Part shown: one piece after another, positions 1-64,000 of the stretch
How the letters are laid out: each line of letters starts with the position of its first letter
Numbering within the stretch: the stretch's first letter is position 1
Source of the DNA: Methylomonas koyamae
Lineage (GTDB): Bacteria > Pseudomonadota > Gammaproteobacteria > Methylococcales > Methylomonadaceae
DNA: 64,000 nucleotides
Reading direction: 5' to 3'
Assembly: GCF_019669905.1 (NCBI RefSeq)
Contig: NZ_AP019777.1
Span: 2,170,001 to 2,234,000, forward strand
Position numbers and translations under genes: made by a program
The notes under the pieces: generated by a model
What the model was told of the DNA's origin: nothing
Databases searched by the model: none
What the model saw: only the letters and a program-made list of their open reading frames with translations

Positions 1-63
1 TGTCCTGGAGCTTGGCGCTCCGGCCAAAGCGGCAATTTCGACTACGTTTTTAACGAGTCTTAA
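1..63 (+). CDS. C-terminal end of an upstream gene, possibly a STAS-domain protein
   Basis: The window opens inside a reading frame that stops at TAA 61-63. Its last residues, NFDYVFNES, resemble the end of the STAS protein at 11098 (NFDKLFSLL). A STAS gene directly before cheY would also fit the STAS and cheY pairing near 41.0-41.7 kb. Only about 20 codons are visible and two other frames are open for much of this stretch, so both the frame and the identity are tentative. Confidence 0.3.
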   Translation, partial: CPGAWRSGQSGNFDYVFNES

Positions 64-80
64 AATTGGAGGAAATAATT

Positions 81-443
81 GTGGCAACGATTCTTGCCGT
101 AGACGATTCGGCATCGATGAGACAAATGGTGGCGTTTACCTTGAAGGGGGCTGGCTTCAGCGTGGTGGAGGCCGTCGATGGTGTGGACGCTTTGAATAAA
201 GCCAAGGCACAGGCTTTCGATTGTGTGGTGACCGACGTCAATATGCCGAACAAAGACGGAATCGAATTGATCAGGGAATTGCGCGCGCTGCCCAACTACA
301 AATTCACGCCGATGCTGATGTTAACCACCGAGGCCGGCGCGGATAAAAAACAACAGGGCAAGGATGCCGGCGCCACCGGATGGATCGTTAAGCCGTTCAA
401 TCCCGACCAGTTGCTGAAAACGATCAAGAAGGTAATGGGTTAA
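81..443 (+). CDS. cheY: CheY-type chemotaxis response regulator
   Basis: Single receiver domain of 120 residues with no output domain, the form that carries phosphoryl signals from CheA to the motor or another target. The acidic pair D8-D9 (VDDS), the phosphoacceptor D52 in TDVNMP, the switch Thr in MLTTEA and the Lys in VKPF are all present. I chose the GTG at 81 because TGGAGGAA lies just upstream at 67-74; a TTG at 66 would overlap that site. It is the first complete gene of a long chemotaxis operon and sits 40 bases before cheA. It closely resembles the receiver protein at 41003. Confidence 0.93.
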   Translation: MATILAVDDSASMRQMVAFTLKGAGFSVVEAVDGVDALNKAKAQAFDCVVTDVNMPNKDGIELIRELRALPNYKFTPMLMLTTEAGADKKQQGKDAGATGWIVKPFNPDQLLKTIKKVMG

Positions 444-483
444 GTTTCCGTTAGCGTCGGGGCAGCAAATTCTGGGTGGTTGT

Positions 484-2565
484 ATGACAATCGATATGGC
501 GCAATTCCATCAGGTGTTCTTCGAGGAAAGTTTCGAAGGGCTGGATGCGATGGAATCCGGTTTGCTGCACATGGATATCGGCGACGTCGACGCCGAGGAT
601 ATCAACACGATCTTTCGCGCCGCCCATTCGATAAAAGGTGGGAGCGGAACATTCGGCTTTACCGCGGTTTCGGATTTTACCCACGTCATGGAGACCTTGC
701 TCGACGAGATGCGGGACGGCCGGCGCAAGGTTACCCAGCCGGCCGTCGATGTTTTGCTCGGCTCGGTGGATTGTTTACGCGACATGTTGCAGTCCATCCG
801 CGACGGCGCGGAAATCGATCAAGCCACCGTCTCGGCGCACAAGTTGGCGCTGGACAATGAATTGCATAATCCCGGTGCCGAGACGAAGCCTGTCGCCGTG
901 GCAGAGCCGTCGTCCGCCCGCCAGGCAGTGTCGAGCGATGCTGGCGAAGCATTGGAAATCAGCGGCTGGACGATCGCATTCAGCCCGCATCTGCATCTAC
1001 TGAAAACCGGTAACGAACCGGTCAGGATGTTCAGAGAGTTGGCCGCTTTGGGGGAGTTGACGACCACGGTCGATTTACAAGGCTTGCCCAGCTTGTACGA
1101 TCTCGATCCGGAAGAATGCCATCTGTCATGGAAATTGCAGGTGTCCGGAAATATTCCGGCCGGGGAAATCGACGAGATATTCGATTGGGTCGAAGACGAC
1201 TGCGATTTGGCCAAACAGCCGAGCTATCGGGCGAACCGGCCGGCGGCGGCACCTGCGCAAGAAACGCATGGAACCGGCAGCGCTGCGGCCGATGCGGTTC
1301 CGGCAACTCAATCTGCAGAAAACGCAGCCGAAATCGAGAACCAGCCAACGGATGCGAAACCGGCTAAAAAGGAAGAGGCTAAAGCCGCCGGCAAAGGTTC
1401 CAGTTCGATTCGGGTCGATACCGCCAAGATCGACACCTTAATCAATATGGTCGGCGAATTAGTGATTACCCAATCGATGCTGAGCTTGTTGGGCGACCAT
1501 TTCGAGATGAACAAGCTCGACCAGTTAAAAAACGGCCTGTCGCAGTTGGAACGCCATACCCGCGAGCTGCAGGAAAGCGTGATGAATATCCGGATGTTGC
1601 CGATCAGCTTCGTGTTCAGCCGCTTCCCGCGCTTGGCGCATGATATTAGCGCTAAGCTCGGTAAAAAAATCGAGCTGAAACTGGTTGGCGAGAATACCGA
1701 AGTGGATAAAACCGTGGTGGAGTTACTGAGCGATCCGTTGGTACACCTGGTTCGCAACAGTCTGGACCATGGCATCGAGCTGCCCGAAGTCCGCATCGCG
1801 GCCGGTAAGCCGGAAACCGGCACCGTTACGCTGGAGGCCTACCACCGCGGCGGCAACATCGTGATAGAAGTATCGGACGACGGCAAAGGATTGGATAAAG
1901 ACAAGTTACGCGCCAAAGCCATTGAGAAAGGCTTGATCGATGCCGACGCCGTGCTGACCGAGAAACAAACCTACGAATTGATCTTCATGCCCGGCTTTTC
2001 GACGGCGGAAAAATTGACCGATATTTCCGGCCGCGGCGTCGGTATGGATGTGGTGCGGCGCAACATTCTGGCTTTGGGCGGCGATATCGAAATTTTATCC
2101 GAGTTGGGAAAGGGCTCGACCATTGCCATCCACTTGCCGCTGACGCTGGCGATCTTGGACGGCCAATCGATTGCCGTGGGTGACGAAACCTACATATTGC
2201 CGCTGGGCTCGATCATCGAATCGTTGCATATCAAGGAGGATAGGATTAACCGGGTGGCCGGCAAAGGCGAAGCCTTTTTGCTGCGTGGCCAATACCTGCC
2301 TATCGTCCGCATCCACGAGATTTTCAAAGTGCCAGGCGCCAAAACCACCAAGTTGACGGAAGGCCTGATCGTCGTCGTCGAAGGCCAAGGCGTACGCTGC
2401 GGCTTGTTTGTCGACGATTTACTCGGCCAGCAGCAAGTGGTGATCAAATCGCTCGAAGCCAATTACCGGCGTATCGAAGGCGTCTCCGGCGCGACCATCT
2501 TGGGCGACGGTTCGGTGGCGTTGATCCTGGATATACCGGGTTTGGTGCGCCTGGCTAACCAATAA
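484..2565 (+). CDS. cheA: Chemotaxis histidine kinase CheA
   Basis: Class II histidine kinase of 693 residues that phosphorylates CheY and CheB under receptor control. It has an N-terminal HPt domain with the phosphoacceptor H48 in AAHSIKGGSGTFGF. A second folded module at about residues 155-240 ends in DPEECHLSWKL...VEDDCDL, and a Glu/Ala/Lys-rich linker follows. Next come the dimerisation helices, an ATPase domain (N box LVRNSLDHG, G boxes SDDGKGLD and GRGVGMDV) and a C-terminal CheW-like domain. It is flanked by cheY and cheW in one operon. All catalytic motifs look intact. A second, longer CheA lies at 41734. Confidence 0.95.
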   Translation: MTIDMAQFHQVFFEESFEGLDAMESGLLHMDIGDVDAEDINTIFRAAHSIKGGSGTFGFTAVSDFTHVMETLLDEMRDGRRKVTQPAVDVLLGSVDCLRDMLQSIRDGAEIDQATVSAHKLALDNELHNPGAETKPVAVAEPSSARQAVSSDAGEALEISGWTIAFSPHLHLLKTGNEPVRMFRELAALGELTTTVDLQGLPSLYDLDPEECHLSWKLQVSGNIPAGEIDEIFDWVEDDCDLAKQPSYRANRPAAAPAQETHGTGSAAADAVPATQSAENAAEIENQPTDAKPAKKEEAKAAGKGSSSIRVDTAKIDTLINMVGELVITQSMLSLLGDHFEMNKLDQLKNGLSQLERHTRELQESVMNIRMLPISFVFSRFPRLAHDISAKLGKKIELKLVGENTEVDKTVVELLSDPLVHLVRNSLDHGIELPEVRIAAGKPETGTVTLEAYHRGGNIVIEVSDDGKGLDKDKLRAKAIEKGLIDADAVLTEKQTYELIFMPGFSTAEKLTDISGRGVGMDVVRRNILALGGDIEILSELGKGSTIAIHLPLTLAILDGQSIAVGDETYILPLGSIIESLHIKEDRINRVAGKGEAFLLRGQYLPIVRIHEIFKVPGAKTTKLTEGLIVVVEGQGVRCGLFVDDLLGQQQVVIKSLEANYRRIEGVSGATILGDGSVALILDIPGLVRLANQ

Positions 2566-2608
2566 CCGGCGGCAGCACTGTCGAGCAGAACTTATCGAAA
2601 TCAGCGAT

Positions 2609-3097
2609 ATGGAGCAGCAAGATTTGAAACAAGCCGAGAGCGATCTGCAATTTTTGAGTTTTACCCTGGGCCGGGAAGAATACGGTGTAGATATTCTGCG
2701 GGTGCAGGAAATCCGGAGCTGGGAACCGGTATCGAGGATTCCGAATGTGCCTGCCTACGAAAAAGGCGTGGTGAATTTGCGCGGCGCGATCGTGCCGATT
2801 ATCGATTTGCGGGAGCGGTTCCAGTTGGGGCATAGCCCTTATACGCCGTTGACGGTGGTGGTGGTTTTGCAGGCCCGCGAGGCCGACAAGACCCGGATTA
2901 TGGGAGTTGTGGTCGATTCGGTTTCCGATGTAGTGGATGTCAATCGAAAAAGCATTCAAAGCGCGCCTGATTTTGGCTCCAAAGTCAGTACCGAATTTAT
3001 CAACGGTTTGGTTTCGGTCAACGACCGCATGGTCATGCTGCTGGATGTGGATAAATTATTAAAATTGGATGGCGTGGATGGTGAAGATGAAAGCTGA
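2609..3097 (+). CDS. cheW: CheW coupling protein
   Basis: CheW-type adaptor of 162 residues that links receptors to CheA. The typical pattern is visible: FTLGREEYGVDILRVQEI near the start, then NLRGAIVPIIDLRERF, then VVDSVSDVV and MVMLLDVDKLL. It lies 43 bases after cheA and just before a PAS-type receptor. It is very similar to the CheW at 5533 (both contain NLRG-IVPIIDLRERFQ), suggesting that the two arose by duplication within this operon. The C-terminal tail is acidic. Confidence 0.93.
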   Translation: MEQQDLKQAESDLQFLSFTLGREEYGVDILRVQEIRSWEPVSRIPNVPAYEKGVVNLRGAIVPIIDLRERFQLGHSPYTPLTVVVVLQAREADKTRIMGVVVDSVSDVVDVNRKSIQSAPDFGSKVSTEFINGLVSVNDRMVMLLDVDKLLKLDGVDGEDES

Positions 3098-3139
3098 ACA
3101 AAAAGCTGTTGACGGCTGGGCTGTACTGGAGGAAATGCA

Positions 3140-5488
3140 ATGAAACTCAATCACCCTGTGACTGATCGCGAAGTTCTGATGAAGCCGGGTACCATTTTGG
3201 TCACCCGTACCAATCTGAAAGGCGTCATTACCTATGCCAACGATGCATTTATAGAGATCAGCGGCTTTAGCAAGGACGAACTGATCGGCTCCAACCATAA
3301 CGTTGTCCGCCATCCGGACATGCCGTCCGCCGCTTTTGCCGATTTGTGGATGTGTTTGAAGAACGGCAAGCCCTGGACCGCTCCGGTCAAGAATCGCACC
3401 AAATCCGGCGATTATTATTGGGTGGAAGCCAATGTCACGCCGGTATTCAAAAACGGCAAAGTGCAGGAATATCTGTCGGTACGCTATGCGCCGTCGCGAG
3501 AGCAAATTGCTCAGGCCGAGTCGCTTTACGAAAAGCTCAATGCCAACAAGGCCAGCATGCGCCCGAAAGGCTTGGTGGCAGCTATTAAAAAAATTTCGGA
3601 AATCGGGTTTTGGAAAAAAGTCGCAATTATCTATCTGATCTTCCTGCTACCGACCTTAAACTCCATCTACGGCCACTATGTCGAGCAAAAGTATTTGGAG
3701 ATGTCCTTGTTTTTGGGGCTTGCTACCTTTGCTTCGGTAATGGGATATATGCTAATCAACAGTGTCATTAATGCATTTGAGAAGGCGATAGGTATTTGCT
3801 ACCGGATGGCCGATGAGCAGTTTCGCAACTCTATCGATCTGGATCGCGGCGACGAAATTGGCGATTTCTATCGGGCGTTGTACGGTATGCAGGTAAAACT
3901 GAATTCCGATTTGGCCTTCTCCAAACAAGTCGCCTCCGAAGCGATGCGGATCAAGCAAGCGCTGGATAATGTGCAATCCTGCGTGATGGTCGCCAATAAC
4001 GATTTGGACATCATTTACATGAATAAAACCGTGTCGGAGATGTTTCAAAATGCACAGCAAGATATTCGCAAACAATTGCCGAAATTCGATGCCAGTAACC
4101 TGCTGGGCGCCAATATCGACCAATTCCACAAAAATCCGGGCCATCAGCGCCAACTGCTGGCAAATCTGAACGCCACCTTCAGCTCGGCGCTGGTGATCGG
4201 CGACAGGCACATGAATATCGTTGCCAATCCGGTCAGAAACGACGAAAAAGAGCGCATCGGCGTCGTGGTCGAGTGGTTGGACCGGACCCACGAAGTGAAA
4301 ATCGAACAGGAAATTGCCGGTATCGTCGAGGCCGTGAAGGCCGGCGAATTGTCGAGCAGGATCGAACTGGCCGACAAACGCGGCTTTTTCGAAAAACTCA
4401 GCGAGGGCATCAACGAACTGACCGATGTGATCGAAAACGTGTTTCGCGATATCGGCAGTACCATGCAAAGCATGGCCGCGGGGGATCTGACCAACCGGAT
4501 TACCAGCGAATACGAGGGCGTCTATTTGAATTGCAAAAATGATATCAATGCCACCATCGATAAACTGAACGAAATCTTCGGCCAGGTCAGCGAGTCGGCT
4601 CACTTCATTAACAATTCTTCGCAAGAGATTGCCAGCGGAAACAATAATTTATCGCAACGTGCCGAGCAGCAGGCGGCCAATCTGGAACAAACCGCGGCGA
4701 GCATGGAAGAGCTGACCAGTACGGTGAAAAACAATGCCGACAACGCCCAGCAAGCGAATTTGGTGGCCAACAACGCCAAGGAGTTGGCGGAAAAGGGCGG
4801 CAATGTCGTCAAAGCGGCCGTCTCGGCGATGCAGGAAATCAACGAAAGCAGCAACAAAATCGCCGACATTATCGGCGTGATAGACGAGATCGCATTCCAG
4901 ACCAATTTGCTGGCATTGAACGCTTCGGTGGAAGCGGCCCGCGCCGGCGAACAAGGTCGAGGCTTCTCCGTGGTTGCTACCGAGGTCAGAAATCTGGCGC
5001 AGCGCAGCGCGACCGCCGCCAGAGAAAGTAAGGAATTAATTCAGAACAGTGTGCAAAAGGTTAGGGCCGGTACCGAGTTCGTCAACGAAACCGGTAAGGC
5101 GTTGACCGAAATCGTCGCCGGCGTTAAGAAAGTCGGCGACATTGTGGCCCAAATCGCTGACGCCAGCGTCGAGCAGTCTGCCGGCATCGGTCAAGTCAAC
5201 CAAGCCGTAGCGCAGATGGACGAAATCACCCAGCAAAATGCCGCGTTGGCCGAAGAAGCCTCGGCGGCCAGTATATCCATGAGCGATTTGTCCACCAATA
5301 TGGTGGAAATGCTGGCGTTTTTTAAGACCGAGAACAATGCCGGCCAACATCCGGTCGCGCAGCGCGGGCACGCTGCCGGCGCGATGCGAACGGAGCCGGC
5401 TCGCACCGTTTCGGCTCCGGTATCCAATAGCCAACCGGCATTTGTCGCGAGATCGAACGATATGGACGACGAATGGCAGGATTTTTGA
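3140..5488 (+). CDS. Aer-like PAS-domain methyl-accepting chemotaxis protein
   Basis: Receptor of 782 residues. The N-terminal PAS domain (about 10-125) has the Aer-type stretch VVRHPDMPSAAFADLW...KPWTAPVKNR, which in Aer homologues binds FAD and senses redox state or oxygen. Two membrane helices (about 159-178 and 186-206) are joined by a short loop, so sensing is probably cytoplasmic. A HAMP region, a second PAS-like segment (about 265-390), another HAMP-like region and the signalling hairpin ([28 protein letters not shown]) follow. The last five residues, EWQDF, fit the xWxxF tether by which CheR and CheB bind receptors; cheR and cheB are in the same operon. The start ATG follows GGAGG. 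Confidence 0.93.
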   Translation: MKLNHPVTDREVLMKPGTILVTRTNLKGVITYANDAFIEISGFSKDELIGSNHNVVRHPDMPSAAFADLWMCLKNGKPWTAPVKNRTKSGDYYWVEANVTPVFKNGKVQEYLSVRYAPSREQIAQAESLYEKLNANKASMRPKGLVAAIKKISEIGFWKKVAIIYLIFLLPTLNSIYGHYVEQKYLEMSLFLGLATFASVMGYMLINSVINAFEKAIGICYRMADEQFRNSIDLDRGDEIGDFYRALYGMQVKLNSDLAFSKQVASEAMRIKQALDNVQSCVMVANNDLDIIYMNKTVSEMFQNAQQDIRKQLPKFDASNLLGANIDQFHKNPGHQRQLLANLNATFSSALVIGDRHMNIVANPVRNDEKERIGVVVEWLDRTHEVKIEQEIAGIVEAVKAGELSSRIELADKRGFFEKLSEGINELTDVIENVFRDIGSTMQSMAAGDLTNRITSEYEGVYLNCKNDINATIDKLNEIFGQVSESAHFINNSSQEIASGNNNLSQRAEQQAANLEQTAASMEELTSTVKNNADNAQQANLVANNAKELAEKGGNVVKAAVSAMQEINESSNKIADIIGVIDEIAFQTNLLALNASVEAARAGEQGRGFSVVATEVRNLAQRSATAARESKELIQNSVQKVRAGTEFVNETGKALTEIVAGVKKVGDIVAQIADASVEQSAGIGQVNQAVAQMDEITQQNAALAEEASAASISMSDLSTNMVEMLAFFKTENNAGQHPVAQRGHAAGAMRTEPARTVSAPVSNSQPAFVARSNDMDDEWQDF

Positions 5489-5532
5489 TCGGAGTCCGCG
5501 GCAGGTCGGTCTCTCCACAAGGAAAATAAGCC

Positions 5533-6009
5533 ATGGCAACGAATAAACAGGTTGAACAGTTCCTGACGTTCGAGTTGGCCGGTGACGCTTACGGTATCGA
5601 TATCTTGAAAGTCCAGGAAATCAGAGGCTGGGAACCGATCCGGAAAATTCCCAATGCTCCGGCTTTTGTCAAAGGCGCGCTGAATCTACGCGGAACGATT
5701 GTGCCGATTATCGATTTGCGCGAGCGGTTTCAGATGGAAAAAGCCGAGTATACGCCCGTTACCGTAGTGATCGTGTTGAGTATCGATACCGCGGCGGGTG
5801 CCAGCGTGATGGGCGTCGTGGCCGATACCGTTTCCGACGTATTGGATATCGATCCGGCGGATATAAAACAGGCGCCGAACTTGGGAACCAAAATCAACAC
5901 CGAATACATGCGCGGCATGTATGTCGGAAAGAAGAATATGGTCATGCTATTGGATGTCGACAGGTTATTGAATCCTGAAGAGTTTATCGAGTTCGCCAGT
6001 TTGCAATGA
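5533..6009 (+). CDS. cheW: CheW coupling protein (second copy)
   Basis: Second CheW of the operon, 158 residues, with LAGDAYGIDILKVQEIRGWEPI, NLRGTIVPIIDLRERF and NMVMLLDVDRLL. It is close in sequence to the copy at 2609, which lies on the other side of the receptor gene. The stop overlaps the start of the ParA-like gene by four bases, so the two are probably translationally coupled. Two CheW proteins in one operon could serve different receptor classes or interact differently with the ParA-like protein; that is inference. Confidence 0.93.
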   Translation: MATNKQVEQFLTFELAGDAYGIDILKVQEIRGWEPIRKIPNAPAFVKGALNLRGTIVPIIDLRERFQMEKAEYTPVTVVIVLSIDTAAGASVMGVVADTVSDVLDIDPADIKQAPNLGTKINTEYMRGMYVGKKNMVMLLDVDRLLNPEEFIEFASLQ

Positions 6010-6767
6010 AGGCGAAAATCATAGCCGTGCTGAATCAAAAAGGCGGCGTCGGGAAAACCACGACCTCGGTGAATCTGACCCACGCCTTGGCCAGGATGGG
6101 CAAAACGGTGACGGTAATCGATTTGGATCCGCAAAGCCATTTGGCGGTATCCCTCGGAGTCGTTGCGCCGCAGCAGGGCGGTATCGACGAAGTCATGCTG
6201 GCCGATTGCGGGTTGCAGGGCCGGTTGTTACCAGTAAGAAAGAATCTGAATCTAGTCGTTTCCGGACCGCGCTTGCAAGAAATCGAACAACTCAGCGAAG
6301 GCGGTTCCTGCCGCGGCGATTTACTGAAAAAGGCTTTGGTGTCGTGCCTGTTGGATCAGGATTTCGTTTTTATCGACTGTCCGCCGTCTTCCGGCGTGCT
6401 GGTGGCCAATGCCTTGTTCGCCGCCGACGAGATTTTGATTCCGATGACCTCCGACTATCTGGTGCTGCAGGGCTTGTCGCATTTAATGGGGACTATCAAG
6501 AAATTCGAAGCCGCATTGAAACGGCAATATCGATTCTCGCTGGTGATGTCCCGCTACATTCCGACGCGGCGCTTGTCCAGAGAGGTATTGGAATTGGTCA
6601 AAAGCTATTTTCCCGGCAAAGTACTGGCGACACCGATCCGCGAGACCGCGTTGCTGGCCGAATGCCCGAGTTTTGGCAAGACTATTTTTGAGTATCGTCC
6701 AGGCTGTCGCTCGGCGCGGGATTTCACCGAACTGGCCAAGGACTTTTTGGAAAATAGGGTGATGTAA
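6006..6767 (+). CDS. ParA-family ATPase of the chemotaxis operon
   Basis: Deviant Walker-A ATPase of 253 residues: KGGVGKTT at the N terminus, then the DLDPQSHLAVSLGV segment and FIDCPPSSG. No ParB is nearby, and the gene is embedded between cheW and a STAS gene. It is therefore more likely a positioning ATPase for chemotaxis arrays (as known for ParC of Vibrio and PpfA of Rhodobacter) than a plasmid partition protein. It overlaps cheW by four bases and shares one base with the next start (TAATG). The partner that would anchor it to the array is not evident; the STAS protein at 6767 is a candidate. Confidence 0.85.
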   Translation: MKAKIIAVLNQKGGVGKTTTSVNLTHALARMGKTVTVIDLDPQSHLAVSLGVVAPQQGGIDEVMLADCGLQGRLLPVRKNLNLVVSGPRLQEIEQLSEGGSCRGDLLKKALVSCLLDQDFVFIDCPPSSGVLVANALFAADEILIPMTSDYLVLQGLSHLMGTIKKFEAALKRQYRFSLVMSRYIPTRRLSREVLELVKSYFPGKVLATPIRETALLAECPSFGKTIFEYRPGCRSARDFTELAKDFLENRVM

Positions 6768-7273
6768 TGGCTGAGAACGGCGAGAACAGTTTAATTGGCT
6801 ACGATCCGCTGGCCTGGATGAAGGCTGACGCTGGCGGCGAGCCAAGCGGCGTACCGGTGCCGGCTGTCGAGCCAGCCGGCAACATCGCATTGGAGCCGCA
6901 GTTACCGGATGGCGCCGGTAATGCCGATGCCGATGCAGAGTCCGTAGACTCAGCATCCGAGCCTGAGCCCCAGGCGGTCGGCAAAGGGACAGTGGTGTTG
7001 GAGCCTTTATCCAATATTCAGGGTGTCGCCAGCTTGCACCATACGTTGATGCAGATGTTGAACCAGTATGACGCGCTGGATATCGATGCTTCAGCGGTTA
7101 CCAGCATCGATACCTCGACGCTGCAATTGTTGGTGGTGTTGAAATGTACCGCCGCCGGTTTACAAAAGGTGGTGGCGATCGATTTTCCGTCCGAGAAATT
7201 TGTCGAGGCTGCGCAGTTACTGGGCGTGTCGGAAATGCTGGAAGTCGATGCAGCCGTGTCCGGCTTTTTTTAA
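6767..7273 (+). CDS. STAS-domain protein with long acidic N-terminal region
   Basis: Protein of 168 residues. The C-terminal 85 residues have a STAS (anti-sigma-factor antagonist) pattern, including ALDIDASAVTSIDTSTLQLLVVL with Ser/Thr at the usual phospho-site region. The first 80 residues are Ala/Pro/Glu-rich and probably disordered, apart from a hydrophobic patch, LIGYDPLAWM, at positions 9-18 that looks like a docking motif. It starts at TAATG directly on the ParA-like stop, so the two proteins probably work together. It ends in Phe-Phe. No RsbW-type kinase is near, so the partner is unknown. Confidence 0.75.
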   Translation: MAENGENSLIGYDPLAWMKADAGGEPSGVPVPAVEPAGNIALEPQLPDGAGNADADAESVDSASEPEPQAVGKGTVVLEPLSNIQGVASLHHTLMQMLNQYDALDIDASAVTSIDTSTLQLLVVLKCTAAGLQKVVAIDFPSEKFVEAAQLLGVSEMLEVDAAVSGFF

Positions 7274-7309
7274 GCCGTTCCGGATCGGTTTAGCAAGTCT
7301 GCGCTCAAC

Positions 7310-8146
7310 ATGAAAGATAATATTCGCGAATTCGAATATACCCAGGCTGATTTCGATATTCTGCGAAAAATTTCCAATCAGCACTCGGGGATTTTGGTAC
7401 CGGACGATAAGTTCGATATGTTTTATTCCCGGCTGGCGAAGCGGCTTAGGTTATTGGGGCTGGCTAGCTTCAAGGAATATTGCCAATATTTAACCGACCA
7501 TCCCGCCGATGAATTTACCGAATTCATCAATTCCGTCACGACCAACCTGACTTCGTTCTTTCGGGAAAACCACCATTTCGAATATTTGACTGAAACGGTG
7601 GTGCCGGAGCTGTTGAAAAAGAAGGCTGCGGTAAGGCAGGTCAAAATCTGGTCGGCCGGGTGTTCGACCGGGGAGGAGCCTTACTCGTTGGCGATGGCGT
7701 TGAAGGAGAGTCTGCCGGCCGGTTGGGACCTGAAAATATTGGCCACCGATCTCGACACCAATGTGTTGGCAACGGCGGCCAATGGCGTTTACAGTGCCGA
7801 TCGCGCCGCCGGCATTTCCGAGCAACGGCTGAAGCGCTGGTTTCAAAAAGGCCGCGGACGGCAAGCAAACAAGGTCAGAGTCAAGCCGGAATTGCGCGCG
7901 GCGGTCACGTTCAGACAACTGAACCTGATGCGGGACTGGCCGATGCGCGGCCGTTTCGATGTCATCTTTTGTCGAAACGTGCTGATTTACTTCGACCGGC
8001 AAACCAAAACCAAGCTCGCCGAACGCTATGCCAGCCTGCTCGAAACCGGCGGCTATCTTTTTATCGGCCATTCCGAATCGCTGCATCAGCTCGATACGGC
8101 CTTCGAACCCATCGGAAACACCATTTACCGGAAAACAGCCAAGTGA
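7310..8146 (+). CDS. cheR: Chemoreceptor glutamate methyltransferase CheR
   Basis: CheR of 278 residues: an N-terminal helical domain, then the SAM-binding motif SAGCSTGEEPYSLAM, ATDLDTNVL and the conserved FDVIFCRNVLIYFD. It adds methyl groups from S-adenosylmethionine to receptor glutamates during adaptation. The stop overlaps the GTG of cheD by four bases. The receptor at 3140 in the same operon ends in EWQDF, a likely CheR-binding tether. A second, divergent CheR is at 38803. Confidence 0.95.
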   Translation: MKDNIREFEYTQADFDILRKISNQHSGILVPDDKFDMFYSRLAKRLRLLGLASFKEYCQYLTDHPADEFTEFINSVTTNLTSFFRENHHFEYLTETVVPELLKKKAAVRQVKIWSAGCSTGEEPYSLAMALKESLPAGWDLKILATDLDTNVLATAANGVYSADRAAGISEQRLKRWFQKGRGRQANKVRVKPELRAAVTFRQLNLMRDWPMRGRFDVIFCRNVLIYFDRQTKTKLAERYASLLETGGYLFIGHSESLHQLDTAFEPIGNTIYRKTAK

Positions 8147-8781
8147 GTCTGACTCATACTTTAGTAAAACCGCCTATCGCCGGGTTCGAGGGGGTCAACC
8201 GCTACTGGGACCAAGAGAACCAAATCGTCGCCGCGAAATTGATGCCGGGCGACTATTACGTCACTAGCCAGGATGAAATGATCACGACGGTGCTCGGTTC
8301 CTGCGTCGCCGCTTGCATTCGCGATTGCGAAACCGGAATCGGCGGCATGAACCATTTCATGTTGCCGGAAACCAGCGATAGCCGGTTGAGCGCCCGCGAT
8401 GAGGCTGTAGTGGGTAATGCATTGCGCTACGGCAACTATGCGATGGAGCACCTGATCAATACCATTCTGCAAAACGGCGGTAAACGGAAAAACCTGGAGG
8501 TCAAGTTGTTCGGCGGCGGCAAGATCATCGCTTCGCTGAGCAATGTCGGCGCCCGCAATGTGAAATTCGTCTTGGATTATGTCGATACCGAGGCGTTGAA
8601 GCTGGTTTCTCACGACTTGGGAGATATTTATCCGCGCAAAGTCAATTTCTTTCCGCGTAGCGGCCGCGTCAGAATGAAAAAGATCAAGGATCTGCATAAC
8701 CAGACCATTTTCTTGCGCGAGAAACAATACAGTTACAGCATCAAGGACGCGCCGGTCGAAGGCAGCGTCGAGTTGTTTTAG
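8143..8781 (+). CDS. cheD: Chemoreceptor glutamine deamidase CheD
   Basis: CheD of 212 residues with the catalytic Cys54 in GSCVAACIRD and His71 in GGMNHFML. It deamidates specific receptor glutamines. I chose the GTG at 8143, which overlaps the cheR stop (GTGA); the frame is open further upstream, but only inside cheR. The final residues, GSVELF, are acidic and end in Leu-Phe. The same kind of tail is found on the proteins at 9855, 14252 and 39771, which is unusual for CheD and may mark a common partner. A second cheD at 38210 lacks this tail. Confidence 0.93.
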   Translation: MSLTHTLVKPPIAGFEGVNRYWDQENQIVAAKLMPGDYYVTSQDEMITTVLGSCVAACIRDCETGIGGMNHFMLPETSDSRLSARDEAVVGNALRYGNYAMEHLINTILQNGGKRKNLEVKLFGGGKIIASLSNVGARNVKFVLDYVDTEALKLVSHDLGDIYPRKVNFFPRSGRVRMKKIKDLHNQTIFLREKQYSYSIKDAPVEGSVELF

Positions 8782-8789
8782 GAGCGGGA

Positions 8790-9848
8790 GTGGCAAAAAT
8801 AAAACTACTGATCGTCGACGACTCGGCTCTGATCCGGCAGATGTTGACGCAGATATGTAACCAAGCGGACGATATCGAAGTGGTCGGCACTGCCGGCGAT
8901 CCGTTGATTGCCCGCGATAAAATCAAGACCTTAAATCCCGACGTGCTGACGTTGGACGTGGAAATGCCGCGCATGGACGGGCTGACCTTTCTACGGAACC
9001 TGATGCGCCTGCGGCCGATGCCGGTCGTGATGATTTCGACCTTGACCGAAAAAGGCGCCGAGGTGACGTTGGAGGCTTTGGCGCTGGGAGCGGTGGATTT
9101 CGTGGCCAAGCCCAAAGTCGACGTATCGCAAGGCTTGAAGGCTTACGCGGACGAAATCGTCGGCAAAATCCGCATGGCCGCCCAGGCCAAGGTCAAGGCT
9201 CTGGAAACGCCTAAAGCCCAGGCAATAACCCGTCAGCCGGAAGGCTCGGCACACACCGTTATGAAGAAACATTTTAAGACCACCCACAAAATCGTCGCAC
9301 TCGGTTCGTCCACCGGCGGTACCGAAGCGGTCAAGCAATTGGTACGGACTTTGCCGCGGACCGCGCCGGCGATCGTTATCGCTCAGCATTTGCCGTTAGC
9401 GTTCAGCGCTTCGTTCGCCAAGCACGTCAACGATGCCACCGAAATGGCAGTGGCTTTGGCTGAAGACGGACAGCCGATATTGCCGGGCCACGTTTACATC
9501 GCGCCGGGCGACCGCCACTTCCTGGTTGCCCGCGACGGCGCCCGCTACATGTGCCGGCTGGACGACGGTCCGCCGGTGAATCGGCATAAACCGTCGGTCG
9601 AGGTTTTGTTCCGCTCCGTAGCGCAGAACGTCGGCGGTAATGCGATCGGCGTAATGCTGACCGGAATGGGCGCCGACGGCGCGAAGGCGATGGTGGAAAT
9701 GCGCGATGCCGGCGCCGTCAATATTGTGCAGGACGAGGCTTCCAGCGTGGTGTGGGGTATGCCCGGCGAAGCCTTCAGGCTGGGGGCCGCGCATCATGTG
9801 TTATCCTTGGACAAAATCGCGGAAAAAATTTTGGTGTTGGCGGAATAG
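8790..9848 (+). CDS. cheB: Chemoreceptor methylesterase CheB
   Basis: Two-domain protein of 352 residues: a receiver domain (D10-D11, phosphoacceptor D56 in TLDVEMPRMDG) joined to a methylesterase domain. The catalytic residues S174 (GSSTGG), H200 (IAQHLP) and D296 (GMGADGA) have the same spacing as in E. coli CheB. It removes methyl groups, and deamidates, when phosphorylated by CheA. The start is GTG at 8790 with GGAG at 8781-8784, overlapping the end of cheD. This is the only cheB in the window, so it may also serve the second cluster, which has none. Confidence 0.95.
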   Translation: MAKIKLLIVDDSALIRQMLTQICNQADDIEVVGTAGDPLIARDKIKTLNPDVLTLDVEMPRMDGLTFLRNLMRLRPMPVVMISTLTEKGAEVTLEALALGAVDFVAKPKVDVSQGLKAYADEIVGKIRMAAQAKVKALETPKAQAITRQPEGSAHTVMKKHFKTTHKIVALGSSTGGTEAVKQLVRTLPRTAPAIVIAQHLPLAFSASFAKHVNDATEMAVALAEDGQPILPGHVYIAPGDRHFLVARDGARYMCRLDDGPPVNRHKPSVEVLFRSVAQNVGGNAIGVMLTGMGADGAKAMVEMRDAGAVNIVQDEASSVVWGMPGEAFRLGAAHHVLSLDKIAEKILVLAE

Positions 9849-9854
9849 ATTCAT

Positions 9855-11057
9855 ATGGTGCAGTTCTTGAAAGATAACGGCGTGTTAGTCGGTTTGACCG
9901 GTATGGTGCTGATGCTGCCGTTATTCTTTGCCGATACCCGGATTTATTGGGGAGCGAGCGCGTTGCTCAGCCTGCTGTGGATGTTCCGCACCTTTCGCGC
10001 GCAAACCGTTTCCACGCTGGGGAAAACCGGGCAAACCGAGCGGTATGAAGTGGATATGACCAGAGCGGTCGATAGTTATCTGGGGCATCTGGCGGAGTGT
10101 ATCGAACAGGAAAGCAACCGCTTCCGGGCCGAGTTGGAACAATTGAAGTCGATGCTGGCCGATGCCGTCAGGACCATGTCCAACAGTTTCAATAGTTTGC
10201 ATGCCTTGGCCAGCGGACAATCGGACGTGGTTGGTTCGTTGGTGTCGGATCTGGAGGACAGCGTCGAGCAGGATAGCCAGGCGATCAATTTCACCCGATT
10301 TACCCACGAAACCGACAAGGTGCTGCAATTCTTCATCGACCATATCCTGCAAATCAGCAAGCAGAGCGTGGAGATGGTCGCGGTGATCAACGACGTCGGC
10401 GAGCATATGGCCCATGTCGAAAAACTGTTGGGTGACGTGCAGAAGATCGCCGACCAGACCAATCTGCTGGCCTTGAATGCGGCGATTGAGGCGGCGCGGG
10501 CCGGCGAAGCCGGCCGGGGCTTTGCCGTCGTGGCCGGCGAGGTGCGTAACCTATCGAAAAATTCCGATAAGTTCAGCGAAGAAATCAAGGTGGTGGTCAA
10601 GGCTTCCAAGGACAACATCCGCGAAGCGCAAAACATGATCGAAGTCATGGCGTCGAAGGACATGAACGTGGCGATCAGTTCTAAAGCCAATATCGACAAG
10701 ATGATGGACGACATTGCCGTCATCAATGCCAACATCGCCAAAAACGTGGCCGAGATTTCCCAGATGACCGGCCAGATCGAAATCAGCGTCGGCAATGCCG
10801 TCAGAGGGTTGCAGTTCGAAGATATGGCTCGCCAGTTGATCGAACACATGCAGGCTAATCTGGAACATTTCTCCGCGTTGAAAGACGAGGTCGCCATCGG
10901 CATGGCCATGTTCAAAACCGGCAACCGCGCGGATTGGCAAGCCCAACTGGGGCAGGGTGCCGACCGCTTGCGGCAGATGAAACAACAGTGGCAGATCGTT
11001 AAATCCCGCGTCGTCTCGCAATCGTCGATGGACGAGGGCGATGTGGATTTATTTTAA
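9855..11057 (+). CDS. Membrane receptor-like protein with CheZ-like C-terminal helix
   Basis: Protein of 400 residues with two closely spaced N-terminal membrane helices (about 9-25 and 31-45) and almost no periplasmic part. A long coiled-coil contains the receptor hairpin [20 protein letters not shown] (about 200-218). There is no HAMP or sensor domain. After the hairpin the sequence leaves the usual receptor pattern and reads [14 protein letters not shown] with D323-x3-Q327, the spacing of the CheZ catalytic Asp/Gln. A linker and an acidic tail, DEGDVDLF, follow; E. coli CheZ also ends in an acidic, Phe-terminated CheY-binding peptide. A role as a membrane-anchored CheY phosphatase or array component is inference. 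It lies seven bases after cheB. Confidence 0.85.
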
Positions 11058-11097
11058 AAACCGGTCGCTACCGACATTATTGCAATGAGGAGGAACC

Positions 11098-11397
11098 ATG
11101 GGGATTGACGCAAGAGTGGACTCGGGCGTGTTACATATCAAAGTCAGCGGAAAATTCGATTTCGGCGTGCATAACGAATTCCGGGAAGCCATCAAATTGG
11201 CCGAAACCGGCTTAAAACAAATAGAAGTCGATTTGGCGGGCACCGATTATATGGACAGTTCGGCGCTAGGCATGCTGTTGGTGCTGCGCGATAAAATCGG
11301 CGGCGACAAAACGGCGATACGGATAAAAAATGCCCGCGCCGAAGTAAAAAAGATTCTGGAAATCGCCAATTTCGATAAACTGTTTTCTTTGCTTTAA
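11098..11397 (+). CDS. STAS-domain protein (anti-sigma-factor antagonist family)
   Basis: Small protein of 99 residues that is all STAS domain: VDSGVLHIKVSGKFDF at the N terminus and VDLAGTDYMDSSALGMLLVL, where the Ser pair marks the family's phosphorylation loop. GAGGAGG precedes the ATG. It closes the first chemotaxis operon, right after the receptor-like gene. The similarly placed STAS gene at 41405 stands between cheY and cheA. No matching anti-sigma kinase is visible, so it may act within the chemosensory system. Confidence 0.88.
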   Translation: MGIDARVDSGVLHIKVSGKFDFGVHNEFREAIKLAETGLKQIEVDLAGTDYMDSSALGMLLVLRDKIGGDKTAIRIKNARAEVKKILEIANFDKLFSLL

Positions 11398-11460
11398 GCC
11401 GTCACTTTTGCCCGCCCGCCAGTTGGGTACCGGTTCTTGCCGGACCTTTGTCAGCCCGCC

Positions 11461-12561
11461 ATGAACCAGTACAGCAACCATTCCAGTTATAGCGTCGTCC
11501 GCCATTTTTTTCGGCGTTTTTTTCCCGATTCGCAAGTCGCCGCATTAGCAATCATATTACTGGGCGGATTTTTATTGATATACAGCCTGCTCGGGCTGTT
11601 GATGCCGGTATTCGTCGCGGTCGTGTTGGCCTATCTGTTGGAAGGCTTGGTCGCCAAATTGGAAATGCGCGGCGTGGCCCGCCTGATCGCGGTCCATCTG
11701 GTGTTTTTTGCCTTTATGGCGGCGCTGGGCTTCGTATTGTTCGTGTTGGTGCCCATGGTATCGGAACAAACCGTGCAACTGGTGCAACATATACCGGAAA
11801 TCGTGTCCAGAACCCAGGCGGAAATCATGCGTTTTCCGGAACGCCATCCCGAGTTGATTTCGGAAACCCGGATTCGGGAAATCATGTTCACGATCCAGCA
11901 GGATTTGCTCAAATACGGCCAGGATCTGATTTCCGGCTCCGCCCAGTCCTTCGTCGGTTTGGTGGCCGTTGTGATTTATCTGTTTCTGGTGCCGTTGATG
12001 GTGTTTTTCTTTTTGAAAGACAAACGGCTGCTATTGGGCTGGATGCTGCAGTTCCTGCCTTCGGACACCAGCTTGAGCCTGCGGGTCTGGCAGGAAGTCG
12101 ACAAACAAATCTCCAACTACGTGCGCGGCAAGTTTGTCGAAGTGTTCATCTTGTGGGCGATCAGCTATCTGGTGTTTTGGTGGCTGGGTTTGAATTACGC
12201 CATGTTGCTGGCGGTGTTGATGGGCCTGTCGGTCGTGATCCCTTACGTCGGCGCAACCTTGGTCACTTTTCCGGTACTTGGCGTGGCCTACGTGCAATGG
12301 GGCGTCGGCGGCGGCGACCAGTTCATGTACGTGTTCATCGCCTACTCGGTGATTCAGGCGCTGGACGGCGTGATATTGGTGCCGTTACTGTTTTCCGAGG
12401 CGGTGAATTTGCATCCGGTGGCGATCATCGTCGCTATCTTGTTCTTCGGCGGCCTGTGGGGATTCTGGGGCGTGTTTTTCGCAATTCCGTTGGCCACGCT
12501 GGTTAAAGCCGTGTTAACCGCGTGGCCGCGCTGGGAAGCGAACGGAACCTTGGCCGGATAG
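11461..12561 (+). CDS. AI-2E family permease (PerM/TqsA-like)
   Basis: Integral membrane protein of about 366 residues with N-terminal helices (ALAIILLGGFLLIYSLLGLL and onwards), a central amphipathic region (about 105-160), then further membrane segments including FFLKDKRLLLGWM and the GLSVVIPYVGATLVTFPVL stretch typical of the family. Members export small molecules or act as antiporters; the substrate here cannot be told. No good ribosome site precedes either ATG 11461 or TTG 11437, so the start is uncertain. It converges on the PhoH gene with one base between the stops. Confidence 0.88.
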   Translation: MNQYSNHSSYSVVRHFFRRFFPDSQVAALAIILLGGFLLIYSLLGLLMPVFVAVVLAYLLEGLVAKLEMRGVARLIAVHLVFFAFMAALGFVLFVLVPMVSEQTVQLVQHIPEIVSRTQAEIMRFPERHPELISETRIREIMFTIQQDLLKYGQDLISGSAQSFVGLVAVVIYLFLVPLMVFFFLKDKRLLLGWMLQFLPSDTSLSLRVWQEVDKQISNYVRGKFVEVFILWAISYLVFWWLGLNYAMLLAVLMGLSVVIPYVGATLVTFPVLGVAYVQWGVGGGDQFMYVFIAYSVIQALDGVILVPLLFSEAVNLHPVAIIVAILFFGGLWGFWGVFFAIPLATLVKAVLTAWPRWEANGTLAG

Positions 12562-12562
12562 C

Positions 12563-13975
12563 TTACAAATTGTCCGAGGCGAAATCGGCCAAGCGCGAAC
12601 GTTCGCCGCGGCGCAGAGTAATGTGTGCGCTGTTCGGCCAGTTTTTGAAGCGGTCCACCACGTAGGTCAGGCCGGAACTGGTCGCGGTCAGGTAAGGCGT
12701 ATCGATCTGCGCCAGATTGCCGATGCAGATGATTTTGGTACCCGGCCCGGCCCGGGTGATCAGAGTTTTCAATTGCTTGGGCGTCAGGTTTTGCGCTTCG
12801 TCGATAATCAGATAGCGGTTCAGGAAAGTACGGCCGCGCATGAAATTCAGCGAGCGGATTTTTACCCGGTTCATCACGACGTTTTGCGACGCGCCTTGCT
12901 CCCATTCGGTGTTGCCGGCCCGGCTGCCCAGCAGTTCCAGGTTGTCCATCAGCGCGCCCATCCAGGGTGCCATTTTTTCTTCTTCGCTGCCCGGTAAAAA
13001 GCCGATGTCCTGGCCGACCGGCATGGTTTCGCGGGTCATGATGATTTCCTGGTACAGCTTCCGCTCCAAGGTCAGCGACAGGCCGGCCGCCAACGCCAGC
13101 AGGGTTTTGCCGGTACCGGCCGAGCCGATCAGGGTCACGAAATCCACGTCCGGGTCCATCAACGCATTCAATGCAAAATTCTGTTCCCGGTTTTTGGCGA
13201 AAATGCCCCAGATGTTGTTGTGTTTGCTGCGGAAGTCTCTCGCCAATTGCAGTACCGCGGTCTCGCCTTCGCAGCTTTTGACGATGGCCTCGAAGTTATC
13301 CTCGCCCTCCATGTACAGGTATTGGTTCGGATACCATTCGCTGACCGCCGGTCCGCTGATCCGGTAGTAAGTGTTGTTGTTATCCTGCCAGGACTCCATC
13401 TTGCCGCCGTTTTCGTCCCAGAAATCGGCATCCAGCGCCAGGCTGCCGCTGTAAAGCAGGTCGATGTCTTCGATGGTCTGGTCGTTGTGGTAATCCTCGG
13501 CGTTGATTTGCAGCGCGGCGGCTTTGATGCGCATATTGATGTCTTTCGACACCAAAATCACGTTGACGTCCGGATATTCCTTGCTCAGAGCCAGCATGAT
13601 GCTGAGGATGGAATTGTCGGCGATTTGGCCCGGCAGGTCGGCCGGTAACAGATGCGACAACTGCCGGGTTTGGAAAAACAGGCGGCCGTCGAATTCGCGC
13701 TCGCCGGCCAACCCGTGTTCGATGCGCGACAGCGGCAGGCCGTCCTTGATCGATTGCTGGTCGGCGTCGCGGATCAATTCGTCCAAAAACCGGCTGACTT
13801 GGCGAACGTTGCGCGAGACGTCGGACAGGCCTTTCTTGGCGTGGTCCAGTTCTTCTAACACCACCATCGGGATAAATACGTTGTGCTCCTGAAACCGGAA
13901 AATCGACGTCGGATCGTGCATTAACACGTTGGTGTCCAGGACGAACAATTTTTTGCCGGCGGATTGTATATTCAT
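12563..13975 (-). CDS. PIN-PhoH protein (YlaK-type RNA-linked ATPase)
   Basis: Protein of 470 residues. The N-terminal PIN nuclease-like domain (KLFVLDTNVLMHDP, residues 10-23, with further acidic residues up to about 150) is followed by a PhoH ATPase domain. That domain has Walker A GSAGTGKTLLALAAG, the MTRETMPVGQDIGFLPGS segment and Walker B RYLIIDEAQNLTP. Homologues couple ATP hydrolysis to RNA unwinding and cleavage. The expected catalytic aspartates of the PIN domain are present at the start. It is transcribed alone, opposite to its neighbours. Confidence 0.93.
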   Translation of the reverse strand: MNIQSAGKKLFVLDTNVLMHDPTSIFRFQEHNVFIPMVVLEELDHAKKGLSDVSRNVRQVSRFLDELIRDADQQSIKDGLPLSRIEHGLAGEREFDGRLFFQTRQLSHLLPADLPGQIADNSILSIMLALSKEYPDVNVILVSKDINMRIKAAALQINAEDYHNDQTIEDIDLLYSGSLALDADFWDENGGKMESWQDNNNTYYRISGPAVSEWYPNQYLYMEGEDNFEAIVKSCEGETAVLQLARDFRSKHNNIWGIFAKNREQNFALNALMDPDVDFVTLIGSAGTGKTLLALAAGLSLTLERKLYQEIIMTRETMPVGQDIGFLPGSEEEKMAPWMGALMDNLELLGSRAGNTEWEQGASQNVVMNRVKIRSLNFMRGRTFLNRYLIIDEAQNLTPKQLKTLITRAGPGTKIICIGNLAQIDTPYLTATSSGLTYVVDRFKNWPNSAHITLRRGERSRLADFASDNL

Positions 13976-14251
13976 GGTTTCCTTGTCGAGGTCGGTTTGG
14001 TATCGGGCGGCGCGGACACGCTTTACTGCCTGTCTTTCTACTCCATACTGCGCGTGATAGTCAACCGGGCCCGATTTCGGTGCGATAAGGCAATTTGCCC
14101 GCAGAGTTGCAAATGCCTGCCGCCGCGAGCACGCCGACGCCGGCGAATTTTCTATAATGAAGCCGACGCCATGCCGAGCCGCAGAGTCGGTTACAATATC
14201 CGCGATTGGCTGTCGATCCCGAATCGATACACTTATTTCCAGGATTGCTTT

Positions 14252-14791
14252 ATGAACTATTCAGCATCAAACCATCCCGATTTGGATTGGAGCCAAATCA
14301 GGGAGACGATCAAGTTGTTGACCGTGTCGGTGGCCCAAGTCGAAGGCAGCATCAAAGACGGCGACGAATCGGTCAACGAGTTGGCCAGCACGTTTACGCT
14401 GATGGTCGACGACATGCAGAAAATTCAGGAGTTCTTGGCCCGAGTAGCTCCGGACGAGGCAAATTCGGCGGCGCTGGGCTATTGCGAATCGATGCAGGAC
14501 AAGATCAACCAGGCGATCGTGGCGTTTCAGTTTTACGACCGGATGCAGCAATGCCTACAGCATGTGTCGAATAACCTGAAGGGCTTGTCCGAGATTATCG
14601 ATACCCCGCATCGGCTCTACAACCCGATGGAGTGGCACAAATTCCAGGAAAGCATTCGTAGCCGTTACACGATGGAGTCGGAAAAAGTCATGTTCGACGC
14701 CATCCACCAGGGTAAGAGTATCGAAGAGGCGTTGCAGTTGTTTGCACAGGCAAACCGGCAGGGCAGCCCCGACGAAATCGAACTGTTTTAA
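14252..14791 (+). CDS. Soluble helical protein with CheZ-like D-x3-Q motif
   Basis: Protein of 179 residues, predicted all-helical, with no membrane segment or signal peptide. Residues 91-105 read AFQFYDRMQQCLQHV; D96 and Q100 have the Asp-x3-Gln spacing of the CheZ active site. An extended segment with RSRYTMESE (about 136-144) and a tail ending DEIELF follow, comparable to the acidic, Phe-ending CheY-binding end of CheZ. The membrane protein at 39771 shares [12 protein letters not shown], a YTMPEE segment and a similar tail. I infer a CheY-phosphatase-like or array-binding role. The start ATG 14252 is chosen because homology-like sequence begins there; the frame is open upstream without support. 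A TATAAT lies at 14153-14158. Confidence 0.8.
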   Translation: MNYSASNHPDLDWSQIRETIKLLTVSVAQVEGSIKDGDESVNELASTFTLMVDDMQKIQEFLARVAPDEANSAALGYCESMQDKINQAIVAFQFYDRMQQCLQHVSNNLKGLSEIIDTPHRLYNPMEWHKFQESIRSRYTMESEKVMFDAIHQGKSIEEALQLFAQANRQGSPDEIELF

Positions 14792-14819
14792 CCTTCATCT
14801 GTTTGAATTGGCATTTCTA

Positions 14820-15545
14820 ATGAAAAATAAATCTTTGCTGGCCTTGGTTCCGTTGTTGATTCTCGGAATCGGCTGTAGCAGCGTGTCCGAACCGCCGGTG
14901 GCCGGTAGCGCACCCGCGAAAAAAACTGCGAAAAAACCGGCGGCAAAAGCCCCGGCAACGGCCGCAGCTCCGAAAAAGCCGGTGGCCAGCGCCAGCCCGA
15001 CCGCAACCTATGCGATTGACAGCGGCCCCAGCAGTATCAAAGTCGAGCCCAATTTACCGGCTTTCCGGGCCGAGCCGTTGATGCCGCCGGCCGACGTGCC
15101 GCCGCCACAGCCGGGAGCGGTTGCCGCACCTGCAGTACCGGTCAATCCGACGACGCCGTTGACCAGCGTACCGGCGCCGAAATATCTGGTGGAGGATGCC
15201 GCGATCCCGAGCGGAACGCCGCCTGCCGTGTTGGCGCTGGTGACCGAGGCCGACCGCAGCCGCAGCAGCGGCGATCTGGATGCCGCCGTCGTCGTGATGG
15301 AACGGGCGCTGCGCATCGATGCCCGTAATCCGACTTTGACTTATAAACTGGCGCAACTGCGCCTGAAGCAAAATAAGCCGCAACTGGCCGAAGAACTGGC
15401 CGGCAAGGCGGCGTTGTTGGCCGGCGGCAATTTGGACCTGAAGCGCAAAAGCTGGATACTGATCGCCGAAGCGCGCAATATGCAACAGAACCCGCAGGGC
15501 GCCAAGGAAGCCAAGGCCAAGGCCGAAAGCTTTTTCGGGCACTAA
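14820..15545 (+). CDS. Lipoprotein with Ala/Pro/Lys-rich linker and TPR-like C terminus
   Basis: Protein of 241 residues. The N terminus MKNKSLLALVPLLILGIGC is a lipoprotein-type signal with the Cys at residue 19. Then comes a low-complexity Ala/Lys/Pro stretch (about 30-60) and a Pro-rich linker to about 125. The last 110 residues form helix pairs (LVTEADRSRSSGDLDAAVVV, ALRIDARNPTLTYKLAQLRL) like tetratricopeptide repeats. It is probably an envelope-anchored scaffold. It starts 28 bases after the CheZ-like gene and is followed by the helicase gene 32 bases on. Confidence 0.8.
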   Translation: MKNKSLLALVPLLILGIGCSSVSEPPVAGSAPAKKTAKKPAAKAPATAAAPKKPVASASPTATYAIDSGPSSIKVEPNLPAFRAEPLMPPADVPPPQPGAVAAPAVPVNPTTPLTSVPAPKYLVEDAAIPSGTPPAVLALVTEADRSRSSGDLDAAVVVMERALRIDARNPTLTYKLAQLRLKQNKPQLAEELAGKAALLAGGNLDLKRKSWILIAEARNMQQNPQGAKEAKAKAESFFGH

Positions 15546-15577
15546 CCGTCCCGGAGTTTAGCGGAGTCCGTTTCAGC

Positions 15578-17488
15578 GTGAGTGAACTGGCCGAAGTGTT
15601 TGGTAGCGATGGCGCTTTGGCCGGCGTCATCGCCGGTTACTCGCCGCGTGCGGCCCAGATCGAGATGGCGGAAAAGATCGCCTACGCCATCGAATCGCAA
15701 CAAAACTTGATCGCCGAGGCCGGCACCGGGACCGGCAAGACCTTTGCCTACCTGATTCCCGCCATCCTGTCCGGCAAACGCGTGATCGTTTCGACCGGCA
15801 CCAAAAATCTGCAAGACCAATTGTTCAACAAAGACCTGCCGCTGATTCGCAAAGCCTTGGCCAAGCGGCCCTTCAAAGCCAGCTTGTTGAAAGGCCGCGC
15901 CAATTATTTGTGCACCTACCGTTTGGAACAGGCGCTGAATGCCGCCTTCGGTTACAGCCGCGAAGAGGCGACGGCGTTGGCGCAAATCAAAACCTGGTCC
16001 AAGCGCACCAAAACCGGCGACGTTTCCGAAGCGGCCGACGTGCACGACGGCGATCCGGTCTGGTTTCACGCCACGTCGACCACCGACAACTGTCTTGGGC
16101 AAAACTGCCCGGACTACGCCGATTGCTTCCTGACCAAGGCTCGCAAACAGGCGCAGGAGGCCGATATCGTGGTCGTTAATCATCACCTGTTGTGTGCCGA
16201 TTGGTCGATCCGCGAAACCGGCTTCGGCGAGCTGCTGCCGGATGCCGAAGTCGTCGTCATCGACGAAGCCCATCAACTGGCCGACACTGCGTCCAATTTT
16301 TTGGGCGTGACGATTAGCGGCAAACAACTGGTCGATTTGGCCGACGACAGCCTGGCCGAGTATTTCACCGACGCCAAGGATATGCCGGACTTGCGCACCG
16401 CCTGCGAGGACCTGCAACACGAAGTCAAGGATTTGCGCTTGGCGTTTGGCCTGGAATTGCGCCGTGGCGACTGGCAGGACATTGAAACCAACCCCAAGAT
16501 CGCCGGCGCGTTGGAATCCTTGCAAAAACAATTGGCGCGACTGACCGATCAACTGGAACGCGCCTCGGTGCGCAGCAAAGGCCTGGAATCCTGCTTCGAC
16601 CGAGCCGAAGCGCTGGACGCGCAACTGGAAACGCTGATCAACGATAAGGACGGTCAGTGGATCAAATGGTACGAGACCTACAGCAAGTCGTTTACGTTAA
16701 GCCGGACGCCGCTGGATATCGCCAAGGAATTTCGCGGCTTCATGGCCCGGCATAAAGCCACCTGGATTTTTACTTCGGCGACCTTGAGCGTGGCCAATAA
16801 CTTCGTGCATTTTTCCAAAAGTCTGGGCCTGAGCGGTGCGCTGAGCCAAAGCTGGGACAGTCCGTTCGATTACCCGAATCAAGCGTTGTTTTATCACCCG
16901 AAAGGTTTGCCGCAGCCCAGCGATCCGGAATTTACCGACAAAATTGTCGAGTTCGCTTTGCCGGTGCTGGAAGCCAGCCGGGGCAGGGCGTTTTTCCTGT
17001 TCACCAGCCACCGCGCCTTGCAGCGTGCCGCGCAGTTACTGGAAGGCAAGCTCGACCACCCGCTGTTGGTGCAAGGTACCAAGTCCAAAGGCGTGTTGCT
17101 GGACCAGTTCAAGGAGCTCGGCAATGCGGTGCTGTTGGCCACCGCCAGCTTTTGGGAAGGCGTCGATGTGCGCGGCGATGCGTTGTCTTGCGTGATTATT
17201 GACAAGCTGCCGTTTGCATCGCCGGGCGATCCGGTATTGAAAGCGCGAATGAACGCGATGGAAAAACAGGGCCGCAACCCGTTTTTCGAACACCAACTGC
17301 CCAGCGCCATCATTATGCTGCGCCAGGGCGTGGGCCGGCTGATCCGCGACGTCAACGACCGCGGCGTATTGATGGTTTGCGATCCGCGCTTGTTGAAACG
17401 CTCCTACGGCCAAATGTTTCTGGATAGCGTGCCGGCCATGAAACGTAGCCGCGATATCGCCGACGTCCGCCAATTTTTTGCATCATGA
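15578..17488 (+). CDS. yoaA: ATP-dependent helicase, YoaA/DinG (XPD-like) family
   Basis: Superfamily 2 helicase of 636 residues with Walker A AGTGTGKTFAYLIP, the DEAH box VVIDEAHQL, and C-terminal motifs ATASFWEGVD and QGVGRLIRD. Four cysteines that would hold an iron-sulfur cluster are visible: one in RANYLCTYR and three in NCLGQNCPDYADC. Family members unwind DNA, and YoaA works with the polymerase III chi subunit in repair; the present role is by analogy. The start is GTG at 15578. The 3' end lies ten bases before tsaB. Confidence 0.93.
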   Translation: MSELAEVFGSDGALAGVIAGYSPRAAQIEMAEKIAYAIESQQNLIAEAGTGTGKTFAYLIPAILSGKRVIVSTGTKNLQDQLFNKDLPLIRKALAKRPFKASLLKGRANYLCTYRLEQALNAAFGYSREEATALAQIKTWSKRTKTGDVSEAADVHDGDPVWFHATSTTDNCLGQNCPDYADCFLTKARKQAQEADIVVVNHHLLCADWSIRETGFGELLPDAEVVVIDEAHQLADTASNFLGVTISGKQLVDLADDSLAEYFTDAKDMPDLRTACEDLQHEVKDLRLAFGLELRRGDWQDIETNPKIAGALESLQKQLARLTDQLERASVRSKGLESCFDRAEALDAQLETLINDKDGQWIKWYETYSKSFTLSRTPLDIAKEFRGFMARHKATWIFTSATLSVANNFVHFSKSLGLSGALSQSWDSPFDYPNQALFYHPKGLPQPSDPEFTDKIVEFALPVLEASRGRAFFLFTSHRALQRAAQLLEGKLDHPLLVQGTKSKGVLLDQFKELGNAVLLATASFWEGVDVRGDALSCVIIDKLPFASPGDPVLKARMNAMEKQGRNPFFEHQLPSAIIMLRQGVGRLIRDVNDRGVLMVCDPRLLKRSYGQMFLDSVPAMKRSRDIADVRQFFAS

Positions 17489-17498
17489 AGGAAAGGCT

Positions 17499-18188
17499 TT
17501 GAAGTTACTAGCGGTAGAAACCTCGACCGACGCCTGTTCGGCGGCCTTGTTTATTAACGGCGAAATTAGGGAGCAATTTGCCGTCGCCCCGCGCGAACAC
17601 ACTAAATTAATCCTGCCGATGATCGACCGTCTGATGGCCGATGCGCAATTGCGGCCGCAGCAGTTGGATGCCGTTGCGGTTAGCCGCGGCCCCGGCTCGT
17701 TTACCGGCGTCCGCATCGCCGGCGGCGTGGTGCAGGGTATCGCCTTCGGCGCCGATTTGCCGGTAGCGCCGGTTTCGACGCTGGCCGCGATCGCTCAAGA
17801 TTTCTTCAATAAGCGGAGCGAACCCGAAATTGCCTTTACCGCGATGGATGCGCGGATGGGCGAAATTTTTTGGGGTGTGTACCGGCGTGGCGAATTGGGT
17901 TTGGCCGAATTGCTCGGCGCCGAAGCGGTCACGCCCGCCTCGGATATTCAGGCCGGCGATGAAAGCGGCTATGGCGTCGGCTCCGGCTGGCGGGCATATG
18001 CCGAGCCTCTGGTGCAGCGATTGGGCCAACGTTTGCTGGCCGTCGAGGCCGAAGAAATTTGGCCGCGGGCCGCTTGCATCGCCCAACTCGGCGCTTATCT
18101 GTGTGCCAACGGCGGCGCAGTGCCGGTCGAGCAGGCCATGCCGGTTTACCTGCGCGATAAGGTGGCGAAAAAGCAGTCGGAAAGGTAA
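17499..18188 (+). CDS. tsaB: tRNA threonylcarbamoyladenosine biosynthesis protein TsaB
   Basis: ASKHA-fold protein of 229 residues beginning MKLLAVETSTDACSAAL, with HTKLILPMIDRLM and VSRGPGSFTGVRIAGGVVQG. TsaB partners TsaD and TsaE in making the t6A modification of tRNA. I chose TTG at 17499 because the family sequence starts there and GAAAGG lies just before it; reading from further upstream adds unmatched residues that overlap the helicase stop. The YciO/Sua5-type gene that follows belongs to a related fold family. Confidence 0.93.
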   Translation: MKLLAVETSTDACSAALFINGEIREQFAVAPREHTKLILPMIDRLMADAQLRPQQLDAVAVSRGPGSFTGVRIAGGVVQGIAFGADLPVAPVSTLAAIAQDFFNKRSEPEIAFTAMDARMGEIFWGVYRRGELGLAELLGAEAVTPASDIQAGDESGYGVGSGWRAYAEPLVQRLGQRLLAVEAEEIWPRAACIAQLGAYLCANGGAVPVEQAMPVYLRDKVAKKQSER

Positions 18189-18306
18189 TAAATTAACGGA
18201 TTCAGCCAGTTAGGTTGTTCTCGCTGGCCGGCGCAGCAAATGTCCGGCAAGGTTTTCCGCCGCTTGTGCGGTACAATGGCGCTCTTTAAGCCGACTTTTT
18301 CTGCCC

Positions 18307-18933
18307 ATGGCGCAATATTTCGAAATCCACCCGAAGAATCCGCAACCGCGCTTGATTCAACAAACGCTGAGTATTTTGCGCGAAGGCGGCGTGATCGCCT
18401 ATCCGACCGATACCTCCTACGCACTGGGTTGCCAGATCGGCGACAAGGCGGCGATGGATACCATCCGCGCTATTCGGCGGCTGGACGATAACCATAATTT
18501 CACGTTGATTTGCACCGATTTATCCCAGGTGTCGACTTTCACCAAAATGGGTAACGACGCGCACCGGCTGATCAAAAAATTGACGCCGGGGCCGTTCACG
18601 TTTTTGTTGGATGCGACGCGGGAAGTTCCGCGCCGGCTGCAGCATCCGAAAAAAAAGACCATCGGCGTGCGCATTCCCGACCATGCGATTGCCAGAACCT
18701 TGGTCGAGCAGTTGGGCGAGCCATTGCTGACCACGACCCTGATCATGCCCGGCGAAACCGATGCGCTGGCCGATCCTTACGACATCAGGCAGCGCCTGGA
18801 GAAAGAACTGGCGCTGGTCATCGATGGCGGGGTGATCGAACACCAACCAACCACGGTGATCGCCTGCGGCGATAAAACCATCGAAATCGTTCGGCAAGGT
18901 ATCGGGATCGCGCCGATGCTCGAAGCGGTATGA
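18307..18933 (+). CDS. yciO: YciO, YrdC/Sua5-family protein
   Basis: Protein of 208 residues matching the YciO branch of the YrdC/Sua5 family: FEIHPKNPQPRLIQQ at the start, GGVIAYPTDTSYALGC, TPGPFTFLLDATREVPRRLQHPKK and KTIGVRIPDH. The true t6A enzyme TsaC/Sua5 binds threonine and bicarbonate. YciO proteins share the fold, but their activity is less certain. It overlaps the acyltransferase start by four bases (ATGA). Confidence 0.92.
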   Translation: MAQYFEIHPKNPQPRLIQQTLSILREGGVIAYPTDTSYALGCQIGDKAAMDTIRAIRRLDDNHNFTLICTDLSQVSTFTKMGNDAHRLIKKLTPGPFTFLLDATREVPRRLQHPKKKTIGVRIPDHAIARTLVEQLGEPLLTTTLIMPGETDALADPYDIRQRLEKELALVIDGGVIEHQPTTVIACGDKTIEIVRQGIGIAPMLEAV

Positions 18934-20141
18934 TGGGGCTGGTCGGTTTCGATGATCCGGTAGGGCCGGTACCGGCCGTCGCCAGTTTGTTGACGGCTCT
19001 ACTGACTGCTGCGTTACTGCACAAGCGGTTCGGCGTTTCGGCAAGCCAAGGCCGCTATGCCAGCATCGATGGCCTGCGTGGATTTCTGGCGTTCTTGGTT
19101 TTTATCCACCACTCGGCGGTTTGGTATTTCTACCTGAAAACCGGGCATTGGACATCGCCGCCGTCCAATTTATACGTTTACTTCGGCCAGGGCAGTGTCG
19201 GTTTTTTCTTTATGATTACCGGTTTTTTGTTTTTTTCGAAGCTACTCGAGGGCAGGCATAGGCCGGTCGACTGGTTGAAATTGTTGGTATCCAGGGTGCT
19301 GAGATTATTGCCGATGTATCTTTTCGCAATCGGCCTTTTGCTGTTGATCGTGTATTTCGTATCTGGCGGCGTGCTTAACGATCCGATGCCAATTTTGTTG
19401 AAAAACATCGTGCGTTGGGTCGGGTTTACGATCAAGAGTGCGCCGGATCTGAATGGCGTAAAGCAAACTTATATTATCGTCGCCGGCGTATTTTGGTCCT
19501 TGCCTTACGAGTGGTTGTTTTATTTGTCTTTGCCGATACTTTCGTTGGCGGTGTTACGCGTCCCGCCGCTGCCCTATTTGCTGATCAGCCTATTTTGTCT
19601 TGGCGTTTTTGTGTACATAGGGCGGATCAAGCCTGAGCTGCTACTGCCTTTTTTCGGCGGCATAGCCGGGTCTTTTTTGGTGAGACTCAATGTTTTTTGC
19701 CGATATGCGGCTAAAACGGCGTTGTCGCCGCTGGTCGTGGCTTTTATTGCCGGGGCGGTGGTTTTTTACGATTCGGCATGGGAAGCCGGGGCGGTTTTCT
19801 TGCTGTCGAGCGCCTTTGTCTTGATTGCTGCCGGTAACACGCTGTTCGGCATCCTGATACACCCGGTTTCGCGGGTTTTGGGCGAAATGGCTTACAGCAT
19901 TTATCTATTGCACGGTATGGTGTTATACGTGTTGTTCAACTTCGTTGTCGGCAGTTCGGCGGCGACCGAATTTTCGGCATCCGTCCACTGGCTGTGGATA
20001 GTCGGGATTACTCCGATCGTTGTGCTGCTCAGTTTTGCCACCTTCCATTGGATCGAGGCTCCGGCTATGCGGGCTACGCCTTGGGTAACCGTTTGGTTGC
20101 GTTCCAAAATTACTATATTCTCGAAAGAGGCGGCACAATGA
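18930..20141 (+). CDS. Acyltransferase family 3 membrane protein
   Basis: Integral membrane protein of 403 residues with about ten hydrophobic segments. SIDGLRGFLAFLVFIHHSAVW near residues 46-66 holds the Arg and His-His typical of acyltransferase family 3 (OafA/YrhL), which O-acetylates surface sugars or lipids. The later VLGEMAYSIYLLHGMVLYVLF stretch is also typical. It overlaps yciO upstream and the site-2 protease gene downstream by four bases each, which suggests one transcript. The substrate cannot be inferred. Confidence 0.9.
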   Translation: MMGLVGFDDPVGPVPAVASLLTALLTAALLHKRFGVSASQGRYASIDGLRGFLAFLVFIHHSAVWYFYLKTGHWTSPPSNLYVYFGQGSVGFFFMITGFLFFSKLLEGRHRPVDWLKLLVSRVLRLLPMYLFAIGLLLLIVYFVSGGVLNDPMPILLKNIVRWVGFTIKSAPDLNGVKQTYIIVAGVFWSLPYEWLFYLSLPILSLAVLRVPPLPYLLISLFCLGVFVYIGRIKPELLLPFFGGIAGSFLVRLNVFCRYAAKTALSPLVVAFIAGAVVFYDSAWEAGAVFLLSSAFVLIAAGNTLFGILIHPVSRVLGEMAYSIYLLHGMVLYVLFNFVVGSSAATEFSASVHWLWIVGITPIVVLLSFATFHWIEAPAMRATPWVTVWLRSKITIFSKEAAQ

Positions 20142-20791
20142 TGGACGAATTAACCCTGGTGCAGCGCATCGTGGTTTGGATTTTACCGGTGATTTTTGCG
20201 ATTACCGTTCATGAGGTCGCTCACGGTTGGGTTGCCAAACTGTTGGGCGACAATACCGCGGCAGCGCAAGGCCGATTGACGGTGAATCCGCTCAAGCATA
20301 TCGATATCCTGGGAACCCTGATCATTCCCGGTTTGTTGCTGTTGACTTTCACCGGTTTCGTATTCGGCTGGGCCAAGCCGGTGCCGGTCGATCCGCGCAA
20401 TTTCAAAAAACCGCTGCAAGGCATGGCCTGGGTAGCCTTGGCCGGACCGGTGTCCAATCTGTTGATGGCCGCGGCTTGGGCCTTGATCGCCCGATTGGGC
20501 GTGATGCTGGAAATAGAATTTATATCGATGCCGTTCATCTATAGCGGCGTGGCCGGCATCAGTATCAATCTGGTGTTGGCTTTGATCAATATGTTGCCGA
20601 TTCCGCCGCTGGACGGCAGCCGGATATTGTCCGGAATGTTGCCGCATTATTGGGCTTGGCAATATAACCGTCTGGAACGGTTCGGTTTTGTGATACTGCT
20701 GATTTTGCTGGCGACCGATGTGTTGAAATACATCTTGGCCTACCCGTTATATTACGCCCAGCAATTGTTTTTCAGTTTGGCGGGAATGTAG
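20138..20791 (+). CDS. Site-2 protease family (M50) membrane metalloprotease
   Basis: Membrane protein of 217 residues with the zinc motif HEVAH (H25, E26, H29) inside its first hydrophobic helix and the distal NMLPIPPLDGSRIL motif that supplies the third ligand. The family cleaves peptides within membranes; many small members like this have unknown substrates. ATG 20138 overlaps the acyltransferase stop (ATGA) and is followed by another ATG at 20141. The gene is directly followed by scpA, a frequent order in Proteobacteria. Confidence 0.92.
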   Translation: MMDELTLVQRIVVWILPVIFAITVHEVAHGWVAKLLGDNTAAAQGRLTVNPLKHIDILGTLIIPGLLLLTFTGFVFGWAKPVPVDPRNFKKPLQGMAWVALAGPVSNLLMAAAWALIARLGVMLEIEFISMPFIYSGVAGISINLVLALINMLPIPPLDGSRILSGMLPHYWAWQYNRLERFGFVILLILLATDVLKYILAYPLYYAQQLFFSLAGM

Positions 20792-20792
20792 G

Positions 20793-21614
20793 TTGAACGA
20801 AACTGCTTTAGCCGTCGAGTCCACGCCGCCGCCGTTGGCGTTGGTGCAAGGCCAGCCCTTCCAGGAGCTGCCGGAAGACCTGTATATTCCGCCCGATGCG
20901 CTGGAAGTTTTTCTCGATACATTCGAAGGGCCGCTGGATTTGCTGCTGTATTTGATCCGCCGCCAGAATCTGGATATTCTCGATATTCCGATTGCGCAGA
21001 TCACTCGGCAGTACATCGCCTACATCGAGATGATGGAAAATTTGCGCCTGGAGCTGGCCGCCGAATATTTGGTCATGGCGGCCTTGCTGGCCGAAATCAA
21101 ATCGCGGATGCTGTTGCCGCGCCAGCCGGAAAGCGAGGAAGAAGAGGAAGACCCCAGGGCGTTTTTGATCCGCAAATTGCAGGAATACGAGGCGATCAAG
21201 AAAGTCGCCGAAGAGATCGATCTGTTACCCAGAAACGAACGCGATACCTTCGAATTCGGCGTCGACACCTCGACCGTCAACGTTCGGCAAATCTTGCCGG
21301 ACGTGGAACTCAAGGAACTATTGCTGGCCTTTCAGGACGTGTTGAAACGCGCGGAACGGCTCAGCCACCACCACATAACCAAAGAGCCCCTATCAGTCCG
21401 TGAACGAATGGCAGCCATTTTGGAAAAACTTAACCGAGCAGATATCCTCCCTTTCCCAGCGTGTTTTACCCGAGGTGAAGGAAAAAACGGGGTGGTTGTC
21501 GCGTTTCTTGCCATCCTTGAGCTCTCCAAGGAGCGAGTCATCGACATCTTCCAGCCCGAGCCCTACGCCGGCATCCACGTCCGCTTCAGAGTCAATAGCA
21601 GCACTGGCGATTGA
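20793..21614 (+). CDS. scpA: Segregation and condensation protein ScpA
   Basis: Kleisin of 273 residues that joins SMC and ScpB in the bacterial condensin. The hallmark FEGPLDLLLYLIRRQNLDILDIPIAQI is at about residues 47-73, followed by AAEYLVMAALLAEIKSRMLLP, and the winged-helix C terminus reads FLAILELSKERVIDIFQPEPYAGI. The start TTG 20793 comes right after the M50 stop. The downstream scpB frame is open far back into this gene, and the interval up to the conserved part of ScpB is itself apparently coding. Confidence 0.93.
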   Translation: MNETALAVESTPPPLALVQGQPFQELPEDLYIPPDALEVFLDTFEGPLDLLLYLIRRQNLDILDIPIAQITRQYIAYIEMMENLRLELAAEYLVMAALLAEIKSRMLLPRQPESEEEEEDPRAFLIRKLQEYEAIKKVAEEIDLLPRNERDTFEFGVDTSTVNVRQILPDVELKELLLAFQDVLKRAERLSHHHITKEPLSVRERMAAILEKLNRADILPFPACFTRGEGKNGVVVAFLAILELSKERVIDIFQPEPYAGIHVRFRVNSSTGD

Positions 21615-22035
21615 GCCGTCGCCGTCCGTCAGCGTTGCCGATCATGCCCATCAATCCGCCAAGCCCAGAACCCCGCGCAAACCTCGGATCAAGCCGGAGC
21701 CTATCAAGATCTTCGTGCCGGTCAAGCGCCGAGCCGTGCGGTTTCCGGGCGCTTGGCATAAGCAACTCAGGAGTGGCCCGGCCATATCGGAACCGGTGCA
21801 AACGCCGCAGCCGGTCTTACCGGTTCCCGTACGCCGTCGCGTTACGGTCCGATTGCTGCCGGCCTGGCGCGGTGGCTGGGATAAACCGGCTGCGCCGCCG
21901 CCCGATGCCGTCTCGCGGCGCCGGGCGGCAACCCGGCTGCCGGCGCCTTGGGCAGCAGTCATCCGCGCCAGCGAACATCAGGCCATCATTGTCGAACGCC
22001 ATTTGCCGGCGCCGGAACGGGTCAAAGACTGCGAC

Positions 22036-22746
22036 ATGAACACCAAACGCATCGTCGAAGCCATTTTGTTCGCCGCGAATCGGCCGATGACCATACGCCA
22101 GATCCAGGAAACCTTTCCGGAGCTGGAACAGCCGGATACCTTGGCGATTCAGATGGCCCTGGAAGACATCGCCCGCGATTACGCCGACCGGCCGATCGGC
22201 CTCAGGCAATTGGCCAGCGGTTACCGGTTTCAGGTGCGGGAAGGCCTGTCGCCTTACGTGACGCGTTTGTTCGAGGAAAAACCGGCCCGTTATTCGCGGG
22301 CGCTGCTGGAAACCCTGGCCATCATCGCATATCGTCAGCCAGTCACCCGCGGCGAAATCGAGGACATTCGCGGCGTAAGCGTCAGCAGTTCCATTATCCA
22401 AACCCTGTTGGAACGGGAGTGGATTCGGGTCATCGCCCATAAGGAAGTGCCGGGCCGGCCGGCTTTGTTCGGCACCACCAAACAATTTCTGGATTATTTC
22501 AATTTAACTTCGTTGAACGACTTACCGACTTTGCAAGAAATCGCCGATTTCGATTTCGGTAATCCGCCGCAACCGCAGACCGAGCAGGACCACAGTGAAA
22601 GACCGCAAACCGTCCAAACCGAAACAACCGTCAACCCGTCCGGACAACCGGAAACCGATGGAGCCGAACCCGAACCGCAAACCGAAGTCGGCGCCATTTC
22701 GCAAACCGAGACCGGCGCCGGCGGCGAAAACGTCACCCTCCATTAG
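22036..22746 (+). CDS. scpB: Segregation and condensation protein ScpB
   Basis: Partner of ScpA; conserved sequence begins MNTKRIVEAILFAANRPMTI and includes LLETLAIIAYRQPVTRGEIE and VPGRPALFGTTKQFLDYF. From ATG 22036 it has 236 residues. The same frame is open back through the scpA-scpB interval and encodes three related basic repeats ending in a Trp (consensus V-x-x-RRR-x3-R-x-P-x-W). The real protein may therefore start earlier, for example at GTG 21715, with an extra N-terminal region. The C-terminal 55 residues are acidic and Gln/Thr-rich, and overlap rluB by 152 bases. Confidence 0.88.
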   Translation: MNTKRIVEAILFAANRPMTIRQIQETFPELEQPDTLAIQMALEDIARDYADRPIGLRQLASGYRFQVREGLSPYVTRLFEEKPARYSRALLETLAIIAYRQPVTRGEIEDIRGVSVSSSIIQTLLEREWIRVIAHKEVPGRPALFGTTKQFLDYFNLTSLNDLPTLQEIADFDFGNPPQPQTEQDHSERPQTVQTETTVNPSGQPETDGAEPEPQTEVGAISQTETGAGGENVTLH

Positions 22747-23494
22747 CGCCGCTGCTGCGGGCGGCGAGCGCATCCAAAAATTGCTGGCCCGTGCCGGCCT
22801 GGGCTCGCGCCGGGAAATCGAACGCTGGATCGGCGAAGGTAAGTTGCTGGTCAATGGCAACCCGGTACAGTTGGGTTACCACCTGAAGCCGGGCGACCAT
22901 CTGCAAATCAACGGCCGTATCGTCAAATGGGAAAAATACGCCGAACAGCCGACCCGGGTACTGGTTTACCACAAGCCGGTCGGCGAGTTGGTGACGCGGC
23001 GCGACCCGGAGGGGCGGCCGGTGATTTTTACCCAGTTGCCGCGGCTGCAGGTCGGGCGCTGGATCGCGGTCGGTCGGCTGGACATCAACACGTCAGGCTT
23101 GATTCTGGTCACCAACAACGGCGAACTGGCCAACCGCTTGATGCACCCGTCGCGGGAAGTGGAGCGCGAATACGCAGTACGCATCCTGGGCGAAGTCGAC
23201 GACGCGATGCTGGAACGCCTGAAACAAGGCGTCGAGCTGGACGACGGCCCGGCGCATTTCGAAGACGTCAGTTTCTACGCCGGCGAGGGCGCCAACAAAT
23301 GGTTCTACGCCACGGTGAAGCAAGGCCGTAACCGATTAGTGCGGCGTTTATGGGAATCGCAAGGCGTAAAAGTCAGCCGTTTGATCCGGGTTCGCTACGG
23401 CGATGTGACCTTGCCGGAGCGGGTTAGGGCGCATTCGTTTTATGAGCTGGAAGTTAAGGAATTGGCGGCTTTGATGGAGTTTGTGGGTTTGTAG
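22595..23494 (+). CDS. rluB: 23S rRNA pseudouridine synthase RluB
   Basis: Protein of 299 residues: a basic Lys/Pro/Arg tail (1-55), an S4 RNA-binding domain (RIQKLLARAGLGSRREIERWI) and a catalytic domain with the aspartate in GRLDINTSGLILVTNNGE. RluB makes the pseudouridine near position 2605 of 23S rRNA. The start GTG 22595 lies within the end of scpB in another frame. In the shared 152 bases scpB encodes an acidic tail and rluB a basic one. An alternative start closer to GGERIQKLL would shorten the overlap. Confidence 0.93.
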   Translation: MKDRKPSKPKQPSTRPDNRKPMEPNPNRKPKSAPFRKPRPAPAAKTSPSISAAAAGGERIQKLLARAGLGSRREIERWIGEGKLLVNGNPVQLGYHLKPGDHLQINGRIVKWEKYAEQPTRVLVYHKPVGELVTRRDPEGRPVIFTQLPRLQVGRWIAVGRLDINTSGLILVTNNGELANRLMHPSREVEREYAVRILGEVDDAMLERLKQGVELDDGPAHFEDVSFYAGEGANKWFYATVKQGRNRLVRRLWESQGVKVSRLIRVRYGDVTLPERVRAHSFYELEVKELAALMEFVGL

Positions 23495-23561
23495 TCGCGT
23501 TGAACTAATCGATGCTGCAATCGGCAAGCCGTGTCCGTTGCGCGACGATGGCCTTAATCGT

Positions 23562-24671
23562 TCAGTGCACGCTTGAGGCCGGATTCTCTTCGGTGATGGT
23601 TGCGATCATTCCATTAATGATTTGGTTGATTCGAGTCTTTTCTTGTTCCAGAAGATTTTGTACTGGGGGACACGTCAGGGTCATGGTGAATACGCTTCGT
23701 TTTGTGCCGATAGTGAAGTGAGAAACCTGGAATAGTTGGTCGCGTTCTTGTTTTATTAAGGGTGGGACTGGAATTATCGCCTTGCCGTTAGCTGAGTACT
23801 CGACCGTCATCCCGTGCTTTTCCGCAGATTGTTTGACCAGATATACCCCAAATTCTTCGGGATATTCCGGACCATCTGAGTGGACTCTCGAAATTTCAAG
23901 CCTACAGATGTAATCCTCGCCAAAGGTTGCGTCGATCTGGTCGGCGGGCGTTTTAGAAATACGCACGTAGTGCGGGAGCATCACAGATACCGATTCTTGT
24001 TGGAATTTGACCTTTACGGTTGCCGGCCTGTCAGGCCTGCCGAACAAGAGTTCGTCGGTATCGCTTAGGAAGTATTTGACGTTTTCGGGACTTGTGCTGA
24101 CAACTCCTGCACGCAAACTACGTTGAAAATCCAAAATTTGAGCCGCCGATCTCATAGCGACCGAAGCTCGACTTTGCACGCTGTTCTCGGTATTGGCTAA
24201 GGTTTCGTCATGGTTGTTCTTGATGTTTCTTAGAATTTTTGCCACGAATTGGCAGTAGGCTTGGTATGGTTCGTCGCTAGCCGAATAAATTGCGGCAAAG
24301 ATACCGGCTTTTTGTTTTCGTTCCGCGTGGCTCGTTGGTAGAAACACCAAATTGTCCAGCGAATTGAGATCCCAAATGAATGGTCCGCCTGGAAAAGTCA
24401 GCGACGCGGTACGGATATAGCGTAGAAATTCGGCAATATCCTTGGTAGTCGCGACCTCGTGCGGGATTAGGTAATGCAATTTGCCGGACACCCATAAGTC
24501 CGGATCCCAAGACCAAGCAAGCGGGTTATTTTCTGCTTGGATATTCGGCAGTGCCGCTCTTAATATCTTTTTGAGTTCTTCCATGTCGGTTGGCGTCAGA
24601 TTGACGGCTGGATAACTGTCCATTGCGTTCTCGGTCGGCGAAACTTTTTTCTTAAATAAATTCTTGAACAT
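23562..24671 (-). CDS. Protein of unknown function (369 residues)
   Basis: I do not recognise a family. There is no signal peptide or membrane helix. It starts MFKNLFKKKVSPTENAMDSY, has an aromatic-rich stretch NPLAWSWDPDLWVSGKLHYL (about 53-72), and ends in a helical segment. Its codon use is visibly more A/T-rich than the flanking scp-rlu and SOS genes, and it stands alone between rluB and a methyltransferase gene, both in non-operon arrangement. This suggests an acquired accessory gene. Function unknown. Confidence 0.7.
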   Translation of the reverse strand: MFKNLFKKKVSPTENAMDSYPAVNLTPTDMEELKKILRAALPNIQAENNPLAWSWDPDLWVSGKLHYLIPHEVATTKDIAEFLRYIRTASLTFPGGPFIWDLNSLDNLVFLPTSHAERKQKAGIFAAIYSASDEPYQAYCQFVAKILRNIKNNHDETLANTENSVQSRASVAMRSAAQILDFQRSLRAGVVSTSPENVKYFLSDTDELLFGRPDRPATVKVKFQQESVSVMLPHYVRISKTPADQIDATFGEDYICRLEISRVHSDGPEYPEEFGVYLVKQSAEKHGMTVEYSANGKAIIPVPPLIKQERDQLFQVSHFTIGTKRSVFTMTLTCPPVQNLLEQEKTRINQIINGMIATITEENPASSVH

Positions 24672-25011
24672 TTATCCGCTCTTGATGGCCCAATACTGCC
24701 CTTACGTAGTGACGATTTAGGTTGTTTGCGACTCAATATAGTCGGTAGTTCTCCAAATTCAAAACTCCCCTGTCTTCTTGTAATAGTGCTGGCGTCATGT
24801 GTTGCTCAAGCGCACCGCTTGCCGGCACAATCGCCTTTTCGCTGCGAAAAAAGCCACCGCACCTTTAGTCGTCATTATGGGCCAACATCAAGGCACGAGC
24901 GGCCTATAAAACGCACGCCGAACGTGTGGTTATCTGAATCGATTCGTCAGTTGACCGACCCAGGGGCGAGTTTTTCAAGTCCCAACTGTTCTTGGATTTA
25001 ACAATAACCTG
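24672..25011. other. Intergenic region, no supported gene
   Basis: The 340 bases between the unknown gene and the methyltransferase gene have one open frame of 91 codons on the plus strand (24726-25001). Its composition is irregular, it lacks a ribosome site and I recognise nothing in it. No clear repeat or terminator was seen. Confidence 0.5.
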
Positions 25012-25857
25012 CTAACGCTCGGCTTGATCCGCTGCCGGTTTTCTAAAGCGCAATGTCATACGGTCGCTTTCGCCGATGGCTGCGTATTTGTCCCGGTTTT
25101 TGTCGCCCTGGTTAAAATTCGGCGGCAAGCTGCCGACGCCGCCCGCATGGTCCTTGGTATCCGCCGGATTGGCGTTGATTTCGCTGGCGGCTTCCAACAC
25201 GAAGCCGGCCTGTTCCGCCCAGGCAATCACTTGGCTTTGTGTGGTGTAACCGGCACTGCCGCCGTTAGCGGTATCCGGATTGGCCCGATGTTCGACCACG
25301 CCCAGAATGCCGCCGGGTTTTAGCACTTGGAAAAAGCCGCGAAACATCGCTTCTGCGCTACCTTTTTTCCGCCAGTTATGCACGTTACGAAAGGTCAATA
25401 CCGTGTCGGCCGAGCCGGGTTTGCCGAACACCGGCCGCGCTTCGTCGAAACGGCGGACTTCCGGCCTGCCGTAAATTTTAGGTAAGCGTGCCAGCTTGAT
25501 CTTCAGCGCTTTCAACTGTCGGCCGTAGTAGTGTTTCGAATCTGGATTTACTGCGTTGTCGGGATCGATTACGGCGGCGATGTATTGGCCATGCACCCGC
25601 AGTAAAGGTGCCAGGATTTCGGTGTACCAACCGCCGCCGGGAACGATTTCAATTACGGTTTGACCGGGAGTCACCTGGAAAAAGGTTAAAGTTTGCTCCG
25701 GATGCCGCCAAATGTCGCGAGCGACGTTGGCCGGCTCGCGCCAATGGCCGGCAATCGCGGCCGCCAGCGGCGGCTTGGCCGCTGCGGCATTCTCGTCGGG
25801 CGGAGTGCATGCGGCCAAGGCGGTCAGCACGAATAAAGCGTGAGCTATTCTAGCCAT
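25012..25857 (-). CDS. Predicted lipoprotein methyltransferase (COG4798-like)
   Basis: Protein of 281 residues. The N terminus MARIAHALFVLTALAAC has a good lipobox (LAAC, Cys17), and the rest resembles a class I SAM-dependent methyltransferase: VIEIVPGGGWYTEILAPLL for the SAM loop, VLTFRNVHNW and VLKPGGILGVVEHR. SAM is not expected outside the cytoplasm, so the export signal is puzzling, but this combination recurs in the COG4798 group. I chose ATG 25857; a frame-open ATG at 25914 would add a Lys/Arg-rich leader. Confidence 0.82.
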   Translation of the reverse strand: MARIAHALFVLTALAACTPPDENAAAAKPPLAAAIAGHWREPANVARDIWRHPEQTLTFFQVTPGQTVIEIVPGGGWYTEILAPLLRVHGQYIAAVIDPDNAVNPDSKHYYGRQLKALKIKLARLPKIYGRPEVRRFDEARPVFGKPGSADTVLTFRNVHNWRKKGSAEAMFRGFFQVLKPGGILGVVEHRANPDTANGGSAGYTTQSQVIAWAEQAGFVLEAASEINANPADTKDHAGGVGSLPPNFNQGDKNRDKYAAIGESDRMTLRFRKPAADQAER

Positions 25858-25985
25858 AAATTTCAGGCGTCGTTTCTGAGATGGAAATGCCCGGCACGGG
25901 GGCACGTTGGTCAATATAACTCGGCCGTTTCTGCCGGCAAAGTAAAGAAGCCGCTAAGGCCGGGTTTTTAAAACGGCCGGCCACG

Positions 25986-28900
25986 TCAATGAAAATCCCG
26001 CGACTTAGTCGCCAAATCGCCGATCCAACTGCTCCAATCCTCCAGTTTGCCGGCTATCAGATGCAATACGCCGTCTTCCTGTTGGATCGTGCCGGTTACC
26101 GATAGTAGGCGTGCTTTCAGGAGCGGTTTGCGTTGGGCTAAAGCCGTGGCCGGCCAGACCACCAGATTGACCTGGCCGGTTTCGTCTTCCAAAGTCACAA
26201 AGGTTACGCCGGACGCGGTCATAGGCCGTTGTCGGCAGATCACCAGGCCGGCGACCTGGGCGATGCTGCCGTTGCGGCGTTGCCATAGCGATGCCGCCGT
26301 CGTTACGCCTCGGCGGCGCAGGCGGTCGCGCAACAACGCCAATGGATGGCTGCGCAAGGTCAACCGGGTACTGGCGTAATCGGCCAGCACGTCCTGGCCG
26401 AGGCTGGGCGGTTTTAACAGCGGTGTCGCTTCGGTAAGCGCCGGCACGCCGAACATTGGGGTTGGCGCTTCGGTGCCGCCGGCCGCCCAAAAAGCGTGGT
26501 GCCGGTTGCCGGCTAGGGGTTGTAAGGCATCGGCGGCGGCCAGATGTTCCAAATCCTGCCGGTTGAGGCCGGCGCGGGCCGCCAGATCGGCGATGCCGGC
26601 AAACCGGCCTTGCTGTCGAGCCTGGACGATGGCATTGGCGGCGGCCGGGGCCAGGCTTTTTACCTGATTGAATCCCAAGCGCAAGGCCGGCGCTGCTGCG
26701 GCCGCGAATTCCAGGGAACATTCCAACAAACTGGTCTGCACGTCCACCGGCCGCACCTCGACGCCGTGGCGGCGCGCGTCCTGTACCAATTGCGACGGCC
26801 CGTAAAAACCCATCGGCTGGCTGTTCAACAATGCGCAGCAAAATGCCGCCGGATGGTGGCATTTCAACCAGGCCGAGACGTAAGCCAGTAAGGCAAAGCT
26901 GGCGGAATGCGATTCCGGAAATCCGTAATCGCCGAATCCCTTGATTTGCTGAAATATGCGCTGGGCAAATTCGGCGCTGTAACCGCGGGCCCGCATGCCT
27001 TCCAACAGTTTACGTTCGAACGGTTCCAAGCCGCCCTTGCGCTTCCAGGCCGCCATTGCCCGCCGCAATTGGTCGGCTTCGTCCGCGGTAAAGCCGGCCG
27101 CGACCATCGCCAATTGCATGACCTGTTCCTGAAAGATCGGGATACCTAAGGTGCGTTCCAGCACCGCTTTGACTTCCGGGCTGGGGTAGTCGACCGCTTC
27201 CAGACCCTGGCGGCGGGCCAGATAGGGATGCACCATTTCGCCTTGAATCGGGCCGGGGCGAACGATGGCGATTTCGATGACCAGATCGTAATAATTGGCC
27301 GGTTTCAAACGCGGCAGCATCGTCATCTGCGCCCGGGATTCGACTTGGAATACGCCGATACTGTCGGCTTGTTGCAGCATGCGGTAAACGGCCGGGTCTT
27401 CGGCGGGGATGTCGGCCAGGGTCCAGGCGAAGTCGGGTGAGTTTTTCGTTTCGGTAGCTGGAATTACGGTCGAAACAGACCCTTCTCCCTCGGCAGGCTG
27501 TCGTAAATGCTCCCTCTCCTCGCGGGAGAGGGTTGGGGTGAGGGGATTTGAATGAGTTAAACCATTGATTTGCATGCCCTCACTCAGCCCTCTCCCGGGG
27601 GGAGAGGGTCCCGTTTTGACTTTTTCGGCATCCTTTGGAGGGCGAAGGGATTTGTTTTTATAAGGAAAATCAGGCGGTCGGCAGTATTGGCCAAGATATG
27701 CCAAGGCCCGCCGAATCGCGCTGAGCATGCCCAAAGCCAGTATGTCCACTTTCAATAAGCCCATCGCTTCCAGATCGTCCTTTTCCCATTGGATCACGGT
27801 GCGGTCGGCCATGCTGGCGTTTTCCACCGGTACCAGCCGCGATATGGCGTCGCGGGCGATAACAAAACCGCCGACATGCTGCGACAAATGCCGCGGGAAG
27901 CCTTTGATTTGTTCGACCAGGGCCGCCAGACGTTGCACTGTCGGACTGGCCGGGTCGAAGCCGCATTCTGTCAACGCTTCCGGCATTAATTTGTAACCGT
28001 CCCAGCGGTCGACCGTGCCGGCCAAGCGTTCGATCTGCGCCTGATTCAGGCCCAATGCCTTGCCGACATCGCGCACCGCGCTACGGGAACGGTAAGTGAT
28101 CACCGTCGCCGCCAACGCCGCCCGGTGGCGGCCGTATTTGCGGTAGATGTATTGGATGACTTGCTCGCGGCGCTCGTGTTCGAAATCGACGTCGATGTCC
28201 GGCGGTTCGTTGCGTTCGCGCGATAGGAAACGTTCGAACAACAGATTCATCCGGTTTGGGTCGACTTCGGTAATGCCCAGGCAAAAACACACCGCCGAAT
28301 TGGCCGCCGAACCGCGGCCCTGACAAAGGATGCCTTGCTCGCGGGCGAAGCGGACGATGTCGTGCACGGTCAGAAAATAAGGCTCGTAGGCCAGTTCGGC
28401 GATCAAGGCCAATTCGTGCTCGATTTGGCCGCGAACTTTGTCGGGTACGCCTTGCGGCCAACGCCGCGCCGCGCCGGCTTCGGTCAAATGCCGCAACCAA
28501 CTCGTGGGCGTATAACCTGTCGGGCAGACTTCGCGCGGATATTCGTAACGCAACTCGGCCAGCGAGAATCGGCAACGTGCGGCAATCGCCAACGATTGTT
28601 GCAGCCAATCCGCTGGGTAAAGCTGGGTCAGCCGAGGTAGTGGGCGCAGATGGCGCTCGCCGTTGGCGAATAAGGCGTAACCCAACTCCGCCAGCGGTCT
28701 GCCCAGGCGAATCGCGGTCAAGGTGTCTTGCAACGCCTGTCGCGAACGGCGGTGCATGTGCACGTCGTTGCAGGCTACGACAGGGATGCCGGCGCTGTGC
28801 GCCAAGTGCTTGCATTCGGCCAGCCAGGCGTCATCGTTGCCGGATAGGAAACGGCCGGCGCCCAGCCATAGCTGATTACCGAACAATTGTTTCAGCCAAG

Positions 28901-29339
28901 TGCCGTCCGCTGCCGGCGAACCGGAGCTGGGTAGCCAGATTGCCAGGCAACCGTGCGGTAAATGGGCGGCGAGATCGCTCCGGCTCAAACGGTAGCGGCC
29001 TTTGCCTGCCTGGCGGCGGGCCAGCGTAATCAAGGTTGAGAGTTTGCCGTAACTATCGCGGTCGCTGGCTAACAGTAATAGCTTTAAGCCGTCGTCCAAG
29101 CGAAATTCGCTGCCGACGATTAAGTGGAGGTTGTGCTTGATTGCGGCCAGATGGGCACGGACCACACCGGCCAGCGAGCATTCGTCGGTCAAGGCCAGCG
29201 CTTGGTAGCCCAGCGCCGCGGCAGCTTCGACCAGTTCTTCCGGATGCGAGGCACCGCGCAGAAAACTGAAGTTGGACAGGCAATGCAGTTCGGCAAAGCC
29301 TATGTCGGTCGCCGGGTTGCCGTTAGCCGAACAAGCCAT
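25986..29339 (-). CDS. dnaE2: Error-prone DNA polymerase DnaE2
   Basis: C-family polymerase of 1117 residues: N-terminal PHP domain ([20 protein letters not shown]), polymerase core with [11 protein letters not shown] and the second acidic region [17 protein letters not shown], helix-hairpin-helix region, and a C-terminal OB fold ([20 protein letters not shown]). It copies past DNA damage with ImuA and ImuB. The start ATG 29339 overlaps the imuB stop by 17 bases. Between [13 protein letters not shown] and [12 protein letters not shown] there are about 75 residues that do not fit the family and derive largely from a repetitive element (27469-27620) kept in frame. Without them the length would be normal. 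Confidence 0.93.
27469..27620. repeat. Interspersed palindromic element inside dnaE2
   Basis: About 152 bases bounded by imperfect inverted ends (GTCGAAACAGACCCTTCTCC on the left; GGAGAGGGTCCCGTTTTGAC on the right). It has two inner hairpins: CCCTCTCCTCGCGGGAGAGG near 27512 and CCCTCTCCCGGGGGGAGAGG near 27588. Such CCCTCTCCC/GGGAGAGGG blocks are typical interspersed repeats of intergenic DNA. Here one lies in the coding sequence without a stop or frameshift, adding Pro/Ser/Gly/Glu-rich residues to the protein. Confidence 0.8.
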
Positions 29340-30813
29340 GCAGATACCAGCCCCGGTCCCCGGATAGTTCGCGGAACAGCCAAAGTTTGCGGCCCAGACG
29401 GTCCTGGCCGATGAAGTAGTCGCGGCGTACCGCTTGATTGTCCCACCAGCCGGATTCGATGCGTTCGGCCGGCGACAATAGCGTGAAACTGTCACCGGAT
29501 AAGGGTTCCGGAGCGGGTAGCAGCCAAAGCGGCCGGGGCGGCGCCGCAGTCTGAGTTTCGGTTTCGGCTGCATTGCTTTGGTGGGCGCGTTCCGGGCGGT
29601 GGTCGGCGGCGACGGCGAAGCGCTGCAAAGCGTGATGGCCGAGCCGGTTTTGCAATTGGTCCAGCGTGGCCTGCCATTCGCTGTCGGTTTCCGCAGCAGG
29701 CTCATCAGCGAAGAGCGAGCAGGCTGCCGGTTGATACGGCGCGATTTCGTCGCTGAGCAGTTCGACGCCAATCACCGGCGCCGGCAGCGGACTGCGCTCC
29801 AGTTTTTCCCGTAATAAGGCCAGACAATGGTCGACGTCGCGGTTCCCGTGGCGAAAGCTTAATTTCAGTCGGGTCGGTGGCCGCCGATAGTGGTGTAGGT
29901 CCAGGGCAACCGCCAGCGCTACCGCGTCGCGCTGTTTCAGGAATTCCGCCCAAGCCGCGGCCAATTGTGCGATGGCCGGGAAAAAATGTTCGAGTCGGGT
30001 CAGTTCGGTCGGCAACTCGCAGCTGGCGGCAAAGGCCGGCGGGTTATGAAAGGCGTTGAGCGCAGTGGGTTGTAGGCCGAGCAAGCCGTCCAAGCGCTGT
30101 AATAAACCGCTGCCGTAACGTCTGGCCAGGCCGTCGCGCGGTAAGCGCCATAGGTCGACCAGGTAGCGAACGCCGGCATTGCCCAGGCGGCCCAAGGTTT
30201 TACCGTCCAATGCCAGTGCTGCGATCGGCAAAGGGCCCAAAGCCGATCGCAGCTCGGCGCGTGCGCCGATTTGCATTTCCAAACCCAAACCGGCCAACAG
30301 TTCTGCGGCTGGGGCGGTCGGGGCTATCGCTATTACCGGCGAGTAACCGGCGGCCAGACAGGCGTCGCGCAGGTCTTGCTCGAGGCGGTCGCTGCCGCCG
30401 AAAAGTTTCAAGCAACTGCCGATTTCAATTAGCAGGCAATCCGGCCGGTCCAGACTGACCCAGGGGCTGAAATTCAAACCGATTCCGGCCAGTTGTTGCA
30501 GAGCCGCTTTTTCGGCTTGCGGATTACGCGGCAACAGGCTCAATGCCGGACATAAGGCTTGGGCAGCGCTTTGGCTCATACCCGGTTCGACGCCGGCCTG
30601 GCGCGTCGCTGCCGAAACGGCGTAGAGGCCGGGCCGGCCTTTGCTGGTTTCTAGCGCGGCGACCGCTTGCGCCGTATCGATTTTCAACGCCTCTAACGCC
30701 AATGCCGGGAAATAGGCGCACAGCCAGAGTTTGGCAGGGGACTTCGATGCTCCGGCGGGTGCGGCCGGACCCGGTGCTAGCTGTCGATTAAGGGCGAGGG
30801 CGGTGGCGGCCAT
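29323..30813 (-). CDS. imuB: ImuB, Y-family-like mutagenesis protein
   Basis: Protein of 496 residues related to Y-family polymerases. The N-terminal [15 protein letters not shown] takes the place of the palm segment but lacks its catalytic acidic residue, as expected for ImuB, which acts as a beta-clamp-binding adaptor rather than a polymerase. [20 protein letters not shown] and the helix-hairpin-helix [28 protein letters not shown] regions follow. It lies seven bases after imuA and overlaps dnaE2 by 17 bases, giving a tight four-gene SOS operon under LexA. Confidence 0.92.
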
Positions 30814-30820
30814 CGGCGGT

Positions 30821-31432
30821 TTATAGGCTTAACATCAACGACGCGCGGCGCAAACTGCCGCGGGCTTTGACAATGTCCACTGCCAAACCGCTTGCACTCG
30901 GACGGACGGCGACACGTAAAACCGCACCGGAGTAACTTTGGCCGGGCAGGGCGAACAATACCGCCAAGGCCGAGCCGGTTTCGGCGGCCAATTGCAACCG
31001 GCGGATTTGCCGGGCGTCGAGCCGGCGCGGCCATAACAACACCATGCCGCAGCCGCCGCTACGCAGCAGTTTTTCCGCACACCAGGCTATATCGTGGTCT
31101 TTGTCGGCGTTGACGGTCAGCAGTTGGGTCAACGCCACGCCGGCTTGTGACAGCGCCGGGGCGTAGGGTCGATACGGCGGCGCGATCCAGGCTATCCGGC
31201 GCCCGGCGCGGCTCAAACCGGCGATGGCCGGCAACAGCAGGCGCAATTCGCCGCAGCCCGGCGCCGGGATGGCGATTTCCGCCAGCGTGCCTAATGGCCA
31301 GCCGCCGCCCGGTAGTGACGCATCCAGCTCGGCAAAACCGCTGCCGACCACGGCCCAGGCGGCATGGTCGCAGTGCAGGCCGCGCCAGATGCCGGCCCGG
31401 CTGCGCAACAAATCCGCCAAGGCCGGGTTCAT
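30821..31432 (-). CDS. imuA: ImuA, RecA/SulA-like mutagenesis protein
   Basis: Protein of 203 residues of the ImuA (SulA/RecA-like) family: [38 protein letters not shown] at the N terminus and [33 protein letters not shown]. It lacks the full Walker A of RecA. In other bacteria ImuA binds and tempers RecA and recruits DnaE2 with ImuB. It overlaps the lexA stop by four bases and is followed by imuB seven bases later. Confidence 0.9.
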
Positions 31433-32037
31433 AACGCTATGCGGCGAATCACGCCGACCACGATGCCTTCGATGGCTAACGCATCGCGGTGCAAGTCGAT
31501 ACCTATGGTTGTGAAATCGGGATTGGCCGGTTCCAGATAAGCGATATCGCCGTCCAGCCGCAGCCGTTTCACGGTGGCTTCGTCGCCGATCCGCGCCACC
31601 ACCAGTTGCCCGCTACGCGCGTCGGGCCGGCGTTGCACGGCCAGTAAGTCGCCGTCCAAAATTCCGGCGTCGCGCATGCTCAGGCCGTGTACTCGCAGTA
31701 AGTAATCGGCCCTCTGCTGGAATAATTCGGGGCCAATCTGGCAATAGCCTTCGATATGTTGTTCGGCCAGAATCGGTTGTCCGGCGGCGACCCGGCCGAT
31801 CAGGGGCAGGCCTTGGTCGGTGCCAGGCTTGAGCAGACGAATGCCGCGCGAGGCGCCCGGCGTCAGTTGAATCGCGCCTTTCTTGGCCAAAGCTTGCAAG
31901 TGGCCGCGAATAGCGTTGCCGGAACCCATGCCGAAGGCCGCGGCGATTTCGGCTATGGTCGGCGGAAAGCCTTCCCGAGCCAGAGTGTGCTCGATGAAGT
32001 CCAGAATTTGCTGCTGGCGGTGGGTAAGGGGTTTCAT
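31429..32037 (-). CDS. lexA: LexA repressor
   Basis: Repressor of 202 residues: N-terminal winged helix ([33 protein letters not shown]) and C-terminal self-cleaving domain. The cleavage site A85-G86 (VAAGQP) and the catalytic pair S120 (HGLSMRDAG) and K157 (ATVKRLR) match E. coli LexA. I chose ATG 32037, where the family sequence begins. A CTG-N10-CAG operator lies 14 bases upstream, so lexA and the downstream imuA-imuB-dnaE2 genes should be autoregulated and damage-inducible. It may be a second LexA dedicated to this cassette. Confidence 0.95.
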
Positions 32038-32051
32038 GCTGTTTTTATGAA

Positions 32052-32071
32052 TACTGTTTATATATACAGTA
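32052..32071 (-). promoter_or_regulatory. LexA operator (SOS box)
   Basis: The 20 bases tactgtttatatatacagta contain CTG-N10-CAG (32054-32056 and 32067-32069) around an A/T core, the proteobacterial LexA consensus. It overlaps the -10 element of the lexA promoter and lies just before the lexA start, so bound LexA would block transcription of the whole cassette. Confidence 0.92.
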
Positions 32072-32096
32072 TATTTTGGCCGGAGCCGGTGTGCAA
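32068..32096 (-). promoter_or_regulatory. Sigma-70-type promoter of the lexA operon
   Basis: On the minus strand TTGCAC (32096-32091) and TATACT (32073-32068) are separated by 17 bases, close to the sigma-70 consensus. The -10 element overlaps the LexA box. Confidence 0.7.
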
Positions 32097-32490
32097 CAGC
32101 CTCAAGGCTAAACAAAGCGAATCGGAAAACTGGTTATACTGGCGGTGAAAAATCGATTTGCCTTAAAGTCCAGTGTTTATGGGCTAAGATAAATGGGAAC
32201 ATGTCCAGGTATCCCTTAAGGTTCGGGTCCTGAATTTTTTCCGTCTAACTGCCATAAAGCGGCTGATTACGTTCAATTTAGTGCAACAGGCATGGCGTTT
32301 TGCAAAATCGGCTTGATGTGTTTTGCTCGGCAAGTCAGGTTTGATTGGTGCGCCGTTGCAATAATATAGCTAGCTGGTTGGTGAAAAACGTTTCAAATAT
32401 TCAAATATGCAGATATATGTTATGGGTTTAAATTTAATGGTTAGTCGTGCCTTCAATTGTTAGAAATAGTTGGAATCGAATATTAAAATC
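32097..32490. other. Intergenic region between lexA and the GT-C gene
   Basis: Divergent intergenic stretch of nearly 400 bases, A/T-rich towards its right end (about 32340-32450). It should hold the promoter of the glycosyltransferase genes, but I cannot single one out. No gene, repeat or RNA was recognised. Confidence 0.5.
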
Positions 32491-33975
32491 ATGAGTGGTA
32501 GTAAAATTTATTATGGTCGCGCCTTAGATTATTGCTTGCTCTTTATTGCTGGTGCGCTATTGCTGTCGATGGGGCTTAAAGCAGTATTTGATATCGATAG
32601 AAATTTCGATAGTTGGGCCTACCATTTACCGTTTGCAGCCAAGCTATGGGGAATTATTCCCGGCGAAGCCTATTTATTGGATGGATATTGGCAGCCAAGA
32701 TTTGATGGTTTCGGTTTGCTCGGTGAATTCTTTCAAGGTTTTTTCTGGTTTATTAGCGGAAGGCCTGAGACGACCAATCTGGTGGCTTATTTCAGCCTTC
32801 TGATTTATTTTTTATTTTTAAAAAAGTATTTCAAAATTCCATTGCATTTGTCGGTGTTGGGCTTGCTGGCGATTCCGCTGGTACAAATTCATGCCACAGT
32901 TTCCTATGTCGATTTGCCCAGTTCGATAGCTATGGCGGTTTTAATTATGATCACCTACCGCAGCTATGTTTCATCGGAGCCGATCACAACGGCGGATTTG
33001 ATAATACTATTTGTCTCGGCTGCGATAGCTGCCAATATGCGCTTGCAATTTGTGCCGATTGTTTTTGTCGTGCTTTGTTTTACCGGGTACCAATTATGGA
33101 TAAAATCGGCAAAAGTATACTTCGAATCGGGCAGGAATAGTTGGTTATTATTTTTTTTAGTTGCGTTGGCTCTACTGGTTATATTCGCTACGCCGATTAA
33201 AAACCTGTTTCTGCATGGTAATCCGGTTTATCCGGTCGTTGTTAAAATTGCCGGAATTGAATTGAATCATAGAGAACTCCCGCCATTGGAGCCAAGAATT
33301 CCCGGTAATGATTTAGCCAGGCCGATATTGTGGTTATATTCGCTATTTGAAACCATTCCAAAACCCTACTTTAATGGCTGGTCAATTGGCGGTGGCCAGG
33401 AAACCGTCGGCGACCAATTCGGCGGATATTTCGGCGCTTACGTTATTTTAAATGTTCTGTTGTTGCTTGGATTAAGTTATTTGAATTGGGCTAAGGAGAC
33501 CAAGCTAGCCATCATTGCGATGGTTTTGATGTCAGTGGTCGTCGCTTTGATGCCCAGTTCGCCGCGGCTTAGATACTATATGTTCTGGATGATAGTATTG
33601 GTCTCGTTGAATTTTTATTTGATTTGCAATCTGGCATTTTCCGTTGCACAGGCAAGATTTTTGAATTCGCGCAATGCCGGATTAATTTCTGCATCAGTAC
33701 TCAGTTGGGTAATCATCGTTACTCAAGGCGTGTATGTTCGGCCCTATTTTTACTCTTTCGAAGAGTATTATAAAAAACATGTTGACTTTGTGTTGCTAAA
33801 GCAAATTCAGGATGGGGATAAAGTTTGTATCAAAATCCCGCGCGAACACGAGCATTGGCTGTTTCTATATTCATCAGTTTTCCAGCGTCCGCTTCAGTAC
33901 GCGATCAAAAGTGGAGCCACTGCTGAGGATTGCAATGGCTGGAAAATGTTGGAAGAAGTTAAAGTTGGGTCTTAG
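32491..33975 (+). CDS. Multi-spanning membrane protein, probable GT-C glycosyltransferase
   Basis: Integral membrane protein of 494 residues with about ten hydrophobic segments and a C-terminal soluble part of about 70 residues. The first loop has NFDSWAYHLPFAAKLWG (about 33-49), an Asp plus YH-L-P pattern seen in GT-C-fold enzymes that use polyprenyl-phosphate sugars. The next gene encodes a GT2 enzyme of the kind that makes such donors, which supports this reading. Base composition is more A/T-rich than in the surrounding genes. The start is ATG 32491. The acceptor is unknown. Confidence 0.7.
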   Translation: MSGSKIYYGRALDYCLLFIAGALLLSMGLKAVFDIDRNFDSWAYHLPFAAKLWGIIPGEAYLLDGYWQPRFDGFGLLGEFFQGFFWFISGRPETTNLVAYFSLLIYFLFLKKYFKIPLHLSVLGLLAIPLVQIHATVSYVDLPSSIAMAVLIMITYRSYVSSEPITTADLIILFVSAAIAANMRLQFVPIVFVVLCFTGYQLWIKSAKVYFESGRNSWLLFFLVALALLVIFATPIKNLFLHGNPVYPVVVKIAGIELNHRELPPLEPRIPGNDLARPILWLYSLFETIPKPYFNGWSIGGGQETVGDQFGGYFGAYVILNVLLLLGLSYLNWAKETKLAIIAMVLMSVVVALMPSSPRLRYYMFWMIVLVSLNFYLICNLAFSVAQARFLNSRNAGLISASVLSWVIIVTQGVYVRPYFYSFEEYYKKHVDFVLLKQIQDGDKVCIKIPREHEHWLFLYSSVFQRPLQYAIKSGATAEDCNGWKMLEEVKVGS

Positions 33976-34005
33976 TTTCTAAAATCTATTATTTAAGGGT
34001 TGAAC

Positions 34006-34782
34006 ATGTTGAACGATAAAAGGGTGGCAGTCGTATTGCCGGCATATAATGCTGAGGCGACTCTGTTGGCTACTTTCAATGAAATTCCGATGAATATTGT
34101 TGACGATGTGATTTTGGTCGACGATAAAAGTACCGATCGTACTGCTGAATTGGCTCGAGAGTTGGGGATTCATACGATTGTACATCCTGAAAATCGTGGC
34201 TATGGCGGCAACCAAAAAACCTGTTACCAAGCCGCACTCCAACGCGATGCCGATATTATCGTAATGTTGCATCCAGACTACCAATATACGCCGAAATTAA
34301 TTACTGCTATGGCTTCTATGATTGCCGAAGGTGAATTCGACGCAGTATTGGCGTCCCGCATTCTTGGTATAGGTGCGCTCGCCGGAGGTATGCCGCTGTA
34401 TAAATACATCGCCAACCGCTTCTTGACATTTACTCAAAATCTATTGGTTGGCCACAAATTATCAGAGTATCACACAGGATATAGGGCTTGGAGCAAGAAA
34501 ACACTGGAATCGTTGCCGTTGTTAAATAATTCGGACGATTTTGTTTTTGATAACCAAATGCTGGCGCAAACGATATATCAAGGCTTTAGAATCGGCGAAT
34601 TATCTTGTCCGACCCGTTATTTTCCGGAAGCCTCTTCGATCAACTTCAAACGTAGCGTTATCTATGGCCTGGGTGTTTTACACACGTCAATCCAATTCCG
34701 CTTGCAACGTTTAGGTTTTAAAAAATACGATCTGTTTTCCGACGAAGCCTCAGCCCGATTAAATTACAAAAATAAAGTCTAA
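34006..34782 (+). CDS. GT2 family glycosyltransferase (polyprenyl-phosphate sugar synthase-like)
   Basis: GT-A-fold enzyme of 258 residues: VAVVLPAYNAEATL, the ILVDDKSTDRT motif with its aspartates, HPENRGYGGNQKTCYQAAL, and VMLHPDYQYTPKLI where a DxD-like site sits. It resembles dolichyl-phosphate mannose synthase-type proteins without the C-terminal membrane domain. ATG 34006 follows AAGGG by a normal spacing; TTG 34000 is possible. The stop overlaps the next start by one base. It probably supplies a lipid-linked sugar to the GT-C protein upstream. Confidence 0.88.
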   Translation: MLNDKRVAVVLPAYNAEATLLATFNEIPMNIVDDVILVDDKSTDRTAELARELGIHTIVHPENRGYGGNQKTCYQAALQRDADIIVMLHPDYQYTPKLITAMASMIAEGEFDAVLASRILGIGALAGGMPLYKYIANRFLTFTQNLLVGHKLSEYHTGYRAWSKKTLESLPLLNNSDDFVFDNQMLAQTIYQGFRIGELSCPTRYFPEASSINFKRSVIYGLGVLHTSIQFRLQRLGFKKYDLFSDEASARLNYKNKV

Positions 34783-35522
34783 TGAATACGCCGGGTTCAC
34801 GAAAAACCGGCCCTAGTACCGGGCTGAAAATTGTGGTATCGATTTTTCTGTTGACATCGGTGGCTATCCTAGGCTTCATAATACTGGGCGGGAAACAGCA
34901 AATTTCAACTGCCGTTCTACAGTTGGCCGAGCTATTGACCCGCTACGGCACTGAGGGCCAACTCGTATTTTTGCTGGTATTTTTCGTCGCCTCCCTGACT
35001 GGAATTATTCCGCTTTCTTTATTGGCTGTGGCTAGCGGCGGACTTTACGGATTATGGAAGGGATTTTTGTTGTCGACGATAGGTACCAGTTTCGGCGCTT
35101 TGATGGCGTTTTTACTGAGCCGTTATGCTTATCGGTCAAATATCGACGAGTGGGAGAATCAGCATTTGTCGATCCGCCATCTCGATCAGGAAATCGCCCG
35201 GCGCGGTTGGATATTCGTGCTGTTGTTGCGCTTGTCGCCGGTGGCACCTTTCAGTTTGGCCAGTTACGCGTTTGGCTTGACCAAAATTTCCCTGATGGCC
35301 TACATGCTGGGTTCGATCGGGGCAACGCCGGCGTTACTGGCTTACGTTTATACCGGCTCGATTTCCGGTACCGCCTTGATGGCATTGACCGGGAATGGAG
35401 GCGAACTGAATCAAGCGCAGTTAATCACCTTGGTCTTGGGTTTTTTGGCCACAGTTGCCGGGGTAGTTTATTTTGCTCATATCGCCAAAAAAGGTCTGGC
35501 CGGTTTAGAAAACGCCGATTAA
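34782..35522 (+). CDS. TVP38/TMEM64 (VTT-domain) membrane protein
   Basis: Membrane protein of 246 residues with the VTT core: FVASLTGIIPLSLLAVASGGLYGLWKGF, then FLLSRYAYR and RGWIFVLLLRLSPVAPFSLASYAFGLTKI. DedA/VTT proteins are implicated in moving lipids or polyprenyl-phosphate carriers across membranes, which fits its place behind two genes of a lipid-linked sugar pathway, with a one-base overlap. It converges on the response-regulator gene 24 bases away. Confidence 0.88.
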   Translation: MNTPGSRKTGPSTGLKIVVSIFLLTSVAILGFIILGGKQQISTAVLQLAELLTRYGTEGQLVFLLVFFVASLTGIIPLSLLAVASGGLYGLWKGFLLSTIGTSFGALMAFLLSRYAYRSNIDEWENQHLSIRHLDQEIARRGWIFVLLLRLSPVAPFSLASYAFGLTKISLMAYMLGSIGATPALLAYVYTGSISGTALMALTGNGGELNQAQLITLVLGFLATVAGVVYFAHIAKKGLAGLENAD

Positions 35523-35545
35523 ACAGCGGCCGGTAGCATACTGGC

Positions 35546-36352
35546 TCAATCCGGCTCCAAAACCCGATACAACATTTCCTTGACCGTCTGCGGATTGAAG
35601 GGTTTGTCGCAGATGCCGGATACGCCGGCTTTGTGGACGTTGGCGAGCCGGGTTTCGTTGTCTTCGCTGGTAACCATCAGGATCGGGATGATCGAGTTGC
35701 CCAGATCCTGGCGGATGGCACGGATCAATTGCTGACCGTCCATGACCGGCATGTTGTAGTCGGTGACGATTAGATCGAAGCCGTTTTGGTCGCGGCTGAA
35801 CACATCCAGCCCTTCCTTGCCGTCTTGCGCTTCGGTGATTTTCTCGATTCCCATATTGTTAAGCACCCGGCCGATATGCTTGCGGGCGAGCTTGCTATCG
35901 TCGACCACCAGCACCCGGACGTTTTCGATATCGTAATGTTCCAGGCTGATCTCTTGCGGATCGATGAATTCGATCGTCGAGCGCAACGCATGTTTCAAAT
36001 CGTCGTGGGCGAACGGTTTCGGCAATATCGCCACAACGCCGGCCTGGCGGATGCTATCCAGCACTTCGAAGCTGGATTCGCTGGAAATCAGCATGAAGGG
36101 GATATGGCTCAATACTTCGTCTTCCCGGAGTTGTTCGATCAGAGCGGTCGCCATCATGTCCGGCAGATACAGGCTGCTGATAATCAAATCCGGCCGGTGG
36201 CAATGCAAGCTCTCCAGCGCCGCCGCACCGCTCGATACGCCCTCGACCTTGGCGATACCTTCGCCGCGCAGGTGTTGCAAGATGACTTTGAGTTGCGTCG
36301 GCGACGGTTCGATCAGCAGAATCGACAGGTCGGCAATGTGGATGGCATGCAT
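35546..36352 (-). CDS. Response regulator with two receiver domains, the first degenerate
   Basis: Protein of 268 residues made of two receiver domains and no output domain. The second (about 146-268) is complete: LVVDDSKLARK, phosphoacceptor D198 in TDYNMPVMDG, MVTSED and CDKPF. In the first (about 8-125) the phosphoacceptor is replaced by Ser60 (IISSLYLPDM) and only one acidic residue remains in the N-terminal pocket (LLIEPS). The first domain therefore probably cannot be phosphorylated and may bind a partner instead. It lies near the second chemotaxis cluster but points away from it. Confidence 0.9.
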   Translation of the reverse strand: MHAIHIADLSILLIEPSPTQLKVILQHLRGEGIAKVEGVSSGAAALESLHCHRPDLIISSLYLPDMMATALIEQLREDEVLSHIPFMLISSESSFEVLDSIRQAGVVAILPKPFAHDDLKHALRSTIEFIDPQEISLEHYDIENVRVLVVDDSKLARKHIGRVLNNMGIEKITEAQDGKEGLDVFSRDQNGFDLIVTDYNMPVMDGQQLIRAIRQDLGNSIIPILMVTSEDNETRLANVHKAGVSGICDKPFNPQTVKEMLYRVLEPD

Positions 36353-36491
36353 AGTAGGGCGCTCAGTTTTATAACGGCCGTGGCGGCCGCGGGCAAAAAA
36401 ATGACCCGATCGGTGCCGGCAAGATTAAAATTATCCGTTGCTCCGCCTGATGCCAGGCGAAATTCACGATTCAGGATAGACCTAAACCCTC

Positions 36492-37055
36492 ATGATTCAA
36501 GAAACCCTGATAACCACTGCCAATGCTCAAGGCCAGGTACATATCGCACCGATGGGTGTGCATATCGACGGCGAGTGGCGGATTATCCTGCCGTTTCGGC
36601 CGTCCGCGACGCTGGAAAATCTGTTGCTGAACCGAACCGCAGTTATCAATTTTTGCGACGACGTCCGGATTTTTGCCGGTTGCTTGACCGGGCGCCGGGA
36701 TTGGCCGTTGCGGCCGGCCGAACGCGTCGCTGGCTTTTATCTGGCCGACACGTTGGCCCATGCCGAATTGCAATTAGAGCGGATCGAGGAAGACGAATTG
36801 CGGCCCAAATTATTTTGCAAGGTGGTCCATTCGGTTAACCACCGGCCGTTTCAGGGGTTTAACCGGGCGCAATACTCGGTATTGGAAGCGGCGATTTTAG
36901 TCAGCCGGCTGGATATGTTGCCCCCGGAAAAAATTCGGGCCGAGTTGGATTATTTGCGGATCGGTATGGACAAAACCGCCGGCGACAACGAACGGCAGGC
37001 GTGGGGCTGGTTGATGGACGCCATCGAACGGCACCGTTGCGGAGGCCAAGCATGA
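36492..37055 (+). CDS. DUF447-family protein linked to C1-carrier metabolism
   Basis: Protein of 187 residues starting MIQETLITTANAQGQVHIAPMGVHI, a flavin-reductase-like beta-barrel pattern found in DUF447. In methanogens and methylotrophs DUF447 genes lie with tetrahydromethanopterin or methanofuran genes. Here the stop overlaps the MfnB-like start (ATGA), which supports the same pathway. The enzymatic role of DUF447 is not established to my knowledge. Later conserved-looking parts are VNHRPFQGFNRAQYSVLEAAILVSR and MLPPEKI. Confidence 0.82.
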   Translation: MIQETLITTANAQGQVHIAPMGVHIDGEWRIILPFRPSATLENLLLNRTAVINFCDDVRIFAGCLTGRRDWPLRPAERVAGFYLADTLAHAELQLERIEEDELRPKLFCKVVHSVNHRPFQGFNRAQYSVLEAAILVSRLDMLPPEKIRAELDYLRIGMDKTAGDNERQAWGWLMDAIERHRCGGQA

Positions 37056-37771
37056 CCGGGATGTTGGCCAGCGTGAACAGTCTGGCGGAAGCGTTGCTGG
37101 TGCAACGCGCAGCCGTCGATATCATCGATTTGAAACAACCGGCGCAAGGCGCGTTGGGAGCGTTAGCGACCGCCAGCGTCGCCGAAATCGTCGCTACGTT
37201 ACCTGTCGCGACCCGGATCAGTGCGACGGTCGGCGATCTGCCGATGCTGCCCGAACGGCTGTTGCCGGCGGTTCGGGAAATGGCGGCCACCGGCGTCGAT
37301 TATGTGAAGATCGGTTTTTTCCCGGGCGGCGATTGGCCGGCCTGCCTCGAAGCGTTGCAAGCCGTTGCCGGGCAAGGCATTGCCCTGATTGCCGTATTGT
37401 TTGCCGATACTCGTCCCGATTTCGCCATGATCGCCGAACTGCGCCGAGCCGGTTTTCGCGGCGTAATGTTGGATACGATGGATAAGGGCCGCGGCTCCCT
37501 GACCCAATGCATGGATGCGTCCGAATTGCGTACTTTCGTCGATGCGGCGCGCGCGCAGGGCATGTTGACCGGTCTGGCCGGTTCTTTACGCTGCGAGGAT
37601 GTACCGGGTTTGCTGGCGTTGGCGCCGGATTATCTGGGTTTCAGAGGTGCGCTGTGCCGCGAGCATTGCCGGACTGCGCAGTTGGACCTTAACCGGATTC
37701 GGCAAGTTCGCGCCCAGTGGCCGGCCGAGCTTGCCGCGCTGTCTGGGGACCAGTGTTATTCGGCCGTATAA
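37052..37771 (+). CDS. mfnB: (5-formylfuran-3-yl)methyl phosphate synthase, MfnB-like (DUF556)
   Basis: TIM-barrel protein of 239 residues. Three lysines stand in the expected places: K28 in IIDLKQPAQGALGA, K86 in YVKIGFF and K145 in DTMDKGRGSL. MfnB condenses glyceraldehyde 3-phosphate into the furan precursor of methanofuran; methylotrophic bacteria use a related furan carrier in formaldehyde oxidation. ATG 37052 overlaps the DUF447 stop, and GGAGG is at 37041-37045. This pair is the strongest hint in the window that the organism is a methylotroph. Confidence 0.9.
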   Translation: MTGMLASVNSLAEALLVQRAAVDIIDLKQPAQGALGALATASVAEIVATLPVATRISATVGDLPMLPERLLPAVREMAATGVDYVKIGFFPGGDWPACLEALQAVAGQGIALIAVLFADTRPDFAMIAELRRAGFRGVMLDTMDKGRGSLTQCMDASELRTFVDAARAQGMLTGLAGSLRCEDVPGLLALAPDYLGFRGALCREHCRTAQLDLNRIRQVRAQWPAELAALSGDQCYSAV

Positions 37772-38028
37772 ACCGCCGAGGGGCTGATTGGGCTGGCTGC
37801 CGCGCTACGGCGCTCGCAGGGGGTGTGGTCGGTGCCGGGCTGCCGGTTGCAATCGTACAGACGGTAGCGGTAACAGATCGCGCAACGGTTCAGCCGGCGC
37901 TGGTAGCGGGCGTAAGCCAGGATCAACAGCCGCTCCAGCCGCCGGTTTTGTTGGGTTTCGGTGTGGCGCTTGATCAGCAACCCGGCGTAGAGCCGGCGTG
38001 CCTGATCGATCAGAGTATCGTTGTCCAT
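37756..38028 (-). CDS. Small Cys- and Arg-rich protein, doubtful
   Basis: Reading frame of 90 codons from ATG 38028 (another ATG at 38076). The N-terminal half is helical and basic (DTLIDQARRLYAGLL and AYARYQRRLNR), followed by CAICYRYRLYDC, a Cys cluster that could bind a metal. It overlaps the end of mfnB by 16 bases on the other strand and lies 180 bases upstream of the cheR-cheD operon's end. The frame may be real because the helix and Cys motif look protein-like, but no family is recognised. Confidence 0.4.
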   Translation of the reverse strand: MDNDTLIDQARRLYAGLLIKRHTETQQNRRLERLLILAYARYQRRLNRCAICYRYRLYDCNRQPGTDHTPCERRSAAASPISPSAVYTAE

Positions 38029-38209
38029 GATGGCCGCCTGCCGGTTTGATGGGTAGCTGTGTTCTAGGGCCGGCATAGCCAAGTTTCCAAGTCTGGTCGC
38101 TTGACCGGCCGGCGCCGGATTCATTGTCCACGGTCTCGATCCGGCGCGCAATCCGGCGCTTTGCGCGTGTGCAGCTTAAGCTGGGCCAAGCTCGGCCCAA
38201 GCCAGTGCC

Positions 38210-38806
38210 TCACCAAAATTCGGCCGGCCGGTGCTGGCGTTCGCGTTCTTCGATGTTTTTCTGCCAATAACGCTGTTCGGCGCGCTCCAGCCACTGTTGT
38301 TGCGCGGTATCGATTTTTTTGACGTACACCGAATAATCTTCCCCGACAAAATGCACGTTTCTGCCGATATTGCCGCCCAAACCGGCTCCGACCAGCGGAA
38401 TATGTTCGTTATGCAGAAATTGTTTAATGAAAAGCACGTTGACGTCGCCGACCGATTTTAGGTCCGGGTTGTTTTCGCGTAGATGCAAGACGTTGCCGCC
38501 GCCGAAACATTTCGCCTTCAGTTTATGCCGGTCGGCGCCCAGCTTCATCATTTGGTTGATCAGAAGTTCCATGGCGAAGATGCCGTAACGGCCTTCCTCG
38601 GATTGCAGCAGCGGCAGGTGTTCGGGATTGCGTCGGTAAGCCAACAGGAAGTGGTTCATGCCGAACACGCCGTTATCGGGGTCGTACAAGCAGGCGGCAA
38701 CGCACGAACCCAGCAAGGTCGAAATGACTTCGGCTTGCCGCGAAGCATAATATTCGCCGGGGTCGAGAATGATACGGCGGGTGCCTTTGTAGGGAAGGAT
38801 TTTCAC
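38210..38806 (-). CDS. cheD: CheD receptor deamidase, second copy
   Basis: CheD-like protein of 198 residues: catalytic Cys in LLGSCVAACLYD, His in GMNHFLLAY, then CFGGGNVL and GGNIGRNVHFV. It has a charged extension of about 35 residues at the C terminus (ERAEQRYWQKNIEERERQ) ending PAEFW, unlike the CheD at 8143. The start overlaps the cheR stop by four bases. With cheR it forms a two-gene minus-strand unit divergent from the receptor-like gene at 39771. Confidence 0.92.
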   Translation of the reverse strand: MKILPYKGTRRIILDPGEYYASRQAEVISTLLGSCVAACLYDPDNGVFGMNHFLLAYRRNPEHLPLLQSEEGRYGIFAMELLINQMMKLGADRHKLKAKCFGGGNVLHLRENNPDLKSVGDVNVLFIKQFLHNEHIPLVGAGLGGNIGRNVHFVGEDYSVYVKKIDTAQQQWLERAEQRYWQKNIEERERQHRPAEFW

Positions 38807-39594
38807 GGTTTGCGGTATATCGACGGGCTTATCTGCTGCAGCGGTCCGCTGATACCGTGCAGGCTCTCCGAATGGCTGATGAAAAAATATCCGCCTGGCT
38901 TTAGCGCCGAGAGTAAACGTTCCACAACCTGTTTCTTAGTGTCGTGATCGAAGTAAATCAATACGTTACGTAAAAATATCAGGTCGAATTTGCCTAAGCT
39001 GGCCGGCGGCGGTTTCATCAGATTGACTTGTTCGAAACTGACTCGGCCGCGCAGTTTAGCGTCCACTCTGAAATAGCCCTGTTGGCTGCGTACCCCTTTC
39101 AAGCAGTATTTGCGCAACAGGCGTGCGTCCATCTGTTCCAAGCGGTCCATTGGGTAAAGCCCGTGGCGGGCGGTTTCCAATACCCGGCTGCTCAAATCGG
39201 AGCCGACGATTTCCCAAGTCTTTACGCCCAGGGTTTCGGCGCAGACCATTGCCAAAGAATACACTTCCTCGCCGCTGGAACAGGCCGCGCTCCAGGCTCT
39301 AAACGGGCCACCGCGCCACTGCCGCAGTATCCGTTCGCGGACGAATTCGAAGTGCTTGGGTTCGCGAAAGAAATAGGTTTCGTTGGTGGTCAGAATGTCG
39401 ACCATAGTTTGAAACTCGTGGGGATAGCCGTCGCCCAAGGCCAAATCGTAATAATCGCCGTAACTGTCCAGATTGTAATAATCCAGGCGTTTCGCCAGGC
39501 GGCTGGCAACCATGACTTTCTTTTCCGGGCTCAGGGAAATGCCGGCATGATTATAAATTAATGCGCGGAAGCGTTCGAACTCCGCCGCGCTCAT
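38803..39594 (-). CDS. cheR: CheR receptor methyltransferase, second copy
   Basis: CheR of 263 residues starting MSAAEFERFRALIYNHAGISL, with TTNETYFFREPKHFEF, the SAM motif SAACSSGEEVYSLAM and DLIFLRNVLIYFD. A TTG seven codons upstream (39615) has CGGAG close before it and is an alternative start. It is clearly different from the CheR at 7310 and is paired with its own CheD but no CheB. It probably methylates receptors of the second array, for instance the protein at 43986. Confidence 0.93.
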   Translation of the reverse strand: MSAAEFERFRALIYNHAGISLSPEKKVMVASRLAKRLDYYNLDSYGDYYDLALGDGYPHEFQTMVDILTTNETYFFREPKHFEFVRERILRQWRGGPFRAWSAACSSGEEVYSLAMVCAETLGVKTWEIVGSDLSSRVLETARHGLYPMDRLEQMDARLLRKYCLKGVRSQQGYFRVDAKLRGRVSFEQVNLMKPPPASLGKFDLIFLRNVLIYFDHDTKKQVVERLLSALKPGGYFFISHSESLHGISGPLQQISPSIYRKP

Positions 39595-39770
39595 GATGGA
39601 TGTGCCGATAATCAAGGTGCTCCGAGGCTAAATGTTAAGTATTTTCAGATATTTTTTCCGAAATGCCGGAAATTTAACAATACTGAAATCCCAAATATGG
39701 TGCTAGGTTGAACGCTGTCCTAAAACTCTCTACTATCCCAACCATGGCTCAGTAATTTAATGGAAACTAC

Positions 39771-40982
39771 ATGTCTGGTACAACAAGCGGCCCAACCATC
39801 AAAGATATCGATACACGCGCTTACTACGGATTAACGGTGGGCCTGGGATTGGCGGGCGGCTTATTGGCAGCTGCATTGGCCGGTTTCAGCCTGGCCAGCG
39901 TGCTGGGCGCGGTGGTGTTAGTACTGGCCGGGGCTCTGGCCGGTTCGGTCTTGGCCGCTAAGCAACAAGCGGCGTTAAACGACGTAAACCGGGCGTGGCG
40001 CGGCGACGAAGAGGTCAAGCTCAAAGACCTCGAAGCTTACGTGGTCGAATTGGAGCGATTGTTTTTACAGGTGGTGCCGATCCTGCTACGCCAAGTGCAG
40101 ACCTCGCGCACCCATACCGAGCAGGAAATTACCGTGTTAACCGACCGTTTCGCGGCGATGGTTACCCAACTGGAGCGTTTGCTTGCCGGCGGCAGCCGCC
40201 ACCGCGAAGACCGGGGTGTCGACGTGTTATTCAACGAAACCCGGGAAGCGTTAACCACGGTATTGCGGGTATTGAGCCAAATTCAAGACGTCGAGCACGC
40301 CGTGGTCGATGAGGTCAGAAAATTATCCACCCATACCAAACAACTGGATTCGATGGCGCAAGAAGTGCGTAAGGTCGCCGAACAAATCAATTTGTTGGCC
40401 TTGAACGCCGCGATCGAAGCCGCCCGCGCCGGGGAAAATGGCCGCGGCTTTGCCGTTGTGGCCGACGAAGTGCGCAAATTGGCCGGCTTTTCGTCGGCAA
40501 CCGGCGAAAAGATCAGCCGGGCGATCGAAGGCATCAATTTGGCGATGGCCTCGACGCTGAAAATGTCCGAAGCGTCCGGCACTTCGGACGACAAAGCCAT
40601 CCGCGACGCCGAGCAGGCGATTCGCACCGCACTCGACGATCTGCATAAAGCGTTGGATATGTTCAAAGACGATGCCGACAATCTGCGCGGCAACAGCGCG
40701 CAGATTCGCGACGAGATTTACAGCGTGCTGACTGCGTTTCAATTTCAAGACCGCGTCAGCCAGATGCTGTCCCACGTCGAACACAACTTGAACAATTTGC
40801 AGCGTGCGGTGGATGCGATCAGAACCGCCGGAGTCCGCCATGCCGATAGCCTGGATGTTAGCGAGACTTTATCCAGAATGGAACTTAGCTACACGATGCC
40901 GGAGGAGTTGCTGAACCACTCGGCGTCCGCGGCGATTAACCGGCAAAGTTCCTCGGGCAGCGAAGAGATTACCTTTTTCTAA
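39771..40982 (+). CDS. Membrane receptor-like protein with CheZ-like C-terminal region
   Basis: Protein of 403 residues with two N-terminal membrane helices (about 18-40 and 43-63) and a coiled-coil body carrying the receptor hairpin [27 protein letters not shown] (about 204-230); the usual QTN is QIN here. No sensor or HAMP domain is present. Residues 321-340 read [20 protein letters not shown] with D327-x3-Q331, the spacing of the CheZ active site. After that come a YTMPEE segment and a tail ending SEEITFF. The overall plan equals the protein at 9855, and the end matches the free protein at 14252. It starts the second chemotaxis operon, 20 bases before cheY. Confidence 0.86.
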
Positions 40983-41002
40983 GATCTGTTAAGGAAGAAA
41001 CC

Positions 41003-41371
41003 ATGGCCAAAACCATCATGATTGTTGACGATTCGGCGTCGATCCGCCAAGTGGTCGGTATCGCCCTGAAGGGCGCCGGCTACGACGTGGTCGAGGCTTG
41101 CGACGGCAAAGACGCGCTGGCTAAATTGACCGGGCAAAAAATCAATCTGATTATTTCCGACGTCAACATGCCGAACATGGACGGCATTAGCCTGGTCCAG
41201 GAAATCAAAAAATTGGCGGCCTACAAGTTTACCCCGATCATGATGCTGACCACGGAAGCGGCCGACGATAAAAAACAAGCCGGTAAAGCCGCCGGCGCCA
41301 AGGCTTGGTTGACCAAGCCGTTTCAGGCGCCCACCTTGCTGGATGCCGTATCCAAATTGGTACTGCCTTAA
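41003..41371 (+). CDS. cheY: CheY-type response regulator
   Basis: Receiver domain of 122 residues with VDDSAS, the phosphoacceptor Asp in ISDVNMPNMDG, MLTTEA and TKPF. It is very similar to the CheY at 81 (both contain the KGAGYDVVEA or KGAGFSVVEA pattern and KFTPI/M-M-LTTEA). It lies between the CheZ-like membrane protein and a STAS gene, followed by cheA. GGAAG precedes the ATG. Confidence 0.94.
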   Translation: MAKTIMIVDDSASIRQVVGIALKGAGYDVVEACDGKDALAKLTGQKINLIISDVNMPNMDGISLVQEIKKLAAYKFTPIMMLTTEAADDKKQAGKAAGAKAWLTKPFQAPTLLDAVSKLVLP

Positions 41372-41404
41372 TTCGTTTTTCAAGCGGCCCCGGAGGCAAC
41401 GGCC

Positions 41405-41737
41405 ATGGCTATCGAAGTCAAACAACAGCGGCCCGGTAGCGTCCATCTCGCTATCGACGGCGATATAACAATATACAACGTCGCCGAATTGAGACAGGCC
41501 TTGTCGGCCTATCTGGATACGGTTAAAGAGATACAGCTCGATCTGGCCGGCGTCGCCGAAATCGACGGCGCCGGTGTGCAATTGTTGATGTTTTTAAAGC
41601 AGGAAGCCCTAGCGAAAGGGGGCGAGTTGAGTCTGGCCCGGCACAGCGAAGCCGTCGTCGAAGTGTTGGAATTGCTAAATCTGAGCACGCATTTCGGCGA
41701 TCCGATAGTCATCTCCGCCGATTGGAAGTCTTTATGA
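41405..41737 (+). CDS. STAS-domain protein of the second chemotaxis operon
   Basis: STAS protein of 110 residues: GSVHLAIDGDITIYNVAELRQAL, then LDLAGVAEIDGAGVQLLMFL, where the loop that often carries a phosphorylatable Ser reads DGAG. This suggests that phosphorylation control is lost or differs. The stop overlaps the cheA start (ATGA), so its level is tied to CheA. Its partner is unknown. Confidence 0.88.
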   Translation: MAIEVKQQRPGSVHLAIDGDITIYNVAELRQALSAYLDTVKEIQLDLAGVAEIDGAGVQLLMFLKQEALAKGGELSLARHSEAVVEVLELLNLSTHFGDPIVISADWKSL

Positions 41738-43944
41738 ACGAAATGGATACCGCGCTAGCCATCTTCGCCCAGGAAGCCGAGGAACTCCTGGTCGACATGG
41801 AAGACGCGCTGTTAAGTCTGGACAGCGATCCGGACAACGGCGAAACCGTCAATTCCTTGTTTCGGGCGATGCATACCATCAAAGGCTCTTCCGGTTTGTT
41901 CGGTTTCGATCCTATCGTGGTGTTTACCCACGAGGCCGAAACCGTGCTGGACAAGGTGCGCCAGGGCGAACGGCAGATCGATTCGAATTTGATCGCAGTA
42001 TTGCTGGAAAGCAAAGACCACGCCGCCAAGTTGATCGAACATTGCCTTAAAGCCAACGGCACGGCAGTGCCGGCTGAACTGGCCGCGACCGGTTTACGTC
42101 TGATCGCGCAACTGAACGGCGGTAAAGAAACTGCGATTCAACAAAGACCCGACAGCGTTGAGGATCAGGTGCTGAGCGAGGGCGGAGGCGAGATTGCGGT
42201 CGACGAACATTGGTTGATATCGCTGGAGTTCAAGCCAGATTCGTTTCGAGACGGCATCGACCCGTTGTCGTTTTTACGCTACTTGAAAACTCTCGGCGAT
42301 ATCAAACAGATTGTGACGGTCGCCGAAGGGATGCCGAGCGGCGAGGCCATGGATCCGGAAAGTTGTTATCTGCATTTCAAAATCGCCTTTCAAAGCGAGG
42401 CCAGCAAGGAAACCATCGAACGGGTTTTCGAATTCGCCGCCGACGATTGCGAGATCAAGATTTTGCCGCCGAACGCCAAAATCGGCGAATACCTGCAATT
42501 GTTGGACGCCCAGGACGAAACCCGCTTGCGCAAGATTGGCGACATGCTGATCCAGGTCGGGGCCTTAACCGAACACGACGTCGAAACGGCCTTGCAGACG
42601 CAAACCGGCAGTGCCGGAGGCGAAGCGGAGGCTGGTACAAAAGCCAAGCCGTTAGGCGAAATCCTGGTGGAGCAGCACGTGGTGCAGCAGCCTTTGGTCG
42701 ACCAGGCGTTGAAGAAGCAGGAACAGACCAAGCAAAAAATCGCCAGCGAGGCCAATTACATTCGGGTCGACGCGACGAAATTGGGCCATCTGATCAATTT
42801 GGTCGGCGAATTGGTGATTTCCAGCGCGGCGATGAACCTGATCGTCGAAAAGCACGGCTTGTCGGATGCCAGCGATGTTGCCGCCGGCATGAATTCGCTG
42901 GTCAACAGCATCCGCGATACCGCCCTGGAATTACGCATGGTGCAAATCGGCGATACCTTTTCGCGTTTCCGCCGGGTAGTGCACGACGTAAGCAAGGAAT
43001 TGAACAAGGACATCCAACTTCTGATCAGCGGCGGCGAGACCGAGTTGGATAAGACCGTGGTGGAGAAAATCCAAGATCCGTTGACGCATTTGATCCGCAA
43101 CGCCCTGGATCACGGTATCGAACATCCCGCACAGCGCCTGGCCGCCGGCAAACCTGCGCAAGGTACGGTGCAACTCAATGCCTACCACGAATCCGGCCAC
43201 ATTGTGATTCAAATCGCCGACGACGGCGCCGGATTGAACAGCGAAAAAATCCTGGAAAAAGCCCTGGCGAATGGCTTGATCAAAAAAGACCACGGCCTGT
43301 CGCAGCGGGAAATATACAGCCTGATCTTTGCCGCCGGCCTCAGTACCAAGGACCAAGCCACCAGCTTGTCCGGGCGCGGAGTCGGCATGGATGTGGTCAA
43401 GAGAAACATCGAGGCCTTGCGCGGTTCGGTGGAAATCGACAGCGAGGAAGGCCAAGGTACCACCATTTCGATCCGCCTACCGTTAACCTTGGCCATCATC
43501 GACGGCTTCATGGTCGGAACTGCGGCCGAACGCTTCATCATTCCGTTGAGCATGGTCGACGAATGTATCGAAATGTCGGCCAACGAATGCGAGATCGACG
43601 AGGTTCAGCATTACATCAATCTGCGCGGCAAGGTGTTGCCGTATTTGCGGCTCGGCGACTATTTCGGCACGCCCGCCGGCAACGCCAATCAGCGCGAAAG
43701 CGTCGTCGTCGTCAAGTTCGGCCAAACCGAGGCCGGCTTGGTGGTCGACGAGCTACACGGCGAGCATCAAACGGTGATCAAACCCCTGGGCAAGGTGTTC
43801 GAGCGCTTGAAAGGCATTACCGGCGCCACGGTCCTGGGCGACGGCACCGTCGCGTTGATCTTGGACGTGCAAGGTCTGATTCAAGCCGCCATCGAACATA
43901 AGCCCAGGCCGTTGGCCCACAAACCGGCGTTACGCCGGGTCTGA
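41734..43944 (+). CDS. cheA: CheA histidine kinase with inserted MshEN-like repeats
   Basis: CheA of 736 residues. HPt domain with H47 in AMHTIKGSSGLFGF; a module at about 155-250 like that of the first CheA (DPESCYLHFKI...ADDCEI); then two repeats absent from the CheA at 484, at 267-290 (KIGDMLIQVGALTEHDVETA) and 306-329 (PLGEILVEQHVVQQPLVDQA). Dimerisation helices, ATPase motifs (LIRNALDHG, ADDGAGLN, GRGVGMDV) and a CheW domain follow. The repeats match the pattern of MshEN/GspE N-terminal domains, some of which bind c-di-GMP. ATG 41734 overlaps the STAS stop. Catalytic motifs are intact. Confidence 0.94.
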   Translation: MNEMDTALAIFAQEAEELLVDMEDALLSLDSDPDNGETVNSLFRAMHTIKGSSGLFGFDPIVVFTHEAETVLDKVRQGERQIDSNLIAVLLESKDHAAKLIEHCLKANGTAVPAELAATGLRLIAQLNGGKETAIQQRPDSVEDQVLSEGGGEIAVDEHWLISLEFKPDSFRDGIDPLSFLRYLKTLGDIKQIVTVAEGMPSGEAMDPESCYLHFKIAFQSEASKETIERVFEFAADDCEIKILPPNAKIGEYLQLLDAQDETRLRKIGDMLIQVGALTEHDVETALQTQTGSAGGEAEAGTKAKPLGEILVEQHVVQQPLVDQALKKQEQTKQKIASEANYIRVDATKLGHLINLVGELVISSAAMNLIVEKHGLSDASDVAAGMNSLVNSIRDTALELRMVQIGDTFSRFRRVVHDVSKELNKDIQLLISGGETELDKTVVEKIQDPLTHLIRNALDHGIEHPAQRLAAGKPAQGTVQLNAYHESGHIVIQIADDGAGLNSEKILEKALANGLIKKDHGLSQREIYSLIFAAGLSTKDQATSLSGRGVGMDVVKRNIEALRGSVEIDSEEGQGTTISIRLPLTLAIIDGFMVGTAAERFIIPLSMVDECIEMSANECEIDEVQHYINLRGKVLPYLRLGDYFGTPAGNANQRESVVVVKFGQTEAGLVVDELHGEHQTVIKPLGKVFERLKGITGATVLGDGTVALILDVQGLIQAAIEHKPRPLAHKPALRRV

Positions 43945-43985
43945 TTTCGGCGGATTGCTCATAAATAACAACACGAGAATAGCAG

Positions 43986-46022
43986 ATGAACATCAACGAT
44001 TTGAAAATTAAAACCAAGATATTGACGGGAGCGATGTTGTTGGTGGCCATCACCATCGCTTTCGGGGTGTTGTCGAAAATTTATATCGGCAACGTGGCGG
44101 GAGCCTTGTTCAATATCACCGACAACAACGGCAAGTCGGTGGAATACGCCACCGGCGTGGAAAGGATGGCCTTGCAGACCATCATGGAAGAAAAGAATTA
44201 TTTACTCTTTGAAAAAGATGAAATACACCAACGAGCCGAGGAAAACGTCAAAAATCTGATGGCCTATTTGGATAAGGTCGATCAGATTGCAAAGCAATAC
44301 AACAACTCCGAGTTGTTGACGCAATCGAAAGTCGCACGGGAAGGAACCGCGAATTATGCTGAAAAGTATCGTGCCGGAGTCGCCGCATTAAAAAACAATA
44401 AGAAATTGGTTGAGGATATGGTCGAGAAGGGCGGTATCGTCGCTAAAGCCGCTGATAATTTCTTGAATCGGCAAGTTCGACTATACCAAGAAGCGATGAA
44501 AAAAGGCGCCAATGCACAAGAGCTGGATGGTTACGTGCAGCGCTATATCGGAGCCACGCGGATTTATGTAAAAGCGATGGAAATAATGCGCGCAGAGAAA
44601 GAGGAGGTAAATTATAAGGATCGTAACGCCTGGAAAAACATGCAAATCTGGCTGCCGGAATTAATGGGCTATTATGATGATTTGCAAAAAATCGTAAATT
44701 CAGAAGATGCGTTGCGACTGATTGACGAAGCGCGCAAAGCGACTCGCGATTACCAACAGTCTGCCCAGAATTGGATCAAAAACGACGACGAACTGAAAGT
44801 CATCCTCAAGGAAATGTCTGAATTGGGCGCCAATGTGATTAAACAGGCGCAAACGGCCGAAGATTCCGGTTATGCCCAACTGGGCAAAGCTCGCGAGGAG
44901 GCTGATAAGCTGGTTGACGAAGCCAATTCCATTATTTTAGGCACTATCGCTGCGGCGTTTATTTTGGGAATTATCATTGCGATGTTCCTGGCCAATCTGA
45001 TCACTGCGCCTATTATCGTCGGCGTCCAATTCGCCAAATCGCTGTCCGAGGGAGATTTGACGGCAAAACTGGATGTGAACGGCAAGGACGAGATCGGCCA
45101 ACTGGCTCAGGCCTTGCGCGACATGCGCGACCAGTTGAGCAGCGTGGTCAGCCAGGTGCGGGCGAATTCCGATACCTTGTCCAGCGCATCCGAGCAAGTC
45201 AGCGCCACGGCCCAGGCGATGAGCCAGATGGCGACCGAGCAGGCCGCCAGCGTCGAAGAGACCACTACTTCGATCGAGCAACTCAACGCGTCGGTGCAAC
45301 AAAATACCGAAAACGCCCATGTCACCGAGCAAATGGCGACCAAATCCGCCAACGAAGCCCGCCAGGGCGGCGAGGCGGTGACCGAAACCGTTGCCGCGAT
45401 GAAAAACATCGCCAAAAAAATCGGTTTGATCGAAGACATTGCCTACAAAACCAATTTACTGTCGCTGAATGCGGCAATCGAAGCCGCGTCCGCCGGCGAA
45501 CACGGTAAAGGCTTTGCCGTGGTCGCAGCCGAAGTCCGCAAATTGGCCGAAAGCAGCCGAATTACCGCCGAGGAAATCAACGAACTGGCCACCAACAGCG
45601 TTGCCATCGCCGAAAAAGCCGGCAATCTGATTACAGCAGTAGTGCCCAACATCGTTAAAACGTCCGACTTGGTGCAGGAAATCAACGCGGCATCCGTCGA
45701 GCAATCCGGCGGCATCAACCAAATCAACGACGCCATGCGCCAACTGGATAAAGCCACCCAGCAAAATGCGGCCAGCGCCGAAGAACTGGCGGCCACGGCC
45801 GAGGAGTTGAACGGCCAGGCCACGCAGTTGCAGCAGGTGGTGGCCTTCTTCAAATTGGATGCCAATGCCAGGAAAAACCAAGGCTCCGGCCGCGGCAACT
45901 CGAGCGGCCGCTCGCCGCGTCCGACCGCCAAACCTTCGCGTGCGCCTAAGCCCAATGTCTCGGCCGCCGGTACCGCTGAGAGTTCTTTGGACTTTAACGA
46001 AGCGGATTTCGAACGTTTTTAA
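43986..46022 (+). CDS. Methyl-accepting chemotaxis protein with helical (HBM-like) sensor
   Basis: Receptor of 678 residues: membrane helix at about 11-30, an all-helical periplasmic region of about 280 residues (31-313) of the size and style of the helical bimodular (HBM) domain, a second membrane helix (about 314-336), HAMP, and the signalling hairpin [23 protein letters not shown] domains in Pseudomonas bind organic acids or polyamines; the ligand here is unknown. The tip reads [11 protein letters not shown] rather than the usual EAARAGEQGRG. It follows cheA and precedes cheW, and ends NEADFERF, without a CheR-type pentapeptide. Confidence 0.92.
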
Positions 46023-46042
46023 CGCCGCCGGAGCATCATGAG

Positions 46043-46588
46043 ATGAGTAGTCTGATTCGGAAAGAAAGCGCGACTGCGGTGGCTGCACAGGAGCAGGTCG
46101 GCCAATACCTGACGTTTTTGGTCGGCGGCGAAACGTTTGCCGTCAGCATCCTCGACGTCAAGGAGATCATCGAGATCGCCAGCGTTACCCGCGTCCCCTT
46201 GACGCCCGACTATATCCACGGCGTGATCAATTTGCGCGGTAACGTGGTTGCGGTGATCGACCTGTCGGCAAGATTGAGCCGGTCGCCGTCTCAGGTCAGC
46301 AAGCGCAGTTGCATCGTGCTGGTCGCGATGGAAATCAACGAAACGCTGCAGTTGGTCGGGATGCTGGTCGACGAAGTGCGGGAAATACTGGAGATTCCGG
46401 CGGCGAACATTCAACCGGCCCCCGATTTCGGGGCCGATATCCGTACCGATTTTATCGAAGCGATGGCGCGCATCGACGACGTGTTTATTATCCTGCTGGC
46501 TTTGGATCGGGTTTTGTCGTTGGAGGAGCTGTCGCTGTTGGGCGACTTGACCGCAGCCGAAGCGTTACGTTCGGCGCCGACCGAATGA
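46043..46588 (+). CDS. cheW: CheW coupling protein of the second operon
   Basis: CheW of 181 residues with QYLTFLVGGETFAVSILDVKEII, NLRGNVVAVIDLSARL and DDVFIILLALDRVL. It is more distant from the two CheW proteins of the first operon than they are from each other, in keeping with a separate array. It ends the second chemotaxis operon, 20 bases after the receptor gene. Confidence 0.92.
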   Translation: MSSLIRKESATAVAAQEQVGQYLTFLVGGETFAVSILDVKEIIEIASVTRVPLTPDYIHGVINLRGNVVAVIDLSARLSRSPSQVSKRSCIVLVAMEINETLQLVGMLVDEVREILEIPAANIQPAPDFGADIRTDFIEAMARIDDVFIILLALDRVLSLEELSLLGDLTAAEALRSAPTE

Positions 46589-46946
46589 GTGCCGCCAAGT
46601 CAGCCCAGCAAACTGGGTAAACCAATCGGCGATTGCCTGCGGCGAGCGTTGGTTTGGGCACGAGTCCGCCCGATGCTCGCCATGCGGTAAGTTATTTACA
46701 TAGGGGTGTTCTCGGTGGCGGAATGATCCGACGCGGATGAAGTTACTCCGCTGGCCGCTATCCTTTAGTAGCCCGACCCGCCACGATCAAGACTCCCAGA
46801 TACGCTCGACGGCGGCGATACCAGCCGCCAACAATGGCCTGTCGAGCACTGCGCCTTGATCGGAAGGCTTACAGTCACAGTAGAGCGGCTGCAAAGCCGC
46901 CGTTTGCGTTTCGGCATTGCCCTGGCGGGAACGCCGGCTACGCTTG
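46589..46946. other. Intergenic region, no gene recognised
   Basis: About 360 bases between the convergent cheW and hemerythrin genes. It has a short hairpin (GCGGCTGCAAAGCCGC near 46884-46899) without a clear T-run. I see no credible gene or repeat family. Confidence 0.45.
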
Positions 46947-47345
46947 TTAAGCTTCAAGTTTCAGACCTTTATCGCGGAAATACTCGCCGATTGCCCTGTC
47001 TTCAGTTTGGACGTGCTGAATCCAGTCGTGCATGAAGTTCAAGGTATCGTTTTGGTGCCAGGCCCCGCGCTGGATGATTTGGCTGGCTTCGACCAGTTTG
47101 TCCAGCATTAGATTGTGCGAGGCGGTATGGGCTTGGGTTAACGGGTAAGCGTTGTTTTTCATGAAGGTTTCTTCGGCCTCGAAATGCTCCCGGCAGTGCC
47201 GGTACAGCCGCATTACATTTTCCTGGAGTTGCGGTTGGTTTTCGGATTGGATTAAATCGTTAGCCAGCGCGAACAGTTGCCGGTGTTGAACGTTGATGGT
47301 TTCTTCGGCCACCAGATAATCGTCGCTCCATTCAAATTGGTTCAT
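46947..47345 (-). CDS. Bacteriohemerythrin
   Basis: Hemerythrin-type di-iron protein of 132 residues. The iron ligands can be placed: INVQHRQLF, HFEAEETFM, HTASHNLML and WIQHVQTEDR. Such proteins bind oxygen; in methanotrophs they are thought to deliver or buffer it, and elsewhere they serve oxygen taxis. ATG 47345 is preceded by GAGGTGG at a normal distance. It lies 27 bases after a NIT-domain receptor on the same strand, so the two are probably co-transcribed and the pair may sense oxygen or nitrogen oxides. Confidence 0.93.
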   Translation of the reverse strand: MNQFEWSDDYLVAEETINVQHRQLFALANDLIQSENQPQLQENVMRLYRHCREHFEAEETFMKNNAYPLTQAHTASHNLMLDKLVEASQIIQRGAWHQNDTLNFMHDWIQHVQTEDRAIGEYFRDKGLKLEA

Positions 47346-47372
47346 AGCAAATTCCACCTCGATTTTGGTTGA

Positions 47373-49247
47373 TTAGCGGATTTTAAAAAATCCGATTTGT
47401 GCCACCAGGCTTTGGCTTTGCTCGTTCAACGCTTCGGCCGTGGCCGCCAGTTGTTCGGAAGCCGCGGCATTATGCTGGATGGCCGTATTGAGCTGCGCCA
47501 TTGCCTGATTAATCTGATGCACACCGACGGCCTGTTGTTCCGATGCCGTTACGATTTCCTGCACCAGGTTTGCCGTGTTGGCAATGCTGGGGGCCATTTC
47601 CGAGAAAATGTCGCCGGCTTTTTGGGCGATTTGCAAACCGCTTTGTGCCAGTTCGCCGATTTCGGTGGCGGTGGACTGGCTGCGGTTTGCCAACTTACGG
47701 ACTTCCCCGGCCACTACCGAGAATCCGGCGCCGTGTTGGCCGGCCTTGGCGGCGACAATCGACGCGTTCAACGACAGCAGATTGGTCTGGTAGGCGATAC
47801 CTTCGATCAAGCCGATTTTTTCGGCGATTTTTTGCATCGCCGCGACGGTTTGCCGCACCACCTGCTCGCCGGTTTGCGCCGACTGCGCCGCGGCCAGCGC
47901 GATTTGTTCGGTGGAGCGGGCGTTGTGTTGATTGTGTTCCACCGAGCCGCTCAACTGTTCCAGTGCCGCACTGGTTTGCTCGATGCCGGCTGCCTGTTGG
48001 CAACTGCTTTGGCTTAGGGTTTGCGCGGCGCGGCTGACTTCGTCCGCCGCCTGCGAGATTTGCTCCGAGCAATCGCGTAATGCGATCACAACGTCGGTCA
48101 AGCGCTGCTGCATGCTCAGCATTGCCGCCAAGATGCCGCTGTGGTTTGCCGCCGTTTGGCCGTCTTGTGCCGCGAGTTCCCCGGCGGCGACTTTAACCGC
48201 CAGAGCTTTGACGTGAGCCGGCTCGCCGCCCAATTGCTCGGTAATGTCTTTGCGCAGAAACCAGAATAATCCGAGCGACAGGCCGAGTACCGCAGTCACC
48301 AATAAGCTATTCAGCAGCAGTTGCCATTGGGCGTCCTGTTGGATCGCATTGGAACTGGCGGTGATGTCGCGGGCGATATAGTCCTCGACTTGCTTTAACT
48401 GGTTGATTTTGCCGGTCTGCATCGCAAACCAGTGGGCCGGGTCGACGCCGAAACCTTGACCGCCGTTATCGGCCAGCGCTTTGCGCCGCATCGCCGCGGT
48501 TTCGTCGACGAATTGGCCGCGCAGGGTGTTGTTGGAAAAATCCAGATAATTGTCCGGCGCCGTCGCCGCGAACAAGTCGAGGTAAGCATTTTGCAACGCA
48601 ATCAGCGCGATTAGCTTCTGGTACATGCCGGGGCCGAACGCGTTCTTGGCAAAGGTGTTGGCCAGCACCGCGCGTTCGATACCGGCTTGTTCCTTGCCTT
48701 TCAGAAAATTGGCATAGGCGGCTAACTGCTGGCTGAGTTTTGCATCCGCACTCAATTTCGGCAATTGGGCCAGGATCGTCAAATAGGCCGCGTTCAATTC
48801 CGAATAGTAGTTCACGGTGGCCTCGCCGCCGGCGCTTAAAGCGTCCACGCCGGCGCGGGTTTGCGTTAAGGCGGCGATACGCCGGCTGACATCCGCCAAA
48901 CCGGCGGAAAAAAATTCCGCGCCGCGGGTGTCGACACTCTGCAGAAAACCGTCCAGCTTTGCCAGTTTTATATCGGTTGCCTGCCGCTGTTGCCCCAGTT
49001 CGGTTCTGAATTTTTGCCCGCCGCTGCCGAGAAAACCGCCCGACAGGCCGCGCTCTTTTTGCAATTCATGCACCAGATCGCTGGCCAGCACCGAAAAACC
49101 GGCCAATGCGGCGACATTGCCGGCCGATTGCATTTGGTGCAACTGGTTGTGAATCACAAAGGATGCCATCAGTAGTAAGCCGGCTAACGGCAATAACGCA
49201 AGCGCGGCGATTTTATGGCTGAATTTCAGCGAGCGCAGGTCAAACAT
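47373..49247 (-). CDS. NIT-domain methyl-accepting chemotaxis protein with divergent tip
   Basis: Receptor of 624 residues: membrane helix (about 12-30), a periplasmic region of about 270 residues with the NIT-domain hallmark LVHELQKERGLSGGFLG, a second membrane helix (about 305-325), a HAMP-like remnant (LGGEPAHVKALAVKVAAGEL) and the signalling domain. The hairpin tip is unusual: [20 protein letters not shown], so the Glu of the canonical EAARAGE block is Val, the Arg is Lys and the second Glu is Gln. NIT domains are linked to nitrate and nitrite sensing. It is probably co-transcribed with the downstream hemerythrin gene. Confidence 0.92.
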   Translation of the reverse strand: MFDLRSLKFSHKIAALALLPLAGLLLMASFVIHNQLHQMQSAGNVAALAGFSVLASDLVHELQKERGLSGGFLGSGGQKFRTELGQQRQATDIKLAKLDGFLQSVDTRGAEFFSAGLADVSRRIAALTQTRAGVDALSAGGEATVNYYSELNAAYLTILAQLPKLSADAKLSQQLAAYANFLKGKEQAGIERAVLANTFAKNAFGPGMYQKLIALIALQNAYLDLFAATAPDNYLDFSNNTLRGQFVDETAAMRRKALADNGGQGFGVDPAHWFAMQTGKINQLKQVEDYIARDITASSNAIQQDAQWQLLLNSLLVTAVLGLSLGLFWFLRKDITEQLGGEPAHVKALAVKVAAGELAAQDGQTAANHSGILAAMLSMQQRLTDVVIALRDCSEQISQAADEVSRAAQTLSQSSCQQAAGIEQTSAALEQLSGSVEHNQHNARSTEQIALAAAQSAQTGEQVVRQTVAAMQKIAEKIGLIEGIAYQTNLLSLNASIVAAKAGQHGAGFSVVAGEVRKLANRSQSTATEIGELAQSGLQIAQKAGDIFSEMAPSIANTANLVQEIVTASEQQAVGVHQINQAMAQLNTAIQHNAAASEQLAATAEALNEQSQSLVAQIGFFKIR

Positions 49248-49384
49248 GGCATTCCCCCGACGGATTTCGGATCAGCGATCTGTTTCGCCGCACAAAGCTG
49301 TATCGGCAGGCACGCGATTGCATAAGCATAGCCGGATAGTGCGCAGCCGTCGCCAGCCGGCCCGCACTGACCGATTCGCCACGG

Positions 49385-51058
49385 CTAGAACAAACCGCTG
49401 ATCACGCCGTTGTCGTCGATATCGATCCGTTCCGCAGCCGGGACTTTCGGCAAGCCCGGCATCGTCATCATGTCGCCGGCGATGGCAACGATAAAGCCGG
49501 CGCCGTTGGCCAGCCGCACTTCGCTGATTTCGACCGTGTGGCCGCTGGGTGCGCCTTTGGCGTTGGCGTTGGTCGAGAACGACATTTGGGTCTTGGCCAT
49601 GCAGATCGGGAAATGGCCGTAGTTGGCTTGCAAGGCTTTGATTTCGCCCATCACTTTCGGACTGGCGCTGACTTTGCCCGCGCCGTACAGCTTGGTGGCA
49701 ATCGCTTCGATTTTGCCCCACAACGGCAGTTCGTCGTTGTAGACATAGCTGAAACCCGGTTCGCGCCGGTCGACGATGTTCAATACTTCGCGGGCTAAAT
49801 TTTCCGCGCCGGCGCCGCCATGGGCCCAGTGTTTGGCGACCACGCATTTAGCGCCCAAAGCCTCGCACTTGGCTTTCAGCAGCTCGATTTCGGCGTCGGT
49901 ATCGAAGGTGAAATGGTTGATGCTGACCACGCAAGGCAGGCCGTAGTGGTTTTGGATGTTGCTCAGATGGCGTTCCAGATTGGCGAAGCCTTTTTCCAAG
50001 GCTTCCAGGTTTTCCTGGTTGAGTTCGTCCTTGGCGACGCCGCCGTGGAATTTCAACGCCCGCACCGTGGCGACCAATACCACCGCCGACGGCTTCAGGC
50101 CGGACATCCGGCATTTGATGTCCAAGAATTTCTCGGCGCCCAAATCGGCGCCGAAACCGGCTTCTGTCACCGCATAATCGGCCAGTTTTAACGCGGTTTT
50201 GGTCGCGGTGACGGTGTTGCAACCGTGGGCGATGTTGGCGAACGGGCCGCCGTGGATAATGGCCAAATTGTTTTCCAGGGTTTGTACCAGATTCGGCTTG
50301 ATCGCGTCTTTCAACACCGCCGCCATCGCGCCGTGCGCCTTTAAGTCGCTGGCATAAACCGGAGTGACTTTGTCGGACTTGTAACCGATGACGATGCGGC
50401 CCAGCCGCTCCTTCAAATCGGCGCGGCTGCTGGCCAGACACAAAATCGCCATGACTTCGGAAGCGACGACGATGTCGAAGCCGTCTTCGCGCAGATAACC
50501 GTTGGCGGCACCGCCCATACCGACCACGATCTTGCGCAACGCTCTGTCGTTCATGTCGACGACGCGTTTCCATTGGATGCGGCGCGGGTCGATGTCCAGC
50601 TTGTTGCCGTGGTTGATGTGGTTGTCGATCAAGGCCGACAACAGATTATGCGCGACGCCGATGGCGTGGAAGTCGCCGGTGAAATGCAAGTTGATATCTT
50701 CCATCGGTACCACTTGGGCATAACCGCCGCCGGCCGCGCCGCCTTTAACGCCGAAGCAGGGGCCCAATGAAGGCTCGCGCAGGCAGATGATGGTTTTCTT
50801 GCCGATCCGGTTCAATGCATCGCCCAGACCGACCGTGGTAGTAGTCTTGCCTTCGCCGGCCGGAGTCGGCGAAATGGCCGTGACCAGAATCAGTTTGCCG
50901 TCGGGTTGATCGGCCAGACTGTTGACGTATTCCAACGATATTTTTGCTTTGTAATGGCCGTAGGGATCGAGATGCTCGGCGGGGATGCCGAACGCTTCCC
51001 CGGCCAAATCGATAATAGGGCGCATTTTTGCCTGTTGGGCAATTTCAATGTCTGACAT
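49385..51058 (-). CDS. fhs: Formate-tetrahydrofolate ligase
   Basis: Enzyme of 557 residues, the usual length. It makes 10-formyl-tetrahydrofolate from formate, ATP and tetrahydrofolate. The P-loop is [18 protein letters not shown], followed by [24 protein letters not shown] and [22 protein letters not shown]. In methylotrophs (named ftfL there) it feeds formate carbon into assimilation, which fits the methylotroph picture. ATG 51058 begins at MSDIEIAQQ, and AGGAA lies upstream. It stands alone on the minus strand. Confidence 0.96.
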
Positions 51059-51219
51059 GTTTTCCGGTTCCTGAAATACTTTGGGATGCAATGGTGAAAC
51101 GGGTTGGAACGGCCGAGCGCGTCTGCCGTTGCAAATGGCGGATATTTTAGGGTTTAACGGCGGAAGCCGCCAAAAATATTGAGGTTTATCGGTTTTTGCG
51201 GGGCGGTGGATTATGCGGT

Positions 51220-51245
51220 AAAACGGGCGGCGAACCCGCCGCGCC
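51220..51245 (-). terminator. Candidate rho-independent terminator after rpiA
   Basis: On the minus strand GCGGCG-GGTT-CGCCGC is followed by CCGTTTT, about 35 bases after the rpiA stop. The stem is strong but the T-run is short, so this is moderately supported. Confidence 0.45.
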
Positions 51246-51278
51246 GATGCGGCGGCGAGTTCGCGCCGAATAAAGCGC

Positions 51279-51956
51279 TTAGTAACTGATGACTTCGCTA
51301 CCCTTGCCGACCAAGACCACGTCGGCGTCGCGCATCGCGAACAGGCCGTTGGTGATGACGCCGGGGATGTTGTTGATCGCTTGTTCGGTACCGATCGGGT
51401 CGACGATGCTCATGTTATGCACGTCCAGAATCTCGCAGCCGTTGTCGGTGATGTACGGCTGGCCGGTTTCCTTGTTCATCCGCAAGATCGGTTGGCCGCC
51501 CAGTTTGACCAATTGGCGGGCGACGAAGCTGCGCGACAACGGCAGTACTTCCACCGGCAGCGGGAATTTGCCCATCACGTCGACGCATTTGGTTTCGTCG
51601 ACGATGCAGACGAACTTCTTGCTGGCGCCCGCGATGATTTTTTCCCGGGTCAGCGCGCCGCCGCCGCCTTTCAGCATTTTGCGGTGCGGGGTAACTTCGT
51701 CGGCGCCGTCGACGTAAATGTCCAGGTCGCCGCTATCGTTCAATTCGATGACTTTGATGCCGATCGATCTGAGGTGCTCGGTGGTTTTGATCGAGCTGGA
51801 CACGGCGGCTTCGATATCGTTTTTGAAGTCGCAATCGGCCAATTGGTTGATCAAATGCGTCACCGTCGAGCCGGTGCCCATGCCGATGATCGGTACGTTT
51901 TTCAGGTATTGCAATGCGGCGGCGGCGACTTGTTTTTTTAATTCGTCTTGAGTCAT
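51279..51956 (-). CDS. rpiA: Ribose-5-phosphate isomerase A
   Basis: Enzyme of 225 residues that interconverts ribose 5-phosphate and ribulose 5-phosphate. The motifs [48 protein letters not shown] and VCIVDETK are all present. In a ribulose-monophosphate methanotroph it belongs to the rearrangement phase of carbon fixation as well as to nucleotide synthesis. It is divergent from ilvA. Confidence 0.96.
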
Positions 51957-52108
51957 GTGTGATGGTCCTGATGGTTATGCTCTTATGAATCCTGACGCGG
52001 CTTTCAACCCGTCATTGTATGGGATAATACCCGATTAACGCTGATCGCTCAGCAGTTTTTAAGGCCAGGAATGCTGTGTGCGACAGGACGCTCGTACCGA
52101 GGATAGCG

Positions 52109-53632
52109 ATGCTGAATTACATAGAAAAAATATTGCGGGCCCGGGTTTACGACGTGGCGGAAGAAACCCCGCTGGACTACGCGCCGACCTTGTCCGAGCG
52201 GGTCAACAACCGGGTTTATTTGAAACGCGAAGACCTGCAACCGGTGTTTTCGTTCAAGCTGCGCGGCGCTTACAACAAGATTGCGTCATTGACGCCGGAG
52301 CAAACCGCCAATGGCGTGATCGCCGCCTCGGCCGGCAACCATGCCCAGGGTGTGGCGTTGGCGGCCAAGCGGCTCGGCATCAAGGCCTTGATCGTGATGC
52401 CGAAAACCACACCGGAAATCAAAGTCAAATCGGTCAAGGCGCGAGGCGCCAAAGCCGTGTTGCACGGCGACTCCTACGACGATGCCTACGCCCATGCCAT
52501 GGAATTGGCTGCGGAAAAGGGCATGACCTTTATTCATCCCTACGATGATCCGGACGTGATCGCCGGCCAGGGTACCGTGGCGATGGAAATTCTGCGCCAG
52601 TACAACGGCGACATTCACGCCATCTTCGTGCCGGTCGGCGGCGGCGGTTTGATTGCCGGCATCGCCGCTTACGTCAAATTCGTCCGGCCGGAGATTAAAG
52701 TTATCGCCGTCGAGCCCGACGATGCCGATTGCTTGAACCAGGCGTTACGCGCCGGCGAGCGGGTGGTGTTGGCGCAGGTCGGATTGTTCGCCGACGGCGT
52801 CGCGGTCAAGCAAATCGGCGCGGAGCCGTTTAGGATCGCCCGCCAGTGGGTAGACGAAGTGGTCACGGTCGGTACCGACGAAATCTGCGCCGCGATCAAA
52901 GACATTTTCGACGACACCCGTTCGGTGGCCGAGCCGGCCGGCGCTTTGGCCGTGGCCGGCTTGAAGAAATACGCCGAACGCCACGGCTTGCAGCAGCAAA
53001 CTCTGATTGCCATCGACAGCGGCGCCAACATCAATTTCGACCGGCTGCGTTACGTCGCCGAGCGAACCCAGGTCGGCGAACACCGCGAAATTCTGTTGGC
53101 GGTGGCGATTCCGGAACTGCCGGGCAGTTTTCTCAAGTTTTGCCGGGCGCTCGGCAAACGCAACATCACCGAGTTCAACTACCGTTATTTCGACCCGGCG
53201 ATGGCGCAGGTCTTCGTCGGCATCAGCAGCAGCGGCGCCGAAGCCGACCACCGGCAACTGGTGGAACATCTGGCCGCAGAAGGCTTCGCCGTAACCGATA
53301 TGACCGGCAACGAGCTGGCCAAGGACCATATCCGTTACATGGTCGGCGGCCATGCGCCGTACGATGTCAAAGAGCGGGTCTACAGCCTGCAATTTCCGGA
53401 ACGGCCCGGCGCGTTATTGAAATTCCTGATGGCACTGGGCAGCCAATGGAATATCAGCCTGTTCCATTACCGCAACCATGGCGCGGCATTCGGCAAGGTG
53501 TTGATCGGCTTGCAGCTCGGAGATGCGGAATCGGTGCATTTCGAACAATGTCTGAACGCGTTACAACTGGTTTACCGTCGCGAGACCGATAATCCGGCTT
53601 ACCGCTTGTTTGCCGGCGGCGCGTCGGCTTAG
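52109..53632 (+). CDS. ilvA: Biosynthetic threonine dehydratase IlvA
   Basis: PLP enzyme of 507 residues that deaminates threonine to 2-oxobutanoate for isoleucine synthesis. The PLP lysine is in LQPVFSFKLRGAYNK, SAGNHAQGVAL holds the substrate loop, and the glycine loop is VGGGGLIAGIA. Two ACT-like regulatory domains occupy about 330-505 (AIPELPGSFLKFCRAL and FPERPGALLKFLMALG), the arrangement of the isoleucine-inhibited biosynthetic form. ATG 52109 is preceded by GAGGA. Confidence 0.96.
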   Translation: MLNYIEKILRARVYDVAEETPLDYAPTLSERVNNRVYLKREDLQPVFSFKLRGAYNKIASLTPEQTANGVIAASAGNHAQGVALAAKRLGIKALIVMPKTTPEIKVKSVKARGAKAVLHGDSYDDAYAHAMELAAEKGMTFIHPYDDPDVIAGQGTVAMEILRQYNGDIHAIFVPVGGGGLIAGIAAYVKFVRPEIKVIAVEPDDADCLNQALRAGERVVLAQVGLFADGVAVKQIGAEPFRIARQWVDEVVTVGTDEICAAIKDIFDDTRSVAEPAGALAVAGLKKYAERHGLQQQTLIAIDSGANINFDRLRYVAERTQVGEHREILLAVAIPELPGSFLKFCRALGKRNITEFNYRYFDPAMAQVFVGISSSGAEADHRQLVEHLAAEGFAVTDMTGNELAKDHIRYMVGGHAPYDVKERVYSLQFPERPGALLKFLMALGSQWNISLFHYRNHGAAFGKVLIGLQLGDAESVHFEQCLNALQLVYRRETDNPAYRLFAGGASA

Positions 53633-53702
53633 CCCGTTTCGGCAAAAATCCGCGGGCGTGCTATTTTCCAGTGGATACTTAAACCCGGAACAGGCGGCGG
53701 AC

Positions 53703-54485
53703 ATGAGCAAAAAACACCCGGAACAAGCCGAAAAACCCGATTACAAGGACGTGCTGCAGCAACTACAGGTCGAATTGGTCAAGCTGCAAAACCACATCAT
53801 CAAGCACGGCGACAAGATCTTGATTTTATTCGAGGGGCGCGACGCCGGCGGCAAGGACGGCACCATCAAGCGCATCATCCAACATCTAAGCCCGCGCGAG
53901 ATTCGCGTAGTCGCGCTGGGCAAGCCTTCGGACCGCGACAATAGCACTTGGTATTTTCAACGCTATACCGCGCATTTGCCGGCGGCGCAGGAGCTGGTGT
54001 TGTTCAACCGCAGTTGGTACAACCGGGCCGGAGTGGAGCGGGTCATGGGCTTTTGTTCGGACAACGAATACCACGAGTTCATCGAAACGGTTTCGCATTA
54101 CGAGCAACTGCTGGTGCGCTCCGGCATCAAGTTGCTGAAGTATTATCTGGATATCAGCAAGGGCGAGCAGAAAAAGCGCTTGGCGCAACGCCAGCAAGAC
54201 CCGTTAAAGCAATGGAAAATCAGCCCTATCGACAAGGAAGCGCAAAAGCACTGGCAAGCCTACAGCGAGGCGCGCAACATCATGTTCGCCAGAACTCACC
54301 ATTTATCGGCGCCGTGGACCATCGTCAAAGCCGACGACAAAAAACTGGCCCGAATCAATCTGATCAAGGATCTGTTGTTTCGGCTGGATTACAAAGGCAA
54401 GAACGAAGCCTTGGTATTGCCCGATGCGAATATCGTGTTCAGCTACGAGGAAAGCTATTTGCACAACGGCATGATCGCGCCGTGA
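53703..54485 (+). CDS. ppk2: Polyphosphate kinase 2 family protein
   Basis: PPK2 of 260 residues: Walker A FEGRDAGGKDGTIKRI, Walker B-like ELVLFNRSWYNRAGVERVMGF and the lid KRLAQRQQDPLKQWKISPID. PPK2 enzymes phosphorylate nucleoside mono- or diphosphates from polyphosphate; the single-domain length fits class I. I chose ATG 53703 because the upstream reading frame overlaps the end of ilvA without family support. It converges on the EF-hand membrane protein gene across a repeat-rich spacer. Confidence 0.94.
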   Translation: MSKKHPEQAEKPDYKDVLQQLQVELVKLQNHIIKHGDKILILFEGRDAGGKDGTIKRIIQHLSPREIRVVALGKPSDRDNSTWYFQRYTAHLPAAQELVLFNRSWYNRAGVERVMGFCSDNEYHEFIETVSHYEQLLVRSGIKLLKYYLDISKGEQKKRLAQRQQDPLKQWKISPIDKEAQKHWQAYSEARNIMFARTHHLSAPWTIVKADDKKLARINLIKDLLFRLDYKGKNEALVLPDANIVFSYEESYLHNGMIAP

Positions 54486-54593
54486 GCGGGGGCTTCGGTT
54501 AAGGCGAACTGGCCAATCGACTTTTTGGGTTCTCCGGCTCCCATTTATGCGATTCGGGTACGGTCCTTCGCTCATCAGTCATAAATCAAGTCT

Positions 54594-54770
54594 CGTCATG
54601 CCCGCAGGATGAGGGCATCCAGCGCCATGGACGGTAGCTTCAAACTATCCTTCTAACCTGGATTCGCTTAGCGGTCTACGGCTCCGGCACAAATCGGTCT
54701 GGAACGGATTGCATTACACGAAAAGGGTGTCAGGCAGGTCAGCCTGACATGAATCCCTGCCGGAATGACG
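54594..54770. repeat. MITE-like interspersed repeat
   Basis: About 177 bases between the convergent ppk2 and EF-hand genes. The ends form an imperfect inverted repeat: CGTCATGCCCGCAGGAT on the left and ATCCCTGCCGGAATGACG on the right. A hairpin, TCAGGC-AGG-TCAGCCTGA, lies at about 54729-54746. The sequence is of the widespread type that reads CGTCATTCCGGCAGGG. No gene is contained. The copy number in the genome is unknown from this window. Confidence 0.6.
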
Positions 54771-54811
54771 GTTACCAAACAAAGATGTGTATAAGGACGA
54801 GCGGTTACGCA

Positions 54812-54832
54812 TTCCCACGCCGGAGCGTGGGA
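54812..54832. repeat. Short palindromic repeat
   Basis: TTCCCACGC-CGG-AGCGTGGGAA forms a near-perfect hairpin, a common interspersed repeat of proteobacteria. It sits just after the stop of the minus-strand EF-hand gene and could act as a transcript end or stabiliser there. Confidence 0.6.
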
Positions 54833-54854
54833 ACGAGGTTAAACGGCCTGCGCG

Positions 54855-57107
54855 CTATTTTTTCGTGTCCGCGGGTTTGGCCGGAGCCGGGGTGGCGGGC
54901 TCGGTGTTGGCCGGTTCGGCCTTAGTTTGTGCTTCAGCCGCTGCCGGCGGCGTTTCCGGTTTTGGCCCGATGTAGCCCTTATGCCAGGCAAACGCCGCAC
55001 CGGCCAGCAAGGCCAGTAGTAGCAATACACTCGGCCACGGGCTTTTTTTCTCGCCGAACGGATCGGCTAGTTGCCGTTCCGCGTCTTTCGGCAGTTTGGC
55101 GACATCGGTCAGCAAATGGCCGAACGGAATGTTGATGTAGGCCTTGGCGTTGACCGCCCAGCCGCAGGCGTCGAGCAGCGGCGCCAGGTTGCGTTGGCGC
55201 AGCTTCAGCCAGGCGATGAACATCGACGGGCCGGAAATGGCCAGCAGCACGCCGACGATTGCCAGCGGCATTTGCCACCACAGCAGCGCCATGAAACCGC
55301 TGACCACGGCGGCCAGCGCGGTGCCGATAGCGCCTATCGCCAAACCGATTGCGGCGAAAATACCGGCGAATTTGGCGACATCGAACGGCGCCGGCGGCGC
55401 TTTACCCTGTTCGGCCTGGGTTCCGGCTTCGGCGACATCTTTAAACGCGCCTTCGTGCGCGGCTTTGTCGCGGGCCGAGGCCGACTTTTCCAGTTGTTCG
55501 TTGACCATCCGGCCGACTCGTTTATACGGCGCCCAGAAGGCTTCGTGGATGCTGATCGGGTTTTCGATGATTTTGACGATGGTCGCGTCCCAATCCAGGC
55601 CGTTGCGGTCGTAAAACACGCCGTTGCGGCCGACGCGCAGATTGTCGCTGTCGCCGTCGGTGAAGGCGGCGACGATGGTCAGGCTCCCGTTTTCGCCGGC
55701 GCGGCGGCATTCGCAGTAGGCCAGGAAGATTTTGCTCAATTCGGCCAGTTTGCTGTGTTGGCCGATGTCCTCGACTTTGACGCACAACTGGCAGCTTCTG
55801 CCGTCCAGATAAAGCGTGCCGGCCTGGAAAATGGCATGCGGTTGCGGGCAATAAAAGTCGCGGAACGAAACGAAATTGTTCAGCAGCGTATACAGGTCGC
55901 GGTAGTAATGCTGCAAGCGCACCACCGAATCGATGGCCTCGGCTTCGGCTTTGAGCGCCAGGTCTTGTTCCACCAGCGCGGCCAGCGTCGCTTGGGCGCC
56001 GCTTTCCAGCAAGAATTTGATCCGCTCCGGCCCCAAACTATCGACGACCGTAGTCGGCTTTTGTTGCAACCAAGCCTGGTAATCGGCAAACAGGCCGCTG
56101 ACGTCCTGCCATTGCGCATAGCTCAAACTCTCGAGTTCGCCGAGCAGCGGCTGCACGATTTGGGTTTTGAACTGGCCGACCGCCTCGCGCCAGGCCGGAT
56201 TCAAGCCGGCGCTCAACGGCAGCGCGGCGCCGGCAGCGATTGCGGCTAGCGGCAGTTGCGCCAGTTCGGCGTTGGCGGCGGACAGATCGGTGCCGGCCAG
56301 TTGTTCGTAGCGGCTATCAGCCGGATTCAACAATGCAGCGGCGCCGGCGTCGAACTCGGCCAGTTGGCAGCGGGTGAAAAAATCGTCGATTTTCGGTTTC
56401 AGCTTGTCCAACAAGGCTGCCGCAGCCTCGGTGTCGGCGATTTGTTTGCGGATGCGCAAGGCTTCGGCAGCGCAGTGCTGCCACCACTCGTGGTAACTGG
56501 CGGCATCTTTAAAAAACAATTCGATCTTTTCCAGATTTATACCCGGATCGCCGCAGCGGTCGGCCACTTCGCCGCAACAGGCCATGATCTGCTCGATCAA
56601 TTCGCTGCCGGCGGCGTCGGCCGCGGCTTTGGCCGGGATCACGCCGTCGCCGTTGAAGCGGGTGTCGGCGAATATTTTGGCCATGTCGGCCAGATCGTCG
56701 CTGCCGATTTCCGTAGCATCGGCCTTGCCCAGGTTTTTCAGGATTTCCTTGGCCGAGGCCAGCAATTGTTTGCCTTCCGGGTCTTGGTCGTTAATCGCCG
56801 CCAACGGCAGTACCGGTTTTTGTTGCACCAGATCGGCGGGATTTTTCAGCACCCGGCAGGCCCAACTGACCGCCGCGGTCACCTCGTGCGCCCGAATCCG
56901 GCCGTCGTGGTCGCTGTCGAGCAAATCCAGGGTGTTTTGATCGAAAAACAAGCCGTGGGTCGGGCAACTCAGCGCCGCCCACAGTTTCTGGTCCAATTCC
57001 GGCAGCGCCAGCAAATCGCTGGTCCGCTTCAACTCGACTTGATCGAAACCGCCCAATTGGGCGAAACGCCATTTATCGGCACCGGACCGGCTGGATATTT
57101 GCGGCAT
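54855..57107 (-). CDS. EF-hand-containing membrane protein of unknown function
   Basis: Protein of 750 residues. A canonical EF-hand loop lies at 64-75 (DSDHDGRIRAHE), and a weaker second loop at about 143-155 (RFNGDGVIP), pointing to calcium binding. A long, mostly helical soluble region to about 575 includes YCPQPHAIFQAGTLYLDGRSC. Then come two or three membrane helices (about 578-650), a further one (about 690-708) and a Pro/Ala/Lys tail. No signal peptide is seen, so the large part may be cytoplasmic. It is followed upstream on the same strand by a possible metallopeptidase gene. Confidence 0.82.
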   Translation of the reverse strand: MPQISSRSGADKWRFAQLGGFDQVELKRTSDLLALPELDQKLWAALSCPTHGLFFDQNTLDLLDSDHDGRIRAHEVTAAVSWACRVLKNPADLVQQKPVLPLAAINDQDPEGKQLLASAKEILKNLGKADATEIGSDDLADMAKIFADTRFNGDGVIPAKAAADAAGSELIEQIMACCGEVADRCGDPGINLEKIELFFKDAASYHEWWQHCAAEALRIRKQIADTEAAAALLDKLKPKIDDFFTRCQLAEFDAGAAALLNPADSRYEQLAGTDLSAANAELAQLPLAAIAAGAALPLSAGLNPAWREAVGQFKTQIVQPLLGELESLSYAQWQDVSGLFADYQAWLQQKPTTVVDSLGPERIKFLLESGAQATLAALVEQDLALKAEAEAIDSVVRLQHYYRDLYTLLNNFVSFRDFYCPQPHAIFQAGTLYLDGRSCQLCVKVEDIGQHSKLAELSKIFLAYCECRRAGENGSLTIVAAFTDGDSDNLRVGRNGVFYDRNGLDWDATIVKIIENPISIHEAFWAPYKRVGRMVNEQLEKSASARDKAAHEGAFKDVAEAGTQAEQGKAPPAPFDVAKFAGIFAAIGLAIGAIGTALAAVVSGFMALLWWQMPLAIVGVLLAISGPSMFIAWLKLRQRNLAPLLDACGWAVNAKAYINIPFGHLLTDVAKLPKDAERQLADPFGEKKSPWPSVLLLLALLAGAAFAWHKGYIGPKPETPPAAAEAQTKAEPANTEPATPAPAKPADTKK

Positions 57108-57162
57108 AAACTACCTCCTGCACTCGTTATTTTTGTTATGGGGTTCACGATTTTAGCTAGTT

Positions 57163-58293
57163 TTACAGGCTTAATTCGCCCGATGCAACTTGCTTAACCG
57201 GAATGCAGGCCGGGCAGGAGACTTGCAGCAATTCGCCGCTGTGGCGGTGGCGGATCGGCCGCGCCCGGCCGTCGCTTCGATTCATGGCTTGGAACAATTG
57301 GTTTTCGGCGACGATGACTTCGTGCTCGTGCTCGAACGGGTACAGCCCCGGCGCCAGACCGCCGCCGGCGATGAAATGTTCGCTATCCAGCAGCATCAGT
57401 TTGGCGTGCAGCAATTCGTGCAACAAGGCGTCGGCCGGGGCGATGCTACAGGCCGGCGTCGCCTCGCAGCCGGGATCGCCGAGCAATTGCGCGCCGAGGC
57501 GGGTATCGAAATGGATGGTGACGCTGGCAATGCCGAATTGGTTGCCAAAAGCCACGGTTTGCCAGGTGCCGGATTGGTAATTCAGCTCGATTTTTTGGCC
57601 GCGCAATTGTTCGATCAGCGCCACGGCCTCGGGATAACGCGAAAAATACTCGGCGATGGTTTGCAGATCGGCGCTCAGTGCAGCCGGGTCGCCTGATTTT
57701 TTCCGGTAGACCTGATTTAAAAACTGGGCGATGTCGGCCGCCGCTACCGAGTCGGTTTGCAAGGCGGATTGTTTTTGGCTGTAAGCGGCCAGTACTTCAG
57801 CGGCCGAAGGCGGCCGCCGCTGGCGCAAGCGGATTATGCCGTCGCCGCTATTGCCGGCAACCCCGGCTTGGACGGTCAGCGCCGGCGCTGGCAATTGCCG
57901 GCCGCCGGCCACGACCTTGACCGCTTGCAATTCGTCGGCGCCGACGCTGCGCGAGGCTGCGCTGAGGCCGATACAAAAGCTCAACACTAAACCCAATCCG
58001 CGCCGACGGTTGCCGTCCGCCCAGCCTTGCGCGCTGCGCCGGGCGTCTTCTTTTAGATACAGCGCATAGCGCTCGGCAATGGCTTGCAATTCGGCGAAGG
58101 CCGCCGGATGGGTCCGGCTCAAGTCGGCCTGGCAGACCAAGGCCGGGCGGCCGTCGATTTGGCACGGGTGCAGGAAATTGCAGTGGCTGTGTTGCAGATA
58201 CCAGCGGTTCAGCGCGCCGGCCAAGTCGGATAAATCGCCGACTTGCGGCTGCGCGCCATGAAAGGCCTGGTGCAAAAGCTCGATTTCAGTCAT
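57163..58293 (-). CDS. Putative zinc metallopeptidase (M91/NleD-like)
   Basis: Protein of 376 residues. LLHELLHAKLML holds the zinc motif H292-E293-x-x-H296, and FEHEHEVIVAENQLF about 28 residues later offers a third acidic ligand. HELxHA followed by a Glu/Asn helix recalls the M91 (NleD) family. Residues 98-118 (GLGLVLSFCIGLSAASRSVGA) may be a membrane anchor, leaving about 95 residues inside the cell. A CPAC motif is near the C terminus (360-363). It starts the minus-strand pair with the EF-hand protein, 55 bases apart. The proteolytic role is inferred from the motif only. Confidence 0.75.
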   Translation of the reverse strand: MTEIELLHQAFHGAQPQVGDLSDLAGALNRWYLQHSHCNFLHPCQIDGRPALVCQADLSRTHPAAFAELQAIAERYALYLKEDARRSAQGWADGNRRRGLGLVLSFCIGLSAASRSVGADELQAVKVVAGGRQLPAPALTVQAGVAGNSGDGIIRLRQRRPPSAAEVLAAYSQKQSALQTDSVAAADIAQFLNQVYRKKSGDPAALSADLQTIAEYFSRYPEAVALIEQLRGQKIELNYQSGTWQTVAFGNQFGIASVTIHFDTRLGAQLLGDPGCEATPACSIAPADALLHELLHAKLMLLDSEHFIAGGGLAPGLYPFEHEHEVIVAENQLFQAMNRSDGRARPIRHRHSGELLQVSCPACIPVKQVASGELSL

Positions 58294-58750
58294 GCCGGAA
58301 AGGTTGGATTTGGATCTGGTGGTCTGCGGCGACCCGGCGCCGGGTCTGTCAGTTCGCCACTGTAACAGCGGCGTAACTGGGCCGGCAAGCCTTGCCGCCA
58401 GATGCCGTTACCGCGGCCGGCCCAAGCCGGAAAAGCCGATTTGCCAAGCGATACAACGGCATAGCGATCCGCGGCGCGGCCGATTCAGGCTGCCGTGTAA
58501 TACGTTTGTATTACGTTTCATCAAACTGTAACCGACGCGTAACGAAAAACGCCGATTTGAACTGGAATAATTCGCCGCAACTGGAACAGCGCCGCAGGGC
58601 GCGATGGTTCATCGAGTTTATGGATCGGCTAGGGATCAGGGACGGCACGCAGACGGAGCGGCGAGGGAAGAGGTTAGGGAGTAGGCAGCGGTAGCAACAA
58701 CGGTAGCGGGGAGAGCGGCGCCATTTCGGTGCAAAAGTAGGACTTAGGAA
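58294..58750. other. Intergenic region upstream of the riboswitch
   Basis: The leader region between the divergent metallopeptidase and PEP-CTERM genes. It contains the palindrome at 58497-58514 and must hold promoters for both directions, but no strong -35/-10 pair stands out. I see no gene. Confidence 0.45.
58497..58514. promoter_or_regulatory. Perfect 7-base inverted repeat, possible operator
   Basis: GTAATAC-GTTT-GTATTAC, a perfect palindrome with a 4-base spacer, lies in the intergenic region about 250 bases before the riboswitch. It could be an operator for either divergent gene; no known consensus is recognised. Confidence 0.35.
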
Positions 58751-58832
58751 GCGTGTAAAAGCCAAACCCGTCGCGAGGCGGGGACGGAAAGCCACGGATG
58801 TTGCCGCCAGGCAAGATGGCCGGGTTGTCACC
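58751..58832 (+). promoter_or_regulatory. Cyclic di-GMP-I (GEMM) riboswitch, variant
   Basis: The sequence has the GEMM-I framework: CAAACC (58763-58768), a stem closed by the GNRA loop GCGA, GGGACGGAAAGCC, a second hairpin and CCGGGTTGTC at the end. Compared by hand with Vibrio Vc2, G14, A18, G20 and A47 are kept. The G21-C46 pair is swapped to C-G, and the base at position 92 appears to be U. It lies 38 bases before the PEP-CTERM gene, a place where GEMM riboswitches often control surface proteins. No clear terminator follows, so translational control is possible. Confidence 0.85.
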
Positions 58833-58869
58833 TTATGTATTTATAGTTTTTTAAAACATGAGGCTAAAA

Positions 58870-59643
58870 ATGAACAAATTCTCAAAAACTTTGGTTGCGG
58901 CCGCGCTGTTGGCCGGCGCCGGTGCGGCTAACGCGAGTATCCGTGTAAGCGGTACTACCGATGCGACCCGCGAACTGTATTTCCAAGCGTACGACAGCGT
59001 TTCCAAGCTGACTTATAGCCTGGATTTGGGTATCACGCTGGCTGATTTGATTGCCAATGTTGCCAGCGAGACATACACCGTCAACCGCGATTTGAGCAGC
59101 GATGCCAACTGGACTGCGTTGACTTCGGTGGCGAGCTACAACCCATCTAACGTGCAATACGTTTTGGCGGTGGGCCGTTCTTCGAAATTGTTCATTACTC
59201 AAAAAGAAGGCAACGCTTTACCAGCTTATGACGCGACAGCTACAGCCGCGGGCGTAGCTACCGTAATTAGCAATCACGCTCAAGAAATCAATGTTGGTTT
59301 GGTAAACGATCCTACGTTGAACGTAAGTAAGCTCGTTTCTGACACAGATCCTGCCGGTACTGGTCAATGGGCAACTGGCTTGGGTAATCTGCCTGATGAT
59401 ATCTGGGGCACTACCGGCGGTTCAGCGGCCGCAGTTGCATTCGGCCAAAAAGCCGATTTTTGGTACGCGCAAAGCACCAACGTAACCAAAGCCGCTGGCC
59501 AATGGCTGTTGTCCGGCAATACTCTGGAATACAAAGTATTCCCGGTAAGCCAAGTGCCGCTGCCGGGCGCAGTCTGGATGTTCGGCGCCGGCCTGATGGG
59601 CATGCTGCGTGCGACCCGCCGTAAATGGGCGGTTGCCGAGTAA
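58870..59643 (+). CDS. PEP-CTERM-type exported surface protein
   Basis: Protein of 257 residues: signal peptide MNKFSKTLVAAALLAGAGAANA, a Ser/Thr/Ala-rich body of about 200 residues with no recognised domain, and the sorting signal VPLPGAVWMFGAGLMG followed by a basic end. This is the gammaproteobacterial form of the PEP-CTERM tag read by exosortase. ATG 58870 follows GAGG at proper spacing; an ATG at 58858 overlaps that site. It lies directly behind a c-di-GMP-type riboswitch, so production probably follows the switch between motile and attached life. Confidence 0.88.
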   Translation: MNKFSKTLVAAALLAGAGAANASIRVSGTTDATRELYFQAYDSVSKLTYSLDLGITLADLIANVASETYTVNRDLSSDANWTALTSVASYNPSNVQYVLAVGRSSKLFITQKEGNALPAYDATATAAGVATVISNHAQEINVGLVNDPTLNVSKLVSDTDPAGTGQWATGLGNLPDDIWGTTGGSAAAVAFGQKADFWYAQSTNVTKAAGQWLLSGNTLEYKVFPVSQVPLPGAVWMFGAGLMGMLRATRRKWAVAE

Positions 59644-59703
59644 GCCGCTTCACGGGCGGCGGTTCGGCCGCCGTCCGCTTTCCAGTTTTTATCCACACGA
59701 GAC

Positions 59704-61314
59704 ATGATCATGAAAAAATTAGTTTTAGGCGCGGCTATTGCCGCGGCAATGTTCGGTGCGGCGGCGCAAGCGGCGATCCCGACTATCGACCCTGCTACAA
59801 CCCGCGTGTTGTACATTTCCGGGGCTTCTGCCGCGGCGACCTTCATCGACAAGCTAGTGACCTCTACTGCCGTCGATCCGACCGACCGCATTTGCGACCC
59901 GGCCAGCCAAGTCTACCGTTTCAGAGACACTGCCAACACCGAACAATTTGCGATTTACTGCAAAGCTAACAACACCGGTGCGGTCGGCGTGAAAAACCCT
60001 AACCTGCCGACCGGCACGGCTAACGCCAACTTGCTGATCTACAAACGCAACACCGGCGGATCTGGCAACGGTGTGGTGCCGGTGGCCCAAGCTACCCCAC
60101 TGGCTTTTTTGAATATCTCCAGCGGTTGTACCGAAAAAAGTGCTGGTAGCTTGATTGCTCCAGCGGATATCGAGTGCACCAACATCAACAACAGCCAAAT
60201 CCCGGATATGGGGTTGTCCGATGTCGACCCGATTCAGTTCAAAGGTAACAATGCCATTGACAGTACCGATGTATCTTCAACTGATGTTTCGAAATTGACT
60301 GTTAAGGCTGCTGCCGCTGTAACTTTCGGCGCGCCGGTAACTTGGGATTTGTACAGAACCCTGCAAGCCGCGCAAAAATCCACCAACGACTTGCCTTCGT
60401 CTTGCTTGATCGGGGATAGAAGTGAAGCCTGTATGCCTAGCTTGACTTCGGCACAAATCGCTTCTATTCATGCCGGTAAGTGGGCGGATTGGGATGCGTT
60501 GAAAGTAGGGAATGGCGCCAGCGCCAAAGGCTTGCACGCTTGGGCCTTGACTCAAACTACTCCGGTTTCTGCCTTTGGCGGTGGTAGCGTAACCATCTCC
60601 GATTTGGCGCCAGCTGATGCGCCGTTCCTGCACACCTGCCGCCGTGAAGTCGGTTCAGGTACCCAGGCTCAATCCAACATCATCTTCCTGGGTGATGGTT
60701 GTACAGCTGCTGCTTCATCATTAACTCCGCTAAACGCTACGGACGCCGATTTTGCTGAAGGTGATGGCATCGCGATCATTCACGCCAACGCTTCTACCGG
60801 TCGGGTCGATGCCTGCTTGCGCGACCTGCAAAACGGTAACGATGCGGTTTCCGGCTTTACCAACGATTGGGGTCACCGTTGGGCTATCGGTATTTTGTCT
60901 TTGGAAAAAGCTAACGCAGCTTACGAGTTCGTCAAAATCGACGGCGTAGCGCCGACTTTGGCTAACGTAGCCGAAGGCAAATATAAGGATTGGGCGGAAA
61001 ACACCTTCCAATACCGTAACAACACTTCCTCAGCCCCGTTGGCCGGCGACAAGAAAACCCTGGCCGATGCGATCATCAAATCAGCCGGTGCGCCAACAGT
61101 GATGGCCGATTTGAACAACGGTTTCGTTCACACTTTCGGTAACGGCGCTTTCTTGGCGGTACCTTCCAACTTCGCTTCGGTTAACGGCAGCTTTGACGCG
61201 GCCAGACCGGTAAGCCCATACAGCCACGCTGTGAAAACCGGTGCTACCACCTTCGCTCCGACTAACGCTTGCCGCGTACCGACCATCTGGGGCGGCGGCG
61301 CAGGCCAGCTGTAA
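59704..61314 (+). CDS. Secreted substrate-binding-like protein of unknown function
   Basis: Protein of 536 residues with signal peptide MIMKKLVLGAAIAAAMFGAAAQA. The mature part begins with TRVLYISGASAAATFIDKL and has LLIYKRNTGGSGNGVVPVAQA, a pattern that recalls PstS-like periplasmic binding proteins. Several Cys residues could pair. No membrane or sorting signal is seen at the end. It lies 60 bases after the PEP-CTERM gene and ahead of a strong terminator, so both genes may be in one riboswitch-controlled transcript. The ligand is unknown. Confidence 0.8.
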   Translation: MIMKKLVLGAAIAAAMFGAAAQAAIPTIDPATTRVLYISGASAAATFIDKLVTSTAVDPTDRICDPASQVYRFRDTANTEQFAIYCKANNTGAVGVKNPNLPTGTANANLLIYKRNTGGSGNGVVPVAQATPLAFLNISSGCTEKSAGSLIAPADIECTNINNSQIPDMGLSDVDPIQFKGNNAIDSTDVSSTDVSKLTVKAAAAVTFGAPVTWDLYRTLQAAQKSTNDLPSSCLIGDRSEACMPSLTSAQIASIHAGKWADWDALKVGNGASAKGLHAWALTQTTPVSAFGGGSVTISDLAPADAPFLHTCRREVGSGTQAQSNIIFLGDGCTAAASSLTPLNATDADFAEGDGIAIIHANASTGRVDACLRDLQNGNDAVSGFTNDWGHRWAIGILSLEKANAAYEFVKIDGVAPTLANVAEGKYKDWAENTFQYRNNTSSAPLAGDKKTLADAIIKSAGAPTVMADLNNGFVHTFGNGAFLAVPSNFASVNGSFDAARPVSPYSHAVKTGATTFAPTNACRVPTIWGGGAGQL

Positions 61315-61373
61315 CTGGATTTTTAAGTTAGCCGGGGCAATCCCGGCCGGAGCCAGGGACGGCTCCAAACCTG

Positions 61374-61412
61374 CAAAACCAGCCGTTTTCGGACGGCTGG
61401 TTTTGCTTTTTT
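61374..61412 (+). terminator. Rho-independent terminator after the secreted-protein gene
   Basis: AAAACCAGCCGT-TTTCGG-ACGGCTGGTTTT is a perfect 12-base-pair stem followed by GCTTTTTT, about 60 bases after the stop at 61314. Confidence 0.9.
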
Positions 61413-61451
61413 GAGGGGGGGGCTGCTGCCCAAGGATTTCGTTACAAATAA

Positions 61452-61511
61452 CTTCCCCCTTTGAAAAAGGGGGATCGAGGGGGATTTATAAAAAATCTCC
61501 CCCAGCCCCTC
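61452..61511. repeat. Interspersed palindromic repeat
   Basis: Two hairpins in a row: TCCCCC-TTTGAAAA-AGGGGGA and GGGGGATTT-ATAAA-AAATCTCCCCC. This is the familiar CCCCCTTTGAAAAAGGGGGA repeat type found in many genomes. It lies in the 326-base gap between the terminator and the transporter gene. The rest of the gap shows no gene. Confidence 0.75.
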
Positions 61512-61740
61512 GGCAACTGCTCCATGCGTTGCTCTACCTTCTGCATCCATGCAGTCGTCTTTGTCAAAGAAGGGACAGTAATCGCGTCATTCCGAACAAT
61601 TCGAATTCCGGGAAGTTATTTGCATCAATGTCCAAGCGAATGGTAACAGCGCTGTCATAAAGTTTTAACGTGGCGGCAATAGAATTTGCGGTTATCGGTT
61701 TTCAGCGGGAAAACCGGGCTTTGGGAAACGACATCGACTT

Positions 61741-63402
61741 ATGCAGGACACCAGAACGATAGCGCGCAGGCCATGGCTCAGGCTGGTTTGCGCCACAGCA
61801 ACCCTGTTGGCGGTTGCGCAGGCAAATGGAGCGGAAGTACAGACAACGGCGGCAGCGCCGGAGCAGGCCGCAACGACGCAGGGCGCGGCCGAACCGCAAG
61901 CCCCGGCAACCTTCGATTTGCTGGAATTGCGCGTCAAAGGCAGTACCTTGCTCGACAAAAAACAACTGGAACGCACCGTTTACCACTTCCTCGGCCCCAA
62001 CAAGAGCATCGACAACGTCGAAGCCGCCCGCGCCGCGGTGGAAGACTTGTACCGCACTAACGGCTACCAGACCGTCGCCGTCGATATTCCGGAACAGGAC
62101 GTCAAGAACGGCGTGGTCTACTTGCAAGTGGTGGAAGGCAAGGTATCGCGCTTGCGAGTCAAGGACAGTCGTTATTTTTCGCTGGGCAAGATCAAGGCCG
62201 GCGTGCCGGAATTGGCCGAAGGCAATGTGCCCAACTTCAAGGCTATGCAACAGCAATTGACGCAACTGGCCGGGCAGAGTCCGGACCGGCAGATCGTGCC
62301 GGTGTTGCGCGCCGGCGAAACCCCCGGCACGCTGGAAGTGGATTTAAACGTCAAGGACGAACTGCCGTTCCACGGCAAGGTGGAATTAAACGGCCGCAAT
62401 ACCTCCAGCACCTCGCGTCTGCGTTTGGTGTCGTCGCTGCGTTACGACAACCTGTGGCAGGAGATGCATAGCGCCTCGTTGATGTATCAGGTGTCGCCGG
62501 AAAACACCGCGGAAGTCGACGTTTGGGCCGGTACTTACGCCATGCCGCTGTTCGACAGCGACAGCCGGCTGGCGCTGTATGCGGTCAGTTCGTCGTCGAA
62601 TGCGCAGATCGCCAATGCCGGCGCCTTGTCGGTGATCGGTATCGGTAACATCTACGGCGCCCGGCTGGTCAAGCCGTTGAAGCCGGTGGCGGACTATTTC
62701 CATACCGCGACGTTGGGCATGGACTACAAGGACTTTCAAGAAGATTTGAATCTGCTCAGCGCCGATTCGATCAAGACGCCGATCAGCTACCTGCCGTTTC
62801 TGGCCCAATACAGCGGCAGCCTGCGCGGCGCCGAATCGTTCACCAGCTTCGATCTGGGTTTGCATGTTTCCTTCCGCGGCTTGGGCAATAACCAGAAGGA
62901 ATTCGAGAACAAACGCTATCTGGCCAAAGCCAATTACATGTTTTTGACCGGCGATCTGAAGTACCAGCACGACCTGCCGCTGGGAATGGAACTGTACAGC
63001 CATGTTGCGGCCCAGGTAGCCGATACGCCGCTGATCAGTAACGAGCAATTTTCGCTGGGTGGCGACGAAAGCGTGCGCGGTTATTTCGAAACCCAGGCGC
63101 TGGCCGACGATGCCGTGTTCGGTTCGGTGGAATTGCGCTCGCCGCATCTGGGGCCGAGCGATTGGGAGTTTCTAAACAAATTCAAGTTGTTGGGTTTTCT
63201 GGATGTCGGCCGCGGCTGGATCAAGAATGCGTTGCCGGGCAACGTCCGCAGCAATTTCCTCAGCGGCGGCGGCTTCGGTTTACGGTTTCAGATGTGGCGC
63301 AAACTCAGCGGCGCGCTGGATGTCGGTATTCCGCTCACGACTCTGGCGCCGGTGCAAAGCGGCGATCCGCGCGTGCATTTTAATATTGCTACCGAGTTTT
63401 AA
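61741..63402 (+). CDS. Two-partner secretion outer-membrane transporter (TpsB; ShlB/FhaC family)
   Basis: Protein of 553 residues: signal peptide ending near ANGAEV, a short Ala/Gln-rich linker, POTRA domains (FDLLELRVKGSTLLDKKQLERTVYHFLG and PEQDVKNGVVYLQVVEGKVSRLRV), and a C-terminal beta-barrel with the FhaC-type motif FSLGGDESVRGYFE and a terminal Phe. Such proteins export one large TpsA partner. No TpsA (TPS-domain) gene is seen in the window; it could lie after base 64000. The two genes upstream encode surface proteins but lack a TPS signal. Confidence 0.92.
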   Translation: MQDTRTIARRPWLRLVCATATLLAVAQANGAEVQTTAAAPEQAATTQGAAEPQAPATFDLLELRVKGSTLLDKKQLERTVYHFLGPNKSIDNVEAARAAVEDLYRTNGYQTVAVDIPEQDVKNGVVYLQVVEGKVSRLRVKDSRYFSLGKIKAGVPELAEGNVPNFKAMQQQLTQLAGQSPDRQIVPVLRAGETPGTLEVDLNVKDELPFHGKVELNGRNTSSTSRLRLVSSLRYDNLWQEMHSASLMYQVSPENTAEVDVWAGTYAMPLFDSDSRLALYAVSSSSNAQIANAGALSVIGIGNIYGARLVKPLKPVADYFHTATLGMDYKDFQEDLNLLSADSIKTPISYLPFLAQYSGSLRGAESFTSFDLGLHVSFRGLGNNQKEFENKRYLAKANYMFLTGDLKYQHDLPLGMELYSHVAAQVADTPLISNEQFSLGGDESVRGYFETQALADDAVFGSVELRSPHLGPSDWEFLNKFKLLGFLDVGRGWIKNALPGNVRSNFLSGGGFGLRFQMWRKLSGALDVGIPLTTLAPVQSGDPRVHFNIATEF

Positions 63403-63742
63403 AACAGTATTTCCCGGAGTTTTGTAATATTTCGGTAATTATTGGCGGTCTATTTTTTATATATGTTTAGCGGTTGAAGTCTGTTATGTTTTTCTAGTTT
63501 AAATATTAGATATTGTCATAATTTCGTCATAAATATTATTTAATACCTTGGTACAGTTATTAAATTGGATTGGGTATTTAAACTGTAAGGGCACAATTTT
63601 TCGAATTTCCGTGTTTTCGATCCGGCGGCTATATATGGCGCTGGTAAAGTTGAATTTAGCTTTGGTGTTGCAGGTTCCATTATTTGGAAAATAGGGTTTA
63701 GATCGGGTGTTGAATAAATCCCTGTTTTTTTTAAAGGTCCTT

Positions 63743-63800
63743 TAGGAGCAGGCCGTGCCTGCGACCGAAGTCGTTTGATCGCGGGCACGGCCCGCTGCTA
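63743..63800. repeat. REP-like inverted repeat
   Basis: TAGGAGCAGGCCGTGCCTGCGA and TCGCGGGCACGGCCCGCTGCTA are imperfect inverted copies (22 bases, three mismatches) about 14 bases apart. The sequence is of the TAGGAGCGGGC...GCCCGC type known as REP-like repeats in gammaproteobacteria. Confidence 0.7.
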
Positions 63801-63932
63801 CCGTCGTTAACTTAACGACATTGGGATAAGCCGGAACGGGGTTTTAATTTTAGAAGTTTCCTGCAGAGATTTCGAATTCTCGGATTCGTAGGATTCAACT
63901 CGGGCCGGTTCGTAATATTGAGTTGATAAAAG

Positions 63933-63970
63933 TTGGTTTGGGCTGGCTATTCAGCCAAAACCAATCTTTT
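63933..63970. terminator. Terminator-like hairpin near the window end
   Basis: TTGGTTTGGGCTG-GCTATT-CAGCCAAAACCAA forms a long stem with one mismatch, then TCTTTT. It is about 530 bases after the transporter stop, so its gene is unclear; it could also serve a minus-strand transcript from beyond the window. Confidence 0.5.
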
Positions 63971-64000
63971 GCGGAAAACGTTTTACCGGCCTGAGAAATC

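Follow-up and report, generated by a model that had tools for sequence, protein, structure and literature searches.

In CheZ of Escherichia coli, Q147 places a water molecule at the aspartyl-phosphate of CheY, and the catalytic Asp contacts the active-site lysine of CheY. The phosphatases CheC, CheX and FliY use a Glu/Asn pair instead of Asp/Gln. In proteobacterial CheZ, an AxxFQ segment next to DxxxQ is described as conserved in the available text of PMC7750401; among 45 CheZ proteins that we fetched, 40 carry AxxFQDxxxQ, and all 45 do if Phe or Tyr is allowed. For organisms at stages 1 and 2, the available text of Ortega et al. 2020 (PMC7184735) reports cheY in both chemotaxis clusters and cheZ in the F6 systems only, and calls the function of the F7 systems of these stages unclear.

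We analyzed a stretch of 64,000 nucleotides from Methylomonas koyamae (hereafter the window; genome size 5.1 Mb), which contains an F7-type che operon and, downstream of it, a gene for a protein of 179 aa. We consider it probable, though with modest confidence, that this protein is a CheZ-like phosphatase for CheY (90-443) of the F7-type system just upstream.

The 179-aa protein and its surroundings in the window

The ATG-started open reading frame is a real gene: in 27 relatives the start codon is the same Met as in the query protein or lies at most one residue off. As the initial annotation described, the protein has 179 residues, the sequence AFQFYDRMQQ at residues 91-100 (including D96 and Q100) and the C-terminus DEIELF. 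It belongs to a large family without a name: a protein search with the query recovered 1707 relatives among 1732 scored, and a profile search with the family 4286 of 8000 scored. Among the matches listed, the nearest named relatives are from Methylomonas, and at least two relatives (P0004, P0035) are called 'chemotaxis protein' in UniRef. The Pfam search returned nothing over the cut-off, with weak matches including COG3_N and Baculo_PEP_C, and the NCBIfam search nothing but matches far under it. A single-sequence PDB search chiefly found designed PPR helices. The PDB profile matches (viral fusion proteins, designed helices) and the weak Pfam matches resemble coiled-coil noise, and an MCP chain appeared in the PDB profile search only at E 1.6. 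A search of viral contigs for the family gave zero matches, and among the matches listed from the titles and abstract starts of open-licence literature we found no publication on it.

The F7-type operon extends from the cheY gene at position 90 through a STAS gene that ends at 11397, and has no gene of the query family inside. The 179-aa gene begins 2.9 kb past the end of the operon, behind a membrane-protein gene and phoH (Table 1). The assignment to F7 relies on the gene order in the available text of PMC7184735 and not on a tree of CheA. The window operon is similar in order to the stage 1 F7 system of that text, with two additional genes ahead of cheR, parA and a STAS gene, that are missing from the gene list there. 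parA occurs also in the operons of loci L158, L161 and L171. For the STAS protein encoded at 6767-7273, an N-terminal IGxDPLAW motif is seen in several relatives, and the two Methylomonas versions end in SGFF. MCP genes were seen in the window at 3140, 9855, 39771, 43986 and 47373; the D-x3-Q motif is found in those at 9855 and 39771 only.

The initial annotation placed the gene in a region with no ordinary cheZ. This holds for the window; the genome does contain an ordinary cheZ (PF04344, E 2.4e-70) at C1:545488-546099, 1.64 Mb away on the contig.

Table 1. Features of the window discussed in the text
Feature	Position	Strand	Remarks
Single-domain CheY, proposed substrate	90..443	+	Response_reg; open frame 54-443, 90 not an assigned start codon
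CheA of the F7-type operon	484..2565	+	Domain search
PAS-HAMP MCP, occupying the place of the Aer2-like receptor	3140..5488	+	Domain search
ParA/MinD-type ATPase gene within the F7-type operon	6006-6767		
STAS protein	6767..7273	+	Directly 5' of cheR in the window
CheR	7310..8146	+	Domain search
CheD, C-terminus GSVELF	8161..8781	+	Domain search; tail scan
CheB	8790..9848	+	Receiver domain from domain search; methylesterase part assigned from its position and by eye
MCP-like protein with LQFEDMARQ (D 10821-10823, Q 10833-10835), tail GDVDLF	9855..11057	+	Related module
Membrane-protein gene, PerM-like by eye	11437-12561		
PhoH	12563-13975		Neighbour of the 179-aa gene
CheZ-like protein gene	14252..14791	+	179 aa; no Pfam or NCBIfam match above cut-off
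Candidate catalytic helix, residues 91-100 AFQFYDRMQQ (D96 14537-14539, Q100 14549-14551)	14522..14551	+	Invariant columns
Docking-type tail DEIELF, residues 174-179	14771..14788	+	F179 conserved; type also on F7-type CheD and MCP-like proteins
Helicase (DinG-type)	15578-17488		Neighbour of the 179-aa gene
MCP-like protein with YTMPEE, tail EEITFF (D 40749-40751, Q 40761-40763)	39771..40982	+	Homologous module
Single-domain CheY directly 3' of the MCP-like gene	40940..41371	+	Open frame; domain 41015-41350

The invariant Asp/Gln pair and the C-terminal tail

Retention of D96 and Q100 among orthologues had been set beforehand as a test that could refute the proposal, and both residues are kept. 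In a set of 32 diverse sequences, comprising the query and 31 relatives 26-62% identical to it, just Q93, F94, D96 and Q100 are invariant; F92, Y95, H104, W128, G154, E177, F179 and a few other positions are at least 90% conserved. This set was chosen from the loci at hand, with near-duplicates dropped; it includes the members from L048, L057 and L062 and omits those from L069 and L071, both of which join a larger alignment through the longer stretches L178 and L180. This alignment has 255 rows, namely 254 sequences differing in the last 120 residues and the window protein a second time, mostly best-scoring matches and many from Methylococcales. D96 and Q100 are present in all 255 rows without exception, as are Q93 and F94, while A91 is found in 243 rows and Tyr at position 95 in 251. 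The member from genome G226 (L183) reads LQFADRLKQ, with Ala at position 95, and has no ELF tail. The query protein contains three D-x3-Q pairs, beginning at D83, D96 and D149, of which that at D96 is the invariant one; the choice of this pair by the initial annotation was more than chance.

A helical-wheel calculation places D96 and Q100 146 and 174 degrees off the hydrophobic face, and the catalytic Asp and Gln of CheZ 159 and 161 degrees off. A91 and F94 turn toward the hydrophobic face (6 and 54 degrees), as do their CheZ equivalents (19 and 41 degrees). With helicity predicted from sequence alone, all 255 rows would thus carry a D-x3-Q of the catalytic type on an exposed face of a helix.

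The same residues could belong to the binding face of an output or sink adaptor that binds CheY~P and passes the signal on, with no phosphatase activity. Such a role would suit an F7 system of stage 1 or 2, whose function the available text of PMC7184735 leaves unclear, and the operon position fits it just as well. Nearer relatives, moreover, conserve a segment RLYNPxEW..IRxxYT behind the helix for which we found no CheZ counterpart. An adaptor role does not in itself account for an Asp/Gln pair, spaced by four residues on an exposed face, being kept without exception in 255 rows while most positions vary, and we regard this reading as unlikely, if the most serious of the rivals to a phosphatase.

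The initial annotation set the acidic, Phe-ended tail beside the CheY-binding peptide of CheZ. The tail does end in Phe, is mostly acidic and is conserved, with F179 a Phe in 253 of the 255 rows and a gap in the other two. Endings of the type acidic-[IVL]-x-[LF]F occur in 4 of 350 window frames (at least 80 aa, both strands): the 179-aa protein, the F7-type CheD (GSVELF) and the two MCP-like proteins. All 11 CheDs clustered at the examined loci of the family have G-x-[VI]-[DE]LF at the end or at most 5 residues off. CheDs from genomes without the family have [GDES]-x-[VI]-[DE]LF at the end or at most 2 residues off in 18 of 20 cases (sampled from 60 family-less CheD genomes, mostly high CheD scorers); of the remaining two, one has GDVTLF and one nothing similar. 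The second CheD of the window (38210-38806) is without an ELF-type tail. Because the tail is shared with the F7-type CheD, it is not evidence for a phosphatase, and since CheDs of family-less genomes have it, its partner is probably a core part of the system and not a family member. F7 CheY as this partner is a guess.

The tail type is common to the 179-aa protein, the MCP-like protein encoded in the operon and CheD, even CheD of family-less genomes. This would speak for a helical protein with a structural or localising role in the F7 array, anchored like CheD by its ELF tail to a common array component and lacking enzymatic activity. A pure anchor has no need of an invariant D-x3-Q, though, and the motif is unchanged at many loci where the stretch examined has no che cluster. 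A role as an array anchor therefore seems to us rather improbable.

Occurrence in F7-type operons and across genomes

Family members were called in 40 of the 41 loci examined, the window included; the exception is L156, where the gene caller gave no member, though the search had matched one there (L048). At 12 of the 40 loci the family gene is the immediate neighbour of cheR within an F7-type che operon, encoded with cheY, cheA, cheW, mcp, cheR, cheD and cheB; the window is not one of them. The operon type of the 12 is cheY-cheA-cheW-mcp-(parA)-STAS-X-cheR-cheD-cheB, where X is the family gene, and some are incomplete: a gene of the STAS cluster lies on the other side in 8, a clustered cheD is present in 8 and a gene of cheB size in line in 11. 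At one further locus the family gene follows cheA, which brings the loci with che genes to 13 of 40. Gene clusters at the loci were defined by BLAST, and Pfam domains were checked for the window operon and parts of two others. Many other loci show no che cluster in the stretch examined, and have an identical motif. The statement of the initial annotation that the gene stands outside the che operons is thus right for the window and does not extend to the relatives, which lie inside one at 12 of 40 loci.

A conserved small protein of ~160 aa (cluster c10) is encoded near five CheZ-less F7-type operons (L177:11115-11600, L180:10923-11462, L181:1470-2021, L182:4315-4797 and L183:2581-3048); at three of these loci it adjoins an additional small receiver gene. 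The MCPs in operons L158, L161, L170, L171, L177, L180 and L182 end in xWxEF, which we take to resemble the CheR/CheB-binding pentapeptide of E. coli receptors.

A phosphatase need not act on the F7 CheY. The genome has 111 receiver-domain matches, and the position of the gene outside the operon in the window would allow the CheY of the F6 system, a regulator of type IV pili or some other receiver of the genome as substrate. Receivers in open frames shorter than 150 aa number four: one beside cheZ (C1:544991), those at window positions 90 and 41015, and one at C1:4598310, the latter two 3' of MCP-like genes. Relatives inside the operon, together with the association with CheD, point instead to the F7-type system, and the CheY at C1:544991 already has the ordinary cheZ beside it; we give a different receiver little credence. 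A chance resemblance in an ordinary coiled-coil protein, whose acidic tail might resemble that of SSB and serve the DNA-repair neighbours PhoH and helicase, is very improbable and largely refuted by operon context, as the D-x3-Q motif is invariant and che genes recur at 13 of 40 loci. We rejected an SSB-like tail with a DNA-repair partner because the neighbours vary among genomes.

Free-standing members occur in 33 of 274 gammaproteobacterial genomes, taken one per species. Carriers were assigned by hand from free-standing frames, including a weak match in G226 (35 bits) and excluding the ~400-aa MCP-like matches and a weak match in G238. CheD is present in 32 of the 33 carriers and in 60 of the 241 other genomes, 92 of 274 overall (Fisher p 2.4e-16, phylogeny not corrected for). 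CheZ scores over the cut-off in 23 of 33 carriers and 92 of 241 others, and is absent in 7 of the 12 genomes with an in-operon family gene. In G191, G331, G204, G069, G222 and G226, FliM is present and searches for CheZ, CheX and CheC gave zero matches at E<=0.001. These six genomes are 94-100% complete, and three of them (G331, G069, G222) are from one family. Each has one CheA of ordinary size (frame 714-757 aa); five also show weak extra CheA-dimer matches, in frames whose size (1206-2223 aa) is Chp-like. The seventh CheZ-less in-operon genome, G292, has CheX and CheC matches. Of the 92 CheD genomes, 60 lack the family gene and 9 of those also lack CheZ, which means that such systems can dispense with the family gene.

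Homologous modules, proposed function and comparison with known systems

The family profile also matches MCP-like proteins of ~400 aa. An hhalign comparison of the query family with their C-terminal module gave 98.8% (E 1.4e-16), against 1.7 and 4.4% for reversed controls, with the motif, YTxxE segment and tail all aligned; the profiles thus argue firmly for homology between the 179-aa protein and this module. We surveyed 25 places (20 loci, L011, L014, L015 and the two in the window) and found an MCP-like protein in 24, with none in L210. The motif reads QFQD in 19 of the 24 (18 QFQDR, one QFQDT) and QFED in 5; FQDxxxQ is present in 19, and the full AxxFQDxxxQ in 6 and absent in 18. Among the 19 QFQD cases, 18 have a cheY-like frame 3' of the gene in the same orientation, at L219 after 287 bases and at L217 within a longer open frame; L204 is without one. 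None of the 5 QFED cases has an adjacent cheY-like frame. Sites that combine a QFQDxxxQ MCP-like gene with cheY are 39771-41371 in the window, L011, L014, L015, L205-L209, L211, L212, L215-L217, L219-L221 and L223. From sequence and gene order, it is possible that the QFQDxxxQ proteins encoded 5' of cheY are receptor-phosphatase fusions.

A profile match to CheZ, named in advance by the initial annotation as a check, did not materialize, and for sequence profiles this part of its test turned out negative. PF04344 did not match the 179-aa protein at E<=10, nor did PF04509 (CheC) or PF13690 (CheX), and CheZ is not among the matches listed (25 of 64 Pfam families) for 32 family members. Comparison of the family with CheZ by hhalign gave 0.5 and 3%, with scores (16.5 and 21.8) below the highest shuffle score of 31.9; a merged query and MCP-like profile gave 1.8%, no gain, and 80-column stretches around both motifs 1.4%. 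Direct homology to CheZ is therefore undetectable by sequence in these comparisons. The AxxFQ preceding the catalytic Asp is not found either, since Gln is replaced by Tyr in 251 of 255 rows despite A91 and F94.

The MCP-like module (22 sequences) comes closer, with 88 and 91% against CheZ and scores of 43 and 46, compared with at most 24.4 over 200 column shuffles and ~19 for reversed profiles. Seven of the 20 MCP-like loci give a weak match to the CheZ model, four of them also matched by the family profile. When the five of these that were in the profile and two others were omitted, the value dropped to 54% (score 33.8, reversed 20.3); the subtypes alone gave 10% (n=10) and 25% (n=5). These profile scores are suggestive of a link between the module and CheZ. 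A link between the query and CheZ is not shown by sequence, nor, given the missing profile match and AxxFQ, is membership in the CheZ family; the likeness may come from common descent or from convergence on the same chemistry.

The observed conservation, operon context, co-occurrence and module homology are most likely those of a protein that acts like CheZ on F7 CheY; what follows on fold, dimer, catalysis, substrate and tail partner we infer. An alpha-helical hairpin, probably dimeric, would expose D96 and Q100 on its second helix. Q100 would position the attacking water at the CheY aspartyl-phosphate and D96 would touch the active-site lysine of CheY, a chemistry taken over from the biochemistry of CheZ. 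The -EIELF tail may dock the protein on an F7 component, either CheY itself or the array. The homologous module, fused to MCP-like proteins beside their own CheY, would make a receptor carrying its own off-switch.

As to whether this is an unrecognised CheY phosphatase family, the retained Asp and Gln, the che operons, the six carriers with no CheZ, CheX or CheC match and the homology to MCP-like proteins speak for that suggestion; the missing CheZ profile match, the occurrence of the tail type on F7-type CheD and the ordinary cheZ of this genome speak against it. A broader proposal is offered tentatively and may well not hold as a whole: the family would be CheZ-like and serve F7 systems, being the sole candidate CheY phosphatase found in several FliM-containing gammaproteobacteria; the receptor-fused module may gate CheY dephosphorylation; and the common ELF tail would dock phosphatase, CheD and MCP-like protein on one partner. 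With a candidate phosphatase and two substitutable residues, signal termination in stage 1-2 F7 systems becomes testable. If the receptor-fused versions are active, the receptor itself could erase the signal, a form of control.

Several known proteins invite comparison. Like the query, the MCP-like proteins have a [FLM]QF[QE]DxxxQ helix and a Phe-ended C-terminus, and mostly in the QFQD form a YTxxE-like segment; unlike the free-standing query, they carry the module fused behind an MCP signalling domain. The F7-type CheD shares the x-x-[VI]-[DE]LF tail and the operon type; it differs in its deamidase domain and was unflagged in the D-x3-Q motif scan of the window. CheC, CheX and FliY have the same task as is proposed for the query. 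CheZ shares with it the D-x3-Q on an exposed helix face, the inward Ala at -5 and Phe at -2 (by helical wheel), the acidic Phe-ended C-terminus and the association with che genes. The query differs from CheZ in its 179-aa length, its NPxEW..IRxxYT segment, the Tyr in place of Gln before the Asp, the lack of a match to the CheZ profiles (Pfam or 45-sequence) and its tail, which is DEIELF where CheZ has the DDVDDLLSSLGF type.
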